From Prolixibacteraceae bacterium (lineage in GTDB: Bacteria > Bacteroidota > Bacteroidia > Bacteroidales > Prolixibacteraceae), in NCBI GenBank assembly GCA_019459485.1, contig JAIBEZ010000028.1, positions 124,001 through 188,000 of the forward strand: a stretch of 64,000 bases of DNA. The letters are read 5' to 3'. The translations under genes were made by a program, and so were the position numbers. Below the pieces are notes generated by a model that had not been told where the DNA came from, did no database searches, and saw only the letters and a list, made by a program, of their open reading frames with translations. The number at the start of each line of letters is the position of its first letter. Within the stretch, counting starts at the first letter, position 1. Of the stretch, positions 1 through 64,000 are shown piece by piece.

Positions 1-686
1 GCCTGTCGATCGGTGCTTTTACCCTTGTATCCTGTAATGATGATGATCCGGTGCCACTTCAGGCAGTAGTTGATGTGATGATTCAGGATCTTAAAACGGA
101 TGCCGGTATAAGATACGGACTTGTTATTTATGCAACTTCGAATTATGAAATGAAATCAGTTAAAGTTACCGGTCCCGGAACCACTGGTGAAGTGTATGAT
201 TTAACTGCAACAGCAGACAAACGACAGTTTGCATTTGAAATGGAAACCGGAGATTACACTGCTGCCTTGCCTGTAAAAGGTGACTATTCCTTCGAAATTA
301 CTTCGGTGAATGATGAAAAACTTACTGTGAAAGATGTCGTTGGCGACGAAAAACTGGCTCCGATTGTTATCAAAACAGCGACGCTTGCCAGTCAGAAGCT
401 GAAAACAACCTGGGATAAAGTCACCGGAGCAGAAGCATACATCGTTTATTTGCGTTCAGCAGACAAATCGCAGGTACTATTTTCAAGTTCCTATCTGGCA
501 GACGACAAGGTTGAGTTTGAATTCGGTGCAACCGCATCGGGTTGGGCAAGCGGAAAATCACCCGTCGCCGGCACTGATTATGTGTTGGAATTGAGGGCAA
601 TAAAAGCTGAAACGGGTGTTATTTACGACAAAGGCAGCAACCTTCAGTTTGTTACGCTTGATTCGAAAACAATTAAATGGGAATAA
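1..686 (+). CDS. FnIII-like lipoprotein, 5' partial
   Basis: The reading frame is open from base 3, so the start codon lies before the window. The GTG at 51 is internal. The first visible residues (LSIGAFTLVSC followed by NDDDP) are the end of a lipoprotein signal peptide with a lipobox Cys encoded at 33-35. The acidic residues after the Cys fit surface or outer-membrane retention in Bacteroidetes. The mature part is about 215 residues. Its C-terminal half (TTWDKVTGAEAYIVYL and later YVLELRAIKA) reads like a fibronectin type III fold. No catalytic motif is visible and the function is unknown. A rho-independent terminator follows at once, so this is the last gene of its transcript and is not part of the glycosyltransferase cluster downstream. 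Confidence 0.75.
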   Translation, partial: LSIGAFTLVSCNDDDPVPLQAVVDVMIQDLKTDAGIRYGLVIYATSNYEMKSVKVTGPGTTGEVYDLTATADKRQFAFEMETGDYTAALPVKGDYSFEITSVNDEKLTVKDVVGDEKLAPIVIKTATLASQKLKTTWDKVTGAEAYIVYLRSADKSQVLFSSSYLADDKVEFEFGATASGWASGKSPVAGTDYVLELRAIKAETGVIYDKGSNLQFVTLDSKTIKWE

Positions 687-713
687 TTTCAGAATTTCAG
701 AAACAGTAAACGA

Positions 714-742
714 AACCGGTCATCATGGCCGGTTTTTTTTTT
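714..742 (+). terminator. Rho-independent terminator after the lipoprotein gene
   Basis: Stem AACCGG (714-719) pairs with CCGGTT (729-734) around a 9-nt loop and runs straight into a ten-T tract (733-742). It ends the transcript of the lipoprotein gene. Confidence 0.85.
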
Positions 743-981
743 AGTTATGCAAACAACTTTGCGTTTTTGGTTGTTATAATGCCATCAACAATTTAATAGT
801 TCTTCGAAAATAATATAATCCCCTGAATACTGGTAGTTTACGTTATGTCATGGCGTGCTGAAAATTCTTAACTTATGTAAAGGTTTTTCTATCCGTATTT
901 CAGGGGGTTTTTATTTATGATACTTTTCTTCAAATCTTTCCGTTTAATCGAAATCCAACTATATTTACCGAAAAAACTAGA
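743..981. other. Intergenic leader before the glycan cluster, with a long-range inverted repeat
   Basis: This is AT-rich non-coding sequence. It contains an imperfect inverted repeat: CCCCTGAATAC at 820-830 against GTATTTCAGGGG at 895-906, 11 pairs with one bulged T, followed by a short T run (908-912). It could form a structured leader or a weak terminator ahead of the GT2 gene at 982. No confident promoter was found. Confidence 0.4.
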
Positions 982-1719
982 ATGATTAATAACAAAAAGG
1001 TTGTTGTTGTTTTACCCGCATACAACGCAGCCAAAACTCTTGAGATTACTTATCAGGAAATTGATTTTAATATTGTTGACGAAGTTATTCTTGTTGACGA
1101 TAAAAGCAAGGACGAAACAATTAAAGAAGCACAACGGCTTGGAATAAAGCACATTGTCAGGCATCAGGAAAACAAGGGGTACGGTGGAAACCAAAAATCA
1201 TGCTACAACAAAGCGCTTGAACTCGACGCCGACATTGTAATTATGCTGCATCCCGACTACCAATACACTCCCAAGCTAATCCCATCGATGACCCACCTGA
1301 TTGCAAATGATTTGTACCACGTGGTTTTAGGTTCCCGAATTTTGGGAAAAGGCGCTTTGGCTGGAGGAATGCCATGGTACAAATATGTAGCCAACCGTTT
1401 GCTTACTTTGTTCCAGAATATCATGATGAATGCCAAACTTTCCGAGTATCATACAGGTTACCGGGCATTCTCAAGAGAAGTACTTGAAAAGGTGAACTAC
1501 AATGCCAACTCCGACAATTTTGTATTCGACAATCAGATGCTTGCACAAATCTGGTACGCAGGTTACGAAATAGCCGAAATTACATGCCCTACCAAATATT
1601 TCGAGGATGCATCAAGTATCAATATCAAAAACAGCTCAATATATGGAATGGGTGTGCTAAAAACTTCGTTGCAGTTTAGGTTGCAGAAATGGGGACTAAT
1701 AAGAACAACATATTTATAG
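982..1719 (+). CDS. GT2 family glycosyltransferase, DPM1-like
   Basis: This 245-aa soluble GT-A glycosyltransferase starts with the GT2 signature VVVVLPAYNAAKTLE and has the nucleotide-binding VDDKSKDET motif. The metal-binding region reads MLHPDYQY, and HTGYRAFSREVLE is typical of dolichyl-phosphate mannose synthase-like bacterial GT2 proteins. Enzymes of this type move a sugar from a nucleotide donor to a polyprenyl phosphate at the cytoplasmic face. There are no membrane segments. The next gene starts 6 nt downstream and encodes a GT-C membrane transferase, the class that uses polyprenyl-phosphate sugars, so the pair is probably co-transcribed and functionally coupled. The sugar cannot be read from the sequence. 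Confidence 0.85.
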   Translation: MINNKKVVVVLPAYNAAKTLEITYQEIDFNIVDEVILVDDKSKDETIKEAQRLGIKHIVRHQENKGYGGNQKSCYNKALELDADIVIMLHPDYQYTPKLIPSMTHLIANDLYHVVLGSRILGKGALAGGMPWYKYVANRLLTLFQNIMMNAKLSEYHTGYRAFSREVLEKVNYNANSDNFVFDNQMLAQIWYAGYEIAEITCPTKYFEDASSINIKNSSIYGMGVLKTSLQFRLQKWGLIRTTYL

Positions 1720-1743
1720 TTTAAAATGTATAAAGGCGTTATA

Positions 1744-3837
1744 ATGAAATACATAAATGAGATAATTATTTCATTTCTATGGTTTTCTGCAATTATTATT
1801 ATTAATCCCATTGGAGAGTTCCCATTAAATGATGATTGGGCATACAGCCTGAATGTTTATCATCTTAGTCAGGAAGGGAAGTTAATATTAAGCGACTGGC
1901 CTGCAATGTCATTGATTGCTCAAGTTCTATGGGGCGCACTTGTTACAGGTGTCTTTGGATTTTCATTTACTGTACTTCGGTTTTCTACCCTATTTGTCGG
2001 ATTATTTACTGTAATACTGTTCTATAAAATACTAATAAACGCAACTTCAAACAAAACTACGTCGCTGGCAGGTGCATTATTATTTATGTTTTCACCTCTT
2101 TTTTTTGTTAGTTCTTATACCTTCATGACAGAGGTCTATTTCCTGTTTGCAATTAATTTGTCGTTATTCTATTTTTTTAAGTTTTATAAAGACGAAAAAA
2201 TTAAATTATTACTTGCTGGTAGCTTTTTTGTTCTGGTAAGTTCATTAATACGACAGCCAGGAGTTGCTGTGGGCGCGGCTTTTGCTGTCATCTATCTTGC
2301 TAACAAACGATTCTCTATTAGGCATTTAGGTGTAGCACTAACACCACTCCTTATCGGAATGGTAGGATTATATTCCTATTCAGTATGGTTACATCTTACG
2401 GGCAGAACAACAAATTACAGCGATATAAGCATACTAACCAAGCAATTATCAGAAGCTCCAGTTAGATTCTATTTGACTCGTTTTGGTATAATTGCTTTAT
2501 ATTTTGGATTATTTTCGATTCCGATTAGCATAGTACTTATTCCTCGCATTTTGAAGAATTATAAATGGTATGAAAAGGGGATAATGCTTATTGCAGGAGG
2601 CATTGCATATATGTCAGATCTCCTAACCAGTTTCCCTGCGGGAAATATTGTTTACAATCTGGGTTTAGGTCCAAAATTACTTAAAGATACCTACTGGGGA
2701 GATAATATTGATCCTATACTTTCTTCGCAGTCGATGTATATTATTAAGTTATTATCCCTATTAAGCGCTGTAATTGTTGTTACATTTTTTTGCATAGAAA
2801 CATTTAAAGGTTTATCGAAAATATTTCAAGCAAAGAGCAGTCCGGCGCGACTTTTACGCGCGACTTTCATAGTTTTTTTTCTCATTTATTTTGTTTTTGT
2901 TTTAATTAACCCAATATTTTTCGATCGTTATATATTACCCTGTATCCCTGCAGTTTTTATTATTGTGCTGCCCGTAAGGCCATTGTTTACGCGAATAAAT
3001 AGAATTGCTTTTGGCGTATTGCTGTCTGTGTATGTTATTTTCTCAATAGCGGGAACACACGATTACATGGGATGGAACAGAGCCAGATGGGAGGCAATCA
3101 ATTATCTTACAGACGAAAAGAAAATTGACAGACATAAAATCGATGGTGGATTTGAGTTTAATGCATGGTTTCAAACAGCGGCATGTAATCCAGAGGTTAA
3201 AGGTAGAATAAGCTGGTGGTTTGTTTCTTCAGATGATTATGTGGTTTCATTTGGTGAAATTGATGGGTTTGAAACAATTAAAAAGATAGGATATTTTCGT
3301 CTTTTACCTCCTGGAAATGATAGTATATGCATTCTTTTTCAGGAACAAAAAATAATTCCTTTTTCTGCTTTTCCGTTACGATGTGATTTGGAAAAAAGGA
3401 GTGTTGACAATAATTTTTTTTTAAGTGAGAATATAGATGTGGATTTTGTTGGAGGAAATCTACAGAATAACGCTGAATCACTTTCGGGGGAGTTTTCAAT
3501 CAAATTGGATTCAATTAACCAATACGGCCTTTTGAGTAAATATAGCAATATCCAAACCGACGAACGTTTTATTGTGAAGGTGTGGAGAAAAGGATCTGAT
3601 GAAGCAGGAATAGTTATTTCTGCTGTGCCAGGCAATAATTTTTATCATTTTAATAATCAAGTAATAGAAACAAATAGCAATGGTTGGAATCTGATCAAAA
3701 CAGAAATAACTATTCCTGAAAATTGCAATGGATATCAATTGGGTGTTTATCTATGGAATCCGGGAAAGAATAACGTTTGGTTCGATGATTTAGAAATAAA
3801 TAAACTTAAAAAAAAAGAGTTGATGATGTTACAATAA
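1744..3837 (+). CDS. GT-C type membrane glycosyltransferase with C-terminal beta-sandwich domain
   Basis: This is an integral membrane protein of about 697 aa. An ATG at 1726 is also in frame; I prefer 1744 because MKYINEII leads directly into the first membrane helix. The early extracytoplasmic loop carries acidic PLNDDWAYS, as expected of the catalytic loop in GT-C/ArnT-PMT-like enzymes. Roughly ten hydrophobic segments fill the first 440 residues. The last 170 or so residues are soluble and look like a carbohydrate-binding beta-sandwich (SGEFSIKLDS, then GVYLWNPGKNNVWFDDLEI). The gene is visibly more AT-rich than the genes at 5.9-9 kb, which may mark separate acquisition. The acceptor and sugar are unknown. 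Confidence 0.75.
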   Translation: MKYINEIIISFLWFSAIIIINPIGEFPLNDDWAYSLNVYHLSQEGKLILSDWPAMSLIAQVLWGALVTGVFGFSFTVLRFSTLFVGLFTVILFYKILINATSNKTTSLAGALLFMFSPLFFVSSYTFMTEVYFLFAINLSLFYFFKFYKDEKIKLLLAGSFFVLVSSLIRQPGVAVGAAFAVIYLANKRFSIRHLGVALTPLLIGMVGLYSYSVWLHLTGRTTNYSDISILTKQLSEAPVRFYLTRFGIIALYFGLFSIPISIVLIPRILKNYKWYEKGIMLIAGGIAYMSDLLTSFPAGNIVYNLGLGPKLLKDTYWGDNIDPILSSQSMYIIKLLSLLSAVIVVTFFCIETFKGLSKIFQAKSSPARLLRATFIVFFLIYFVFVLINPIFFDRYILPCIPAVFIIVLPVRPLFTRINRIAFGVLLSVYVIFSIAGTHDYMGWNRARWEAINYLTDEKKIDRHKIDGGFEFNAWFQTAACNPEVKGRISWWFVSSDDYVVSFGEIDGFETIKKIGYFRLLPPGNDSICILFQEQKIIPFSAFPLRCDLEKRSVDNNFFLSENIDVDFVGGNLQNNAESLSGEFSIKLDSINQYGLLSKYSNIQTDERFIVKVWRKGSDEAGIVISAVPGNNFYHFNNQVIETNSNGWNLIKTEITIPENCNGYQLGVYLWNPGKNNVWFDDLEINKLKKKELMMLQ

Positions 3838-3956
3838 TCAACGAATAGAACCGCAACTTTTACTTCGGAATGAAAAGACCAGAGAATTGGTTTATCAACT
3901 CAACTTCAGGATAAAACCAAATGGCATTTATAAAACTCAGTAGTCTGGAATTTCTT

Positions 3957-5558
3957 CTATTCTTTTGGCGTTTGAGTGGCATAGGGCCGCAGATCAAAAA
4001 TCTTAACATTGCGGTATTGTCCCATATAATGTTCAGCAAAAGCCTTTACAACCGGCTTGTCTAAAATAGTTGTGTCGTTTACGATCAAATATTTAGCTCC
4101 CTGTTCTATCCGTTTTCTGAATCCTTCTTCCTGATTGAAATCACTCCCGAAATCGGTGTATCCAGGTCGATTCATAAAATATAAAGAGGCCGTTACCGAT
4201 GGATCCGGAATTGATATTACACGATCGTCCTTACCTATTTTCAGCTGATCAAACAAAGGATCCAGTTCTCCAACTGCTTCCAGATTTTTCACAAACCAAT
4301 CATTCATCCAGCCTTTATAACGTTCCTTTAACACTATTTGACAGCTGTAAACATTATAAGCGAAAATGGCTAACAGTAAACCATACATCAAAGGATGCCG
4401 CATCCATTCATAGTTTTTTAGAACAGAAAAGAGCATTAACCAGACAAAAGCAAAAGCAATCAGCAATACAATCAGGTAATAATCGTGCCCATGTAATACC
4501 TGAAACCAAAGCATCAAAACACTAAAAGCTCCAAAAGGTAAAACTAAAATTCCCCAGTTCTGGATTTGTGAATTTTTCCAGAACCTCATAGCTAATCCAA
4601 CCCAAACAGCAAAGGTTAAGTATTGCATGTATGGGTTCATATATTGCATTAAGAAAATTTTGTTGACTTGATCTTTTATTATTTCAAATTTTTCACTAGT
4701 CATTTTCCAAATAGGCAAAATTGAGTGTTCTGAATAATTGCCTCGGTGAAGAGTATTGTAATAATCAACATATACATACCATGCAGTAGTTAAGGCAATT
4801 ACAATGATATAAGGCAGTATTTGTAAATAATAATAATTAATAATCCGATCTTCTTTTTTTCTAAAAATCAACTCAAATACAACCCAGCCAAGAAAAGCAA
4901 TCAGACTGATTGCACTGGTAATTTTTATAGTTAGAGCAAATGTGAAGAAAAAAGCAGCAATCCAAAGCCAATAAGTTCTGCGGATCAGATGATACCTCAA
5001 AACAAAGAACCAGCCTATAAACATCAATGCCAGCGAGGTTCCGTCAGGTAAAAAGTTTATTCCATAGAAAACAACCATGGGCGATGTGAAAAGTATCAAA
5101 CTTACAAAGCCCGACCAGAATTGATTCTTCAGAAAATAATTGCAGGTTTCGAAGAGTGCAAAAAGTCCAAAAAAGAGGATCAAGAGTTGAACAAGTCTGA
5201 AAATCCATTCGTGCACTCCAAATACCTTCCAAAGTTTTGCAACACAGAAATAAACAAGTGGAAATTCACCTGCAGATTGTCCGGACATGCCATCGCTGCA
5301 AAACTGGCTATGTAGTTGTGGCTTAAATAATGAATTATCGTGTTCGTAATAATTCAAAGCAATCGACAAACTAGTGGTTTGTCTCCAAATATGAATAGAT
5401 TGTGGTCGGCCTGAAAGAGTCTTATCGAGATCATAAACCCAGCACAACAGAATAAATACAGCGATAAAAATGAATCGACCCCAGTTGGGGTTATGTGTTA
5501 ATATTTGCTTCATCCTATTCAGAATTTCAAAAAAAAATGGTTTGTTTGGTATTGACAA
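3957..5558 (-). CDS. GT-C (PMT/ArnT-like) membrane glycosyltransferase
   Basis: This is a 533-aa polytopic membrane protein. After a first helix near residues 28-42 comes an extracytoplasmic loop with DLDKTLSGRPQSIHIWRQT, and many further helices (for example FWSGFVSLILFTSPMVVFYG) lead to a soluble C-terminus of about 110 residues. The layout fits GT39/ArnT-type enzymes that transfer sugar from a polyprenyl-phosphate donor outside the cytoplasm. A second in-frame Met (residue 16, MKQILTH) is an alternative start. The gene faces the 1744-3837 gene and is divergent from the 5884 gene, so it has its own promoter in the 5559-5883 gap. Confidence 0.75.
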   Translation of the reverse strand: MSIPNKPFFFEILNRMKQILTHNPNWGRFIFIAVFILLCWVYDLDKTLSGRPQSIHIWRQTTSLSIALNYYEHDNSLFKPQLHSQFCSDGMSGQSAGEFPLVYFCVAKLWKVFGVHEWIFRLVQLLILFFGLFALFETCNYFLKNQFWSGFVSLILFTSPMVVFYGINFLPDGTSLALMFIGWFFVLRYHLIRRTYWLWIAAFFFTFALTIKITSAISLIAFLGWVVFELIFRKKEDRIINYYYLQILPYIIVIALTTAWYVYVDYYNTLHRGNYSEHSILPIWKMTSEKFEIIKDQVNKIFLMQYMNPYMQYLTFAVWVGLAMRFWKNSQIQNWGILVLPFGAFSVLMLWFQVLHGHDYYLIVLLIAFAFVWLMLFSVLKNYEWMRHPLMYGLLLAIFAYNVYSCQIVLKERYKGWMNDWFVKNLEAVGELDPLFDQLKIGKDDRVISIPDPSVTASLYFMNRPGYTDFGSDFNQEEGFRKRIEQGAKYLIVNDTTILDKPVVKAFAEHYMGQYRNVKIFDLRPYATQTPKE

Positions 5559-5883
5559 TGTATAAACCTTAGAGTTAGCTCTATATTAAGGAATAAATTT
5601 TCCACTTTATTCTAAACATACAAATTTACAGTTGTCCCTTCATGGATGACGAATTGTAATTTTCAACATACTGAGAATATTCGAGATTATTGTCAACAAA
5701 ACTGTGCTTTTTTAATTAGAATTTTTCGTTGCCAAAAATAGTTCCTTTTTCACGACTAAACCTATGTGCTGATAAATATTTCTAAAATTAGTCATAAAAT
5801 AAAACAGGTAATTCATTGTTAAAAAATTACCTATTTTTGTATCATTGCAACATGGAATTTTTATCTAACCCGACTTCAACCCA
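5559..5883. other. Divergent intergenic region of 325 bp
   Basis: This AT-rich spacer lies between divergent glycosyltransferase genes and must hold promoters for both. On the plus strand there is a -7 box and an adjacent inverted repeat, listed separately. I see no RNA gene or credible small ORF. An ATG at 5852 opens a different frame and gives only a short peptide. Confidence 0.6.
5807..5839 (+). promoter_or_regulatory. Candidate promoter -7 box with abutting inverted repeat
   Basis: TATTTTTG at 5832-5839 matches the Bacteroidetes -7 consensus TAnnTTTG. Directly upstream is a perfect 7-bp inverted repeat, GGTAATT (5807-5813) and AATTACC (5825-5831), with an 11-nt spacer. It covers the region where RNA polymerase would contact the -33 side, so it could be an operator. 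No good TTTG -33 box is present at the usual spacing. Confidence 0.4.
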
Positions 5884-7293
5884 ATGGAAAAAGGACAACA
5901 AATTCTCCTTGATTATTTTGAAAGTATAGCTCCCAAACGTGACAAGTGGAAAAGAAGAAACCGATTTTACCAGAAAACCATCGAAAAGCAATTTTCCTTT
6001 ATCATTCCTGAAGGTTCAACGGTACTGGAACTTGGGTGCTCAACCGGTGATTTGCTGAATTCGGTAAGGCCCGGCAAAGGCATTGGAGTCGATTTTTCGC
6101 CAACTGCAATAAATATCGCCAAACAGAAATACCCGCATCTTGAATTTTATCTGGCAGATGCGCACGATTTCACCCCAAATGAGGACATCGACTACATCAT
6201 TGTTTCCGATTTAATTACCTCTTTGTGGGACGTGCAGGCTTTTTTTCGAAGGCTAAGGACTTATGTAACACCGCGAACAAAAATCATTATTTCGAGTTAC
6301 AATCACCTTTGGGAACCGTTTTTGAAATTGGGTGAAGCCATTGGCCTGAAGGCAAAACAGCCGCTCCAAAACTGGCTTTCGACCAAAGACATTGAAAATG
6401 TGCTCCACCTCGAGAATTTCGAGATCATTAAAGTGGAAAGGAAACTGCTCTTCCCAAAATATATTCCGGTATTTAACCTCATTGTAAACACGTTTCTTGC
6501 AAATTTGCCACTTCTGAACGGACTCAATCTTATCAAATTTGTGAGTGTGCGTCCGGTTTATTCAGAACCAAAGGAATTTTCGGTTACCATTGTAGTTCCG
6601 GCCCGAAATGAAAAGGGGAACATGGAAAATGCAATCAAGCGCACTCCCAAATTCGGATCTCATCAGGAATTTATCTTTATTGAAGGACATTCGAGCGATG
6701 GCACTTATGAGGAAATGTTGAGGGTTCAGAAGGCATATCCTGAAGTGGATATGAAAGTGATGAGGCAGACCGGAAAAGGAAAGGGAAATGCTGTGCGCGA
6801 AGCTTTCGACGCGGCGACCTGTGACATTCTGATGATCCTCGATGCCGACCTGACCACACCGCCAGAAGACATGCCCAAATTTTATGACGCCTTGCGCGAT
6901 AACAAAGGCGAATTTATCAATGGTTGTCGCCTGGTTTACCCAATGGACAAGGAGGCGATGCGTTTTCTGAATTTCCTTGCCAATAAATTCTTTGGTTGGT
7001 TTTTCTCTTATGTGCTTGGTCAGCAACTGAAAGATACGCTTTGCGGAACAAAGGTTCTTTTCCGTAATGACTATGAAAAGATCATTGCCAACCGGAAATA
7101 TTTTGGCGATTTCGATCCTTTTGGCGATTTCGACTTGCTTTTTGGCGCTGCTAAACTGAATCTGAAAATTACCGAAGTAATTGTGCGTTACCGCGACCGC
7201 GAATACGGATCAACACAGATCAGCCGTTTCAGCCACGGTTGGCTGCTGATAAAGATGAGCTTGTTCGCTGCGAGGAAAATCAAATTCAAATAA
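5884..7293 (+). CDS. Bifunctional class I SAM methyltransferase / GT2 glycosyltransferase
   Basis: This 469-aa protein joins two enzymes. Residues about 1-210 are a Rossmann methyltransferase: motif I is VLELGCSTGDLL, followed by GVDFSPTAINIAK and YLADAHDF. Residues about 235-469 are a GT2 glycosyltransferase with VTIVVPARNEKGN, the acceptor loop RQTGKGKGNAVREAF and the metal-binding ILDADLTTPPED. The GT2 half lacks C-terminal membrane helices. A plausible role is sugar transfer to a lipid carrier or nascent glycan plus methylation of the same glycan or carrier. The next gene, a GT-C transferase, starts 9 nt downstream, so the two form an operon. Methylation target and sugar are inferred only in general terms. 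Confidence 0.85.
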   Translation: MEKGQQILLDYFESIAPKRDKWKRRNRFYQKTIEKQFSFIIPEGSTVLELGCSTGDLLNSVRPGKGIGVDFSPTAINIAKQKYPHLEFYLADAHDFTPNEDIDYIIVSDLITSLWDVQAFFRRLRTYVTPRTKIIISSYNHLWEPFLKLGEAIGLKAKQPLQNWLSTKDIENVLHLENFEIIKVERKLLFPKYIPVFNLIVNTFLANLPLLNGLNLIKFVSVRPVYSEPKEFSVTIVVPARNEKGNMENAIKRTPKFGSHQEFIFIEGHSSDGTYEEMLRVQKAYPEVDMKVMRQTGKGKGNAVREAFDAATCDILMILDADLTTPPEDMPKFYDALRDNKGEFINGCRLVYPMDKEAMRFLNFLANKFFGWFFSYVLGQQLKDTLCGTKVLFRNDYEKIIANRKYFGDFDPFGDFDLLFGAAKLNLKITEVIVRYRDREYGSTQISRFSHGWLLIKMSLFAARKIKFK

Positions 7294-7302
7294 AAGATCG
7301 AA

Positions 7303-9087
7303 ATGAATTTTTTAAAAAGAAATTTCGCCATAGCAATCATTCCTTTGCTGGTAGTGGCCTGGGGTATTTTTACATACCTGTTTTTCGACCCGTTTTATTC
7401 AAAATCTTCCGATCCGGAATTTCCTTATTTAATAAATGGGTTGAACTGTGCCATTCTCAAATTCAACTACATCGGGCACATCGATCATCCGGGCACTCCA
7501 CTGCAGATTTTCAACGGATTAGTGATTCGGATGACCCATTTGGTTTCAGGAAACGGAAGTATCGTGCAGGACGTTTTTGCCCGGCCTGAACATTATATGA
7601 ACGCGATTTCAAATTCCATGTTTTTGATTCAGGCTCTGTTGATTTTTGCAATTGGGTTCATCGGGTTCAAGCGAAATATACCTTTTTGGCAAATTGCCAT
7701 TTTGCAGGCTGGTTGCTTTTTCAACGATGTGTTGATCTGGTTCTTTTCCCGTGTGAGCCCCGACCGGTTTTTCATGATCGCCGGGCTGATTTTTATTTTG
7801 ATTTACCTGAAACATGGATACGAAAACCGTTCGTCGCGGAAATTCGCAGTATGGAGTGGGGTAGCGATGGCTTTCGGCCTGGCCATAAAAATCAACTATT
7901 TGCCTCTGCTTATCCTGCCTTTGCTGCTTATTGATGGTAACAAAAACAGACTGATTTACATCGGATCGGGCATTGTTTCTTTCTTCGTTTTCATTGCACC
8001 CATCATTAACAAGTTCGGAGACTTTCGCCGGTTTATTACCGGCATATTTAAGCACGACGGGCTTTATGGCGGAGGAGAAGCCAATGTGCTGAACTTTCAG
8101 AAAATGATGGACAGTGCATCCGAAATTTTCAGGTTAAATCCGGGACTTTTTGTACTTATTGCAGCTTTAATTGTGTTGATAGTCATAGCCATCCGAAAAA
8201 GACAAGAAGGGATGAAAAGCTTTGTGTTTCTGTTTGCCGGTTTTCTGTTCATTATCGCCTTGCAAATGCTGATGGTTTCGAAACATTTTAAGAACTATTA
8301 CCTGGCTCCTGTTTTCATTATGTATGGATTTATGTTTTTTTCTATCTCGCTTTTTCTTTCAAAAATAATGGTTAAAAAAAGTCAGGTAATTTTAGGCTCC
8401 TTCATCCTGCCACTTCTGTTTCTTTTTTTTACTGCCGGCAGGGTTAAAGACGATTATATCCTCATTTCAAAATTGATCGGTCAGCGTGAAAAAATCAAAA
8501 CCTTTGTTGACACCGGGATTGCGAAAGCAGATTTTTGGTTTGTTGAACCAACCTGGGAAAGCGGGCCATATCCTGAAAATGCCTTGGTTTACGGCCTAAG
8601 TTATTGCGGTCACCGGATAGATTATCTGCCCCAATTGATGGAGGTAAACCCGAATATAATTACTTACGAAGGCAACCCGGATGAGGTGAAATTATGGCGC
8701 GGTGCCCCAGTCAGCCTTGATAGTGTGGTGGCGACAGGCAAAAATGTACACATTTATTCAACTCCCGACAGACATGCGCCCGTTTTGTTACAAATGGTAA
8801 AAGATGCTGCTATCCGCAACAATATTCAGTTGCTGGTTGATACCGTTTTTTCTGACAGCGAAACGAAGAACGAAATCATCAGGGTGAAAGCGACTGAATC
8901 AGGTTCCGGTTGGCAACCCAGCTATACAATCGCCAATGAAAGGCAAAGTAGGATTGACGGATTTGTTAAGGCCATAAAAAGTTCGCCCGAATGGCTTAAA
9001 CAAGTTGAAGCGAAGGCAATCGAAAAAAATATTTCGCTCGATTCGATGATTTTACTCGATGCAATTTGGATGGCAGACCAGAAGTGA
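7303..9087 (+). CDS. GT-C type membrane glycosyltransferase
   Basis: This 594-aa membrane protein has an N-terminal helix (residues 8-25) followed by a long loop containing SSDPEFPYLINGLN and GHIDHPGTPLQ. That loop sits where GT-C enzymes keep their catalytic acidic residues. About ten further helices follow up to residue 390, then a soluble tail of about 200 residues rich in charged and helical sequence. The gene directly follows the methyltransferase-GT2 fusion and is probably translated from the same mRNA. It likely uses the lipid-linked sugar made upstream. Exact family membership (GT39, GT83 or an unclassified GT-C) cannot be settled by eye. Confidence 0.7.
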   Translation: MNFLKRNFAIAIIPLLVVAWGIFTYLFFDPFYSKSSDPEFPYLINGLNCAILKFNYIGHIDHPGTPLQIFNGLVIRMTHLVSGNGSIVQDVFARPEHYMNAISNSMFLIQALLIFAIGFIGFKRNIPFWQIAILQAGCFFNDVLIWFFSRVSPDRFFMIAGLIFILIYLKHGYENRSSRKFAVWSGVAMAFGLAIKINYLPLLILPLLLIDGNKNRLIYIGSGIVSFFVFIAPIINKFGDFRRFITGIFKHDGLYGGGEANVLNFQKMMDSASEIFRLNPGLFVLIAALIVLIVIAIRKRQEGMKSFVFLFAGFLFIIALQMLMVSKHFKNYYLAPVFIMYGFMFFSISLFLSKIMVKKSQVILGSFILPLLFLFFTAGRVKDDYILISKLIGQREKIKTFVDTGIAKADFWFVEPTWESGPYPENALVYGLSYCGHRIDYLPQLMEVNPNIITYEGNPDEVKLWRGAPVSLDSVVATGKNVHIYSTPDRHAPVLLQMVKDAAIRNNIQLLVDTVFSDSETKNEIIRVKATESGSGWQPSYTIANERQSRIDGFVKAIKSSPEWLKQVEAKAIEKNISLDSMILLDAIWMADQK

Positions 9088-9114
9088 CATTTATTTCAGC
9101 TTGCCGATTTTCAG

Positions 9115-10989
9115 CTAATAACCGCTGATAGTCAGTTTTACATTTTCAAGTAATAAATTCTTTTTGTCTTTATTCCAGATATACAGACTTATAATTGCTC
9201 CTTCCGGGAAACGAGCACTCAACTTTAACGGCAGTGAAACTTCCTGCCATTTCTGAACATTCTCTGCAGTTGATAGTAAGTTGATCCGATTGTAGCTTAA
9301 AGATTTGTCGTTAGTATTGATAGATAGTACCAGCAATACCTCGTCATCGCCTAATGTTTCCTGAGGCAAAAAAACTACTGATGCCAAAACATCCATCATG
9401 TCCAGGGTCTTAATTTCGGAAAGCGGAATCTGAATGCCCGGACTATATTCCATTCCTGAATCCATTTTGAACAATTTCTTCCCTTCCACCTCAAGCGTAT
9501 TTTTAATACTTGAATCATTAAAATTCAGCACCCTTTCCACCAGTTGTTTCTTTTCCTGAAATACTTTCTGCTCCACTTTCCTGAAAATGTAAATACCATA
9601 ATCATAACCTCCAAGCACCTTGAAACTTTCTTCAGGAAGCAAGGACTTTATGAGCTGCAACTGCGGATCAGCCATCAGGTTGTCAAGCTGAACGCCTCCT
9701 TCGTTGGGGCCAAAATGTGCATCCCAAACCATTATATCACCCATGTTCATGGTATTAGAAGGTTGTTGCTTATCAGCCACGCCCCAATTATTTAATGATT
9801 GATCGTACGGATCTATATTCAGGAAATGAATCAGATATGGATCGAAATAGTAAATTTTGGATGGTTTATCCAATGATTTCAAATAATTCGAAGCTTCGAG
9901 CATAAGTGTTTGTGGGCGCTCCAATGGAAGTGGCATGTGGTTTTTATTAAAAAACAGCACAACTTGCAACAGAATAATCAAAACGATCAGCCCGATTTGA
10001 AATGTTGTGTTCTTTATTTTTGTAGCCAGCGCATTGAAACCTATCATTGCGATAATAGCTGCCATCGGCACCACGCTAGCAATCACACGGATTAGGCCCA
10101 GCGAACCGCCGGTACCTTTCCACCAAACATACGAATGGGCAGCAAAAAAGCCGACGAAACTTCCTGCAATCAGAAAATAAAACAAAAAAGGTTTTTCCGT
10201 TATCCTGAATGGTTTCACTGCTTTGTATGTCCAGACTACCAATCCGATTACCAGAAATACCAGGAAAGGCCATCCGAATATATATGGACTTTGCTCAACG
10301 AAATGAGAAAGTTTTCCGCTTCCATAGAAGCTATCTCCCAATGAATAGGGCATCTGATGAATAATCCATAACCAATCCTGATAATGCGGATATCCTACGA
10401 GGGTGTAAAAAACCGATCCAACCAATAGAAGTGGTATTGCCCAATATTTTTTTACCAGAAAAAGTGCAATTACAAACAAAGGAAAAATGACGATCCCTTC
10501 GGTTCGTACAAATGGAATAAAAGACAATGCAATGGCTGCCCATAAATACCGGTTACTAAAAAACAACCAAAATGATAAAACCAGTACAAAACTGAATAGA
10601 ATTTCGGTCAGGCAACTTTGCATCAGCAAAAAGTACATGGGCGAAAAAGCGATAAAAAAAACAGGGAGCAGATTAAACTTTTCGCCCGACAAGCGAATGA
10701 GTTTTACCGTGAAGAATATCGCGGCTAAACCTGCAAGCACATTGAACATTCTGGCAAATTGAATGCTGAGTAGCGCAAATGGAGCGACAAGCGTGGTATA
10801 AACAGGTTTTCCCCATTGGTCGAGAAACAACTCGGGATACTTAAACGCATATCGGGCAGTCCTGAAATGAGTTATATTATCGGCGCCGCCATAAAAATCG
10901 ATGCTGTTGAAAACGAAAACAAGCTGAAGAAGAAATAGTACTGATAGAATAATATAGACTGCCTTGTCCGAATTGATTTTCATTTTCAA
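9115..10989 (-). CDS. GT-C type membrane glycosyltransferase with C-terminal sandwich domain
   Basis: This 624-aa polytopic protein has a first helix at about residues 10-27, then an extracytoplasmic loop with DFYGGADNITHFRTARYAF (acidic D near the membrane as in GT-C enzymes) and KPVYTTLVAPFALL, followed by about nine helices up to residue 350. The soluble C-terminal 270 residues end in a beta-rich stretch (VLLVLSINTNDKSLSYNRI, ISLYIWNKDKKNLLLENVKL) resembling a carbohydrate-binding sandwich, as in the 1744-3837 protein. It starts 4 nt after the stop of the upstream GT2 gene, so the two are co-transcribed. That arrangement suggests donor-maker plus donor-user. Confidence 0.75.
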   Translation of the reverse strand: MKMKINSDKAVYIILSVLFLLQLVFVFNSIDFYGGADNITHFRTARYAFKYPELFLDQWGKPVYTTLVAPFALLSIQFARMFNVLAGLAAIFFTVKLIRLSGEKFNLLPVFFIAFSPMYFLLMQSCLTEILFSFVLVLSFWLFFSNRYLWAAIALSFIPFVRTEGIVIFPLFVIALFLVKKYWAIPLLLVGSVFYTLVGYPHYQDWLWIIHQMPYSLGDSFYGSGKLSHFVEQSPYIFGWPFLVFLVIGLVVWTYKAVKPFRITEKPFLFYFLIAGSFVGFFAAHSYVWWKGTGGSLGLIRVIASVVPMAAIIAMIGFNALATKIKNTTFQIGLIVLIILLQVVLFFNKNHMPLPLERPQTLMLEASNYLKSLDKPSKIYYFDPYLIHFLNIDPYDQSLNNWGVADKQQPSNTMNMGDIMVWDAHFGPNEGGVQLDNLMADPQLQLIKSLLPEESFKVLGGYDYGIYIFRKVEQKVFQEKKQLVERVLNFNDSSIKNTLEVEGKKLFKMDSGMEYSPGIQIPLSEIKTLDMMDVLASVVFLPQETLGDDEVLLVLSINTNDKSLSYNRINLLSTAENVQKWQEVSLPLKLSARFPEGAIISLYIWNKDKKNLLLENVKLTISGY

Positions 10990-10993
10990 TAGG

Positions 10994-11716
10994 TTATTTT
11001 AGACTAAAAACATTGTATTTCAGAATGACATAAAAGGCCCTGAGACCATCTTTCCAGTTTATTTTTTTTCCTTCGGCATACGTTCTTCCGTAATATGAAA
11101 CACCCACTTCATAAATCCTGATGTTCGGAATCCGGGCGATTTTTGCAGTCACTTCGGGTTCAAAACCAAAACGATTTTCCTTCAGTTTGAGCGACTTTAT
11201 GTATTCGGTGCGAAACAATTTATAGCAGGTCTCCATGTCGGTCAGGTTCAGGTTTGTGAACATGTTGGAGAAAAAAGTCAGCATTTTATTGCCGATGGAA
11301 TGCCAGAAAAACAAGATCCGGTGCGGATTTCCTCCCATAAAACGCGAACCGTAAACCACATCGGCGAAACCTTCCAAAATGGGTTTCAGCAAATCGTTGT
11401 ATTCGCGGGGGTCGTATTCCATGTCGGCATCCTGAACGATCAGATAGTCGCCGGTTGCTTCGGCAATTCCGCGATGGAGTGCAGCGCCCTTCCCCATATT
11501 TACCGGCTGATGAAAAAGGCGGGCATTGACTTCAGGAAAAGCAGTTTGGAATTGCTCTACTGCCGCAACTGTCTGATCTTTTGAACAATCATTGACAATG
11601 ATTATTTCTTTTTTTATCTGACCGACGAGTTCTACTTCGGATACTTTGCAGAGAATAGCGAAAATGGTTTTTTCTTCGTTGTATGCAGGAATGACGATTG
11701 AAAGTGTTTTATTCAT
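10994..11716 (-). CDS. GT2 family polyprenyl-phosphate glycosyltransferase, DPM1-like
   Basis: This 240-aa soluble GT2 enzyme has [18 protein letters not shown] at the N-terminus, [24 protein letters not shown] (sugar-nucleotide loop) and [14 protein letters not shown] (metal and donor binding). [10 protein letters not shown] and the [12 protein letters not shown] segment are standard for DPM1-like bacterial enzymes that load mannose or glucose onto polyprenyl phosphate. No C-terminal membrane helices or GtrA domain are present. It is first in a two-gene operon with the GT-C gene downstream (4-nt gap). The sugar is not determined. Confidence 0.85.
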
Positions 11717-11790
11717 TATGTATGATTAAGTCTTCAGTTTGGAGGTGTTAAACGATGGTTTAAGTATTTTTTCCAAAAGTAACTATAATA

Positions 11791-13743
11791 TCAATTTTTC
11801 AAAATCAATTTTAGCACCGTGGTTTTTCCTGAAGCGGAAATTTTGCAAATAAAAACTCCGGACGAAATTTTTGATGAAACGGTATGTTTTGGAGTCCATT
11901 GAACCGAGTGAATTCCCTGATTTTCGCGGGCATCAACCAGCGTTTCCAGCTTCTGACCCGACAGATTGTAAATGCTCACATTCACAAAACCGGTTTCAGG
12001 AAGATTGTACCGAATGGTGGTATTTTCAGTCATCGGATTTGGAAAGGCAATTGCGTTAAAATCGTTTTCCCCCAAATTTTCTTTTGCTGAAGTAAGGGGA
12101 GTGCCGTTGATCAAAATTTCATCAAACCAAATTTTTTGCGTTCCGAGGGCGCCAAATTCAGCAATAAATTCGAGGCGATCCACCGCTTTCCAGTCAAACT
12201 TTCCAGCTGCGTTGAACCATGATCCATCCCACGAACCGGTTTCTTTGAAGTTCTTCAGCGGAATTTTCACATGCTGCCAGGTTCCGTCCCAGGTAACTTT
12301 GGTCTGATCAATGGTGTAACTGTTTCTCCACGGATGATCGCCTGCAATGGCCGTTTTCGAATCAATAAACCTGATCTCAAATCTGGTATTTGGCGAATCG
12401 CCTTTGACCCAAAAATCAAGCTCATAATTGTTCGTTGCCAATTTCGATAGGTCTTTGTCGGGCTTCAGATCAAAACCCGGCCCTGAGTATTGGTTGCTTC
12501 CGGTCCAGTAAATTGAATATTTTCCGGTTTGCGGCTGAGTGACCGAATAAAAATCAATGGTTCCGTTTCCGGCACTTCCCGATGCAAAAACTGACTCGCC
12601 AATGAAATCGGTATAAACAGGGAATGGTTTTGTATCGGCAATCAAAACAAATTCTTTTTGTTCCGGAATATTAAAATTCAGGCTTTTCAGTATTTCTGGA
12701 TCCAAATCGTAATCGAACAATTCGTTGGTTCCTTTTTCAAACAGCCCAAATCCTCCCTGGTAATCCCATATTGTCCAGCTAATTCCTTTTTCTTCCAAGT
12801 ATTTACGCACCACATCGTACCAGTAAACCCGGTCGGCATGCGGACTATTTGGAATATATACACCGAACTCACCGCAAAAAATATTCACATTTCTGCTGGT
12901 TTTAAAATTCACTGCAACATCAATCAATTGTTTTACTTTGGCAACAGTTCCGTCGTTTTTATAGTTGTTCAGCGATCCTTCGACCCAGGTTCCTTTTGCG
13001 CTTGCAGGCACTGCCGGCATTTTTGAGGCGACATAAGGAAACGGCACATTCGCGACATCCTGCATGCCGGAAGTCCAGCTTGCTCCCTGATGTGTGAACA
13101 TGAAAGGATCGTAAAAATGGAAAGTGTAAATCAGGTTTGTGTCAGTATAAACCGGCATGTTTTTGAGTTCGCCGTAACCATTGTATCCTGATGGTCCGAC
13201 AATGATGGTGTGTTTGGTATCAACCGCACGAATGGCGTTGATCACCTTTAGTTGAATCTGGCACCAAAGGGCAGTCGTAATTCCGTGAGGTTCGTTCAGT
13301 ATTTCGTAGTAAATGTAATCCGACCGGTTTTTGTAACGCTCAGCCATTTGCGGCCAGACTTTAAGCAGAATGCCTTCAACCGATGGTTCGGTATTGGCAT
13401 TTGGATCGAAAGTGTGGTTATCGAGCAGTAAATGCATTTGCAACTCCTCTGCCCAGTCAACCACCTGATCCAAAAAATCGAAGAACAGAGGATCGATGGT
13501 GTAGTTGGGGGCGCCACCGGTCATGAAGTGCAAATTGATTGGCAAACGGACAACATCGCAGCCCAAACTTTTGATACGGACAAAATCCTGTTTGGTGTAT
13601 TTGGTGAAGTGTATCTGTCGGGCATTTTCCGCCTGAAACCAATTGGTGAGGTTTACACCTTTATTGAAAGGTGTTTGAGCCGAAGCAGTTAAAAAACAGA
13701 AGAAAAGAATAAAAAGCAGTTGTATTTTCTGATGTGTTTTCAT
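11791..13743 (-). CDS. Secreted GH5 endo-beta-glycanase with CBM-like domain and T9SS tail
   Basis: This is a 650-aa secreted protein. The signal peptide is residues 1-22 (ends TASAQ). Residues about 25-355 are a GH5 (beta/alpha)8 barrel with general acid/base E151 in YYEILNEPHG and nucleophile E292 in IFCGEFGVY. Residues about 370-550 form a beta-sandwich resembling carbohydrate-binding modules (KIWFDEILI near its end). Residues about 565-650 are a Por_Secre_tail (AIAFPNPMTENTTIRY), so export through type IX secretion to the cell surface is likely. Substrate is a beta-1,4-glucan or mannan; the GH5 subfamily was not resolved. It lies beyond the SusCD operon terminator, so it probably has its own promoter. 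Confidence 0.88.
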   Translation of the reverse strand: MKTHQKIQLLFILFFCFLTASAQTPFNKGVNLTNWFQAENARQIHFTKYTKQDFVRIKSLGCDVVRLPINLHFMTGGAPNYTIDPLFFDFLDQVVDWAEELQMHLLLDNHTFDPNANTEPSVEGILLKVWPQMAERYKNRSDYIYYEILNEPHGITTALWCQIQLKVINAIRAVDTKHTIIVGPSGYNGYGELKNMPVYTDTNLIYTFHFYDPFMFTHQGASWTSGMQDVANVPFPYVASKMPAVPASAKGTWVEGSLNNYKNDGTVAKVKQLIDVAVNFKTSRNVNIFCGEFGVYIPNSPHADRVYWYDVVRKYLEEKGISWTIWDYQGGFGLFEKGTNELFDYDLDPEILKSLNFNIPEQKEFVLIADTKPFPVYTDFIGESVFASGSAGNGTIDFYSVTQPQTGKYSIYWTGSNQYSGPGFDLKPDKDLSKLATNNYELDFWVKGDSPNTRFEIRFIDSKTAIAGDHPWRNSYTIDQTKVTWDGTWQHVKIPLKNFKETGSWDGSWFNAAGKFDWKAVDRLEFIAEFGALGTQKIWFDEILINGTPLTSAKENLGENDFNAIAFPNPMTENTTIRYNLPETGFVNVSIYNLSGQKLETLVDARENQGIHSVQWTPKHTVSSKISSGVFICKISASGKTTVLKLILKN

Positions 13744-13793
13744 TCGAAAGTATTGTTATTAATTAATTGATTATTAAGCGTTCTCATAGCTTG

Positions 13794-13809
13794 TCCCGAT
13801 CTATCGGGA
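13794..13809. repeat. Short perfect palindrome, REP-like
   Basis: TCCCGAT (13794-13800) and ATCGGGA (13803-13809) are perfect inverted copies with a 2-nt centre. There is no T tract on either side, so it is unlikely to be a terminator. It may be a dispersed palindromic repeat; a genome-wide count would show this. Confidence 0.4.
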
Positions 13810-13972
13810 GAACTCACATGCCAGAAAGCATCCACATTAAACATTAATTTTCGCTTCGCGGATTTCCACTTCGTTCCAATTCATTTTCTTTTTGTGCCGC
13901 CTCCGATGAAATAATTATCAGCGGCATGTTCGTTTCATGAGTTGACAGCTTATTTTTCAGGCATAAATTAAC

Positions 13973-14013
13973 AAAAAAAACTGGCAACTTGAAATGATAT
14001 CAGGTTGCCAGTT
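13973..14013 (-). terminator. Rho-independent terminator of the SusC/SusD/FAS1 operon
   Basis: Read on the minus strand, AACTGGCAAC (14013-14004) pairs with GTTGCCAGTT (13988-13979), 10 perfect pairs around a 15-nt loop, followed by an eight-T tract (13980-13973). It sits 25 nt past the SusD stop and closes the operon that starts at 29511. Confidence 0.92.
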
Positions 14014-14037
14014 ACACACTATCAATTGAGAAATAAT

Positions 14038-15939
14038 TTAATCGAACATTTTGATGTACCAATTTTTTTCGTCGAGCAAAAGATTATAAATGGACTCCCG
14101 CATACCTGAAGGATATTTGGCTGAAACCTTTTTTGCCAGGAATGAAGGGTCGTTGCGACGTTTGGCCACCCTGACCAAATCGTAAAAACGTTCACCCTCG
14201 AAGGCCAATTCCCTTGCTTTCTCATCAAGAATTTTTTCTTCCATGTATTTCTGTAAATCATACTCTTTGCCGTTACCGCTAAAATCAATATAATCTATAA
14301 CTTGATTGGTGTAAGGATCGTGCACATAATTGATGTTTCCAACCTGTATCAATCCATTGTTAGCGGCGGTAAAACCAGCACGGCCACGAATGCCAAGCTG
14401 AGCACGATTCGCAAGAACATCGTAATTGCTACCGTCGTTTACAATATTCATGGCTTTAAGTTTATTTGTTTTGACAACGCCACTAGCATCTCTCTGAGCC
14501 AACCATGTATAAATCTCGGCCAGATAAAGTTGAATTCCGGCAGCTCTGTAAATGATAAAATTAGCATCCTCGTCATAAGTTTGTTTGTCGATTGAATATT
14601 TAAAGACGATTGTATCAAACCCATCCATCATTGAAGTATAGGTACGAACATCATTTTTCATTTTATAATTGAGCATTCCAGTTCCGTTCGAACTATAAAT
14701 AGATGAGAAATAACTTCCATTTTTCATGTATATATAGGAAGTCCCATATCCACGGTAAAAATCGCTTGGAATTCCAGGATTCAATTTGTTCAAGGTGGTA
14801 AGCCATGGCTTTGTCGCATCGGGAATAACCAAGCTATAGTAACTCCAAGTGGTTTCCCATAAATCAATCGCTGCCTTGGTGGGCTTTAGCATGTATTGAT
14901 GAGGCCCCCATGACTCAAATAAATTTTGAAAATCGTTCTGCTGCTGGTTTACTTTGTCGAAATTCAAGGTAAAAATGTGTTCACTAAGATCGATTCTTGT
15001 AAAAATATTTTTCCATAGACCTTCAGAAAAAGTCTCGTCAATCTGGTAACGGTAATCAATATCAGGATCATAAGCATTAGCGATAATGTTAAATTTAGCG
15101 GCAGCCTTTGCCAAATCTCCTGAAGTCAGATACATTTGACCCAATAGTGCATTCAAAGCATAGGTATTCCAAATAGTGACTTCCCATGTTTTATCTGAGT
15201 TGACACTGTAATGGTTCACACCAACCACCCTCACATCTTCTTCCAATTGTTTAGTGAATTCCTTGATCACCATGTCTATATCATAAAACTGTTTTGTCAG
15301 AGTAATAGATTGATTGTAAGTAGTATCGTTATAGAAACCATCCCTCCCAAACACTATACTTACATTATCAACATAGGTTTGCGTTGAATTTAAATACGCT
15401 TCAATCTCTTCAACCGATGAGAGTGATTCATGAATGACCGGAATTTTGCCATAGATCCTGACTGCATTAAAATAAGCCCATGCCCGCATACAAAGAACTT
15501 CTCCATATAACTTATCGTAATTACCGAGTTCCGAAACCTTCCTGGATTTATCAATTACCTCAGGATGACTCTTTTCTAGCTGCGTAATTAAGCTGTTACA
15601 AGCAGATATCAACTTATAAAAGTTAGTGGGATCGGCATATTTATTTGTTTTTGATACCTGAAAGTTATAGATCTCGGCCAAATCAGCGTTGGCATTTGAT
15701 GTGGTCTTCAATAAATCTCCCCGCAATTCGCCCAGAACCATTAACTGTTCAACCAATTCCTGCTGCAAGTTGTATAACCCCATAGCTACAGAACGATATT
15801 CATACCAATCATCAAACATTTTGTCTGATGTGATATCTAATTCCTGGTCGGGGTTAAGAAACTCTTTACAGGAAGGCAGAAATACCACCGACATCAAAAG
15901 TGATAGTATAACAACGGAATATTTCAGATTTTTGCGCAT
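14038..15939 (-). CDS. SusD/RagB-family outer-membrane lipoprotein (second pair)
   Basis: This 633-aa nutrient-binding lipoprotein has signal peptide and lipobox FLPSC with Cys24, followed by KEFLNPDQ as is typical for SusD. The TPR-like helical core is visible in VLCMRAWAYFNAVRIYGKIP (about residues 150-170) and the conserved C-terminal segment EKILDEKARELAFEGERFYD, where SusD proteins share the (E)R..ELAFEG.R..DL signature. It caps the SusC barrel encoded 19 nt upstream and binds oligosaccharide at the cell surface. It is somewhat longer than the usual 500-600 aa. It is the last gene of the operon and the terminator follows. Confidence 0.93.
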   Translation of the reverse strand: MRKNLKYSVVILSLLMSVVFLPSCKEFLNPDQELDITSDKMFDDWYEYRSVAMGLYNLQQELVEQLMVLGELRGDLLKTTSNANADLAEIYNFQVSKTNKYADPTNFYKLISACNSLITQLEKSHPEVIDKSRKVSELGNYDKLYGEVLCMRAWAYFNAVRIYGKIPVIHESLSSVEEIEAYLNSTQTYVDNVSIVFGRDGFYNDTTYNQSITLTKQFYDIDMVIKEFTKQLEEDVRVVGVNHYSVNSDKTWEVTIWNTYALNALLGQMYLTSGDLAKAAAKFNIIANAYDPDIDYRYQIDETFSEGLWKNIFTRIDLSEHIFTLNFDKVNQQQNDFQNLFESWGPHQYMLKPTKAAIDLWETTWSYYSLVIPDATKPWLTTLNKLNPGIPSDFYRGYGTSYIYMKNGSYFSSIYSSNGTGMLNYKMKNDVRTYTSMMDGFDTIVFKYSIDKQTYDEDANFIIYRAAGIQLYLAEIYTWLAQRDASGVVKTNKLKAMNIVNDGSNYDVLANRAQLGIRGRAGFTAANNGLIQVGNINYVHDPYTNQVIDYIDFSGNGKEYDLQKYMEEKILDEKARELAFEGERFYDLVRVAKRRNDPSFLAKKVSAKYPSGMRESIYNLLLDEKNWYIKMFD

Positions 15940-15958
15940 GATAACTATTTAATATATT

Positions 15959-18900
15959 TTATAATCCTAGTTTAATACCAATAATAAATTGCCTTGCTTG
16001 TGGGGTTTGTCCATAATCCACTCCTTGTTCATCGTGCGAATAGGAATAAGAGAATTCTGGGTCGTAGCCTAAATATTTGGACACTGTCAGCAGATTGTTG
16101 GCTGAAACATAAAATTCTGCATTTCTGAATTCGAGGAATTTGTTGGGAATCTTGTAACTAAGCGAAACATTTGAGACACGAAGATAAGTCCCATCCTCTA
16201 TCCAACGCGACGAAAAAGAAGAGTTGCCCATCGGGTCGTTCCACAGTGGACGTGGCACATTTGTAACCTGACCTTCATATACCCACCGGTTCAGTACATA
16301 AGCGCTTTGATTTTCCAGGCCTGTCATTTTTTCATTCTGGTACCTTACGTAGTTGAATATCTTATTTCCTGAAACAAAGTTAATATGAGTATTAAAAGAC
16401 CATCTTTTATAGGTAAAGGTATTCTGCAAGCCGCCGTATAAATCAGGCATCGATGAGCCAAGGGTTGTTTTGTCATATTGATTTATGATACCGTCAGGAG
16501 TGCCATCTGCGCCTGAAATATCCTTAAACTTTCCGTCGCCTGCCGAGTATTGCACGAATTTATCATTCATTAAGTTTGCAGCTGAAGCTTCCTCAGAGGT
16601 TGAATAAACTCCTTCATAAATGTATCCGAAAAAACTGTTTGCAGCCGAACCCACCTGATTAACAGTTTCACCTCCGGTAATCTGATTGACAAGCTGATCA
16701 CCTTTCAACGAAGTTATTTCATTTTTAACTTTCGAAACGTTGGCCAGAATATCCCATTTAAATGTCCTGCTATCGATAACACGAAGGGAAACCGATAAAT
16801 CTAAACCTTTATTTTGCATTTTTCCACCATTTTCAGGCCTGTAGCTATATCCCAGATAAGATGATACAGGCGCCAGAATCAACATGTCGTCAACGGTGCT
16901 TTTGTAAATATCGGCCGCTACCTTGACACGATTACCAAACAATGCAAAATCGATCCCTCCATTGAGTTGGCTCACGGTTTCATAACTTAACTTCTTGTTA
17001 GATATAATAGCTGGGTACAGACCAACTGTTCCCCTATATTTGCCAGAAGCGTAATAATTTGAACTATTGGATTCGCCGATATCATCGTTTCCGGTTTTTC
17101 CATACGACAATCTTAATTTTAACTCGTCGAGCCAACTTAACCTGTTAAACATAGATTCGCTCGATAAGCGCCATGCAAGGGCGCCACCATAGAATAACCC
17201 TAAACGATTATCCCCAATACTCAAAGTATGGATGGCCTCTTCGCCAATTCTTGATGATGCATCAAGTGAAACACTACCCGAAACCAGGTACTTGTCTTTG
17301 TAAACGTAATTAAGGCTTTCGTATATTGAAACAGAGTTCCAATTTCTATTTGCCCCGCCAGCTTGGCGTAAATTATCGGTACCATCCTGTATGTCTTGGT
17401 ACTGATCATTTTCAGAGGCATTCATTGTGAGGCCCCAATCAAGTTCATATTTATTCATCATCAAATTCAACCCGGTGTTTGAGGTGACATTGTGAATTTG
17501 GTTGAACACTTTTTTATAGGATAAGTAGGTGTTGTTGTAAATCGACAATAAATAATCATTGGTGGCTTTGGAAACATTGTAAGCTTCGTCGTCATAGTAA
17601 TGAGCCATTCCATGATTGGGCATAAAAATTACCTCCTTCAGGTTGTTGTATGTTAAACTGAAATTTGTAATAAACATCAGGTCTTTTGTCAGATCTCCTT
17701 CAAATCCCATGGTTGAAAGAAAATGGTAATTGTTGTTTGATGCTTTATAACTGTTAATGATAGCAACCGGGTTACTCACCCCAAGTTCGTCCACTTCAGT
17801 GAGGTTCGAATTCTCCAGGCCATTGAGGTCATATTGGTAAGGATTCAACATAGGCGATTTTCCCAAAGCTGCCAAAATTGGACTGGTTTCTTTCACCTTA
17901 GCTGATTCCTTCATATTTGCAGAATTATAATTAAACGTAACATTCGCGTTCATCCTTAGCCATTTAAAGACATTTAAGCGACTAACAAACAGAATATTAT
18001 AGCTGTCATAGTCACTTGACTCAATTATTCCCTCACTTGTGGTATATCCAAAAGAAAGACCATAACGGGCAATGGCATCGCCACCTTTTACTCTCAAATT
18101 TACATTGGTAAACCTGGCATCTGCAAATATTTTATCTTGCCAGTTAGTATTGTGCTGGTAATCAATATACCGGGCGTCTCTGGGTGTGAGAAAAAGGGTG
18201 GGATAATTTAGTTTGATGTCTTCTTCGTAAAGGCCTGAAGAAAAAATAGCTTCATTGATCAACGTTTTATGCTGACTGGCATTTAATTGAGGAATCTGGT
18301 TTGCTGGAGCCAGTGAATACCCCGAACGTAAATCAACATCAATCGAAGTCTGCAAAGCGCTTGGGTTGAGGGTTTCAACAAATACCAGCCCGTTGGACGC
18401 TTTGGAGCCATAAATGGACGTAATCGTGGGATCCTTGACGACAGTCACATGCGAAATATCGAGCATATTAACCGCTGATAAAGGATTATAGGCAAATCCG
18501 TCAAGGTTGGTGGTAAAAAGGCCTGGATTTTCCATGGGTATTCCGTCAACGACATACAGAGGTTGGCTATTGGCGTTGATCGAATTTATGCCACGGATAA
18601 AGCCAACCGCCCCCGTTCCGGGCGCTCCTTCCCTCCGAATTGAATACATACCGGAAACTTTGCCTTGTAAATATTCATCAATTGATATTGCAGGCGTTTT
18701 ATTGTTATCAACAGTACTCAAATCAAAATAAGATGCTGTCATGTCCTTTCTTAGTATCGTTTGAGAAAGAATATTTAAAGGATCAATACCTGCAGCTAAA
18801 TCATTGTCAGTCAAGTATATTTTTAACTGGTTCCGGTTGTTCAGAAAAATCCTTCGAACTTTAAAATCACTAACCGGAGAAATCACTAACCAATTATTAC

Positions 18901-19162
18901 CAGAACTCGACTTAATCGTAAATTCTCCGGCATCGTTGGTTACAACAGGTAGCTGACTGGAACCTTCAATACTGATGGTAATGTTTGATTGAGGGGCATT
19001 TGTTCCTGAAACAACTACTCCTTTTACAAGAATCGAGTCTTGTACCAACTTATCCTGCGCTTGCGATGAATAAAAGGCTAAAAGCAACACAGAAACAACA
19101 AGCACAACTCTTTTCCAGGGTGCAACGGTGAATAGGTTATTAATCATTTTATCAAGTTTCAT
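15959..19162 (-). CDS. SusC/RagA-family TonB-dependent transporter (second pair)
   Basis: This 1067-aa outer-membrane oligosaccharide importer has a signal peptide (about 1-36, ending SSQAQ), a CarboxypepD_reg-like domain at about 45-115, a TonB plug at about 140-270 with SIDEYLQGKVSGMYSIRREG and PLYVVDGIPMENPGLF, then the 22-strand barrel ending in the aromatic-poor RQFIIGIKLGL. The plug is divergent from the first SusC, suggesting a different ligand or partner. MINNLF at residue 6 is an alternative start. It is co-transcribed with the SusD gene downstream (19-nt gap) and follows the FAS1 gene by 58 nt. Confidence 0.93.
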   Translation of the reverse strand: MKLDKMINNLFTVAPWKRVVLVVSVLLLAFYSSQAQDKLVQDSILVKGVVVSGTNAPQSNITISIEGSSQLPVVTNDAGEFTIKSSSGNNWLVISPVSDFKVRRIFLNNRNQLKIYLTDNDLAAGIDPLNILSQTILRKDMTASYFDLSTVDNNKTPAISIDEYLQGKVSGMYSIRREGAPGTGAVGFIRGINSINANSQPLYVVDGIPMENPGLFTTNLDGFAYNPLSAVNMLDISHVTVVKDPTITSIYGSKASNGLVFVETLNPSALQTSIDVDLRSGYSLAPANQIPQLNASQHKTLINEAIFSSGLYEEDIKLNYPTLFLTPRDARYIDYQHNTNWQDKIFADARFTNVNLRVKGGDAIARYGLSFGYTTSEGIIESSDYDSYNILFVSRLNVFKWLRMNANVTFNYNSANMKESAKVKETSPILAALGKSPMLNPYQYDLNGLENSNLTEVDELGVSNPVAIINSYKASNNNYHFLSTMGFEGDLTKDLMFITNFSLTYNNLKEVIFMPNHGMAHYYDDEAYNVSKATNDYLLSIYNNTYLSYKKVFNQIHNVTSNTGLNLMMNKYELDWGLTMNASENDQYQDIQDGTDNLRQAGGANRNWNSVSIYESLNYVYKDKYLVSGSVSLDASSRIGEEAIHTLSIGDNRLGLFYGGALAWRLSSESMFNRLSWLDELKLRLSYGKTGNDDIGESNSSNYYASGKYRGTVGLYPAIISNKKLSYETVSQLNGGIDFALFGNRVKVAADIYKSTVDDMLILAPVSSYLGYSYRPENGGKMQNKGLDLSVSLRVIDSRTFKWDILANVSKVKNEITSLKGDQLVNQITGGETVNQVGSAANSFFGYIYEGVYSTSEEASAANLMNDKFVQYSAGDGKFKDISGADGTPDGIINQYDKTTLGSSMPDLYGGLQNTFTYKRWSFNTHINFVSGNKIFNYVRYQNEKMTGLENQSAYVLNRWVYEGQVTNVPRPLWNDPMGNSSFSSRWIEDGTYLRVSNVSLSYKIPNKFLEFRNAEFYVSANNLLTVSKYLGYDPEFSYSYSHDEQGVDYGQTPQARQFIIGIKLGL

Positions 19163-19220
19163 TTTATAAATCGTTTACTCTTCCGATAATCAGATTTGTA
19201 TAGCTAGTTTACTTAGATTT

Positions 19221-20780
19221 TTATAAAGCCGGAATAAATTCAATCGCATCAATTACCAACCCGTTATTGGGAACTGACGTACTTGGCCCCTTATACTCAA
19301 AGCGAATCTTAGCTTTGCCATATTCGGTTATATTATCAACCCAGCAATCGAATTTATTGTAACGACCTCCTCCTGCAGTTAATGGCGCAAATTTAGTTAC
19401 TCCATCAACACTGTTAATAATGGTTCTGTTTCTTATATAGAGGTAATAATCGAAGGATTTGACTAAAACATCATTCACATAAATATCATAGAGCCCTCCA
19501 ATGTCCATATGGGTGGTAACAACCATTCTGTACCTTCTGGGGAAAAGGTCTTTGGAAGAAAATTGAAGTACATAAGTACCTTTATATCCTTTATCAAAGT
19601 TAACTATAAGGATCGAATCGTTCGAGAGGCCTTTGATATAGCTGTTAATTACTTTTAATGAGCTACTAACCGAAACATTCTTTCTCCAGGCATATGTTCC
19701 TGCCCCCGTTGGTATAGTTAACCATTCGCCCTCAAAAGTTTCGGTTCCGGCGAACAATGAATCAGGCACGGTGAAAACTTTATAATCGTAAGTCACCCCG
19801 TTACTGCTAAGGTATTTATCAGTTGGGGTGTAATTCACAACAATGCTGTCAACATTGATGTTTACCATGTTATATTTCTTTCTCTTTGTCAAAACATCAA
19901 TGGTTTCAAATTCAGACTCATCCAGCATATTCAGGAAAACACCATGGTCAAGCAAATGTGGAATCAAAATATTCTCCTGCCATTTCACCGGAATATCTTT
20001 GTAGTCAACAAAATCTCCACCAAGTTTTTGCGCCATTTCTGTCAAACCAGCCTCATATTTTTCCTGTCTGGGAAAAGCGAAAGTGGCCGTCCAAACCCTG
20101 TACTCTTTCGACATCGGAAAGTACTTGGCTTCTACCTCATTATATCTGGTTGCAACAGTATCATAAACAGTATTTCCATTTTCATCGTAGCCGATAGCCC
20201 TACTCTTTTCCCTGTCAAGGACAATGGAATCTTTACTGTCAATGTACGCTTTTAGATAAGTGTTATTTTTGGCGAAATATTCATATAAGTTGAATTTTGG
20301 CACCGCAACTTCGCCCATCACAAAGAACTTACCATTGAGGTACAGCGGACTCTCAAAAGTCAACGGGACATCATCATAAGTCGAATTTCCCCCTACACTT
20401 TCGAAGGTTGAATACTTGTCTTCCAAGGTCTGCAGTTTACGTTTTCCCTGAATACCAACAAGCTGAATAACATGCCTTGATATATGGTAATTCAGAATCG
20501 TGGCACCTATATCTTCTGATTGCATCAATTTATCAATAGCACTGTTATCAGGGATGAAAAGTGTATAACTATCATTTGATGTAAAGAGCGAATCATATTT
20601 GTATTTTACCATCAAATCTACAAATTTTGATAAATCACTTCTTGCTTGTATAGCATCCCAAACATTCATATTGATTGTCTCGGGTAATTTAGTATAATGG
20701 TCATCCCAGGTTGTATTTTTACAACCCATAGCTGTAAAAATAATTACTGTTAGCAAAATGCCTATTTTAGATTTCATCAT
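19221..20780 (-). CDS. FAS1 (fasciclin) lipoprotein with C-terminal sandwich domain
   Basis: I chose the ATG at 20780 (MMKSKIGI). A longer frame to 20822 would overlap the upstream gene and put residues before the signal peptide. The ATG at 20777 is equally possible. The product is about 519 aa with lipobox FTAMGC (Cys20). Residues about 30-180 are a FAS1 domain (SYTLFIPDNSAIDKLM, ILNYHISRHVI), residues 180-345 are a divergent second FAS1-like part, and the last 160 residues are a beta-sandwich ending NNGLVIDAIEFIPAL, like a carbohydrate-binding module. It lies between SusD and SusC genes in the operon. It is probably a surface protein binding glycan or matrix, a role inferred from position and domains. 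Confidence 0.82.
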   Translation of the reverse strand: MMKSKIGILLTVIIFTAMGCKNTTWDDHYTKLPETINMNVWDAIQARSDLSKFVDLMVKYKYDSLFTSNDSYTLFIPDNSAIDKLMQSEDIGATILNYHISRHVIQLVGIQGKRKLQTLEDKYSTFESVGGNSTYDDVPLTFESPLYLNGKFFVMGEVAVPKFNLYEYFAKNNTYLKAYIDSKDSIVLDREKSRAIGYDENGNTVYDTVATRYNEVEAKYFPMSKEYRVWTATFAFPRQEKYEAGLTEMAQKLGGDFVDYKDIPVKWQENILIPHLLDHGVFLNMLDESEFETIDVLTKRKKYNMVNINVDSIVVNYTPTDKYLSSNGVTYDYKVFTVPDSLFAGTETFEGEWLTIPTGAGTYAWRKNVSVSSSLKVINSYIKGLSNDSILIVNFDKGYKGTYVLQFSSKDLFPRRYRMVVTTHMDIGGLYDIYVNDVLVKSFDYYLYIRNRTIINSVDGVTKFAPLTAGGGRYNKFDCWVDNITEYGKAKIRFEYKGPSTSVPNNGLVIDAIEFIPAL

Positions 20781-20791
20781 TTTTAAGTTTG

Positions 20792-22366
20792 TTAGATTGG
20801 TTCGAATCGGATTAAATCCCATATAAACGTGCCCGGAATCAGGGGTTTAATTTGAACTGTATGAGAGTCATACTTTTTAAAGTCAACAGCTCCAACATTA
20901 ATATCAACGTATGGATTGCTTTCACTGCCACCTGATTGTAAATTAATAAGTCCCCCAAGTTTATTTCCGTCCATCGAAAGCTCAACTACAGCATTTTCAG
21001 AACTGAATGCATGGGCCCTGAGTATCACATTGTATTTACCCTGAATAATCTTAGGGAGCACATAAGTAATGGTAAAATCGCCACTAATTTTTAAGTAATC
21101 CTTGTTATAAGACAACTCAGAATCGTCAAATGATTTTACATAGTACAATTCCGGTCCGGACCATGTGACATTTTTTATTGTCTTTGGATCATCAATCAGG
21201 TAAGTGCCACCTTTTATTTCATAATCAATCATGTCTTTTGTGGGTTCATCCCAAAATGAGAACGAAACAAACGCCCTCGAAGGAACCTGAGGCTTTAGAA
21301 TCTGGTCGACGAAATGGATGGCGCCACTTTGAGTTACAACATTACTTGCATCATAGTTAATTCCAACATAGTCAACGATAGTGGTATCGCCATTAACTGC
21401 TATCGTATCAAAAATTTCTTTCCCTTTATTAATCAGGATATCAAGTCCTGTTCCATCTATCCTAATGGGTAAATCGGCAAAGGTTCCATAATTGGTAGCC
21501 TCTGTTTGTGAAGTGAAATCGTTTAAGTACAAACTTTGCGTTAAAATATGGTATCCAACAAATGAGTACAATGGGTTAGTAATGTTTGTATAATCAGTCC
21601 TGTCCGGACTAATTAATTTTACCAGGTCCTCAAATGAATTGATGTTTCGCTTTTTATAGACAGAATCAGCTTCAACCAACACTGTAAATGGTGACAATTC
21701 CTGGTCTTCTGATTTCATGTCCACATCAATTATTTTATCGATGCCGGTAGCTTCGATGGCTGACAGAAGTATGGAATAACCAGGATTACTTTTTAACCAG
21801 CCATAGCTGTTCTGGGTAACAGGCGTAAGCATTACACCAATTACATGAACATATCCATTCGATACTTCGATATTTGTTTGGATCACAGGAGCCTGATTAT
21901 TTATTTTGAAATAAGTAGTATCCGTTTCTATGATATAGTTTACATTTAAATAATCATCGGAAAGTGTTGCTTCGGAAAAGGCTCCATAGGGGAAACCGGT
22001 AGTTTTTACACCCATATTTACAACATGATACCTTGCAAGAGCTGAAACATAGGATTTATCGCTCAATAAATCGTTGAGTGAAGAATACTGACTGTTATTC
22101 GCAATAAATTCAGCAACAGCATCATTGCTGGGGGCAAAAAGTGTATAATCAGCTCCATTTGGGTTATAGGCGCTTAAAGTACCTTGAAGATCAGCTGCGT
22201 TAACAATCTGAATGAAACTTGAAAAGGTGTCTTCATGAGCGACCAGATAATCATAGGCTGTATATTTCTCCATGTCTTTGAATCCAGCCTCAACAAAAGA
22301 TTTGGTGCACGAATATTGCATCGAAAAAGCAACAAACAAGCTTAGTATAGTTAAAATTCTTTTCAT
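20792..22366 (-). CDS. FAS1 (fasciclin) lipoprotein with C-terminal sandwich domain
   Basis: This 524-aa lipoprotein has signal peptide with MQYSC (Cys20). The first FAS1 domain is about 35-185 (DYTLFAPSNDAVAEFIANN, ALARYHVVNMGV, YVHVIGVML). The second is about 190-360 (PFTVLVEADSVYKKRNI, ligand-like FVGYHILTQSLYL, AIHFVDQILKPQ). The C-terminal 150 residues (SFSFWDEP to FIWDLIRFEPI) look like a jelly-roll binding domain. It starts 3 nt after the first SusD stop, so translation is coupled. In this position PULs usually encode a SusE/F-type surface glycan-binding protein, which makes that a reasonable guess for its role. FAS1 folds are better known for adhesion. Confidence 0.85.
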   Translation of the reverse strand: MKRILTILSLFVAFSMQYSCTKSFVEAGFKDMEKYTAYDYLVAHEDTFSSFIQIVNAADLQGTLSAYNPNGADYTLFAPSNDAVAEFIANNSQYSSLNDLLSDKSYVSALARYHVVNMGVKTTGFPYGAFSEATLSDDYLNVNYIIETDTTYFKINNQAPVIQTNIEVSNGYVHVIGVMLTPVTQNSYGWLKSNPGYSILLSAIEATGIDKIIDVDMKSEDQELSPFTVLVEADSVYKKRNINSFEDLVKLISPDRTDYTNITNPLYSFVGYHILTQSLYLNDFTSQTEATNYGTFADLPIRIDGTGLDILINKGKEIFDTIAVNGDTTIVDYVGINYDASNVVTQSGAIHFVDQILKPQVPSRAFVSFSFWDEPTKDMIDYEIKGGTYLIDDPKTIKNVTWSGPELYYVKSFDDSELSYNKDYLKISGDFTITYVLPKIIQGKYNVILRAHAFSSENAVVELSMDGNKLGGLINLQSGGSESNPYVDINVGAVDFKKYDSHTVQIKPLIPGTFIWDLIRFEPI

Positions 22367-22369
22367 CGC

Positions 22370-23842
22370 TTAGTAGGTATAATAGGTGTTTTGAACCAGG
22401 TTTTTATTGCGTTCCATTTCGCTTTTGGCAATTGGCAGATACCACCCAAGTGGATTCGTTAGCCTTGCTGATAAGATACGCTTTTGGGTTGAAGGGACAT
22501 TGGCAACAATCAAATCAATTAGTTTGGCTTTTCTTTTGAAGTTATTTCTGCGACCCATCCGTAACAAGTCAAACCAACGTTTTCCTTCGAATGCCAATTC
22601 CACGGCCCGTTCGTCCATAATAGCATCTTCATATGCATCGGCTGAATTTGCAATTACCAGTGGATTCATATTGGCTCTTACCCTGATTTCATTCAAAAGT
22701 TCAGCCGCATCAGTAAAACTGCCCAACTGCGATAATGCTTCAGCCTTCATTAAATAGATATCTGCAAGCCGGTATACAATCCAGTTACAACTATTTTGAA
22801 TAGAAGAGAAACGTACTGATTTACCGTTAGGGGAACTCCCAACATATTTCCAGATGATGTAATTATCTTCTGATATTTTAGCAATGGATTTATCTTCACC
22901 CCTTGTTCGTTCAACGGAATACTTTTGAGCAAATAATTGTATGGCCGTTTGGCTCGGTAAATATTGACGTGCATTTTGGTTGGTAATCCCAAAAGTGCCA
23001 TTCCTTTGATTATTCAAGTCACTGAATTGGATTTCAAAAATACCTTCCAATGAATTTCCCGGATAAAACAATTCAAACCATACGGGACTGCGCAATAACA
23101 CATATTTGGGGTTGCCCATAATACGGTCACAGGCCTCAATGCATCCTGCATAATCAAATCTCCAGAGACAAATATCGGCAATAAGCGCATCGAACGAAGA
23201 TTTTGTTGCACGACCTTTTTCTTCCTCGGTAGTAGTATATTCGTCGCTTGCATACAGACGATATTCATTCAGATATTTCAGCATCTCTACCAAAATTTCA
23301 TCGCCATCGGTTTTCGGGAGGTAGAAATCAGAGTTGTCGGTCTCCGACGGTTCTATAACCAATGGTACATCCTTAAAAATCCGTACCAGGTAAAAATAAC
23401 TCAGACTTCGTATAAAATGAGCTTCAGCCAAAAAACTCTGTAACTGAAACTCTGTAAAAGTATTGTCGATTTTCTGAACCTCCGGCGCATTTTTAATCAC
23501 ATCATTACAGTAATTAATTGCTGCATAAAAGCTGGCCCAATTGCACAGCGAGTTATCTGCTGTAATATTGCCCTCCATAAGATTCAAAACATCACCGGAC
23601 CATTCATTATGGGCTTCAACCATATCCGCACGGGCTTCGCCGTATGTAAACAGGTTACCATTCAATGAAGCCACCTTTTGGTATGCGCCCATTAAAACTG
23701 CCTCAACATCAGATTTTGTTTTCCAGAACTCTTCGCGAACCAATCCGCTATTGGGCAATAATTCTAAATAATCGGCACACGAAAATTGAAGGCTCATTGC
23801 CAAAAACAAAAGAACAACTCTTAATTTAAATATCTTTTTCAT
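22370..23842 (-). CDS. SusD/RagB-family outer-membrane lipoprotein (first pair)
   Basis: This 490-aa SusD homologue has a lipobox at Cys22 (LQFSC) followed by ADYLELLPNSGLV. Typical features are TKSDVEAVLMGAYQ in the N-terminal part, AEAHFIRSLSYFYLVRIFKD in the TPR core and DERAVELAFEGKRWFDLLRMG near the C-terminus, all conserved in the family. It lies 18 nt downstream of its SusC partner and 3 nt upstream of a FAS1 gene. It would bind incoming oligosaccharide and gate the SusC barrel. Length is normal for the family. Confidence 0.94.
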   Translation of the reverse strand: MKKIFKLRVVLLFLAMSLQFSCADYLELLPNSGLVREEFWKTKSDVEAVLMGAYQKVASLNGNLFTYGEARADMVEAHNEWSGDVLNLMEGNITADNSLCNWASFYAAINYCNDVIKNAPEVQKIDNTFTEFQLQSFLAEAHFIRSLSYFYLVRIFKDVPLVIEPSETDNSDFYLPKTDGDEILVEMLKYLNEYRLYASDEYTTTEEEKGRATKSSFDALIADICLWRFDYAGCIEACDRIMGNPKYVLLRSPVWFELFYPGNSLEGIFEIQFSDLNNQRNGTFGITNQNARQYLPSQTAIQLFAQKYSVERTRGEDKSIAKISEDNYIIWKYVGSSPNGKSVRFSSIQNSCNWIVYRLADIYLMKAEALSQLGSFTDAAELLNEIRVRANMNPLVIANSADAYEDAIMDERAVELAFEGKRWFDLLRMGRRNNFKRKAKLIDLIVANVPSTQKRILSARLTNPLGWYLPIAKSEMERNKNLVQNTYYTY

Positions 23843-23860
23843 AATTCTTATTCATTGGAA

Positions 23861-26800
23861 TTAAAACCCTACAGATAAACTAATAGTAACCACTCTGGGC
23901 GGCGGAGTTTTGGCATTATCCTTACCAATATCAAACGGATCGGCAGCATTTTGCCCAACTTCAGGATCCTGTCCTGAATAATTAGTGATAGTAAATAATT
24001 TACGTGCGCTGATCGAAAAACTTGCACTTTGAACTGATAATTTACGACATAACTCGTTTCCAAGGTCATAACCAAGTTTGACATTGTTTAAACGCATAAA
24101 ATCGCCTTGTTCTACATACCGGTCAGATCCCAGGTTGTTGGCAGGATTGTTCATATACGCCCTGGGTAACATGCCTGGTTCGTTTTGTCCCTGAACCCTC
24201 CAACGATGCAAAACGGCTTTACTTTGATTATCTCTTCCATTCATCCCTTCGGCATTAAGCGCTGTCATATTAATGATGTCGTAACCGACACGATAATAAA
24301 TAGAAAAGGAAAAGTTCCAGTTTTTATACCTTAATGAGTTTCCAAAACTACCTGTCAAAGTCGGATTCGAATCGCCAATATAGACTACGTCATTCAAATC
24401 AATTTTACCGTCATGGTTGACATCTTCATAAATAGCATCACCACCTTTAAACAAATAGGTTCCTTTATAAGTCATCGGAACGGCAATATTTTCGCCATCG
24501 TACATTATGTTTCCTTCGACATCCCTTGCAACAGCATCGGCATCGGAGGCATAAACCCCTTTGTACCTGAACCCAAAAAAGGATCCTATTGATTGTCCGG
24601 AGACTATCCTTTGCGGGTATTCACCGTTATTTATCGATACCGCATTTTCTGTATTAAAGTTATCAGGTAATTCCAAAAACGAGTTAATGTTCTGAGAGGC
24701 GTTAAAATCAACTGAGACCAGCCAATCCTTTGTCCTGACGATTTTCCAGTTGGTCATAAATTCCCAACCTTTATTTTCCATCTCACCGCCATTAAAGTAC
24801 TTCAGCGTAGAAAACCCTGAGGATGTTGGTATATTGTAACCTTGCCAGTTATTTGACGGGAACATAATATCCGTCGTGTTTTTTGAGTAAATTTCCCCTG
24901 AAACAAAAAGACGGTCTTTGAACAGGTTCAAATCAAAACCTAAGTTAATAGAGGTAATAGACTCCCATTTAAGATTATCCAATTGAACTTTGGTTGGGAT
25001 AATAGCTGAGTTGGTTATATAGCGACCTGAAGATTCGTAAGTAGCAAACCGTGCATAAGTATCGCCGGGAGGGCGTCCCGAAGTTCCCCAACTCGCACGC
25101 AATTTACTCTCACTTAACCAACCTGAGCTATTGGATAAAAATGGTTCTGAGGAAAAACGCCATGCTCCTGAAATACCTTTGAATACTCCCCAACGGTTAT
25201 TAATACCAAAAGCTGAATTAGCATCTGCCCGCACCACCGTTTGTAACATATAACGGTCTTTATATTTATAGTTCCAGGTAAACAAAGCGCCCAAATCACG
25301 TGACTCAGTGTTGCCTGACCGAAGTGATTTTTGATACCATGCAGCATTGGGTTGATCAACAATCTGACCGCCATTGGCAGGGTCTTGAATATCGGTACTG
25401 GGAGATTTCGAACTCTCAACAGATATAAATTCCGAATTATTCTGATTTGTAATCCAGGATAAAGTTCCTGACATCTCATGATCTGTTTTCGTAAACGGGA
25501 TGGTATAGGATAACAATGACTCAGTCCTAAATGAAGATGATTGATCATTCACTTCGGCCGATCTGTTAACCAAATAATTTAACCAGTCAACGCCAATTGC
25601 ATCATAAGGTAAAAATTTATTGTCTTTTCTCCCTCTATAAGTAAAAGATACCGATTCCCTGAAAACCAGCCAATCGGCTATCGTATATTTTAACTTAAAG
25701 CTATTTTCAATAGAAGTGTTATTTGAATTGTTTTTCCCCAATTTGGCAACTGCCACAGGATTGAAATAATCCTGACCATTCCCCTGATAACTGTTGACAG
25801 GCGTAAAATACTCACCGGTAGGCACCCCATCAGAGTCATATTCCATGACACTCATATTTGGGGCTTTCATGTATGCCATCTCTCTCACGTTTCTATTCTG
25901 CCAGCCATTGGTTAAACCCATCTCATAATTACCTTGACGTGTCTGGTTGTTATAATTGAACTGAACGGTAAACAAAGTCTTCTTCGATAAGAAATAATCA
26001 AGGTTCACGCGTGACGAAAATGTTTTTGCGCCGGTATTAATTGTTGTACCGCCTTCATTTACATAGCTGAAAGAAGTAAAATACCGGGTTTTTTCACCAC
26101 CGCCTGATATCTTAAAATAATGATCATTTGTCGCTGAATTTTGGGTAATCAGAGACAACCAATCGGTATTGGCCGAATAATTATAAAAAAGGGCATAATC
26201 CCTATTGTAAGCAATCTCGTCGGGCGTTGAAAACACACCATAGGCGTTGTGCATCTCTTCGAGCTGAAGTGTGGTGTATTCATTACCGTTCAACATCGGG
26301 ACTGCGGGAGGTTGAAAATTCATACTGTTTTTGTACTGGTAATCAAACTGTACTTTACCCATCTTGCCCCGGTTGGTTTCGATTAATAAAACACCGTCAG
26401 CACCTTGAGAACCATATACCGCAGTAGAAGCTGCGTCTTTTAATACTTCAATTGATTTTATATCTTGCAAAGCAACGTTTACCATACGGCTAATATCCTG
26501 TGAATCAGAAGAGCTGAGATCAAAACTACTCGGCACATTGCTTTGGGGGATTCCATCAATGACTATCAACGGTTTGTTATTTCCAATTGAGCTCAAACCC
26601 CTGATCACTATTTGCGAACCAGAACCGGGGTCACCTGAAGCGCTGATAATATCCAGTCCCGAAACTTTACCCTGAAGGGCATCAGCCGCCGAGGTAATAC
26701 CGGCATCTTTCATTTCCATTAAATCAACTTTTACGCGCGATGAAGCGTTGTCGCGTTCTTCAATATTCGTAAGCTGATTATCCGATTTTGCTTTGGCAGT

Positions 26801-27142
26801 AATTGTTACCTGATCTAATTCGATATCGGATGAAACAAGTTCGATTACTACAGCTTTCTCGAAATTGGGTTTAATCGGTTTGGTTTGATATCCGATCACG
26901 CTTACGTTCATTGTATTTCCCGGATCTTTCATCTGGTAAACGAAATTGCCATCAATATCGGTAATTGTCCCATTTATAACACGATTGGTTTTATCAGATT
27001 CAACAATCGTTGCACCAATCACCGCCGATTTATCCTTCTGGTCAATAATTTTTCCACGAATGGTATTTTTTGTCTGAGCATAAGCTCCGACAAAACAACA
27101 AAGTGCAAGAATCAGAGTTATGATTTTTTTAATTTTTTTCAT
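23861..27142 (-). CDS. SusC/RagA-family TonB-dependent transporter (first pair)
   Basis: This is a 1093-aa canonical SusC. The signal peptide is 1-22 (FVGAYAQ). The CarboxypepD_reg-like domain at about 25-110 reads IRGKIIDQKDKSAVIGATI. The plug has ALQGKVSGLDIISASGDPG, SQIVIRGLSSIGNNKPL and VIDGIPQSN, the hallmark of the family. The C-terminal barrel ends in VVTISLSVGF with terminal Phe, the expected BAM recognition residue. It is energised by TonB-ExbBD (not in this window) and imports oligosaccharides together with the SusD encoded 18 nt downstream. The upstream FAS1 gene ends 47 nt before it. Confidence 0.95.
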   Translation of the reverse strand: MKKIKKIITLILALCCFVGAYAQTKNTIRGKIIDQKDKSAVIGATIVESDKTNRVINGTITDIDGNFVYQMKDPGNTMNVSVIGYQTKPIKPNFEKAVVIELVSSDIELDQVTITAKAKSDNQLTNIEERDNASSRVKVDLMEMKDAGITSAADALQGKVSGLDIISASGDPGSGSQIVIRGLSSIGNNKPLIVIDGIPQSNVPSSFDLSSSDSQDISRMVNVALQDIKSIEVLKDAASTAVYGSQGADGVLLIETNRGKMGKVQFDYQYKNSMNFQPPAVPMLNGNEYTTLQLEEMHNAYGVFSTPDEIAYNRDYALFYNYSANTDWLSLITQNSATNDHYFKISGGGEKTRYFTSFSYVNEGGTTINTGAKTFSSRVNLDYFLSKKTLFTVQFNYNNQTRQGNYEMGLTNGWQNRNVREMAYMKAPNMSVMEYDSDGVPTGEYFTPVNSYQGNGQDYFNPVAVAKLGKNNSNNTSIENSFKLKYTIADWLVFRESVSFTYRGRKDNKFLPYDAIGVDWLNYLVNRSAEVNDQSSSFRTESLLSYTIPFTKTDHEMSGTLSWITNQNNSEFISVESSKSPSTDIQDPANGGQIVDQPNAAWYQKSLRSGNTESRDLGALFTWNYKYKDRYMLQTVVRADANSAFGINNRWGVFKGISGAWRFSSEPFLSNSSGWLSESKLRASWGTSGRPPGDTYARFATYESSGRYITNSAIIPTKVQLDNLKWESITSINLGFDLNLFKDRLFVSGEIYSKNTTDIMFPSNNWQGYNIPTSSGFSTLKYFNGGEMENKGWEFMTNWKIVRTKDWLVSVDFNASQNINSFLELPDNFNTENAVSINNGEYPQRIVSGQSIGSFFGFRYKGVYASDADAVARDVEGNIMYDGENIAVPMTYKGTYLFKGGDAIYEDVNHDGKIDLNDVVYIGDSNPTLTGSFGNSLRYKNWNFSFSIYYRVGYDIINMTALNAEGMNGRDNQSKAVLHRWRVQGQNEPGMLPRAYMNNPANNLGSDRYVEQGDFMRLNNVKLGYDLGNELCRKLSVQSASFSISARKLFTITNYSGQDPEVGQNAADPFDIGKDNAKTPPPRVVTISLSVGF

Positions 27143-27189
27143 GAGTTGAAAAACCTTAGGTTTAAAATTTACGATTTAATGCTGGTTTT

Positions 27190-29511
27190 CTATTGAGTAT
27201 CCACCTGATCAAACAACAAAGGCTTATTGATTTCATGGATCACGCCATTATTCAACGAATTGGGAAAAGCTCCTGTAGTACTCAATTCGCGTCCTGTAAT
27301 AATATTTGACTTCAATGATTCATTCACTATTACTCCGGAAGTTCCGTCTTTATATGGAATGATTATTTGATCGATTCCTGTGTTAATTCTGATTTTTGTA
27401 TTTATCGTAGAATAAGTCGTAGAACTTTCATCGATCCTTGCAGTCTCATAATACCCGCTTTGTTTGTTACCATCAGTAAAAATCAAATCCCCCTGAATAA
27501 AATGCATTAAAACAAAGTTCTTAAGTTGTGCTGCGGTTAAGGCATCTGTATTCATCGTATTCAGCAATGAATCGGAGGGTGCAAATACCGTATAGTTTTG
27601 ATTTTCGGATGTGAAACTATATTTAAACTCTTTATCGAGACTAAGCCCGGCCTTTCTGATTAGGGCGTGAAACTTAGGATAATTTGTAGAAATCTCACTA
27701 AAAAGATTTCTAACCGTGAAACTAAACCAGTTATCAATTTCAAAGGTAACCCCGTTGTCAGCATTGGTACTAATTTGGCGGGGGATATTAACAACAGTCT
27801 TTACTCCGTTGTAGCCATAGGTTGTAGGCGCGGTTCCCCTAACTTCATTGGTTACATTATTGAAAATGATAAAATTTCCGGCTAAATTCTTGATAAATTC
27901 TTTTCTTGCTATTCCCTTGGGACGATCAATGGCAACGTGATTCATCAAAAGCAAGCGAAGATCCGATTCTGTTAACGGTGTTGCCATAACTGAAGGGGCA
28001 AGGGTTACAACTTTGAATGTTTCCCTCGCGGCATCGTAGATGAAGGAAGAATCGATTGAAGACAATTCATCGCGCTCAACAAAAAAACTATACGTAGAGT
28101 TTTTTCTTTTTAATGCCGGTAATAAATCTGATTGTTCAATAGCATACATCACTTTTTGAAAGCCTTTGCGCGTATATATTGGCCCGGTAACACTGCTGAA
28201 TGCGCGTGGCACAACTGGCTTGTTTACACCAATGAACGTACAATTGCTACCATATTCCTTCTGCACAATGCTTGATACATCAATCAATACATTGTCAGAT
28301 TCACCATTCTCAAACCCTTTTTGTATATCCGTTAGGTACACCGGCTTAAGAGAAAGACCGGAATTGGCGATTATCTTCTTAATATTTTCGGGAGCAGCAT
28401 CAATACTTCCCCAATTATTACCGCCTGCAAGATATTGGCTCTCAAGCTGGTTGTAAGCTTCGTCAGTAGGAGCAACAATTCCCTGATGGTAACGGATCGA
28501 CACATTACCCGGAAGGCCGGTGGTACCTCTGGGAGCTACTGTCCTTTCACTTGTAATGTTAAATAATAGTTTAGGATAGTATAAACTAAAAAGCGAGTCA
28601 ACAGCCAAACCTTCAGAAGCGCCAGGTTGCTTAAAGGTTTCGGTTTCATTGTAAGAAAACTCTGAAAATGAATTGATGAGATTATAGTATTTTGAATACG
28701 AGTTACCTTTACTTTTGTCAGCCAACAATTCAGCGCCGCTTTTTAGTGGCGCAACCACGCGGTCAACCACGTAAATAAAGCCATTTTCTGCAAAGATCTC
28801 AACACCGGTTATTTTTGCATTCAGATAATAAATGTCACTCATGGCTTCAAATTGCCTTCCAAAATAAAACCCGAAATCTGTAGCCGCCACCAAATCATAA
28901 ATATCAAAATACTCTTTATAAAAGAGGGGCGCGTACTTCCTCGAATCGGTAAAGACCCTCCGATGCCAACTGGTAGCAGTCGTATCTATAACATCCTGAC
29001 GTTTGGGTTGTGTCCCTTCCCCCAATCGCTTGTACTTACTCCAGGCAACTCCGTACAATTTATTTTTTTCCCGCAAAAGGGTTTCACGTTTGTACCCTTT
29101 GGGCTCATCATTACTCAGATCAAGCGTATCAATCCAACCGTGGACATCAAGGGTCGTTAATTGTTTCTTGCTCCAGGCATTTTGCACCAAATGATACTTT
29201 ACCAAATTCAGCACTTCTGATTTTGGTATATCAGCAACTTTTTTGTAAGTAGGATTATCCTGAAAATACTTGGCGAAAGCATCGTTCGAAGGAGCAAAAA
29301 CAGTATAGCTACCTGATACATCAATAATGGTATCGTAACCCGAAATCTGAAGCAATTCGGCAAAGGTCGAAAGTTCAGGTTGGGTAAGAATTTGTGCATA
29401 TAATTTTCCGGCAAGCCAAGTAGGACGTTCAAATTTGTCGAAGTCCTCTTTGCAACCAAAAAATAGTAACACAAATAACGTAATTAGGATTAGTTGTTTA
29501 TTCTTTGTCAT
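27190..29511 (-). CDS. Large multi-FAS1 lipoprotein, first gene of the SusCD operon
   Basis: This 773-aa lipoprotein has lipobox LFFGC with Cys20 followed by acidic KEDFD. FAS1 domains can be followed by their conserved TVFAPS boxes and late H-containing helices: SYTVFAPSNDAFAKYFQ with VLNLVKYHLVQN (domain 1, about 40-255, with a large insert), GIVAPTDEAYNQL (domain 2, about 265-450), STYSFFVERDEL with LLLMNHVAIDR (domain 3, about 455-600) and NYTVFAPSDSLLNTM with NFVLMHFIQGD (domain 4, about 605-765). No extra sandwich domain was noticed. It is the first gene after the predicted promoter, so it should be the most abundant product of the operon. A surface scaffold or binding role is an inference. 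Confidence 0.85.
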   Translation of the reverse strand: MTKNKQLILITLFVLLFFGCKEDFDKFERPTWLAGKLYAQILTQPELSTFAELLQISGYDTIIDVSGSYTVFAPSNDAFAKYFQDNPTYKKVADIPKSEVLNLVKYHLVQNAWSKKQLTTLDVHGWIDTLDLSNDEPKGYKRETLLREKNKLYGVAWSKYKRLGEGTQPKRQDVIDTTATSWHRRVFTDSRKYAPLFYKEYFDIYDLVAATDFGFYFGRQFEAMSDIYYLNAKITGVEIFAENGFIYVVDRVVAPLKSGAELLADKSKGNSYSKYYNLINSFSEFSYNETETFKQPGASEGLAVDSLFSLYYPKLLFNITSERTVAPRGTTGLPGNVSIRYHQGIVAPTDEAYNQLESQYLAGGNNWGSIDAAPENIKKIIANSGLSLKPVYLTDIQKGFENGESDNVLIDVSSIVQKEYGSNCTFIGVNKPVVPRAFSSVTGPIYTRKGFQKVMYAIEQSDLLPALKRKNSTYSFFVERDELSSIDSSFIYDAARETFKVVTLAPSVMATPLTESDLRLLLMNHVAIDRPKGIARKEFIKNLAGNFIIFNNVTNEVRGTAPTTYGYNGVKTVVNIPRQISTNADNGVTFEIDNWFSFTVRNLFSEISTNYPKFHALIRKAGLSLDKEFKYSFTSENQNYTVFAPSDSLLNTMNTDALTAAQLKNFVLMHFIQGDLIFTDGNKQSGYYETARIDESSTTYSTINTKIRINTGIDQIIIPYKDGTSGVIVNESLKSNIITGRELSTTGAFPNSLNNGVIHEINKPLLFDQVDTQ

Positions 29512-29564
29512 TTTTTAAATCATAAATATTGAATAAAACAAATTAGTTAGATCTATCAACGGCA

Positions 29565-29572
29565 CAAATGTA
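29565..29572 (-). promoter_or_regulatory. Predicted -7 box of the SusCD/FAS1 operon
   Basis: Read on the minus strand, TACATTTG (29572-29565) matches the Bacteroidetes -7 consensus TAnnTTTG, about 50 nt before the FAS1 ATG at 29511. No convincing TTTG -33 box lies at the normal distance, which fits a promoter that needs an activator. Confidence 0.5.
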
Positions 29573-29634
29573 TCAAAATTCGAAGCTCATAGTCAGGTAT
29601 ATTTTTGATGTTTTTTTGTTGTTTTTTGATACAT
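29568..29634. promoter_or_regulatory. Inverted repeat, candidate HTCS operator
   Basis: ATGTATCAAAA (29568-29578) and TTTTGATACAT (29624-29634) are perfect 11-bp inverted copies, centre to centre 56 bp. A third partial copy, TTTTTGATG, lies between them at 29602-29610. The left arm overlaps the -7 box of the operon. The right arm lies about 70 bp upstream of the expected start point, between the operon and the AraC-type hybrid regulator gene. It may be the binding site of that regulator. Confidence 0.5.
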
Positions 29635-29662
29635 AGCTGATTAAGTGTTAAAAGAGGTTAAT

Positions 29663-32600
29663 TTATGCTACACCTGATTGATTTGTGCTATTGTTTGTGG
29701 CTGTGCTTGGCATCCCTTTTTGCCTGAAGGCCGATGGGGTAACATTGAATTGTTCCCTGAAACACTTCACAAAATAGGATAAATTATTGAAGCCTAAACT
29801 GTATCCTATTTCCTTAATTGAAAGACTGGAATTGGACAATAATTCACAAGCCTTCTGCAACTTGAATATGCGGATAAATTCAACTGGAGAAAGTCCAGTA
29901 AGGGCCTTAAGTTTCCGATACAAATGAGTAGTGCTGATGTTTAAATCGGATGATAACTTTTTAACATTGAAATCCGACTCCGAAAGATTATCCTCGAGCA
30001 ATTGCCTTAGTTTAATAATGAACTCATCGTCTCTTGAGATATTGGAAGTGGATACCTCAACCATAAAATTGTGTGTCATGTATCTTTCCCGAATCAATTC
30101 CCGGTTCTTGATCAGGCGCGAAATCTGTGCTTTAATGATGGACAGATCAAATGGTTTTGTGACGTATGCATCAGCGCCTCTCTCATAGCCTGAAACAATA
30201 TGCTCAGAAGCATTGTTCGCTGTTAAAAGAATGATCGGAATATGGCATGTTTTTCCATTCTCTTTTATTTTTTTGCACAATTCATATCCATCCATTCTGG
30301 GCATCACAACATCCGAAATTATGATATCCGGGATAATTTTGCTGATAAGTTCATAACCCTCTTTTCCATCACTTGCTTCATAACAGTGATAATTGTTTGA
30401 TAAAGTCTTTTTTAGGAAAGTCCTCAGATCAATGTTATCTTCCACAATAACAATGGAAAGTTCATGTCCGTTCTTATCAAACTCAATCGCCTGTTCGGTT
30501 TCATAAATTTCATCTTGCCATAAAAAATCGTTCTTTTCAAGTTCAGTATCCAATTCACTGACTTCAATTTTATTAAACGGCAATAAAACATGAAAAGCTA
30601 CTCCTATACCATTAACAGACTCAACATTGATTATCCCGTGGTGCATTTCAATGAGTGATTTCGAAAAAGAAAGTCCGATTCCAGCGCCATCCACCTCTTC
30701 GCTGACTTTATAAAACCGATCGAATATTTTTACTTTATCTTCATCCGATATATCCCTTCCTTCATTAAATACAGTTATCCTAACTTGTTTTTTGTCGCCC
30801 ACCTTCTCAACCGAATTAGCTGGAACAATCTCAAGCGAAACTTTGATAGAATGATTTTCACTGGTATGTTTAAATGCGTTGGATAATAAATTATAAAGTA
30901 CTTCTTCAATTTTTTGGCTATCGATACTTATCATTATTGACTTATCCGGAACCTGCACTTCTAAATTGGTTTTTCGCCGGCTTTCCAGTCCTTTAAAATT
31001 TGCAGAGACATCCTTTATCAGCAAACCCAAATCAACTGTCCGGAGATTTAATTGAAGTTTCCCGGCATTTAATTTTCGAAAATCAATGATTTGGTTAATC
31101 AGAGTAAGTAAATAATTTGAATTGCGATACATCAGGTTGATATGGTTCTTCCACTTCGGATCAATATTCGTATAATTCTTCATTATATCTTCTATGGGTG
31201 CAACTACTAAACTAAGGGGTGTTCGCAACTCATGAGCAATATTGGTAAGAAATTTCATTTTATTTTCGTTTGACTCAAAGCTGATCGCATCAATTTTTTT
31301 CTCAAATGAAACTCGCTGTCGTCTGACAACTGTATGAATTGTCACACCCACGATGGCAATAATCAGGAGAAGGAAAAGAGCAGTCATATACCATGTTTTG
31401 TACCAGGGCGGCAAAATATGGATATGTAAAATTTTTTCCTGCGTAGCTTCAATATTATCAGCGCTCAATCCACTTATGCGAAGCGTATATTTCCCGTCAG
31501 GTATTTTCGAAAAATAAATGTACGGATTGTTCGCAGAAGGGATTGTAATCCATCGGTCACTATATCCTTCCAGTTTATATCTTATCCTATTTCCATCGGG
31601 ATACTGATAATGGTGAACCCCAACTCCTATACTAAATGAGTTTTTATTGTAGGGCAGTACAATATTATTGGTTTCATTTAATGATTTCAACATAATATTC
31701 CCACGGCTGATTGTGTCACCAATTTTCACAATCTGGTTCATGATACGGAAATCGGTTAAACCGATTTTGGGAGGAATTGGATTTAAAGTGATCTCATTCG
31801 GATAAAATCTGGTGAACCCATTATCTCCACCAAAAAACATTTCCCCATCAGACGACTTAAACCAGGAATTGACTTTAAAAGTTTCTCCCTGAATTCCGTC
31901 CGATTGATTATAATAGGTATAGGGTTTGGTTTTATTGTTAAAGTCGATTGAAACAATGCCCTTATTGGTGCTGGCCCATTTTTTTCCTGACTGGTCAGAT
32001 AAAATGCCCTGAACATCATTTCCCGGTAAACCATTTTCTATAGTGAGATGGGAAAATGTATTCGAATCAGTATTCAAAATATTTATCCCGCCCCCTTGGG
32101 TTGCCAGCCATAGCTTCCCATCATTGTTTTCGAAAATGCAATTAATCTCATTGGCATTCAAAAAATCATTTTCAGGATTGGTAGCAATAAATCGTTTAAA
32201 ACTCATTGTTGGACGTGAAGTTCCTGACAAATCAAGTTTATCATAGGGTGTCTTTAGCAGATTTAAGCCATTATTTGTACCGACCCAAAATCGGTTTTTG
32301 CTATCAATCAGCATTGATATTATTGTCTTGTCAGAAATTCCATCAGGATCGGTTGGTTCATTGGTAAACCGATAGGATTTCCGTTCAGGATTTTTTTGCA
32401 AATCAGAAAAAAATATCAGACCTTCTCCGGAAGCTCCACACCAAATGTTGTGGTTTTTATCAATGAGAACTTTCCTTACTGTCCCCTCATACAATGGCGG
32501 TTCTTTGGAATTACCATAGATCCACCCCCGACTTGTTTTTCTCAGCTTATCGAGTCCTCCGGTTGATGCAACCCAAAAAACAGAATCAGACTCACGGGCA

Positions 32601-33850
32601 ATATCCCATATATTATCAAAATCTGATATAGGTTCTGATTGCTGTCGGTAACTAATTTTTTGAAAAGTTGAAATTGTTCCCTTATTTAATTGTTTCGGTG
32701 TAATGTTAATTCCACCTTGCCTCAGGCCAATAATAATTTCATTTTTCGTACCGTTAAAGCACATTACAATATTTTCGCCCAGTGATTTTGCATTGGAAGG
32801 GTCTCGTTTGAAAGAGTGAAAAGCTTTTTGGTTTAAATTCAGGATACTTAGCCCCAACCCCTGATGCCCCACCCACAGATTCCCGGAAAAATCCTCGAAT
32901 AAACATGTTATGTCATTATCAAGTAAGGAGCCTATCTGTAACGGATCTGGAAGATACTGCCCACTTTGATAGGTCATCAAGTCAATATAGTGTAGAGCAG
33001 GATCAGCCGAATTAAAATACAACCTGTGATCACTGGCAATTATGAGATTCTGAATGTTTTGGCCTTTAGCAAAGGCTTCGTTGTTAATAAAAACTGGATC
33101 CAGTGTTAAAACATGGATGCCATCAGAGGTCCCTAAATAAAGTTTTTTACTGTTTTTATCCGGAATCACGACATTAATGCTCAAATCAGTGACAAGTCTG
33201 TTCTGAATTTGTATTAATGTGTCCTTTTCATTTACTGTCAGTTCCGCAAGGAGTATTCTTGCCGGACTATATTGATCAGCAAAAGAAACCAAAGACAACC
33301 TATTCCCAAAAGTGTTCATCAAATGAATATAATCATTTGCCAAAACATTTTGGTTATATAGCTGAAGTCTTTTTGTGCGAAACCCATCGTTCCCGTTTTT
33401 TTGTTTATAAGCTAAAAAAACACCAGCGCTGCAATGGATGATAACATTTCCCCTGGACTCGAAGAATCCGAAAGTATAGAAACTGTTCGTAGGTACTCCC
33501 TCCAGATTGACCAGATGAAAAGTCTGGTCCGATTTTCTGAAAACGGATACACCTGACAAAGATGCAACCCAAAGGTTATCTTCTGAGTCAATAAAGATTT
33601 TATTGGTTTTTTTATCAGATAAACTAAGGGGATTTCCAAGCTCAGGTTTGAAAAATTCAAAATTGAAGCCATTATAACTGGCTAATCCGGTCCAGGTTGC
33701 AAACCACATTTTTCCAGACTGATCCTGTGCAATTGAATTAATTTCGCCGTTGTATAAACCTTCGTTTGTTCTCAGATATCTAAAATCAGCGCTTAAAGTA
33801 TGCTGACCGATTAAAACAAAAAATACAATATATAAGAATGTTAGTTTCAT
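29663..33850 (-). CDS. Hybrid two-component system regulator (HTCS) of the polysaccharide locus
   Basis: This 1395-aa protein combines sensor and transcription factor. The signal peptide is about 1-21. Residues about 25-720 are Reg_prop blades forming two periplasmic propellers (GKMWFATWTGLASYNG and similar repeats). A Y_Y_Y domain at about 730-800 contains YKLEGYSDRWITIP. The membrane helix is at about 815-838, the HisKA domain has phosphoacceptor H873 (AHELRTPLSL), and HATPase_c contains GAGIGLSFSKSLIEMHHG. The receiver has D1180 in IIISDVVMPRMDGYELC, and the C-terminal AraC HTH has DLNISTTHLYRKLKAL. HTCS proteins sense oligosaccharides and activate the adjacent PUL. It is transcribed in the same direction as the SusCD operon, just downstream of the shared intergenic control region's upstream side, with a gap of 151 bp to the operon start. 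Confidence 0.95.
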   Translation of the reverse strand: MKLTFLYIVFFVLIGQHTLSADFRYLRTNEGLYNGEINSIAQDQSGKMWFATWTGLASYNGFNFEFFKPELGNPLSLSDKKTNKIFIDSEDNLWVASLSGVSVFRKSDQTFHLVNLEGVPTNSFYTFGFFESRGNVIIHCSAGVFLAYKQKNGNDGFRTKRLQLYNQNVLANDYIHLMNTFGNRLSLVSFADQYSPARILLAELTVNEKDTLIQIQNRLVTDLSINVVIPDKNSKKLYLGTSDGIHVLTLDPVFINNEAFAKGQNIQNLIIASDHRLYFNSADPALHYIDLMTYQSGQYLPDPLQIGSLLDNDITCLFEDFSGNLWVGHQGLGLSILNLNQKAFHSFKRDPSNAKSLGENIVMCFNGTKNEIIIGLRQGGINITPKQLNKGTISTFQKISYRQQSEPISDFDNIWDIARESDSVFWVASTGGLDKLRKTSRGWIYGNSKEPPLYEGTVRKVLIDKNHNIWCGASGEGLIFFSDLQKNPERKSYRFTNEPTDPDGISDKTIISMLIDSKNRFWVGTNNGLNLLKTPYDKLDLSGTSRPTMSFKRFIATNPENDFLNANEINCIFENNDGKLWLATQGGGINILNTDSNTFSHLTIENGLPGNDVQGILSDQSGKKWASTNKGIVSIDFNNKTKPYTYYNQSDGIQGETFKVNSWFKSSDGEMFFGGDNGFTRFYPNEITLNPIPPKIGLTDFRIMNQIVKIGDTISRGNIMLKSLNETNNIVLPYNKNSFSIGVGVHHYQYPDGNRIRYKLEGYSDRWITIPSANNPYIYFSKIPDGKYTLRISGLSADNIEATQEKILHIHILPPWYKTWYMTALFLLLIIAIVGVTIHTVVRRQRVSFEKKIDAISFESNENKMKFLTNIAHELRTPLSLVVAPIEDIMKNYTNIDPKWKNHINLMYRNSNYLLTLINQIIDFRKLNAGKLQLNLRTVDLGLLIKDVSANFKGLESRRKTNLEVQVPDKSIMISIDSQKIEEVLYNLLSNAFKHTSENHSIKVSLEIVPANSVEKVGDKKQVRITVFNEGRDISDEDKVKIFDRFYKVSEEVDGAGIGLSFSKSLIEMHHGIINVESVNGIGVAFHVLLPFNKIEVSELDTELEKNDFLWQDEIYETEQAIEFDKNGHELSIVIVEDNIDLRTFLKKTLSNNYHCYEASDGKEGYELISKIIPDIIISDVVMPRMDGYELCKKIKENGKTCHIPIILLTANNASEHIVSGYERGADAYVTKPFDLSIIKAQISRLIKNRELIRERYMTHNFMVEVSTSNISRDDEFIIKLRQLLEDNLSESDFNVKKLSSDLNISTTHLYRKLKALTGLSPVEFIRIFKLQKACELLSNSSLSIKEIGYSLGFNNLSYFVKCFREQFNVTPSAFRQKGMPSTATNNSTNQSGVA

Positions 33851-34369
33851 AGTTCACAAATCAATCAAAGATCAATTTTTTAGAGGGGTTCAAGATAAAA
33901 AAAGAATCGCACTTATATGCATTTACAGATAAAATTTGAAAATCGAACACTCTCGGAGATGTTACAAATTAATATAACCACGAAAAATTATCAAGAGCAT
34001 GGATGCAGTGAAATGAAGAAAATGATTAAAAAAACACAAAAAAATGATTCATTTTTTCATCATAAATCCTGTCCTTCAACTAATACAGGCTATGGTTTTT
34101 GATTGCATGTTAACAAGCTGCACATTTCCAGTAACATATACAGCTAAATCTTACCGTTATCTTAACAATTTCTTCATTTTAAAGTTACAAATACCGATGA
34201 AAAGCACAATTCAAGTTAAAAATATATCATTTTATGGTCGATTTCTTTCATTCTTGAAAGATTCGTTACATACTTCTTGTTGCCTTAAACTATGATGAAA
34301 CCATTTAATAAGTATTTTTGGTATTAATAAATATTTTAAATCGAAACACTTAATTTAAAATCAAACATT
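33851..34369. other. Divergent intergenic region of 519 bp between the HTCS and secreted lamin-tail genes
   Basis: This is very AT-rich non-coding DNA. Two open frames (33917-34102, 34044-34295) have low-complexity translations and no family resemblance, so I do not call them. The only control element supported is a plus-strand -7 box at 34313-34320. A long leader or small RNA could hide here, but nothing in the sequence shows one. Confidence 0.55.
34313..34320 (+). promoter_or_regulatory. Candidate -7 box before the lamin-tail protein gene
   Basis: TATTTTTG matches TAnnTTTG and lies 50 nt upstream of the ATG at 34370. No TTTG -33 element at usual spacing was found. Confidence 0.35.
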
Positions 34370-37300
34370 ATGAAATTAAAACTTTTACTTTTCTTTCTGG
34401 TAGTATTGGGTTTTAGTGCCATCGTCAAGGCACAAACAACGAAACCTTATACAAACCTTGTTATTACGGAGGCGCTTTACACTTCAACTCCGGACAATTA
34501 TGTTGAGTTTACAAACATGGGCTCGGAAACCATTAATCTCGGCAATTTTGAATTTGGTCACATTACTGCCTGGAATACTCCTTGGAACCCAGAGGCCAAC
34601 AATTATTTCAGGTTGCCAAAGAATAAAACACTGGCTCCCGGAGAATCATACGTAATTGCTACGGCTTATCTGTTTGGGCCTAAGATGTGGAAAAAAGATC
34701 CTTTACATTATCAGGAGAGGATTACTAAACCTGAGATGTTTAAGCTTGCTGACCAATTGTTATACGCGAGAGAAAACAATATGACTGCAGCAGACACGCT
34801 CACTCCATATTACAGCACAATGGATGACTGGAATGGCAGAGGAACATGGTATCTCAGGCATCATTTTCTTAACGAAGAAACCGGTGAAAAAGATTCTGTT
34901 GTGATTGACCAGGTTGGTGGTGTTTTTAATGAAGATGACGGATCTAATGCTGATGGTCCTTATGATGTTGCTGGCGTAACAGATGCAACGAGCAGTAGTG
35001 TCCTGATCAGAAAAGCTTCTGTAAAAACCGGGAACGTTAATTTTGCTGAAGGCAGGGGTCTTGACGCTGCCGATTCAGAATGGATTCCGGTTAAATATTT
35101 GAGTATTTACCAGTGGCGCGCAGTTTTCTGGACTGTAGGAAATCAAGCTGTAGGTGCAAAATTAGACAACAATACACTGGTATCTAAATCAGGTAAAGAA
35201 GTTGTTGATATCGTTAATGGAACGATTACAGTGCCTTGGGGGGTCAGAAGAAAAGACTCTATCATGTATCGTTTTGAACGTAGACCGGGATTGGCATGGG
35301 CGTATGATGTAGTAGCAAACAGAGAAGACTCTGCCTTTGTATCATCGCGTACAGGTGATAAATTAACCTTATACGTATGCGGCGATGAACCTACAGTTAA
35401 AGAATTTATGATTACTGTTCAGGATCCTACACCATCTGACAACATTGTAATTCCAAAATGCGGAATGAATTTTGCAAATATGGCTTGGGACGGAAATTCC
35501 GGAGCTTACGGTGGCTGGCAGGTAACCGATAAAGTACCGGTAATGGATACAATTAGCCGGGTTGGTTATGCCACACGCATCGACACGCTTTTTAAATATT
35601 TGGAAAAACCAACAAAAGCAACCTGGAAAATTAAATTTGTCGATAATCATGAAAGACCTGACCTTAAATATGGTGACATTTTACAGGTAACCTCCGAAAA
35701 CGGCAAATTAAAAGAGTATTTCCTTAAACTTGCAAAATTTGTTCCTAGCGACGATGCTTATCTTGGATCAATTACATGGCCTGATATGCCCTCATACTTT
35801 AAGGGTGCTGTTGCCAAATCATACGGATGGGCCGGTGATACGATCCCAGGTTTCGATTATTCAAACAACGGCTATATAGTTAAGGTACCGTTGGACTACA
35901 ATGGAATCCCTGCATTGGTCTTTACCAAACGGGATCTCAACTCTAAAGTTACAGTAAACCGTGCAAAAACATTATCGGGAACAGTAGAAGATCGCACCGT
36001 GACCTTCACAGTAACCGCTGAGAACGACACAACTGTTAACGTTTATACCGTTCGTTTTGATAAAGAAAAAGATGATTCAAACGTTCAGCCATGGGTTGGA
36101 GAACCATTTTTTACCCAGATCGTGTTTCATGACGATTGGGGTAAAATGTGGGTAGAAGTTGTTAATCCGGGTACTAAAATTCTGGACCTTAGTAATTATA
36201 TGATATTCGCTAGTGGCGCCTCTGGTGTTGCAGCTGCATTTGCAGAAAACAATACTGCAGAGACCACATATGCCAACGCATATATGAAATATGTTCCTGG
36301 CAAAAAATGGCAGGACGAAGCTTCCTGGACCGTTCAACCACGAATTCTTGAACCTGACTTCGCGGTGAACCCAATGGTTTATCCTGGCGATGTATTTGTT
36401 ATGACCGAGCATCCTGGTGGAGGTTCGTTTCCCACCTATGGAAAAGAAGCCGATGTTAACTTCGCCAACGGCATGAACCCTTGGGGCTATACAATGCAAT
36501 GGGGTAATGCAATCCACACATGGTTGAATTTTAATATGTATCTGTATAAAATTACCGGCGACTCAGTAGCAAATGGTTTAAAACCAACAACCGACATCAA
36601 TGATTTTGAATTGGTAGATATGTTTGGGAAAGCTGATGGAACCAATCTGGTTGTTGGAGGAAGAGAGATTAGCCAAATTATGGCCTGGACGAGGAAACCT
36701 AATCTTTACAAAGGAAATCCTGAGGTTGGTGCTTCATTGGGTACTAACTGGGACAATAGCGAATGGATAATGAGAAACGATCAATATTACTATGCGCTCG
36801 GTTATGGATGGCCAATTGCTATGTACAACATTGTTGGTGGTATTGGCGCTCATGTTATGGACGAAGTAACCATGTACAGATCAACAGTTTCTTCTAAAGT
36901 TCTCAAAGTAAGTGAAGGATATTCGATGGACGAAACCATAAAGGGTGTTAAAACCGGGACTACTGTTACCGGATTGTATGCCGACCTTTTAAAAGCCCAT
37001 GAAGATCAGGCGTTAAAAGTTAAATCAGTTGCAACGGGAGCCTTCTTAACAGATGCGAGCCTATTGAGCAATGGTGATATGCTGGTTGTACTTTCTGCTG
37101 ACAGCACAAATACATCTCAATATACATTGAACGTTTCTGAGGGCGGATTAAGTTCAAATGCAGTACTTACCCCGGCCTCAGCCAAATACACAGTAGATGT
37201 GACTGGTACGACTGGTACCGTTGGTGGGTTCAACGTTGGCGCTTTGCTTAAAGACGTATATGCTGGTGTAAATATACCTGCTGGCGCAACTTTAACTATT

Positions 37301-38218
37301 ACTGATGCCAATGATGCATACATGTCGTTATTAAAACTGAATTTTGATACTGCGTATTCGAATGTAATTGCTACCGATAAAATCTATTTTGAAGTAATTG
37401 CTGAAAATGGAATAAATAAAATCTTGTATCAATTGACACCAACAGTTAATCCGTCAGAAGCAAAGATTACATCTGACGTTTACAGTGTTGACCAGTTTGC
37501 TTCATTGGTTCAGTATGTTCCTGCCGGTACCACAGCAACTACGATGAAGAATAATGTTTATCCTTCAACCGGAGCTACTTTAGTTATATATGACAAAGAG
37601 GGAAATGTTCGCACTACTGGGGATATTTACAGGGATGATAAGTTAGTTGTTACCTCTTCGGATGGAAATACAGTCAAGACTTATTACTTTGCAATGCTAA
37701 ACGCTAGTGGTATTAACCCTTATCTGGCTTATGTGATTTCTGAAGATTATGAAGTCAATCAGCTTGAAATGAGAATATCAGGTGATGAGACTCTTTCGGT
37801 AAACGAATTTGTTAACAAGTTATATCCATCGTTTGGCGCTACCTTGTCAGTCATTGATAAAGATGGAAATACCAATACAACCGGTACGTTTAAAAAGGGT
37901 GATAAATTGTTGGTAACTGCCGCTGATGGCTTGACTACTGCAACTTATAACATATCAATGATTACCAAAGCCAATGATATAACTGCCGAAACCATTAAAA
38001 TGTATCCAAATCCAACCGACGGACGGGTAATCGTTCAAGGCCTTGCAAAAGGAAACAGGGTTAGGGAAATTAATGCATCAGGTGTTACTTTGCGTGATGT
38101 AATTGCTGATAATTCAACTGATTACGTTTCATTAGCTGCACAACCTGCCGGTATCTATGTATTTATTATCTCTAACGGTGATAAATTCATCAGTATCCAA
38201 AAGATTGTGAAGAAATAA
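34370..38218 (+). CDS. Large secreted lamin-tail-domain protein with tandem C-terminal repeats and T9SS tail
   Basis: This is a 1282-aa secreted protein. The signal peptide is about 1-21 (ends VKAQ). The N-terminal part is a lamin-tail domain (LVITEALYTSTPDNYVEFTN, TINLGNFEF), and a second LTD-like stretch is at about 575-720 (MWVEVVNPGTKILDLSNY). From about residue 840 to 1205 four related beta-rich units of about 90-100 residues follow. Each has a GTTV or GAT box, a GD.L.V or DKLVV turn and a YT or YY strand (for example GDMLVVLSADSTNTSQYTL, DDKLVVTSSDGNTVKTYYF, GDKLLVTAADGLTTATYNI). Residues about 1207-1282 are a Por_Secre_tail (IKMYPNPTDGRVIVQG). No hydrolase motif is visible, so it is likely a surface-anchored binding or structural protein. 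Confidence 0.8.
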   Translation: MKLKLLLFFLVVLGFSAIVKAQTTKPYTNLVITEALYTSTPDNYVEFTNMGSETINLGNFEFGHITAWNTPWNPEANNYFRLPKNKTLAPGESYVIATAYLFGPKMWKKDPLHYQERITKPEMFKLADQLLYARENNMTAADTLTPYYSTMDDWNGRGTWYLRHHFLNEETGEKDSVVIDQVGGVFNEDDGSNADGPYDVAGVTDATSSSVLIRKASVKTGNVNFAEGRGLDAADSEWIPVKYLSIYQWRAVFWTVGNQAVGAKLDNNTLVSKSGKEVVDIVNGTITVPWGVRRKDSIMYRFERRPGLAWAYDVVANREDSAFVSSRTGDKLTLYVCGDEPTVKEFMITVQDPTPSDNIVIPKCGMNFANMAWDGNSGAYGGWQVTDKVPVMDTISRVGYATRIDTLFKYLEKPTKATWKIKFVDNHERPDLKYGDILQVTSENGKLKEYFLKLAKFVPSDDAYLGSITWPDMPSYFKGAVAKSYGWAGDTIPGFDYSNNGYIVKVPLDYNGIPALVFTKRDLNSKVTVNRAKTLSGTVEDRTVTFTVTAENDTTVNVYTVRFDKEKDDSNVQPWVGEPFFTQIVFHDDWGKMWVEVVNPGTKILDLSNYMIFASGASGVAAAFAENNTAETTYANAYMKYVPGKKWQDEASWTVQPRILEPDFAVNPMVYPGDVFVMTEHPGGGSFPTYGKEADVNFANGMNPWGYTMQWGNAIHTWLNFNMYLYKITGDSVANGLKPTTDINDFELVDMFGKADGTNLVVGGREISQIMAWTRKPNLYKGNPEVGASLGTNWDNSEWIMRNDQYYYALGYGWPIAMYNIVGGIGAHVMDEVTMYRSTVSSKVLKVSEGYSMDETIKGVKTGTTVTGLYADLLKAHEDQALKVKSVATGAFLTDASLLSNGDMLVVLSADSTNTSQYTLNVSEGGLSSNAVLTPASAKYTVDVTGTTGTVGGFNVGALLKDVYAGVNIPAGATLTITDANDAYMSLLKLNFDTAYSNVIATDKIYFEVIAENGINKILYQLTPTVNPSEAKITSDVYSVDQFASLVQYVPAGTTATTMKNNVYPSTGATLVIYDKEGNVRTTGDIYRDDKLVVTSSDGNTVKTYYFAMLNASGINPYLAYVISEDYEVNQLEMRISGDETLSVNEFVNKLYPSFGATLSVIDKDGNTNTTGTFKKGDKLLVTAADGLTTATYNISMITKANDITAETIKMYPNPTDGRVIVQGLAKGNRVREINASGVTLRDVIADNSTDYVSLAAQPAGIYVFIISNGDKFISIQKIVKK

Positions 38219-38240
38219 CCAATACTGAATAACAATAAAA

Positions 38241-38272
38241 AATAAGGGCCTTAAGAGGGCCCTTATTTTTTG
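38241..38272 (+). terminator. Rho-independent terminator after the lamin-tail gene
   Basis: AATAAGGGCC (38241-38250) pairs with GGCCCTTATT (38258-38267) around a 7-nt loop and is followed by a T run. It separates the lamin-tail gene from the glycoside hydrolase run. Confidence 0.9.
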
Positions 38273-38398
38273 TTATTAATGACAGATTAAGATATTTTTA
38301 GCAAGAAACAATACCGTTGATTTGATTGTGTTTTGAGATTGTTCAGGTAGTCTCCGGAAATCAAAAAAAACAGCAGAAAAATAATCATTCAGTAAGAT

Positions 38399-40306
38399 AT
38401 GAATTTTCCAAAATTTACATTGATTTTAGGTTTTTGGGCAATAACTGCAACCATTGCCTTTTCGCAAATCCCTGTTCAGATTGATATTGATGTTTCTAAA
38501 GGTAAGAAACCAGTTTCGCCTTACATTTATGGTAAGAACAATGTCTTGCCGAGTACATTTTTAAATTCAGGCACAACTGCCGGGATTACCAAAGCAAAAG
38601 AGGCCGGCGTCCGTTTTGTGAGGCAGGGTGGGGGCAATAACAGTACAAAATACAACTGGAGATTAAAACTTTCAAGCCACCCCGACTGGTACAACAATGT
38701 TTACGCCAACGACTGGGATGGCGCTGCCAGAAACCTCATCGATAAGATGCCGGGAGTTCAGGGAATGTGGTCGTTCCAGCTTTTGGGAAAAGCAGCGGCC
38801 AACGCCAAAAATAATTTTGGAGATTGGGCCTATAACCAATCGAAATGGTGGGAAGGAGTTAACCAAAATCTGGCGGGCGGCGGAACACCAAACCCAACCG
38901 GATCAAAGGCTAAAGTTGAAGGTAATCCTGATCTATATTTGATGGAATGGACTGCCGATTCAACGGTTGGCATTCTCGACAAATGGTTTGAAGACAAAGG
39001 ACTGGGATACAACAAAGACCAATTTCGTTACTGGAGCATGGACAATGAACCCGAAATATGGTCGGGAACACACGACGATGTGATGAAAACACAATGTACA
39101 GCCGAAGAATTTATGCAATTGTATTTTAAAGTGGCCAAAGCTGCGCGTGCCAAATATCCCGATATCAAATTACTGGGGCCGGTTCCTGCTAACGAATGGC
39201 AGTGGTACAACTGGAGCGGAGGCAGCAAAATAAATGGAGTTCACTATCCGTGGCTCGAATTTTTCATCAAACGGATTGCTGAAGAAGAAAAAGCTTCAGG
39301 TATAAAACTACTGGATGTGCTCGATATTCATTTTTATCCGGGTGAATCCGATGCCACCAACTGCGTTCAGCTTCACAGGGTTTATTTTGACAGAAACTAC
39401 GTTTATCCGGGAGCCAATGGCGTAAAAAACATTACCGGAGTGTGGAATGCCAGCCTGACGAAGGAATACATCTTGGGTCGTTGTTCCGACTGGCTCACAA
39501 AATACAAAGGCGCAAATCACGGAGTAGGTTTAGCAGTTACCGAAACCGACATTGCTTCTTCAAATGCAAACGTTCTGGCCGTTTGGTATGCTTCGACGAT
39601 GGGCGAATTTATGAAAAACGGTGTCGAGGTATTTACTCCCTGGAGCTGGAAAGAGGGCATGTGGGAAACGTTGCATTTGTTCAGCCGCTACAATCAGGAA
39701 AATTACGTGCAGGCGATCTCGCAAAATGAAACATTGGTTTCGGCCTATCCAACCATTAATGAAGCTGCTGATTCAATGACGGTGGTTTTGGTAAACCGTT
39801 CGCTGACAGAGACAATACAGGTAAACCTTAACTTTTCTGAATTTCGTGTAAATCCGGGGAAAAGCCCGATGCATTCGATCTCCAATCTGGGTGCGGCTGA
39901 AACCTTCATTTCCCGTTCGAATAATGCCCTGAAAAAGACACAGGTTGAAGCTTCTGCAAGCAATATTTCTGTCGAATTAGCACCATTATCGGTAAATTCA
40001 ATTTCACTGGTGGCGCTCGCAATGGGATCGGATTACGAAATGCAAAAGAACAGTTTCAAGGCGTCAGTTTATCCAAATCCGGCAACCGATCAGGCAAATC
40101 TTAATTTTTCGCTTCCAGAAAAAGAAAAAATATCGATCGAATTGTATCAGGCAAACGGCGTACTGCTAAATACCATCAGCAATAAAATTTTCGATGCAGG
40201 AAATCATCAACTTGATTTGAATACTGTTGGCCTCGCATCTGGCATTTACTGGATCAGATTCACCTCGGAAACCGACACCAAAACTGTCAAATTAATTAAA
40301 AACTAA
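38399..40306 (+). CDS. Secreted GH44 endoglucanase/xyloglucanase with T9SS tail
   Basis: This 635-aa protein has a signal peptide of about 1-22 (IAFSQ). The GH44 family is recognised from VSPYIYGKNN near residue 40, VRFVRQGGGNNSTKYNWRL (about 72-90), and the acid/base motif YWSMDNEPEIWSGTHDD with E217. The nucleophile is probably E382 in LAVTETDIASS. GH44 enzymes cut internal beta-1,4 bonds in carboxymethylcellulose, xyloglucan and glucomannan. A beta-sandwich at about 455-540 completes the GH44 fold. Residues about 550-635 are a Por_Secre_tail (SVYPNPATDQANLNFSLPE). It heads a co-directional enzyme run, with the next gene 20 nt downstream. Confidence 0.88.
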   Translation: MNFPKFTLILGFWAITATIAFSQIPVQIDIDVSKGKKPVSPYIYGKNNVLPSTFLNSGTTAGITKAKEAGVRFVRQGGGNNSTKYNWRLKLSSHPDWYNNVYANDWDGAARNLIDKMPGVQGMWSFQLLGKAAANAKNNFGDWAYNQSKWWEGVNQNLAGGGTPNPTGSKAKVEGNPDLYLMEWTADSTVGILDKWFEDKGLGYNKDQFRYWSMDNEPEIWSGTHDDVMKTQCTAEEFMQLYFKVAKAARAKYPDIKLLGPVPANEWQWYNWSGGSKINGVHYPWLEFFIKRIAEEEKASGIKLLDVLDIHFYPGESDATNCVQLHRVYFDRNYVYPGANGVKNITGVWNASLTKEYILGRCSDWLTKYKGANHGVGLAVTETDIASSNANVLAVWYASTMGEFMKNGVEVFTPWSWKEGMWETLHLFSRYNQENYVQAISQNETLVSAYPTINEAADSMTVVLVNRSLTETIQVNLNFSEFRVNPGKSPMHSISNLGAAETFISRSNNALKKTQVEASASNISVELAPLSVNSISLVALAMGSDYEMQKNSFKASVYPNPATDQANLNFSLPEKEKISIELYQANGVLLNTISNKIFDAGNHQLDLNTVGLASGIYWIRFTSETDTKTVKLIKN

Positions 40307-40326
40307 CCAAACTAAATTTATAAACC

Positions 40327-41295
40327 ATGAACCTTAAACTATTTGTATTGGCCCTATTTATAGGAATATTTATTTCTTCAGGCCTTCAGGCGCAACCGGT
40401 AAAAAAACACGGCAACCTTTCGGTAAAAGGAACCCAGTTAACCGATGAGCATGGAAATGCCACCGTTTTGAATGGAATAAGTTACGGATGGCACAACTGG
40501 TGGCCCCGCTTTTACAACAAGGAATCGGTAAAATGGCTTGCAACCGACTGGAAATGTTCGGTAGTAAGGGCAGCAATGGGAGTCGATCCGGCAAAGGGAT
40601 ACATTGATCAGCCTGGATGGTCGAAAGAAAAAGTGGAAACAGTCATTCAGGGCGCCATTGAAAACGACATTTATGTAATCATCGACTGGCACAGTCACAC
40701 TATAAAGTTGGATGCTGCCAAAGCTTTTTTTGCTGAAATGGCCACCAAATACGGAAAACATCCTCATGTGATTTATGAGTTGTACAACGAACCGGTGAAC
40801 GATACATGGCAACAGGTAAAAGAGTATTCCATCGAACTGATCAAAACCATTCGCTCAATTGATCCTGACAACATCATTTTAGTAGGAAATCCACATTGGG
40901 ATCAGGATATTCACCTGGTAGCCGACGATCCGATTGTAGGCTTCAGTAACATCATGTACACGGTTCATTTTTACGCCGCAACACACGGTAAATCTTTGCG
41001 CGACCGCAGCGATTATGCACTCAAAAAAGGAATTCCAATCTTTATTTCAGAATCGGCAGGCATGGAAGCATCGGGAAACGGCCCAATCAATTACACCGAA
41101 TGGCAGAACTGGATCGACTGGTGCGAAAGCAACAAAATCAGCTTGGTTTCGTGGTCAATTGCCGACAAAAATGAAACCTGTTCGATGTTGAAAACTACTG
41201 CTGCTTCCGAAGGAAACTGGAAAGAGGAAGACATGAAGGAATCGGGTATTAAAACCAGGGAATTGTTACGGAAACAGGCGGAGAAAGACAAGTAG
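40327..41295 (+). CDS. Secreted GH5 endo-beta-1,4-glucanase
   Basis: This compact 322-aa enzyme has a signal peptide of about 1-22 (GLQAQ) and a single catalytic domain. NHGNLSVKGTQLTD-like opening, GISYGWHNWWPRF, IIDWHSH, acid/base E155 in IYELYNEPVND and nucleophile E242 in IFISESAGMEA mark it as GH5, most like the subfamily 2 cellulases. The usual aromatic after the nucleophile Glu (E-W-G) is replaced by Ser-Ala-Gly, a visible variation. No CBM and no T9SS tail are present, so it probably stays periplasmic. It follows the GH44 gene by 20 nt and is likely co-translated with it. Confidence 0.9.
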   Translation: MNLKLFVLALFIGIFISSGLQAQPVKKHGNLSVKGTQLTDEHGNATVLNGISYGWHNWWPRFYNKESVKWLATDWKCSVVRAAMGVDPAKGYIDQPGWSKEKVETVIQGAIENDIYVIIDWHSHTIKLDAAKAFFAEMATKYGKHPHVIYELYNEPVNDTWQQVKEYSIELIKTIRSIDPDNIILVGNPHWDQDIHLVADDPIVGFSNIMYTVHFYAATHGKSLRDRSDYALKKGIPIFISESAGMEASGNGPINYTEWQNWIDWCESNKISLVSWSIADKNETCSMLKTTAASEGNWKEEDMKESGIKTRELLRKQAEKDK

Positions 41296-41345
41296 CAAGG
41301 TCATTTGATTGTCATTCAGTAGTCATTTAGTTGTCAATAGTTCTG
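41296..41345. repeat. Intergenic GTCATT-type short repeats
   Basis: The spacer holds three to four imperfect copies of a GTCATT(T/C)AG-TTGTCA phrase (GTCATTTGATTGTCATTCAGTAGTCATTTAGTTGTCA, read from 41300). The same phrase, in both orientations, recurs at 56224-56317. Function unknown. Confidence 0.55.
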
Positions 41346-41373
41346 TAAACCTAAACTTCAAACACATATTGTC

Positions 41374-42054
41374 ATGCTTAAAAGGAACATTTCATTTCTA
41401 TTGATCCTCCTGTTCGCAGCCGGATTATCGCTCACCGCCAAAGAAAAAGCGGCTCCGCTTAAAAAATTTAAATATGCTAACATTGGAAGTCCGGCCCTTC
41501 CCGGGTCATCCGAAATTAGGAATGAGGGTATCCGTATAACCGCCGGTGGTGCTGATATCTGGGGAGTCAAAGACGAATTCGGATTTTCGTATTTTGAACA
41601 AAACGGCGATTTTGATCTGGTAGCCCGAATTGAAAGCCTCACGGCGCCTCACCTATACACAAAAGCCGGACTGATGGCCCGTGAACAACTTTCGGACAAC
41701 AGCCGTCACATCTTTTTCCAGGTTTTCCCGAACAACAACCCACGGAACAAAAACAATGGCGGATACGAGTTTCAATACCGCGCGGAGCAGGCAGGTGAAA
41801 TGAAGGCTATTTATCCGGCTAAGTTTGACGGAACTCCTGAATTTCCTGTCAACTATCCAAACACCTGGATCAGATTGAAACGCGCCGGAAGCGAATTCAC
41901 AGGATATTACAGTGCAGATGGCAAAACCTGGAAAGCCTTTACTACCTTCGGCTTGGAATTATCGAAAAAAGTATATCTGGGACTGGCAGTTACATCGCAC
42001 AACACAGAAGAAAGTGCAACTGCTGTATTCAGAGATATTGCAACGTTTAAATAA
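41374..42054 (+). CDS. Secreted DUF1349-like concanavalin-fold protein
   Basis: This 226-aa protein has a signal peptide (about 1-22, GLSLTAK). The body looks like a DUF1349/LamG-type beta-sandwich: GGADIWGVKDEFGFSYFEQ, DFDLVARIESL, TKAGLMAREQL, FEFQYR-like strands, and GYYSADGKTWKAF with KVYLGLAVTSHN near the end. Such domains are found attached to GH43 and other hydrolases (compare the C-terminal part of the 46596-48833 protein) and are thought to bind or position polysaccharide. Here it stands alone inside the enzyme run. No catalytic residues can be assigned. Confidence 0.75.
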   Translation: MLKRNISFLLILLFAAGLSLTAKEKAAPLKKFKYANIGSPALPGSSEIRNEGIRITAGGADIWGVKDEFGFSYFEQNGDFDLVARIESLTAPHLYTKAGLMAREQLSDNSRHIFFQVFPNNNPRNKNNGGYEFQYRAEQAGEMKAIYPAKFDGTPEFPVNYPNTWIRLKRAGSEFTGYYSADGKTWKAFTTFGLELSKKVYLGLAVTSHNTEESATAVFRDIATFK

Positions 42055-42058
42055 AAAG

Positions 42059-42105
42059 TGTTCAGTGTTCAGTCTCAGTTTTCAGTCTCAGTTTTCAGTT
42101 ACAGT
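42059..42105. repeat. Intergenic TCAGT tandem repeats
   Basis: The 13-bp unit TCTCAGTTTTCAG occurs twice in tandem (42073-42085, 42086-42098), flanked by further GTTCAGT copies. A shorter relative (CAGTGTTCAGTCGCAGTAGTCAG) is at 43732-43753, after the next gene. Confidence 0.65.
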
Positions 42106-42126
42106 AAATTTAGTTAATCAGTCTTT

Positions 42127-43728
42127 ATGCAAAAAGCAATATCTATTCTGGCAATCTTTCTTTTTATAACCTCAACAGGCTTCAGCCAAAAGTTCGAGGC
42201 TGAATCGGCCACACTTTCAGGAGGAGCAATTAAAACAGCTTTGTCTTCAGCTTCAGGAAGTTTTATAGTAGAACAGAAGGGGGGAAACCTGACTTTTAAC
42301 CTGAATTTTGCAGAAGAAGCTACTTACAATATATACATTCAGGTAGCATCTCCCAGCGGATACAAAGCCAATAACCTGATCGTAGATGGCACATCTATAA
42401 CTTTTGCCACCAATCAGAATTCAAACTACATCAAGCTTAAAGTCGTTAGTTTTCTGAAATTGTCAGCCGGAGCGCACAAGGTCGAAATCACCAATTCATG
42501 GGGATGGATCAACATTGACTATATTGAATTTGAGAAGGTCGATCCTTCTACCCAGTTCAGCATCAATAGAACGCTGGTCACACCCAATCCAACTGCCGAA
42601 GCAGCGAAATTATACCAGTTTCTTTACGACAATTATGGAAAGAAAATCATTTCCGGAGTTATGGATATGCCCGAATCGAACTGGCTAAAAACCAATACGG
42701 GCAAAAGTCCGGCATTGGTGGGTTTCGACTTTTTATTTTGTGGACGCAACTACTCCTGGTACGACGAAAACAAACCATATAACGAAGCCAAAGCCTTGTA
42801 CGATAAAAACGGAATTCCGGCTTTTTGCTGGCATTGGCGCGATCCATCAAGGATAACAGAAGAGTTTTACACTGAAAAAACGACTTTCGATATTTCGAAA
42901 ATAAGTGATGTAAATTCAGCCGAATACAAGGCCATGATCAGTGACATTGACTACATTTCTGTCATGCTGAAGAAATTTCAGGACAACAAAATTCCGGTGA
43001 TATGGCGGCCTTTGCATGAAGCGGCAGGAGGCTGGTTCTGGTGGGGAGCCAAAGGCGCAGCCCCATGTAAAAAACTGTGGCAGGTAATGTTCGACCGTAT
43101 GGTTAACCATCACGGATTGCACAACCTGATCTGGGTATGGACCCGCGAACCAAACGATGATGCCTGGTATCCGGGTGACGAATATGTTGATATTGTTGGC
43201 CGCGACATCTACAAAGAAGGCGATCACAGTTCCCAGATATTGGAATTTAATGACATGAACAGCCGTTACGGAGGGAAAAAAATGGTTACTATCAGCGAAA
43301 GCGGTTCATTTCCTGATGTCGATAATCTGATAAAGGATGGAGCCGGGTGGTCATGGTTTATGCCTTGGAATGGTGATTTTACCCGTTCAGCCAAATACAA
43401 TTCACTCGACTTGTGGAAGAAGATGTTTGCCAGCGATTATGTGCTAACCCTCGACGAAATGCCCAACCTTAAAACCTACACTGCCACAAGCATGATCCTG
43501 AATAAAATCAATAACTTACACGTCTATCCCACTTATTTTGATGAGTCGATAAATATTCGTTCCGATAAGTTGATTCAAACCGTTTCCGTGTACAATCAGT
43601 TAGGAATTCCAATAAAAACAATAAATCCTGAAGGTGGCAATACCGTTATTTCGTTTGCCGGATTTCCTTCAGGAATGTACCTTGTGAAGGCCGACGATGA
43701 ATCGGCAGTGAAGGTTTTTAAGAGATGA
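42127..43728 (+). CDS. Secreted CBM35-GH26 endo-beta-mannanase
   Basis: This 533-aa protein has a signal peptide of about 1-20 (TGFSQ). Residues about 22-138 form a CBM35/CBM6-type module (FEAESATLSGGA at the start, WINIDYIEFEKV at the end), a mannan- or uronic-acid-binding fold. Residues about 150-455 are a GH26 barrel with FCWHWRDPS, acid/base E298 in WRPLHEAAGGWFWWG and nucleophile E391 in VTISESGSFPD. The C-terminal 70 residues are a Por_Secre_tail-like domain (LHVYPTYFDESINIRSDKL), slightly degenerate. GH26 enzymes with these motifs act mainly on beta-1,4-mannan or glucomannan. Export to the surface by type IX secretion is likely. Confidence 0.92.
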   Translation: MQKAISILAIFLFITSTGFSQKFEAESATLSGGAIKTALSSASGSFIVEQKGGNLTFNLNFAEEATYNIYIQVASPSGYKANNLIVDGTSITFATNQNSNYIKLKVVSFLKLSAGAHKVEITNSWGWINIDYIEFEKVDPSTQFSINRTLVTPNPTAEAAKLYQFLYDNYGKKIISGVMDMPESNWLKTNTGKSPALVGFDFLFCGRNYSWYDENKPYNEAKALYDKNGIPAFCWHWRDPSRITEEFYTEKTTFDISKISDVNSAEYKAMISDIDYISVMLKKFQDNKIPVIWRPLHEAAGGWFWWGAKGAAPCKKLWQVMFDRMVNHHGLHNLIWVWTREPNDDAWYPGDEYVDIVGRDIYKEGDHSSQILEFNDMNSRYGGKKMVTISESGSFPDVDNLIKDGAGWSWFMPWNGDFTRSAKYNSLDLWKKMFASDYVLTLDEMPNLKTYTATSMILNKINNLHVYPTYFDESINIRSDKLIQTVSVYNQLGIPIKTINPEGGNTVISFAGFPSGMYLVKADDESAVKVFKR

Positions 43729-43837
43729 AAACAGTGTTCAGTCGCAGTAGTCAGAAATCAATTATCCCTCGGACGAAAGGATCACAATTTTAATAAATGG
43801 CACGAAAGAATTTGAAATTTCAACAAACCTAACCAAC

Positions 43838-45142
43838 ATGAAAACCTATTCATTAACGATTATCTGGTTCCTTATTTTTGGATTTTCGGCCTTTGCCCAA
43901 AAGGCAACTGTTCAAATTTATCCTGAAATTAAAAGGCAAGCCATCAAATCCATCGGCGGAAATTATTGTCAGGCCAACTATTCGGCACATGCCGCCGATG
44001 CCATTGGCGATGAAACATTGCGTGAATTCCGCCCGACACATGTTCGGGTTGCTTTGCCCATGCGCCTGCGAAATGCAAAATTTGAAGACTATCGCGGTGA
44101 AAATTATACCAAACAGCCACTTGTTTTAGAAGTTTTTGACGAATTGAAGCGCATGAAAAACGAATTTGGAGTCAAAAACTTTACCATTTCGGTTTGGGAT
44201 GTTCCCGATGAATTCATTGCCGATCCAACGAAAACAGCACAAAGGGTCATCAAACCCGAATCGTACGATGAAGTCATCCAAATGCTTACCGACTTTTTCC
44301 TGAAAGCAAAAAATGAATACGGTGTCGAAATAGATCAATTCTCGTTCAACGAATCCGACGGTGGTTATCAGATCATTTTTTCGCCGGAAGCAACCATCGC
44401 TTTTGTGAAAAAAGCAGGGCTAAAATGGACAGAAGCTGGTTTGAAAACCAAATTCCTGTTGGCCGACACCGCGCAAACAAAAGGAACCGTCGAATTCGCC
44501 ACCCAAATCATGGCCGATAAATCGATTTGGAAATACCTTGGCCCGATTAGTTTCCATTGCTGGTGGTCGGAAGATATTCCCGACAGTGAATTCGAGCGCA
44601 TTGCCGGATTCGGGAAAGCCTGGAACAAAGAAGTCTGGTGCGCCGAACTTGGGTTCGATGCAATGGCCTGGAAAATTAAAGACATGAACAAAAGCTACGA
44701 TTATGCATTGCGTTTTGCCAAAATTTCGCACCGGATGATAAAATACGCCGAGGTGGAAGTTTCGCTTTACTGGACATGGCAAAACAATTACGCCATCATG
44801 TCGGCTGATACGAAGGAAAAATACCCGTCGTATTACGTTACCCGCCATCAAACCGAATTTCTGAACACCGGCACACAAATCGTACATTCAACAAGTTCCG
44901 ATCCTGAAATTCTTGTCATCAGTGCAATACACTCCGATGGAAGCAAGGTTTTGCAAATCATCAATATGAAAAAGGAAGCAGTAACAATTGATGTATCGGG
45001 TATTGAATCACAAAAGATTGATGGGATTTCAACCTCTGAAACCAATAACTGGGAAATACTGAAAAATGTGGCAAAACCAAAGAATGGCAAAACCGAATTT
45101 CAGGTAAAAGCACAATCGGTGAATACACTGGTATTTAATTGA
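43838..45142 (+). CDS. Secreted GH30-like clan GH-A glycoside hydrolase
   Basis: This 434-aa protein has a signal peptide of about 1-20 (FSAFAQ). The barrel starts with the GH30-style SIGGNYCQANYS. The acid/base is E172 in FSFNESDGGY and the nucleophile probably E270 in VWCAELGFDA. The C-terminal 75 residues (GSKVLQIINMKKEAVTIDVS to AQSVNTLVFN) are the side beta-sandwich that GH30 enzymes carry. The N-terminal IGG replaces the usual GFGG and overall similarity is weak, so a neighbouring GH-A family is possible. Activity could be on beta-glucan, beta-mannan side chains or xylan. No T9SS tail is present. Confidence 0.7.
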   Translation: MKTYSLTIIWFLIFGFSAFAQKATVQIYPEIKRQAIKSIGGNYCQANYSAHAADAIGDETLREFRPTHVRVALPMRLRNAKFEDYRGENYTKQPLVLEVFDELKRMKNEFGVKNFTISVWDVPDEFIADPTKTAQRVIKPESYDEVIQMLTDFFLKAKNEYGVEIDQFSFNESDGGYQIIFSPEATIAFVKKAGLKWTEAGLKTKFLLADTAQTKGTVEFATQIMADKSIWKYLGPISFHCWWSEDIPDSEFERIAGFGKAWNKEVWCAELGFDAMAWKIKDMNKSYDYALRFAKISHRMIKYAEVEVSLYWTWQNNYAIMSADTKEKYPSYYVTRHQTEFLNTGTQIVHSTSSDPEILVISAIHSDGSKVLQIINMKKEAVTIDVSGIESQKIDGISTSETNNWEILKNVAKPKNGKTEFQVKAQSVNTLVFN

Positions 45143-45154
45143 GGGGAAGGATTT

Positions 45155-45241
45155 GGCAGCTAGCGGCTGGCTGCTGGCAACTGGCAACTGGCTTCTTGCA
45201 TCTGCTTAAATGGTAAATTGTAAATTATCAAATTGTAAATT
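45155..45241. repeat. Intergenic GGCAACT and AAATTGTA tandem repeats
   Basis: Two repeat types sit back to back. Imperfect GGCTGGCTGCTGGCAACTGGCAACTGGC units lie at about 45164-45192, and TAAATTGTAAATTATCAAATTGTAAATTG is at 45213-45241. They fill the spacer before the broken GH26 gene. Origin and function are unknown. Confidence 0.6.
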
Positions 45242-45267
45242 GTTTTCTGACTACTAATAACACGACC

Positions 45268-46350
45268 ATGAAAAACCTATTTCTCATTTTACTCGTTTGC
45301 ATTGGATCAACGGTTCATGCAGTCGGGCCGCTTCCTTCTGATCCGAAGGCAACACCGGAAGCAGTAAAACTGTACTAGGACATGTTGAAACTTCAGGATA
45401 AAGGAATGATGTTCGGACATCAGGATGCGTTGGCATACGGAACAAGTTGGTATGCCGAGGAAGGACGCTCGGATGTGAAAGATGTTTGCGGCGATCATCC
45501 GGCTATTTTTGGCTGGGAGCTTGGCCATCTCGAGCTCGGCGACAAATACAGTCTTGACTCTGTATTTTTCGATAACATCATTAAAGGTATCAAAGATGTT
45601 CATCGAATGGGTGGAATCAACACTGTAAGCTGGCATTTTCGAAATGTGCTTACCGGCGGATCGTCTTGGGATATTAGCTCAAAAAAGACTGTAGCAGCGA
45701 TGATTCCCGGAGGCGGGAAACACGAAGAGTACAAAAAATACCTCGATAAACTGGCCACATTTATGCTCAGCCTGAAAACCGATAAAGGAACATTCATCCC
45801 AGTCCATTTCCGTCCGTTCCACGAGCACACCGGAAGCTGGTTCTGGTGGGGAAAAGATCTTTGTACAGTTGACGAGTACAAAACTTTGTGGAGGTTTACC
45901 GTCAATTATCTGCGAAACGAAAAGAACATTCATCATTTGCTTTATGGGTATTCAACCGACCGTTTTGCTTCCGAAGAAGAATACCTGGAACGCTATCCGG
46001 GCGACGACCTGATTGATTTGATCGGGTTCGATTTGTACGACCGCGGCCCGGAATACGCTGCCACATTGGGTAATTGTGCCAAAATGGTAACCAAAATTGC
46101 TGCTGATAAGGGCAAAATTGTTGCAGTAACCGAAGCCGGCGGCCCGATCACTAAAAACCCTGAATGGTGGACAAAAACTCTATTGGAAACACTTCGGCCA
46201 TACAAATTGTCATATGTTTTGGTTTGGCGGAATGCATTTAATCAGCCTCCTCACGTTGCATTCGGACCTTACAAAGGTTGCCCCAGTGAACAGGATTTTG
46301 TGAAATTTTACAATGATCCGAAAACACTGTTTCTGAGGGATATTCGGTAG
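45268..46350 (+). pseudogene. GH26 beta-mannanase interrupted by an in-frame amber codon
   Basis: An ATG at 45268 opens a good signal peptide (MKNLFLILLVCIGSTVHA) in the same frame as the enzyme, but codon 37 is TAG (45376-45378). The frame then continues to 46350. The context KLY-stop-DMLKLQ suggests an original CAG (Gln), one C-to-T change away. The enzyme part is intact: FGHQDALAYGTSW, acid/base E186 in HFRPFHEHTGSWFWWG and nucleophile E289 in VAVTEAGGP (numbered from 45268). Restart at the ATG at 45382 would give a 322-aa enzyme without a signal peptide, trapped in the cytoplasm. It could be a recent pseudogene, a sequencing error or a strain variant. The remaining frame shows no other damage, which argues for a recent event. 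Confidence 0.85.
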
Positions 46351-46373
46351 ATAGCAGTTATTTTAAAGATAAA

Positions 46374-46426
46374 AACACACACTATTAAACGCAATCAATT
46401 TTTATTGACTTTACTAATTGTGTGTT
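46374..46426. repeat. Inverted repeat after the broken GH26 gene
   Basis: AACACACA (46374-46381) and TGTGTGTT (46419-46426) are perfect inverted copies with a 37-nt AT-rich spacer. It could be a weak terminator or a small relic element. No T tract follows. Confidence 0.3.
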
Positions 46427-46468
46427 GTGCATCCTTTCATGCTCAGAACAAGACCTTACTTTTTTTTG

Positions 46469-46547
46469 ATTACTTTTTTTGTTGGATAGTGAGCCTGTTA
46501 AAACAGTTAAGACAAAAAAGTAATTAGGGCATGGGGCCAAGCCCCAT
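46469..46547. repeat. Palindromic intergenic element with nested hairpin
   Basis: ATTACTTTTTTTG (46469-46481) is inversely repeated as CAAAAAAGTAAT (46513-46524) with one bulge. Just after it, ATGGGGC (46531-46537) and GCCCCAT (46541-46547) form a 7-bp hairpin with a 3-nt loop. The style matches dispersed AAAAAAGTAA palindromes that I recall from Bacteroidetes intergenic regions. Copy number in this genome is not known. Confidence 0.45.
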
Positions 46548-46595
46548 CAGTCAAGGTAATTAGGTAAGCAAACGGTTATTAATACAAAATAAACT

Positions 46596-48833
46596 ATGTC
46601 CGAGTTAAAGCACATATTCATTCTCTTCTTTCTTTTACTGGTTTCAGCTAACCTGCCGGCGCAAAATCCGTCCTTTGCCACCTTCATGAATCCGGTTATT
46701 CCGGGCGACCATCCCGACCCAACTCTGACACGGATTGGTAAAGATTTTTATACCACAGGATCATCGTTCAGCCCCACTCCGGTAATTTACCATTCAACCG
46801 ATTTGGTTCACTGGCGGGCTATTGCGCAACCGGTGAGTGCAACATGGTCGCTCTACGGCAAAAGCACAGGCGATGGTTGCTGGGGAGGTCATTTAGTGTA
46901 TTACGGCAACAAATACTGGGATTTTTTTGGTCATTGGGGAACCATGTATTTTACAACAGCCACCAAACCCGAAGGCCCGTGGAGCACGCCGGTTGCCGTG
47001 ATTTGTCCGGCTTCAGTACCAGGTTTGGGAATGGACAATTCCATTTTTATTGACGACGATGGGTTTTGGTATATGCTGGTCAAAAACGGTCAGGAAAATA
47101 ACTGGATTCTACAGCTCGGAAACAACGGGCAGCCATCAGGCAAAATTCTCGATTTGCGCTGGATTAACCCTGCGCCGTCGTATCCTTTTGGGTGGGCTGA
47201 AGGTCCGGTGATGTGGAAATACAAAGGATATTATTACTATTCGTTTGCCATCAACGCTGGTGGCGGACAAAAAGTCTTCCGGAGCAAAACACTGACAGCA
47301 GATAAAACTTCGTGGCAAAATATGGGTGATTTCTTTAACGAAGCCGATCCGAAAAAATCGCAGGCGCTCTTTCAGGGCTCTAACCATTGCTCTCCGGTAA
47401 TTATGCTCGACGACAGCACTTCATGGGTCATTTACCACTCCTACCATACGGCTAACAGCCGCGAGTGGGAAGGTATCGGGAGACAAGGTTTATTGAGCCG
47501 TGTCCGTTACAATGCGGCTGGAAAACCTACTGCCGATTACCCGATCAACGAGCCGATGATTGGCCCGAAATTGCCGTCCGGAGGAATTCCGTGGATGGTT
47601 CCGCACTCGGATTTTTTCGATGCTACCAAATTAAATCCGGAATGGTCCTTGCTTGGTTTTGTGTCACCGATCCCTTACTCGCTTACGGCAAGACCCGGAT
47701 GGCTCAGACTGACAGCTACGAACCTGCAAAACACAGTTATAAAAACCGATGCCGAGCACAATTATTCGCTGATAACCCGGCTCGACCACAACCCCCAAGC
47801 CACAACTCACGAAGCCGGAATCCGCATCATGACAGGATTACAGAACTTATCGGCATGTTTGTACAGTTCGGCTAACAGCTCAGGAGAAAAAGTAATCCGG
47901 TTCACATTTGGAACAACTTCGTATGAGACTGCAAATACAATCGGTACTATCGTTTGGCTGAAACTTGTTCGGGTAAATCATGTTTTGACAGGCTATTTCA
48001 GCGCCAACGGATTCGACTGGACAATTGTCGGCAAAAGTATCAATGCAACAACTATGGATATTCAACAACCTGATTACAATGCGTGGACAGGAAGTCGTCA
48101 GGGCCTGTATGTAAAAGGCGCATCAGCCGATTTCGACCTGTATATTTACCGCGAGGCTTTTAATCCGGTGATGGCCGAGTGTTACGCCAACCAATCGGGA
48201 ACTACGCGCAGCACGCCAGTTGCAGGACTTAGCATACTCGATAATATTCATTCGGGCGACTGGGCCATGTATGCCGGAGTTGAATTCGGAGATCCATATT
48301 ATCCGGTTCATCTAGTCTCGTTCGAAGCAACAGCCTCATCGGTTAGTTCTTCAGGAGTGATTGAAGTGTGGCTCGATTCGCTTCAGACAGGGAAGAAAAT
48401 TGGCGAATGCCTGATAAGCTCAACCGGTAGTTTAAGTACCTACAAAACATTTACAGTTGATGTTCCGGAAGTTACCGGTAACCACGATGTTTACCTGAAA
48501 TTCAGAGGTGATGGAACGGCCAGACTTTTTCAGCTGAAATCGCTCCGGTTTATTGGCGGATTGAAACAGGTAACCGCAAATCGATCTACAGTTCAGGAAT
48601 CAGAAGAACTTCGAATTTTCCCTAATCCGGCGAAAAATGCAGTGACCATCACCCATGATGAAGCATTTTCTGAAATTCGTTTCCTGAATGCAAACGGGCA
48701 GTTGGTTGACCAGCGGAAATTCGGAAATGATTTGAAAACGGCTACCTTAAAAATTGATCTGCCAGCCGGTAATTATTTGCTAGAATTAAATACAAAAAAT
48801 GGATCAATCTGTCGGAAACTAACCATTCAGTAA
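46596..48833 (+). CDS. Secreted GH43 beta-xylosidase/arabinofuranosidase with CBM6 and T9SS tail
   Basis: This 745-aa protein has a signal peptide of about 1-22 (LPAQ). Residues about 28-325 are a five-bladed GH43 propeller with the catalytic base D41 in GDHPDPTL, D147 in LGMDNSIFIDDDG and the acid E202 in GWAEGPVMW. Residues about 345-530 are the beta-sandwich typical of long GH43 proteins, similar to the stand-alone protein at 41374. Residues about 540-655 are a CBM6 module (SGDWAMYAGVEFG, VYLKFRGDGTARLFQLKSLRF). The C-terminal 75 residues are a Por_Secre_tail (LRIFPNPAKNAVTIT). It would remove xylose or arabinose from side chains or xylo-oligomers at the cell surface. Confidence 0.9.
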   Translation: MSELKHIFILFFLLLVSANLPAQNPSFATFMNPVIPGDHPDPTLTRIGKDFYTTGSSFSPTPVIYHSTDLVHWRAIAQPVSATWSLYGKSTGDGCWGGHLVYYGNKYWDFFGHWGTMYFTTATKPEGPWSTPVAVICPASVPGLGMDNSIFIDDDGFWYMLVKNGQENNWILQLGNNGQPSGKILDLRWINPAPSYPFGWAEGPVMWKYKGYYYYSFAINAGGGQKVFRSKTLTADKTSWQNMGDFFNEADPKKSQALFQGSNHCSPVIMLDDSTSWVIYHSYHTANSREWEGIGRQGLLSRVRYNAAGKPTADYPINEPMIGPKLPSGGIPWMVPHSDFFDATKLNPEWSLLGFVSPIPYSLTARPGWLRLTATNLQNTVIKTDAEHNYSLITRLDHNPQATTHEAGIRIMTGLQNLSACLYSSANSSGEKVIRFTFGTTSYETANTIGTIVWLKLVRVNHVLTGYFSANGFDWTIVGKSINATTMDIQQPDYNAWTGSRQGLYVKGASADFDLYIYREAFNPVMAECYANQSGTTRSTPVAGLSILDNIHSGDWAMYAGVEFGDPYYPVHLVSFEATASSVSSSGVIEVWLDSLQTGKKIGECLISSTGSLSTYKTFTVDVPEVTGNHDVYLKFRGDGTARLFQLKSLRFIGGLKQVTANRSTVQESEELRIFPNPAKNAVTITHDEAFSEIRFLNANGQLVDQRKFGNDLKTATLKIDLPAGNYLLELNTKNGSICRKLTIQ

Positions 48834-48863
48834 TATCTTAGCCGCTCATTTCGTATCCCATAA

Positions 48864-49271
48864 ATGTATCAGATGACCGGTTTCTCCAAAATGATCTGTC
48901 TTTTTTTTATTGGACTATCCATATTTTCAGGGTGTAATCCCTCAAATAGCGGCAAAGCAACTACCAAAGAAAATGCGGCAAAGGGTGAAGTGTTGTTTCA
49001 TTCGGTGGGTTGCACCCAATGCCACTCGCTGAACGGAGAAACCATGTACGGCCCGGCACTGAACAACATCCTCAAGACGTCCATCCGTGTGATCCGCGAA
49101 GGGAAAGAAGTGAGTTTGACAGTTGACCGCGAATACATTCATCGCTCGATTCAAAACCCCGAATACGAGAAATTACTGGAGTTCAAAAAGCAAAAGATGC
49201 CCAAAACAGAACTTTCAGAAGACCAAATAAACCAACTAACTGATTACCTGATTTCAATCAATGAGAAGTAA
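48864..49271 (+). CDS. Lipoprotein mono-heme cytochrome c
   Basis: This 135-aa protein has a hydrophobic N-terminus ending in lipobox IFSGC (about Cys24); the second Met (48873) is an alternative start. The heme site is CTQCH (CXXCH), followed by SLNGETMYGPALNNI. The probable axial Met is in KQKMPKTEL. The segment REYIHRSIQNPEYEKL with the Met loop resembles the cytochrome c domain found in cytochrome oxidase subunit II fusions. It is 30 nt after the GH43 gene and overlaps the Omp85-like gene by 11 nt. It is probably an electron carrier in the periplasm. The opposite-strand gene at 50338 encodes a possible partner. Confidence 0.85.
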   Translation: MYQMTGFSKMICLFFIGLSIFSGCNPSNSGKATTKENAAKGEVLFHSVGCTQCHSLNGETMYGPALNNILKTSIRVIREGKEVSLTVDREYIHRSIQNPEYEKLLEFKKQKMPKTELSEDQINQLTDYLISINEK

Positions 49272-50331
49272 ATCAAACTGCATTTTTGCATTGCTCACCT
49301 GCTTTTTTTTGCTGATGAACTTTACCGGCTTTGGACAAGACTCCATCAGGGTAAAAAAAATAAAAATCCTTCCGGTCCCGGCAATTGGATATTCGCCTGA
49401 AACGAAAACCTACGTGGGTGCTGTTACGCTTTTTACCATCAACATGTACCAGGATTCAGTGACACGAACCTCGAACGCGAAGTTTGAAGTTAACTACACC
49501 TGGAATAAGCAGATGATTTTGGAAAGCGAATGGAATTATTTTTTCAGGGAAGAAAAATGGTTCACCAAAGGCAAAATCCATTATTCGAAATATCCGGATT
49601 TGTACTACGGAATTGGCTCAAATACTCCGGAAACCAACAAGTTATCTTTCGACAGCCGCCGGTTTATTCTGGAGGCCTCGGCCTTAAAAAATATCAGGTA
49701 TAAATTGTTTACAGGAGTTAATGTCAAATACACCAACTATTCCAACGTAAATGCAGAAAACAATGACGTGACATATCCTGAGTTGACCGAATCGTCGGTA
49801 TTTGGGCTTGGCTATTCTTTGCTGAAAGACACCCGGAACAATTTATTGACTCCCACGTGCGGGTTTTATTCCTACCTGAACAGCACCTGGCATTTCGCAA
49901 AAAGTGACTACCTGAAATTTACGGTTGACCTGAGGTATTACAAAACATGGAAAGATAAATTTACACTTGCCAACCGGTTTATAAACGATTTAAACACAGG
50001 CCATCCTCCGTTTTACGACTACGCTCTTTTAGGGGGAGATAAATTTGTGAGAGGTTACTATTTGGGTCGGTACCGCGACAATAATTTAAGTTCTTTCCAA
50101 TCCGAATTCCGGTTCCCGGCTTTCTGGAAAATCTATCTGGCTGCATTCGGCGGTCTGTCAAATATTTATTCTGCTCCTAAAAATTTCAGCTTTGGAAACG
50201 CCAAAACCAACTACGGATTCGGCATTCGCTTCCTGGTTGACAAAACCGAAAATACCTTTCTGCGGCTTGATTATGCGATTGGACAGGACGGAAACGATGG
50301 ATTTTACATTTCTTTCGGCGAATCGTTCTGA
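49261..50331 (+). CDS. BamA/TamA-like (Omp85 C-terminal) outer-membrane barrel protein
   Basis: This 356-aa protein has a signal peptide of about 1-25 (GFGQ) and then nearly all beta-strand sequence of alternating aromatic and polar residues. RGYYLGRYRDNN near residue 263 resembles the VRGF/Y motif of Omp85 loop 6, and LGYSLLKDTRNNLLTPTCG fits the surface-antigen (PF01103) pattern D.R....P..G. The final residue is Phe, as required for barrel assembly. No POTRA domains are present, so it is only the barrel, as in several small Bacteroidetes members of unknown role. Translation is probably coupled to the cytochrome gene by an 11-nt overlap. Confidence 0.8.
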   Translation: MRSKSNCIFALLTCFFLLMNFTGFGQDSIRVKKIKILPVPAIGYSPETKTYVGAVTLFTINMYQDSVTRTSNAKFEVNYTWNKQMILESEWNYFFREEKWFTKGKIHYSKYPDLYYGIGSNTPETNKLSFDSRRFILEASALKNIRYKLFTGVNVKYTNYSNVNAENNDVTYPELTESSVFGLGYSLLKDTRNNLLTPTCGFYSYLNSTWHFAKSDYLKFTVDLRYYKTWKDKFTLANRFINDLNTGHPPFYDYALLGGDKFVRGYYLGRYRDNNLSSFQSEFRFPAFWKIYLAAFGGLSNIYSAPKNFSFGNAKTNYGFGIRFLVDKTENTFLRLDYAIGQDGNDGFYISFGESF

Positions 50332-50337
50332 TCAAAC

Positions 50338-52269
50338 CTAATTCGTAAAGAAAAACAGCATGAATACAGTTACCGAAATAAGAAATAGTCCTATTGGGAG
50401 GGATATTTTTAATAACTGATTGGAATTCATCTGGAAATTCAACCATTTTTTTCGGAGGTTTTTTAAGCTAAAATAGGTACCTGTCAGAATAAAAAAGGCC
50501 TGAAACCAAGGAACATACTGGGGCAAAAACTGGTGCCAGGGTATGTTGGCAGTCCCGAAAAAATCCCAGCCCCAACCAAACGGATCGGATGCTGATTGTG
50601 CGATGAAAGTAATGTTTACAAAAAGCATCGGAATAACAAATGCGATCCAAAGCATAAGCCCAAGTGGAAGCAAAACTCCGGTGTAAGCCAGAAACACATC
50701 TTTCGTGGAAATTGTAATTTTCGACAATCCCCTTCCGATAAATGCCAACGCATACAAAATTGCAGGCACGATTACCAGAACCAGAATCCAGACAATTAAT
50801 GAATAAATTCCAAATAAATCCCAGTTCTGTTTGTCCAGAATGTTAACGTAGTCGCGGACAACAGGCCATACCCCGAGATACAGCACACTGTAAACAATGG
50901 CAATCGTGAAAATGGCAATCGTAAGCCATGCTTCACTTAAACTACGCACGACGCTTTCTGAACCAAAAGGTCTGCGAAATAAAGACACATTTTTGTACGA
51001 GCAGCTTCTCACACATTCCAGGCAAAGTCCACAATCGTTATTGTCTTTCATTTCACCTACATTTAGCCCATACGGACAGGCCCAACCACTTGGACTTCCT
51101 TTCTGGCAAAAATGAGGTTTGCATTTGTCGCAAACCGATTGCGATTTGTTTTTAAGCGTAACCGTACTCATTTCTGAAAAAGGAGCAACAAAAACACTTA
51201 CCGGACAAACATACCGGCAGAATGCGCGCAATTCCCAAATGAACGACATCAACGTTGGAACCAGAAGCAACATTAAAATGGCAAGTCCCGATACCCATGG
51301 CATTGCAACCAAAGTGGTGGAGAAAGTGGAAAGAATAAGGAAAACAATTAAACGGAGCCAGCTGTTTTTTAACTTATCGGGCCATTTCAGAAATAAGCCG
51401 TAAAATCTATTGTGGTAGCCTTTTGTTTGTCCCCTTTCAGGAGAAAAAAGTGACCGGCGCTGCAGCCAGTCTCCGAAAAATGGCAAAGGACAAATGGTGC
51501 ACCACGACCGCCCAAAAAGCGGGGTTAAAATTGCAACCAGCAGAAACAGCCAAACTGCCCACATCATCAAAACTCCAAGATTTCGTCCTGATACTTTGGT
51601 CCCAAAAATCGAGATCATGATCACCATGTACATCATGACAAGGGCTAAAATTGTCAGGATAATTTGAGGCCAGCGGGATAGAATAATTTTTTGTAAAAAG
51701 CCAGACTTCTCAAGTAAATCGGTGATTTTGGGGTTTTCTGGCTCTGCCGGATTCCTGAAAACAGACCTCAGCCATAAAAAAAGGATACCGATAAGGCAGC
51801 CCAAACTAAAAAAGAGCAGCGTGTTCGGGAAAATAACCAACTTGCCCTGCTCAAAGGCGTGCATCGGGCCGCACCAAACATGACAGCGGTAGTTGCTCTT
51901 CGAAACAATGTAATTCAGTAATCCGGGATGTTCGGCAGTAAAACTTACTTCCTTTGCAATCACCGGCTCTTTTGTCGGATCGGTGGTTTTAAAAACCGAC
52001 ACCTCATCACTGGCCGGACTCACTTTCACATCCATGTCGAATTCTTCGAGGAAAAAGGAGTGTCCGGTATCTTCAGTCGAAAATGTAAGATGAAGCCTGT
52101 CACCCCGGTTACACCTGATTACCGACGGGTCTTTTCCATACCTGAAATTACGGATATGTATGTTCTTATCAGTTGGTTCCCTGGTAAAAAACTGACAAGT
52201 AATTGCCGGAATCAGTCCAAAACTAATGATCAGGATGAAACTAAAAAGCCGTTTTTTGAATCTTTTCAT
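50338..52269 (-). CDS. Membrane 4Fe-4S protein (NapH/NosR-like) with CuA-like N-terminal domain
   Basis: This 643-aa protein has an N-terminal anchor at about 8-25. Residues about 35-147 form a cupredoxin domain with CuA-type spacing: H70 in DTGHSFFLEEFDMD, then C129-x3-C133-x3-H137 in YRCHVWCGPMHAFEQ. The position of the CuA Met ligand (two residues after the His) is E140. The rest is a polytopic membrane part with Cys pairs WCTICP (C257, C260) and CRYVCPVSVF (C351, C355), then a ferredoxin-like cluster region C380-x2-C383-x4-C388-x9-C398 and CGLCLECVRSC (C413 to C423). It probably passes electrons across the membrane to or from a periplasmic copper or heme partner. It faces the barrel gene, 6 nt stop to stop. 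Confidence 0.8.
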   Translation of the reverse strand: MKRFKKRLFSFILIISFGLIPAITCQFFTREPTDKNIHIRNFRYGKDPSVIRCNRGDRLHLTFSTEDTGHSFFLEEFDMDVKVSPASDEVSVFKTTDPTKEPVIAKEVSFTAEHPGLLNYIVSKSNYRCHVWCGPMHAFEQGKLVIFPNTLLFFSLGCLIGILFLWLRSVFRNPAEPENPKITDLLEKSGFLQKIILSRWPQIILTILALVMMYMVIMISIFGTKVSGRNLGVLMMWAVWLFLLVAILTPLFGRSWCTICPLPFFGDWLQRRSLFSPERGQTKGYHNRFYGLFLKWPDKLKNSWLRLIVFLILSTFSTTLVAMPWVSGLAILMLLLVPTLMSFIWELRAFCRYVCPVSVFVAPFSEMSTVTLKNKSQSVCDKCKPHFCQKGSPSGWACPYGLNVGEMKDNNDCGLCLECVRSCSYKNVSLFRRPFGSESVVRSLSEAWLTIAIFTIAIVYSVLYLGVWPVVRDYVNILDKQNWDLFGIYSLIVWILVLVIVPAILYALAFIGRGLSKITISTKDVFLAYTGVLLPLGLMLWIAFVIPMLFVNITFIAQSASDPFGWGWDFFGTANIPWHQFLPQYVPWFQAFFILTGTYFSLKNLRKKWLNFQMNSNQLLKISLPIGLFLISVTVFMLFFFTN

Positions 52270-52352
52270 ACCAAACTACAATCCTTTATTTTCTTCGGGA
52301 TTCAATGATAATTAATAAATTTTTAAGCACTGCACAATTATCAATTTTTGTT

Positions 52353-52360
52353 TAGTTTTG
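52353..52360 (+). promoter_or_regulatory. Candidate -7 box before the VCBS gene
   Basis: TAGTTTTG fits TAnnTTTG and lies 24 nt before the ATG at 52385, giving a very short leader. There is no clear TTTG at -33. Confidence 0.35.
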
Positions 52361-52384
52361 TGACTAAATAAATGCATTTAAATT

Positions 52385-53782
52385 ATGGCGAAGCACTCTA
52401 TCAACGGCAAAAAACCTGCAAAAGGCTTTAAAAATATCATAATAATAGGTATTATTTTATTTCTTTTTGTAGGCATCCCTTTATTGTTTCTGAATTATCA
52501 GTCGAAACAAAGTGGCATAAGTTTAAAAGAGGTGCTTCAGCGGAAAATGAGAATTTCAGATTCGAAAGATGAAGCATCTTCAAAACTGACTGCAGACTCC
52601 ATTGGAGCCAGGATTGACTTTGTGAATTCGATGCCAATCGGAAACGAATTTACAGACCAGCCGCAGGTATCAAATCTAGCAGCTGCCGATCTGGATGGCG
52701 ATAAATTAATTGATGTAATTGTTTGCGATTCAAAAAACAATACGATTTCCTGGATCAGGCAATATCCACTGGGCACTTTCACCGAATCGGTGCTTGCTGA
52801 AAATATTATTGCACCTGCGCATGTTGAAGTCAGCGACTTTGACAATGATGGCGATAACGACCTTATAGTTGCCGTTTTAGGTATGCTGTTTCCGAACAAT
52901 GACAAAATCGGATCGGTTGTAGTGTTCGAAAACGATGGAAAACAGAACTTCAAAAAGCATATTGTGGCTGAAAAAATTGCCCGCGTTTCGGATGCCCGTG
53001 CCGGCGATTTGGATGGTGATGGTGACATGGATCTTGCAGCAGCCCAATTTGGTTACGATGATGGCGAAACCCGTTGGATTGAAAACCTTGGCAACTGGAA
53101 ATTTCAAAGTCATAGCCTGCAAAATATTTCAGGACCAATCAATGTTGAACTTGCTGATGTGGATGAGGATGGTGATTTGGATATTCTTTCTTTGGTCAGT
53201 CAGGAATGGGAAGAAATTTACTGCTTTTTGAATGACGGAAAGGGTAAATTTCAACCTAAATTGTTATGGGGTTCCAACAACGAAGATTTCGGGTCAAGTG
53301 GCATAGCTGTTTCTGATGTAAACATGGATGGAAAGCTGGATATACTTTATACCAACGGCGATGCTTTCGATTATGTTCCGCCGACGCCAAGACCCTGGCA
53401 TGGTGTGCAATGGCTCGAAAATAAAGGAAATCTGACCTTTGAGCTTCACCGGATATGTAATTTTGCGGGAGCATTCAGTGCACGTGCTGTTGATATTGAT
53501 CATGATGGCGACATGGATATTTTTGCGGTGAGCGGATTTAATCTGTGGGACAAGCCAGAATCGGAAAGCATCATCTGGCTTGAAAATGTTGGCGGAATGC
53601 AGTTTAAAAAGCGCCCAATCGCTTATTCACCAACCCATTTGCTCACTCTGGAACTTGCTGATTTCAACAATGACGGGCAAACAGACATGGTTACCGGAGG
53701 AATGCACGTTTATCCACCGTTCGATCGAATGGCCAGAGTGACTTTGTGGACGAACAACGGTACTTTGGTTAAAACAAAATAG
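52385..53782 (+). CDS. Membrane-anchored FG-GAP/VCBS repeat protein
   Basis: This 465-aa protein has one N-terminal membrane helix (about 19-36, IIIIGIILFLFVGIPLLF) and a large extracytoplasmic domain. Six calcium-binding-type repeats of the form D.D.DGD.D(I/L) are visible: DLDGDKLIDVIV, DFDNDGDNDLIVAV, DLDGDGDMDLAAAQ, DVDEDGDLDILSL, DVNMDGKLDILY and DIDHDGDMDIFAV, with a seventh DFNNDGQTDMV. Together they make a seven-bladed propeller as in integrin-like VCBS/FG-GAP proteins. Function is unknown; binding or scaffolding is likely. It is followed by a TPR protein gene 27 nt downstream and is divergent from the CuA/FeS gene. Confidence 0.85.
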   Translation: MAKHSINGKKPAKGFKNIIIIGIILFLFVGIPLLFLNYQSKQSGISLKEVLQRKMRISDSKDEASSKLTADSIGARIDFVNSMPIGNEFTDQPQVSNLAAADLDGDKLIDVIVCDSKNNTISWIRQYPLGTFTESVLAENIIAPAHVEVSDFDNDGDNDLIVAVLGMLFPNNDKIGSVVVFENDGKQNFKKHIVAEKIARVSDARAGDLDGDGDMDLAAAQFGYDDGETRWIENLGNWKFQSHSLQNISGPINVELADVDEDGDLDILSLVSQEWEEIYCFLNDGKGKFQPKLLWGSNNEDFGSSGIAVSDVNMDGKLDILYTNGDAFDYVPPTPRPWHGVQWLENKGNLTFELHRICNFAGAFSARAVDIDHDGDMDIFAVSGFNLWDKPESESIIWLENVGGMQFKKRPIAYSPTHLLTLELADFNNDGQTDMVTGGMHVYPPFDRMARVTLWTNNGTLVKTK

Positions 53783-53809
53783 CACACTTAACCTGTTCGA
53801 TGATCTCTT

Positions 53810-55621
53810 ATGGACAAAAGAAAAAAGCTTGCAATATACATTTCAGCAACAGTTGTTGCTATGGTGATTATATTCCTTGTTACAAAGAATATCACCAATA
53901 ACTCATACCGGAATCAAATTCCAGCACTTCCTGATTTCAGTTCTTTATCCGAACCGGTTAAGGAACAACTTTCGCTCGCTCACCAAAAAGCATACGACAG
54001 TCCAACAAGCGACAACATTGGTGAGCTGGGAATGGCCTATCATTCCAGCGCTTTTTACGATCAGGCAAAACAATGCTATAAACTTGCCACCCAAAAGGAT
54101 CAGTCGAAATGGATATGGAATTATTACCTGGGCTATCTGAACCAGGAAATGGGCGATTCCAAAGCAGCCATCGAGGACTTTAATGCTGTGATCAAGGAAA
54201 ATCCCGATGCGAAAATGGTTTGGTATTACCTGGGCAAAGCGTATCGGAATTCCGGTTCGGAAGACATGGCAGAAGCAGCTTTTAACAAAATTGTAAGCCT
54301 ACCCAAAGCCAATATAAATGAAAAATCCATCCGTTTAAATTATTCATCGCTGTCAACCAGTGCGCGGTTTGAACTGGCAAGAATGTATATCAATACCAAT
54401 CGGATAAACGAAGCTGAAAAACTGTTGAAGGAAGCGTTAAAAGGAAATGAAACCAATGGACCATTCTTCAGGTTACTCAGCAACCTATACAGTGCAAAAG
54501 GCGATTCGGTATTGAGCCGGAAATACCTTACCAGGGCGCAGGACCTGGCTGTTGGAACAACCGTAAACGACACCTTAATCGACCGGATTACATTGATATC
54601 TAGATCAGAATTATACCTGCCCAAACAAATTGACGAGGCCAATAAAAGTAACAATCCGGAATGGGCTTCCATACTGTTTGATCGTGCTTTGCTTTATCTT
54701 CCTGATAACAAACACGTCAAAACCAAAGCAATCCAATTTTTTCTCCAGATGAATAAAGGAGAGAAAGCGATACCTTTTCTGAATGAAAATCTCAGTTATT
54801 TCAAAGACGATTTCAATGAAATGAGTGAGATTGCCAGTTTGTTATACATCAAAAGATATTATTCTCATGCAATACCTTATTACGTGCAGGCGAAAAGACT
54901 AAGACCCGAATCATTTGATCTGGTGAAAGATTTTGCAGTGTGCTACTGGAAAGATAACAAAAAAGATTCTGCATTAAATCTGATGAACGAACTCAAAGAA
55001 AAGTACGGGAATAACCCAACGATTCTTGCTACTGAAGTTGATTTCATGCTTAAGATTGGAGATAGAGAAAATGCAAAAGTCTCCCTCGCAAAACTCAGGC
55101 AAGCCTCACCGGCAAATCCAAAAGTTGCTAAATTTTCAGGCATCATTGCCGAAATGGGAGGAAACCGAAATGCTGCCATGCCCATGTGTGAATCCGCTCT
55201 TGAAAGTGATCCGACAGATTTGGAGATGAGTAAAAAACTGGGAGCTTTTTATATTGAACAAAGAAAGTGGAGCGAAGCTATCAGTCTGATAAGAAAGTCG
55301 CTGGAATATCATCCCAACGAAAGCATTCTTCTGGAAATGCTCGGCACTGTATTAATCTCTTGTCCTGATCCTGTGCTTCAAAATATTCCTGAAGGATTGG
55401 AGCTCTCCGAAAGAGCCTATTTTCATATTTCCAGCACTCCGAATACGTTGTTGGCAGTTTCAAAAAACCTGGCATTGGGCAATGTCATGACAGGGAATTT
55501 TCAGGATGCAAAATCATATGTTCAGATAGCAATTAACATTGCAAAAAGCGAAAAGGTATCGAAAAATTATATGGATGGACTTTTATCTTTGGCCAATAAG
55601 ATTAAACAAGCGAGTATGTAG
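53810..55621 (+). CDS. Membrane-anchored TPR-repeat protein
   Basis: This 603-aa protein has an N-terminal helix (about 8-26, YISATVVAMVIIFLVTK), then at least ten tetratricopeptide repeats. Visible units include GELGMAYHSSAFYDQAKQCY, WNYYLGYLNQEMGDSKAAIE and VWYYLGKAYRNSGSEDMAEA, and later MSKKLGAFYIEQRKWSEAI. It is most likely a protein-protein interaction scaffold in the periplasm. It is co-transcribed with the VCBS gene (27-nt gap), and such propeller-TPR pairs often work together, although the partner complex cannot be named here. The similarity between repeats is ordinary for TPR. No enzymatic domain is present. Confidence 0.88.
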   Translation: MDKRKKLAIYISATVVAMVIIFLVTKNITNNSYRNQIPALPDFSSLSEPVKEQLSLAHQKAYDSPTSDNIGELGMAYHSSAFYDQAKQCYKLATQKDQSKWIWNYYLGYLNQEMGDSKAAIEDFNAVIKENPDAKMVWYYLGKAYRNSGSEDMAEAAFNKIVSLPKANINEKSIRLNYSSLSTSARFELARMYINTNRINEAEKLLKEALKGNETNGPFFRLLSNLYSAKGDSVLSRKYLTRAQDLAVGTTVNDTLIDRITLISRSELYLPKQIDEANKSNNPEWASILFDRALLYLPDNKHVKTKAIQFFLQMNKGEKAIPFLNENLSYFKDDFNEMSEIASLLYIKRYYSHAIPYYVQAKRLRPESFDLVKDFAVCYWKDNKKDSALNLMNELKEKYGNNPTILATEVDFMLKIGDRENAKVSLAKLRQASPANPKVAKFSGIIAEMGGNRNAAMPMCESALESDPTDLEMSKKLGAFYIEQRKWSEAISLIRKSLEYHPNESILLEMLGTVLISCPDPVLQNIPEGLELSERAYFHISSTPNTLLAVSKNLALGNVMTGNFQDAKSYVQIAINIAKSEKVSKNYMDGLLSLANKIKQASM

Positions 55622-55627
55622 TTTTTT

Positions 55628-56188
55628 CTATTCCAGCGGCTTTTCAAACAACGGTTTATACACCGGTCCCTGTTGAGTCAGAATGCTTTCAAAAAGAACA
55701 ATCCGATCAATTTTAACAGTTCCAAAAGTTTTTTGCCTGAATTCATTTAGCAATGAATCAAAAACCAGACGGTCATTCAGGTGTTTTATCCGGGCCAATG
55801 TCAGGTGAGGTTTCAGGGGTTTACTATCAAAAGAGAACCCATTTTGCAGAAGTAAATCGCCCAATTGGCTGTGCGCAGGCATTAGAGGTTTTATATCTTC
55901 CAGACCAAGCCATAACACTTTTGGATTGTGCGTATTTGGAAACACTCCAAGCCCAATCAGTTCAGTATTGAAAGCCCCGATATTTTTGAACGACTCCTCT
56001 ATTAAATTTTGCAACAAAGCGATTTTGGAAATGGGCGTATCGCCCAAGAAAAACAAGGTAATGTGCCAGTTTTCAGGCTTTGTCCAGTTGAATTGATTGC
56101 TGTTTAGTTGCCGGTCGTTTTTCCAGATTTTTGCAAACTGATTCGCTTTCGCCGATTGAATCGGAACTCCAATGAAAAGACGCTTCAT
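55628..56188 (-). CDS. thpR: RNA 2',3'-cyclic phosphodiesterase (2H family)
   Basis: I chose the ATG at 56188 (MKRLFIGVPI, 186 aa); a longer frame to 56239 adds unlikely residues. Two H-x-T-x motifs define the 2H phosphoesterase family: WHITLFFLGDT (HITL) and PHLTLARIKHL (HLTL), with the typical spacing of about 85 residues. The family (formerly LigT) opens 2',3'-cyclic phosphate ends of RNA to a 2'-phosphate and can act in reverse on tRNA halves in vitro. The gene stands alone and meets the TPR gene tail to tail, 6 nt apart. It is cytoplasmic. Confidence 0.88.
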   Translation of the reverse strand: MKRLFIGVPIQSAKANQFAKIWKNDRQLNSNQFNWTKPENWHITLFFLGDTPISKIALLQNLIEESFKNIGAFNTELIGLGVFPNTHNPKVLWLGLEDIKPLMPAHSQLGDLLLQNGFSFDSKPLKPHLTLARIKHLNDRLVFDSLLNEFRQKTFGTVKIDRIVLFESILTQQGPVYKPLFEKPLE

Positions 56189-56223
56189 ATGATTAGTTAA
56201 ATGAGTATCCGTGAATTTACCTA

Positions 56224-56317
56224 ATGTCATGCAAGTCATTCAATTGCCATTTTGTAGTCATTAAGTTGCCATGAAATATACAATAGAATGACAACAGATG
56301 ACCACAATTGACTGCCA
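56224..56317. repeat. Intergenic GTCATT/TTGCCAT repeats in both orientations
   Basis: Copies of GTCATTCAATTGCCAT and GTCATTAAGTTGCCAT on the plus strand are followed by inverse copies (AATGACAACAGATGACCAC, TGACTGCCAC), so the array could fold into a long imperfect hairpin. It shares its phrase with the spacer at 41296-41345. Confidence 0.55.
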
Positions 56318-56366
56318 CAAAATACCAGATAGGGTTGCAAACCGAGAATCATATTAGAATTGAATT

Positions 56367-57281
56367 TTACCAATTTCCCTGAATAAACCGCAATTGTTTT
56401 TTGAGCATTGCCACCTTGTTCATTTCAAAACCAGCTTTGCGGGCGGTCTGGATCGGGTTCGAGTAAATATACTCAATTTCCAGAGGGCGACGGAAATCGA
56501 AATCCAGTTTCATGCTGGGTGCGTAAGGTTTCATTTTGATGGTCATGTCAATCATTTGCTGAGCCAGCGATTCTTTCAGCGGAATACCGCAACGATTGGC
56601 ACCGTGAATCACTTCCAGCATCAGTTCGCGCGACAGTTCGCGGGTGTTTTCATCAGCCATCAATCGGTCTGTAGTGGTATTCAAAACAACCGTCATCCCG
56701 TTAAAAGGAATGTTCCAAACCAGTTTTTGCCAGCGGGCAAAGCTTAGATCGGCAGCCAGTTCTGCATGTATTCCGGCTGTTTGAAAATCGTTGACGACCT
56801 TTTTTAGTATTTCCCGATCGGAAACATTGTGCGAACCAATGATCAATTTTCCGTAATCGAGGTGATGAATATGCCCCGGACCAACTTTGTTGGAACAGAT
56901 AAATGCCAGTCCTCCCGCAATCTGAACTCCAGGTAATTGGGCAGAGAGTTCTTCTTCCAATCCCAATCCATTTTGGAGCAGGACAACCAGACTTTCAGGA
57001 TGAAGAAGTGGTTTAAGCAATTCCGGTAATAAATGGTTTCCGGTCGTTTTCAGACACACCAGAATTACATCGCAAACCGGCATTTGATGGCTGGTGTGAT
57101 GGGCATTAACTTCAGGCAAATGAAAATTACCATTGACCGAATCAACGCGAAGCCCATGTATGCGAACGTACTCAAAATCGCTCCGGAACAAAAAATGAAC
57201 TTCCTGTCCAGTATTGGCCAACATTCCTCCATAAAATCCACCTAAAGCTCCTGTTCCGATTACTCCGTATCTGATTGTCAT
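56367..57281 (-). CDS. panE: Ketopantoate reductase family protein (2-dehydropantoate 2-reductase)
   Basis: I chose the ATG at 57281 (MTIRYGVIGTGALGG, 304 aa), since the extra 13 residues of a longer frame precede the Rossmann fold. The NAD(P) site is YGVIGTGALGGFYGGML, followed by HFLFRSDF. The central VILVCLKTTGNHLLPELL and LLQNGLGLEEEL match the PanE/ApbA N-terminal domain, and KLVWNIPFNGMTVVLNTTTD carries the conserved K-x3-N-x3-N-type catalytic motif. The C-terminal helical domain with PYAPSMKLDFDFRRPLEIEY is typical. The family reduces ketopantoate to pantoate in pantothenate synthesis, but homologues with other 2-oxo acids exist, so the symbol is tentative. Confidence 0.75.
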   Translation of the reverse strand: MTIRYGVIGTGALGGFYGGMLANTGQEVHFLFRSDFEYVRIHGLRVDSVNGNFHLPEVNAHHTSHQMPVCDVILVCLKTTGNHLLPELLKPLLHPESLVVLLQNGLGLEEELSAQLPGVQIAGGLAFICSNKVGPGHIHHLDYGKLIIGSHNVSDREILKKVVNDFQTAGIHAELAADLSFARWQKLVWNIPFNGMTVVLNTTTDRLMADENTRELSRELMLEVIHGANRCGIPLKESLAQQMIDMTIKMKPYAPSMKLDFDFRRPLEIEYIYSNPIQTARKAGFEMNKVAMLKKQLRFIQGNW

Positions 57282-57539
57282 ATTTAAAACCCGTTGATTT
57301 ACAATGGCGAAAATAACCACAAAGCCAACTTTTTAGTTCTTTATATGCTGCTTGCTCAACAAATCGTAACAGAAAAGTTACACGCCCGGCTTGGTATCCA
57401 AATCATTCAACAGGTACATTTCTGAGTATTTTAACGGTAGATTTTGTCCACATTCAAAAGGTGTCACTTAAGTTGCATTCGAACAATTATCGTTTAAGAC
57501 GGTTTATTTATCAGTTTTGAACTAATTGCTGATAAAGTC

Positions 57540-57980
57540 ATGGAAAACGACAAATTTGTTCTTGAACAGATCTATTCCGCTCCCGTTGAAACCGTCTGGA
57601 AAGCCATCACCAGCAAGGAAGAAATGAAACAATGGTATTTCAACTTTAAGGAGTTTGTTCCTGAAGTGGGTTTCGAATTCCAGTTTTGGGGCGGACCTGA
57701 TGAAAGCCGTCAATACCTCCATTTATGCAAAATAACAGAAGTCTTCCAGCTGCAAAAATTGGCGTACAGTTGGCGTTACGATGGTTATGAAGGCGACACA
57801 CTTGTAACGTTTGAATTGGTTTCTTTGGGAAACCTCACCAAACTAAAACTTACTCACGAAGGATTGGGAACTTTTCCGGTCACTAATCCCGATTTTGCAA
57901 AAGAGAACTTTGTTGAAGGATGGAACTGGATTATAGGTACTTCGCTCAAAGAGTTTCTGGAGAATAAATCACACCATTAA
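57540..57980 (+). CDS. SRPBCC (AHSA1/START-like) domain protein
   Basis: This 146-aa cytoplasmic protein has the AHSA1-type opening EQIYSAPVETVWKAITSKEE, MKQWYFNF, then a beta sheet ending in the long C-terminal helix NFVEGWNWIIGTSLKEFLE. Such proteins form a helix-grip pocket for a hydrophobic ligand; some act in stress response or polyketide chemistry, but nothing in this gene defines the ligand. The DoxX-type gene starts 20 nt downstream and is probably in the same transcript. The 258-bp gap upstream contains only a GTAAC-AGAAAA-GTTAC mini palindrome (57366-57381). Confidence 0.85.
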   Translation: MENDKFVLEQIYSAPVETVWKAITSKEEMKQWYFNFKEFVPEVGFEFQFWGGPDESRQYLHLCKITEVFQLQKLAYSWRYDGYEGDTLVTFELVSLGNLTKLKLTHEGLGTFPVTNPDFAKENFVEGWNWIIGTSLKEFLENKSHH

Positions 57981-58000
57981 TAATCATTAAATTTTGATGT

Positions 58001-58378
58001 ATGAAAATCGCAGTTTTAATTGTTCGTATTCTTATGGGACTTATGTTTGCATTTGCTTCCATCGCTTTTTTCTTCAAACTTATGCCGCAACCTGAGCTTA
58101 CAGGCGACATGAAAATTTTCATGGATGGCATTGAAGCATCTGTGTATCTGATGACAACGGTGAAAATTTTCGAACTTCTCTGTGCCATTGCATTTCTCTC
58201 CGGAAGGTTTGTTCCTCTTGCTGCAGTGGTGATTTTCCCTATCAACGTCAATATCCTGCTGTTTCATATATTTCTGGATCCTTCATCATTATTGATTGCA
58301 ATTTTACTGGTTCTTGGAAACTTGTTTCTTGCTTATTACTATCGCGACGAATACAAACCGATGTTGGCCGCAAAATAA
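58001..58378 (+). CDS. DoxX-family small membrane protein
   Basis: This 125-aa protein has four hydrophobic segments: IAVLIVRILMGLMFAFASI, KIFELLCAIAFLSG, LAAVVIFPINVNILLFHI and LIAILLVLGNLFLAYYYRDE. This is the four-helix DoxX/DoxD layout, and the PEL-GDM-loop after helix 1 fits family members. Members of the family take part in oxidative-stress or thiosulfate-linked redox reactions in some organisms; the role here is unknown. It shares a transcript with the SRPBCC gene. Confidence 0.8.
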   Translation: MKIAVLIVRILMGLMFAFASIAFFFKLMPQPELTGDMKIFMDGIEASVYLMTTVKIFELLCAIAFLSGRFVPLAAVVIFPINVNILLFHIFLDPSSLLIAILLVLGNLFLAYYYRDEYKPMLAAK

Positions 58379-58565
58379 CGAGTTGTATTACTAAAATTAA
58401 TGTCAATAATCTATTTCCCCTTTTTATTCTTTTACTGGTTAGCAGCCGTAACTTTTGATATATTTACGCATCAATATCCTAAGTCATGTTTTGAAATTTT
58501 TGACAGGGAAAAAAATCATCATTCCGCTGTGGTAGATTATTTTAGTGTTTTTTGCAACTGGTACT

Positions 58566-61500
58566 ATGAACAAGCAGGTTATCTGGGTTTCGATTTTTAT
58601 ACTCTTTCTCTCGTGCAACCGGACGAAGGTTGAAAAGAATACAGCTGTAATTACGCCAAAAACTGTTGAAGCCCAGGGATATGTTATTCCGGAAGATAGT
58701 ATTTCGGACCCATTAACCATTGTTGCCGGAAAACCCACCATGGTTTTGGCCGGAAAATCGCTCGAAATACCCGCCGGCGACAATGTAAAACCTGCCGGAA
58801 AACCCGAAATAACATTGGCTGGTATTCCTGAAATCCGCACTCCGGGAAAAGAAGGATTGGCTGTTCCCAAAGAAATTATTTCAACCGGTCATCCGGTTCT
58901 GTCAGGGATTCCTGAAGTTGTGCTGGCCAAAGATGCATACAGCAAAGATGTTAATCCGTTTAGTTTTACTGCATTAGGAACTATTCAGGGGTTGAAACAC
59001 AATCAGATAAGGTGTTTGTTGCAGGATCGAAACGGAAACCTCTGGTTCAGTAACGACGATGGGGTTACGCGTTACGATGGCAAATACCTTACTCATTTTT
59101 CTGTTAAAAGCGGCTTAAGTAACAGCATCGTTTTATGCATGATGGAAGACCGGGCCGGCGATCTCTGGTTCGGAACTTTTGGTGGCGGAGTAACACGCTA
59201 CGACGGCAAACACTTTACCCAATATACCGAACGGGAAGGTTTGAGTAACAATGTTGTGAATTGGATTATTCAGGATAAAGCCGGAAACTACTGGTTTGGC
59301 ACTTCGGGTGGTGGGGCTTCCAAGTTCGACGGAAAAGTGTTTACCCATTACACAGACAAAGAAGGTCTGGGCAGTAACCAGATCCGATCCATATTTCAGG
59401 ACAATGACGGAAATATCTGGTTTGGCTCTTTTGGCAATGGTGTGACGAAATTTGATGGTAAAAACTTCATGAATTACAATGAAAGAGAAGGCTTTCCGGG
59501 CAATCAGATTGTATCAATTTTTCAGGATAAACAAGGAAATATTTGGTTTGGCAGTTACAAAACCGGCGCAATAAAATACGATGGAACTCATTTTTATCAA
59601 TATACCGATAAACAAGGATTGAGCGACAAAAATGTTTTATGCATACTTCAGGATGCAAATGGGTGGATGTGGTTTGGTACTTCTGGCGGTGGAATTTCGA
59701 AGTTTGACGGCAATAATTTTACTCATTTTGGTGAAAAAGAAGGTTTAACCAATAACTATGTCCGTTGCTCGCTGATTGATAAACAGGGTAGTATGTGGTT
59801 TGGAACTCGCGATGGTGGTTTGGTCAGGTTCAATGGCAACCTTTTTAACCATTTTACCGATAACGAAGGTCTTGCTAAAGGCAAAGTGCTGAATATCATG
59901 CAGGATATAAACGATAATCTTTGGTTTGGTACTTTTAGTGGCGGTGTAACCAAATTCGACGGCAAATACTTTACTTCCTACTCGCTTAAGGAAGGCCTGC
60001 TAAACGAACGGATTTACAGTATTTTTGAAGACAACGAAGGCAATATCTGGTTTGGTACTGATGGCATGGGAGTTACCAAATTCGATGGTAAATACTTTTA
60101 TCACTACACACAGAATGAAGGATTGTGTTTCAATGGAATCCGGTGCATACTTCAGGACCGTAATGACAACCTTTGGTTTGGCAGCTATGGTGGCGGAGTT
60201 TCGAAATTTGATGGCGAAAAATTCATCAATTATTCGAAAAAATCGGGTCTTGGCAGCAACAAAGTATTGAGTATGCTTGAAGATAAAAAAGGTAACCTGT
60301 GGTTTGGAAGCGATGACAACGGAGTAACCAGACATGACGGAAAAGCATTTACCCGCTTTTCTGTAAATGAAGGTTTTAGTCACAATGCGGTTGCAAGCAT
60401 TATGCAGGATCATTCGGGCAATTTATGGTTTGGAACTTCAGGGGCAGGAATCACCAAATTCGATGGAAAATACTTTACTACTTTTTCGGAAAAGGAAGGT
60501 TTGACGAATAATTATATCACCAGCTTGTTTGAAGATAAACATGGAAAGATATGGATGGGTACCCGTTTCGGCCCAAATACAATTGAACCCGGAACATTCC
60601 TGAAAAAATCAGAACAACCGGAAGTTCCCCTTTTTAAAAGCTATTCCTACGAAGATGGTTTTTTGGGTATTGGCTGCAATATCGGTGCTTTATTCGAAGA
60701 TCGCTCGGGAACTATTTGGATCGGTTCCAGTAACCGTTTGACGGCTATTCATCCTGAAGGTGAGGTGGTTGATACTGTTGCGCCAAACATTCAGCTTACG
60801 AATGTTCAGCTTTTTAACGAAAATATTCCATGGATTGATCTTGAAAATAAGATGGATACCAGTTTTGTACTGGGTAATGGAGTAAGGATAGCAGTCTTTA
60901 AATTTAGCAATGTCTCAAAATGGTATTATCAACCTGAGAATCTAAGTCTGGCATACAATAACAACTTTCTGACCTTTAGCTTCATTGGTATTTCGCACAA
61001 ACAAAACTCCAAAATAAGATATCAGTACCAGCTTGAGGGGCTTTACGAAAACTGGAGCTCCTTAACCGACCGTACCGAAGTGTCTTTTGGCAACCTCGAA
61101 CCAGGTGATTATCAATTCAAGGTAAAAGCCATGAATAGTGAAGGAATCTGGAGCAATGAATACCAGTATCCGTTTACAATCCGCCCACCCTGGTGGAACA
61201 CCTGGTGGTTTTATTCGCTGATGTCAATTCTTTTTGTGATACTGATTTTCAGCTTCATAAAATGGAGGGGACATGAACTGGAACAGCAAAAACATATTCT
61301 GGAAAGAAAAGTAGAGGAACAAACCTTTGAATTGAAGCAAAAAAATGAAGAGCTGTTAGTCAAGAATGAAGAGTTGCAGGCGATCAATTCCGAAAAAGAC
61401 AAATTTTTCTCGATTATCTCGCACGATGTACGCGGGCCGTTAAGTTCCTTCCTGGGATTGACTGAATTAATGGCAGAAGGACTGCAATCATTTAAACTAA

Positions 61501-62072
61501 GTGAAATTCAGGAAATGGCAGGAGCCATGAAAGATTCAGCCGCCAATCTATTTGAATTACTTGGGAATCTGCTCGAATGGGCTCAAATGCAACGTGGCTT
61601 AATTGCATTTAATCCTGAAAAGCTTATTCTGAATGATATTCTGAAAGAATCTTCAGAACTATTCCATCAGTCGGCACGCAACAAATTAATTTCTATTGTG
61701 GTAGATATTCCGGATGAATTGGTGGTTATTGCCGACAAAAACATGCTCAGTTCAATTATCAGGAACCTGACTTCGAACGCAGTAAAATTCACCCCAAGAG
61801 GAGGCAAGGTTTTCATCAGCGCCAAAACATTCGAAAACAATACAGTTGAAGTTTCGGTCACGGATTCAGGTATCGGGATGAAAAAAGAGATGGTCGAAAA
61901 CCTTTTCAAAATAGATAAAAATACCAGCAGACCCGGAACTGAAGGCGAACCAAGTACAGGGTTGGGCTTGCTGCTCAGCAGGGATTTTGTGGAAAAACAA
62001 GGTGGCCACATTTGGGCTGAAAGTGAAGTTGGTAAAGGAAGTACCTTTTATTTCACACTCAAATCGTCGTAA
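58566..62072 (+). CDS. Sensor histidine kinase with 14-blade Reg_prop propeller
   Basis: I chose the ATG at 58566 (MNKQVIWVSIFILFLSC, lipobox-like Cys17) over a GTG at 58545. The product is 1168 aa. Residues about 35-115 are an unusual P-G-rich stretch with repeated AGKP/LAG phrases. Residues about 140-700 hold twelve near-identical 42-residue blades (NIWFGSFGNGVTKFDGKNF type) and two divergent ones, making two seven-bladed propellers. A Y_Y_Y domain is at about 790-860 and the membrane helix at about 880-898. HisKA has H953 in FFSIISHDVRGPLSS, and HATPase_c has GLGLLLSRDFVEKQGG. No receiver or HTH is fused, so it is a classic sensor kinase. The convergent NtrC-like regulator 4 nt away is a candidate partner. 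Confidence 0.9.
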   Translation: MNKQVIWVSIFILFLSCNRTKVEKNTAVITPKTVEAQGYVIPEDSISDPLTIVAGKPTMVLAGKSLEIPAGDNVKPAGKPEITLAGIPEIRTPGKEGLAVPKEIISTGHPVLSGIPEVVLAKDAYSKDVNPFSFTALGTIQGLKHNQIRCLLQDRNGNLWFSNDDGVTRYDGKYLTHFSVKSGLSNSIVLCMMEDRAGDLWFGTFGGGVTRYDGKHFTQYTEREGLSNNVVNWIIQDKAGNYWFGTSGGGASKFDGKVFTHYTDKEGLGSNQIRSIFQDNDGNIWFGSFGNGVTKFDGKNFMNYNEREGFPGNQIVSIFQDKQGNIWFGSYKTGAIKYDGTHFYQYTDKQGLSDKNVLCILQDANGWMWFGTSGGGISKFDGNNFTHFGEKEGLTNNYVRCSLIDKQGSMWFGTRDGGLVRFNGNLFNHFTDNEGLAKGKVLNIMQDINDNLWFGTFSGGVTKFDGKYFTSYSLKEGLLNERIYSIFEDNEGNIWFGTDGMGVTKFDGKYFYHYTQNEGLCFNGIRCILQDRNDNLWFGSYGGGVSKFDGEKFINYSKKSGLGSNKVLSMLEDKKGNLWFGSDDNGVTRHDGKAFTRFSVNEGFSHNAVASIMQDHSGNLWFGTSGAGITKFDGKYFTTFSEKEGLTNNYITSLFEDKHGKIWMGTRFGPNTIEPGTFLKKSEQPEVPLFKSYSYEDGFLGIGCNIGALFEDRSGTIWIGSSNRLTAIHPEGEVVDTVAPNIQLTNVQLFNENIPWIDLENKMDTSFVLGNGVRIAVFKFSNVSKWYYQPENLSLAYNNNFLTFSFIGISHKQNSKIRYQYQLEGLYENWSSLTDRTEVSFGNLEPGDYQFKVKAMNSEGIWSNEYQYPFTIRPPWWNTWWFYSLMSILFVILIFSFIKWRGHELEQQKHILERKVEEQTFELKQKNEELLVKNEELQAINSEKDKFFSIISHDVRGPLSSFLGLTELMAEGLQSFKLSEIQEMAGAMKDSAANLFELLGNLLEWAQMQRGLIAFNPEKLILNDILKESSELFHQSARNKLISIVVDIPDELVVIADKNMLSSIIRNLTSNAVKFTPRGGKVFISAKTFENNTVEVSVTDSGIGMKKEMVENLFKIDKNTSRPGTEGEPSTGLGLLLSRDFVEKQGGHIWAESEVGKGSTFYFTLKSS

Positions 62073-62076
62073 TTTC

Positions 62077-63240
62077 TTATTTCCCTGCTATAGCATATGT
62101 TAAAACATCTTCTTTGGTAATGGTTTTATCGCACAAAATAATCAGGCGCTCAATTACGTTCCTGAATTCGCGGATGTTGCCAGTCCATTTTATTTTCTGA
62201 AGTTCGGAAATGGCGGCATCTTCAATTGTCTTTAGCGGCATTCCGTATTCAGTACAAATTAAATCAATAAAATAATTACACAGCACCGGAATATCTTCCA
62301 CACGGTCATTCAAATCAGGCACATGGATGAGGATAACGCTTAAGCGGTGATACAAGTCTTCCCTGAAGTTATTCCTTTCAATTTCGTGTGCCAGGTTCTT
62401 GTTTGTAGCCGCAATTACGCGAACATCCACTTTAATTTGTGCATCGCCGCCCACCCGTGTGATAATGCTTTCCTGCAAAACGCGCAAAACTTTGGCCTGG
62501 GCCGAAAGGCTCATATCGCCGATTTCATCCAGAAAAATAGTCCCTCCGGTCGCCTGTTCAAACTTTCCTTTGCGTTGTTTTATTGCGGAAGTAAAAGCTC
62601 CTTTTTCGTGACCAAATAATTCACTTTCGATAAGTTCAGATGGAATAGCTGCGCAGTTTACTTCTATAAACGGCGCCTCAGAACGGTTGCTCTTTTCGTG
62701 CAGTCGGCGGGCAACCAGTTCTTTTCCGGTTCCGTTCGAGCCGGTTATTAAAACACGCGCGTCGGTAGGCGCAACACGGTCAACCATGTCGATAACCTTC
62801 AGAATGGAAGCCGAATTCCCAACAATATCGAAACGTTTGTTGGCTTTTTTACGCAATACCTTTGTTTCGGTAATCAGGGTCGATTTGTCCATTGCATTGC
62901 GCAGTGTGATCAGCAGCCGGTTCAAATCGAGCGGTTTTTCAATAAAATCGAATGCCCCTTTTTTGATCGATTCAACAGCTGTATCGATGTTTCCGTGACC
63001 CGAAATCATCACTACCGGGGTATCCGGTTTAATTTCTTCGATCTTTTGCAGTACTTCAATGCCGTCCATTCCCGGCATCTTAATATCACACAGAACAACG
63101 TCAAAATCAGTTGTTTTTAACAATTCGATGGCTTTAAAACCATCTTCGGCCAGTTCGACCTGGTATTTCTCGAATTCTAAAATATCTTTTAAAGTATTCC
63201 GAATGCTCCGTTCGTCATCAATCACTAATATTTTCGACAT
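62077..63240 (-). CDS. Sigma-54-interacting response regulator without DNA-binding domain
   Basis: I chose the ATG at 63240 (MSKILVIDDERS, 387 aa); a start at 63270 would add ten residues before the receiver fold. The receiver is about 1-115 with phosphoacceptor D52 in VVLCDIKMPGMDG. The AAA+ domain is about 138-375 with Walker A GSNGTGKE (167-174), GAFTSA at 214-219 where sigma-54 activators usually have GAFTGA, Walker B GGTIFLDEIGDM and WTGNIREFRN at 352-361. The protein stops about 25 residues later, so the usual C-terminal Fis helix-turn-helix is missing. It may act from solution on sigma-54 holoenzyme or with another DNA-binding protein. Confidence 0.88.
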   Translation of the reverse strand: MSKILVIDDERSIRNTLKDILEFEKYQVELAEDGFKAIELLKTTDFDVVLCDIKMPGMDGIEVLQKIEEIKPDTPVVMISGHGNIDTAVESIKKGAFDFIEKPLDLNRLLITLRNAMDKSTLITETKVLRKKANKRFDIVGNSASILKVIDMVDRVAPTDARVLITGSNGTGKELVARRLHEKSNRSEAPFIEVNCAAIPSELIESELFGHEKGAFTSAIKQRKGKFEQATGGTIFLDEIGDMSLSAQAKVLRVLQESIITRVGGDAQIKVDVRVIAATNKNLAHEIERNNFREDLYHRLSVILIHVPDLNDRVEDIPVLCNYFIDLICTEYGMPLKTIEDAAISELQKIKWTGNIREFRNVIERLIILCDKTITKEDVLTYAIAGK

Positions 63241-63366
63241 AAGCGTAGTTTTTATCCTGAAACGAGCCATGAGTGATAATTACACACAGAGGCATGATTA
63301 TCAATGGCGAGTTCCATCTGGCAATTAAAAAACAAATTATAAACAGATGAAAATGAATGGTCAAAT

Positions 63367-64000
63367 TTAGTTGAAAATATGCTCGTATAAAACACCTTCC
63401 CGCAGGGCAAAGTCGGTTTGATAGATTTTGTGAATTTTTAACCTTTCGATTACCATTTTTATAAAAATCACAGAAGGAACAATCATCTCAATACGAATGG
63501 ATTCCATGCCTTTCATTTTCATCCGGTCGGAAGTTGTTGATGCAAGCAATTTTTCATAAATGAGGTAAAAGTCATTTGTTGAAACTTCCTGCCTGATGCG
63601 GGTTTTTGTTCCGGCATCGGTTTGGTCAATCAGGTCGGCCAAAGTGTCGAATGCTCCTGAACAGCCTATCATCATTGATATGTTAACATTTTGCAAGCGA
63701 ATCCATAATGGTTCAAGCCGGCTTTCAAACCAGTCGTTAATTTTTGTGATTTCTTCAGGTGTAATAGGGTCGGAGGGAGGTATTTGTTCAATGATTCGGG
63801 CCATTCCGAGCGGAAAACTTTCTTTCCAGACTGGACTACCTGCATTGGTCAGGATAAATTCATTGCTTCCGCCTCCAATATCCAGAATGAGGGAATGGTC
63901 TTCAATTTCGCCAAAGGCCAGTTTTACACCATTAAAAATCAGTTCTGCTTCTTTTTCTCCTGAAATTATCTGCAATTCAAGCCCGGTGTGTTTTTGTATT
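63367..64000 (-). CDS. Ppx/GppA phosphatase family protein, 5' partial
   Basis: The frame stays open to the right edge of the window (IQKHTGLELQIISGEKEAE), so the N-terminus lies beyond 64000. The TTG at 63975 is not the start. The visible 210 residues contain the hallmark ISGEKEAELIF, the ATP/phosphate-binding LILDIGGGSNEFIL and SFPLGMARIIEQ, typical of the second half of the Ppx/GppA actin-like fold. It hydrolyses polyphosphate or guanosine pentaphosphate; which one cannot be told from the fragment. The C-terminal end (DFALREGVLYEHIFN) is complete and matches the family's ..LR.G.LY ending, without the extra HD domain seen in long Ppx. Confidence 0.9.
   Translation of the reverse strand, partial: IQKHTGLELQIISGEKEAELIFNGVKLAFGEIEDHSLILDIGGGSNEFILTNAGSPVWKESFPLGMARIIEQIPPSDPITPEEITKINDWFESRLEPLWIRLQNVNISMMIGCSGAFDTLADLIDQTDAGTKTRIRQEVSTNDFYLIYEKLLASTTSDRMKMKGMESIRIEMIVPSVIFIKMVIERLKIHKIYQTDFALREGVLYEHIFN

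Follow-up and report, generated by a model that had tools for sequence, protein, structure and literature searches.

Two related SusCD pairs and three FAS1 lipoproteins kept in one gene order in a Prolixibacteraceae bacterium

The stretch of DNA analysed here (the window, 64,000 nucleotides) carries seven adjacent genes on the minus strand from 29511 to 14038, in the order FAS1a-SusC1-SusD1-FAS1b-FAS1c-SusC2-SusD2. Its two SusCD pairs go back to one old duplication and were retained as a unit. We favour, with moderate confidence, the explanation that the FAS1 lipoproteins serve a double-SusCD uptake system as its glycan-binding and scaffold subunits, with plant-cell-wall beta-glycans as the probable substrates. 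Many relatives share these seven genes in an identical arrangement, which suggests a nutrient-capture machine that has received little study. The FAS1 domain is best known from adhesion proteins. If the explanation is true, FAS1 would have a role in bacterial nutrient capture.

Results

All of the seven open reading frames (ORFs) called in the initial annotation were found on the minus strand, at the coordinates listed below.

27190..29511, minus strand: FAS1a lipoprotein, 773 aa; Pfam Fasciclin (5e-29); Cys 20 after the signal peptide
23861..27142, minus strand: SusC1, TonB-dependent transporter; TIGR04056, 686 bits; PDB 8aa4
22370..23842, minus strand: SusD1 lipoprotein; Pfam SusD_RagB (2e-36) and SusD-like_3 (7e-15)
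20792..22366, minus strand: FAS1b lipoprotein, 524 aa; Pfam Fasciclin, structure model, Foldseek
19221..20780, minus strand: FAS1c lipoprotein, 519 aa; Pfam Fasciclin, structure model, Foldseek
15959..19162, minus strand: SusC2, TonB-dependent transporter; TIGR04056, 606 bits; PDB 8aa4
14038..15939, minus strand: SusD2 lipoprotein, 633 aa; Pfam SusD_RagB (3e-11) and SusD-like_3 (5e-9)
about 13973..14013, minus strand: intrinsic-type terminator at the operon end; stem-loop and T-run; fold z -5.15

The coordinates give intergenic gaps of 47, 18, 3, 11, 58 and 19 nt, in agreement with the 3-58 nt claimed before. The gaps were computed with the 519-aa start of FAS1c at 20780; the longest FAS1c ORF (533 aa) begins at 20822 and would run into FAS1b. 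The strong terminator claimed at the operon end was also recovered, as a stem-loop followed by a T-run at 14013-13973 (-22.8 kcal/mol). A pattern scan listed five minus-strand terminator-like sites, none of which lies within the gaps of the seven genes, and no further ORF of at least 200 aa is present inside the operon. The layout suggests one transcript for the seven genes. The terminator at the operon end is absent from the pattern-scan list; it was seen in the sequence and in the fold energy.

The neighbourhood contains a regulator and several carbohydrate-active enzymes (CAZymes).

29663..33850, minus strand: HTCS hybrid two-component regulator, upstream, probable controller; Pfam Reg_prop, Y_Y_Y, HisKA, HATPase_c, Response_reg, HTH_AraC
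11791..13743, minus strand: GH5 endoglucanase-like protein with T9SS sorting tail, downstream; Pfam Cellulase (1e-43), Por_Secre_tail
38399-40306, plus strand: GH44 with T9SS tail; Pfam
42127-43728, plus strand: GH26-CBM35; Pfam
43838-45142, plus strand: GH30C; Pfam
46596-48833, plus strand: GH43-CBM6 with T9SS tail; Pfam

The locus has the adjacent SusC and SusD genes of a SusCD-type polysaccharide utilization locus (PUL), here as two pairs, together with the linked HTCS regulator and linked CAZymes (GH5 and the other GH genes in the window). The best PDB relatives of the GH5 protein are endoglucanases, and a weak CBM30-like part of it lies under the Pfam cut-off. Its gene is probably on a separate transcript. 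The CAZymes at 38399..48833 likely share a catabolic island with the FAS1-SusCD operon. The cellulase and hemicellulase types of the neighbouring enzymes and the HTCS domains of the regulator support the favoured explanation. Near the loci of relatives the enzymes vary (GH5, GH9, GH26, GH95, DUF2961 and pectate-lyase-like), and therefore the substrate may vary as well. These differing neighbours would also fit a cargo other than plant glycans, such as peptides or bacterial polymers, and peptide transport is possible for SusC/RagA proteins (PMC7661554). However, the HTCS regulator and the cellulase-type neighbours argue against such a cargo, which we regard as highly improbable.

The Pfam Fasciclin model (PF02469) matched the 773-aa, 524-aa and 533-aa ORFs with E-values of 5e-29, 4e-25 and 4e-8 and scores of 101.4, 88.9 and 33.8 bits, respectively, and all three pass the cut-off of 22. 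FAS1a has two Pfam Fasciclin stretches, extra weak profile matches appear in it or in its orthologues, and its paralogue on C39 has four FAS1 matches. FAS1a probably comprises four units of FAS1 type, of which two are clear and the other two weak. FAS1b has two FAS1 domains (about 36-358) and then a CBM6/35-like sandwich (about 366-524). In FAS1c, a single Pfam FAS1 domain is accompanied by a second, divergent FAS1-like part and by a CBM6/35-like sandwich (about 346-519). The clear lipoboxes and the position within a SusCD operon, both noted before, hold for the three proteins, each with Cys at residue 20. The lipobox pattern recurs in 39 of 48 FAS1b, 46 of 48 FAS1c and 15 of 15 FAS1a proteins. 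On average, 1.9-2.5 of the six residues after the lipobox Cys are acidic in the FAS1 proteins, a value taken without a control set. The three proteins would be anchored by lipid, probably at the cell surface.

Structure models were obtained for FAS1b (pLDDT 89.0, pTM 0.79) and FAS1c (pLDDT 89.3, pTM 0.80). Both models contain FAS1 folds, and the C-terminal beta-sandwich that the initial annotation had described in two FAS1 proteins is present in each. Both sandwiches have the jelly-roll form of the CBM6/CBM35 fold group, and in a Foldseek search of the predicted models both C-terminal parts matched CBM6/CBM35-like modules, with identities of 9-18%. In contrast, the resemblance to carbohydrate-binding modules claimed earlier did not extend to sequence, since no CBM family model of Pfam matched FAS1b or FAS1c at an E-value of 0.1. 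The CBM likeness of the two C-termini is one of predicted fold alone. The match lists also include non-binding and other proteins, so the fold by itself is not decisive for glycan binding. No sandwich or CBM-like domain was found in FAS1a by Pfam, and the lack of a visible binding module there weighs against the favoured explanation. It agrees with FAS1 proteins that are mainly adhesins or scaffold parts. Such proteins would fix cells to insoluble fibres or to one another, and their sandwich would serve as a protein contact rather than for glycan binding. The FAS1 matches to TGFBIp, periostin and fasciclin I point the same way, and a substrate-adhesion role may be proposed solely by analogy with known FAS1 adhesion proteins. 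However, many of the best sandwich matches are glycan-binding and the genes are closely linked to transporters and a sugar-type regulator, so we consider a mainly adhesive role unlikely.

The co-occurrence of FAS1 lipoproteins with SusCD in relatives, as yet only suspected, was borne out with a constant gene order. A second copy of the order, 23-39% identical, is present in this genome. Of the 42 family-set loci, 34 have the fixed order, as do 15 of the 20 order-sample loci and 38 of the 54 genome_contigs loci; the remaining 16 genome_contigs loci stop at a contig edge. Further families of this order, and of the class, have the arrangement too. For these counts every ORF of at least 100 aa was labelled and overlapping ORFs were left unpruned. 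A chance neighbourhood was rejected because copies that have diverged still show this gene order. FAS1c is absent from 6 of the 42 family-set loci and from none of the genome_contigs loci. A very divergent FAS1 protein (626-aa ORF in L276; E 1e-12 with filters off) is unlabelled in the counts. FAS1b and FAS1c are parted by one well supported branch in the tree; the FAS1c of L075 was left out of the FAS1 and SusD trees and the distance comparison. FAS1 genes stand without SusCD in 6 of the 42 family-set loci, so FAS1 proteins can act without SusCD. Among the loci surveyed, both SusCD pairs are present in every uncut locus that has FAS1b and SusCD, in surveys seeded on FAS1b from which split pairs without FAS1b would escape. 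Two cultured strains, Mariniphaga anaerophila DSM 26910 (L112) and Tangfeifania diversioriginum DSM 27063 (L137), are among the carriers. A scan of viral_contigs with the wide alignment gave no relative. Free-standing FAS1 proteins were rejected as members of the same system: 15 of the 16 loci of partial out-of-family FAS1 matches have no SusCD, and the sole exception (L184) has another layout, SusC-SusD-lipoprotein-FAS1.

SusC1 and SusC2 both carry Plug and CarboxypepD_reg domains (Pfam), pass the NCBIfam SusC/RagA cut-off and have the SusC homologue 8aa4 as their closest PDB relative. In a tree made by a quick method, with the SusCs on C10, C50 and C96 added as controls, the pair-1 and pair-2 SusCs group as sister clades relative to 39 further SusCs from the same genome (SH-aLRT 100). 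The two clades have matching branching order over 12 loci. Therefore, a single old duplication took place and the pairs were kept together. Against sisterhood, SusC2 scores higher with the SusCs on C10, C50 and C96 (292, 289 and 278 bits) than with SusC1 (269 bits), and the support of the pair-2 clade in the SusD tree, with L172 included, is only 25. The common origin of the pairs is absent from the initial annotation. Other PULs also contain SusCD pairs in tandem, this genome has a further tandem pair without FAS1 (L195), and SusC1 and SusC2 are just about 31% identical. These points would suit two ordinary SusCD systems for different products that share an operon, with the FAS1 proteins serving one of them. 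Such an arrangement is quite doubtful, however, given that every uncut FAS1b-SusCD locus surveyed keeps both pairs and that the branching orders of the two SusC clades match.

Discussion

We propose that the locus is the outer-membrane core of a PUL with a doubled transporter. The HTCS regulator would turn on one operon, and beta-glycans of plant cell walls would be cleaved extracellularly by secreted T9SS enzymes (GH5 and probably the nearby GH44 and GH43). FAS1b and FAS1c would be lipid-anchored at the surface and grip glycan chains with their C-terminal CBM-like sandwiches. Their FAS1 domains and the FAS1-only FAS1a may be spacers and docking parts uniting the binding modules and both transporters, and oligosaccharides would be imported via SusC1D1 and SusC2D2. 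A further, tentative possibility is a heteromeric outer-membrane machine in which SusC1D1 pairs with SusC2D2, in place of two equal halves, and an arm of FAS1a, FAS1b and FAS1c bridges both barrels and feeds them from one polysaccharide chain. In favour of the proposed PUL core, the seven proteins have correlated pairwise distances in a set of 33 loci (Spearman 0.56-0.82), a pattern that co-inheritance of an operon alone also yields without physical contact. The SusCD pair was duplicated once and its two copies are never apart in the uncut FAS1b-SusCD loci surveyed, which offers a clean test of whether unlike pairs can form one machine. Such a heteromer, if true, would represent a new type of utilisome, shared by many families of this order and by further ones in the class.

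The SusCD complexes described in the portion of PMC7618045 drawn on here are dimeric, built from a single SusCD pair and a single set of accessory lipoproteins. In the levan utilisome of Bacteroides thetaiotaomicron, the lip of SusC bears the lipoproteins (PMC7618045). The operon resembles it in having a SusCD core with surface lipoprotein genes beside it, and 8aa4 is the nearest solved SusC chain. The levan utilisome has one SusCD pair, a lipoprotein glycosidase and one surface glycan-binding protein (SGBP), the last comprising a domain for levan binding and two Ig-like ones (PMC7618045), whereas the operon here has two related SusCD pairs, three FAS1 lipoproteins and no enzyme inside. A FAS1 gene within a cellulase PUL is already known: according to the available part of PMC4891872 (2016), Gramella portivictoriae and other Flavobacteriaceae have a cellulose/hemicellulose-like PUL with such a gene. 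That PUL resembles the locus here in combining a FAS1 protein gene with SusD-like and AraC-type genes and with enzymes of GH5, GH9 and GH26; the PUL section of that paper states no role for FAS1 (PMC4891872). A limited literature search gave nothing on the role of FAS1 in such PULs or on a doubled SusCD design.

The FAS1 lipoproteins are like SusE, SusF and other SGBPs in that their genes lie next to SusD and in their multidomain build, with the binding-type domain at the distal end. Unlike in those proteins, FAS1 domains replace the Ig-like spacers, and no SGBP family is among the Pfam and NCBIfam matches of the operon proteins. The tandem FAS1 domains are like those of TGFBIp, periostin and fasciclin I, which gave the best fold and sequence matches. 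These three are animal adhesion proteins and are not known to be linked to transporters. The sandwiches are like CBM6/CBM35 and MiXBM (7ehg), with TM-scores by target length of at most 0.79 for FAS1b and 0.73 for FAS1c, whereas their identity to MiXBM is only 15-18%. Aromatic residues are conserved among the FAS1 proteins compared.

Organisation of the predicted operon

ORF calling gave seven consecutive genes in the window:

29511-14038, minus strand, seven consecutive ORFs: FAS1a, SusC1, SusD1, FAS1b, FAS1c, SusC2, SusD2

The FAS1, SusC and SusD families of the encoded proteins were confirmed by Pfam and NCBIfam, and NCBIfam gave no name to any FAS1 protein of the window or to SusD2. The lengths are 773 aa for FAS1a, 524 aa for FAS1b, and 519 aa for FAS1c, counted from its second start. 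Two features claimed in the initial annotation were recovered: the intergenic gaps are 3–58 nt, and a strong stem-loop with a T-run terminates the seven-gene set. The gene upstream of the module encodes a hybrid two-component regulator that contains Reg_prop, Y_Y_Y and AraC parts. Downstream, past the terminator, a T9SS-tailed GH5 is encoded; its closest solved relatives are endoglucanases. The opposite strand beyond the regulator encodes a GH44, a GH26-CBM35, a GH30C protein and a GH43-CBM6. Because of these enzymes, the island looks suited to plant-cell-wall beta-glycans as its probable substrates. A 1282-aa Lamin Tail Domain protein (window 34370-38218) adjoins the regulator and is transcribed divergently from it.

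Conservation of the module in relatives

Relatives were surveyed in four genome collections, and every survey was seeded on FAS1b. Co-occurrence of FAS1 genes with SusCD in relatives, raised in the initial annotation, was found: the fixed order recurs in the family, order, phylum and genome_contigs samples. A FAS1b relative was present in 56 of 100 family genomes (E 1e-10). Forty matches hand-picked for spread, together with the window and contig C39 of the source genome, made up 42 loci. The complete order FAS1-SusC-SusD-FAS1-FAS1-SusC-SusD was observed in 27 of them, FAS1c was absent in six, and one had a third middle FAS1. Two loci were broken by contig ends (L055, L078), and six had FAS1 without SusCD (L062, L064, L070, L080, L081, L082). 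Excluding the window and C39, the module is carried by 32 of 40 loci. The genome_contigs collection, which shares some genomes with the family set, yielded 54 loci; 38 are full, and the 16 that reach a contig end are all in part-module order. In this collection, the closest relatives of the source genome are mostly labelled Prolixibacteraceae or Bacteroidales. At least 25 of 198 genomes in the order sample matched at E 1e-40 (up to seven candidates per genome scored). Complete modules were found in 15 of 20 order-sample loci, some identical to genome_contigs loci, including L276 with a divergent FAS1c; the other five end at a contig or fetch edge. In the phylum sample, with up to ten candidates per genome scored, at least 38 of 148 genomes matched the profile at E 1e-20, and at least four besides the source genome matched over most of it. 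Each of those four matches belongs to a copy of the module; three copies are full, and one lacks FAS1c. Median intra-module gaps were 3–37 nt in the two large sets.

At least seven FAS1b matches were found in genome G353 and six in G356 (up to seven candidates per genome scored). Two loci were read in each, and all four (L268, L270, L271, L272) are full modules. Therefore, the module seems to have been multiplied in both genomes.

Twenty hand-picked neighbour proteins from relatives were scanned. They comprised four GH5 (three with CBM6), three GH9 with CelD_N, one GH26-CBM35, one partial GH26 match with a pectate-lyase-like part, one further pectate-lyase-like protein, one GH95, two DUF2961 and one DUF4832. 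Four had a secretion tail or PKD part only, and two had no match. This mixture indicates a constant core with varying enzymes. The GH26 of the window and that of locus L104 share 55% identity.

FAS1 genes also occur in other layouts. A divergently transcribed FAS1 pair without SusCD (L062, 7619-10549) encodes a 588-aa FAS1a-like protein and a 373-aa protein too short for the sandwich. FAS1b relatives of about 373 aa, matching only up to residue ~358, were seen in genomes G050, G080, G041 and G029. FAS1b-like genes lie near GH2-type enzymes without SusCD at L064 (5227-8349) and L070 (8320-12597). A distinct layout, SusC-SusD-lipoprotein-FAS1, is present at L184 (8908-16117), and its SusC falls outside the clade of the two module pairs.

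A FAS1 gene in this type of locus has been drawn before, and the accessible text of that paper assigns it no role (PMC4891872). In the accessible parts of two other papers, one mentions a highly transcribed FAS1 protein as adhesion in a symbiont with SusCD loci (PMC10199937), and the other refers to fasciclin, in a bin from outside the Bacteroidales, solely as a family of adhesion proteins (PMC7661554). Neither the doubled module nor tests of the FAS1 proteins were found in the accessible text of these three papers; subscription papers and preprints were outside the search, so an earlier notice may exist.

Domains and fold of the FAS1 proteins

Models of FAS1b and FAS1c were built from 48-row alignments of the window proteins and genome_contigs orthologues, with pLDDT values of 89.0 and 89.3, respectively. 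Foldseek was run against the PDB, and the best 50 matches were listed. Among these, the FAS1 part matched TGFBIp and periostin. The CBM-like C-terminal sandwich proposed earlier is borne out by the listed matches of both models to MiXBM (7ehg), CBM35 (2w1w), Xyn30D and CtGH5-CBM6, which were placed at the C-terminus by fold type. CBM6E and an agarase CBM6 were additionally listed for FAS1b, and CBM35 4qb2 for FAS1c. The TM scores to 7ehg by target length reached 0.79 (FAS1b) and 0.73 (FAS1c). No CBM was detected in either protein by the sequence models of Pfam. A similar sandwich is also found in insecticidal crystal proteins and in further entries of the same best-50 lists. Therefore, glycan binding is not proven by the fold alone.

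Pfam found two clear FAS1 stretches in FAS1a, and its C39 paralogue has four FAS1 matches. Judging from weak profile matches in the window protein and in 14 homologues, FAS1a probably consists of four FAS1 units. Among the FAS1a N-termini listed far enough, [FY]-x-x-P-x-W-L-x-G is conserved soon after the lipid-anchor cysteine. Judged from sequence, it is a candidate docking motif.

History and proposed role of the paired transporters

In the tree, FAS1b and FAS1c are split by one fully supported branch. SusC1 and SusC2 form separate clades and are each other's sisters against 39 other SusCs of the source genome. The same joining was seen with 20 control SusCs. All controls come from this one genome, and other natural SusCs could fall between. 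For 12 loci, the branching order is the same in both clades. The distances of the seven proteins correlate at 0.56–0.82 (33 loci; 25 where FAS1c is involved). Co-inheritance of an operon would give such a correlation anyway, and contact is not proven by it.

In the proposed mechanism, secreted enzymes would cut the polymer, FAS1b and FAS1c would hold it at the cell surface, and SusC1D1 and SusC2D2 would import the products. Published utilisomes contain a SusCD dimer in which the lipoproteins use the lip of SusC as a platform (PMC7618045). In the uncut FAS1b-SusCD loci read, each SusCD pair is always accompanied by the other. Because the pair was duplicated once and never stands there without its partner, a mixed C1D1-C2D2 machine is a reasonable guess, though less likely than not.

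Second module copy in the source genome

Six proteins of the genome have FAS1 matches: three in the window, two on C39 and one alone on contig C90. The C39 locus is ordered regulator-FAS1a-SusC1-SusD1-FAS1b-SusC2-SusD2, without FAS1c. The identities between the two copies are 23–39% protein by protein and 26% for the regulators. A profile search found no FAS1 gene in 40 other SusC/SusD stretches, a subset of all those in the genome. A putative transposase-like ORF lies directly behind the C39 copy (L013, 18763-20000). The same contig also carries a tandem SusCD-SusCD without FAS1 (L195, C39:34500-46013).
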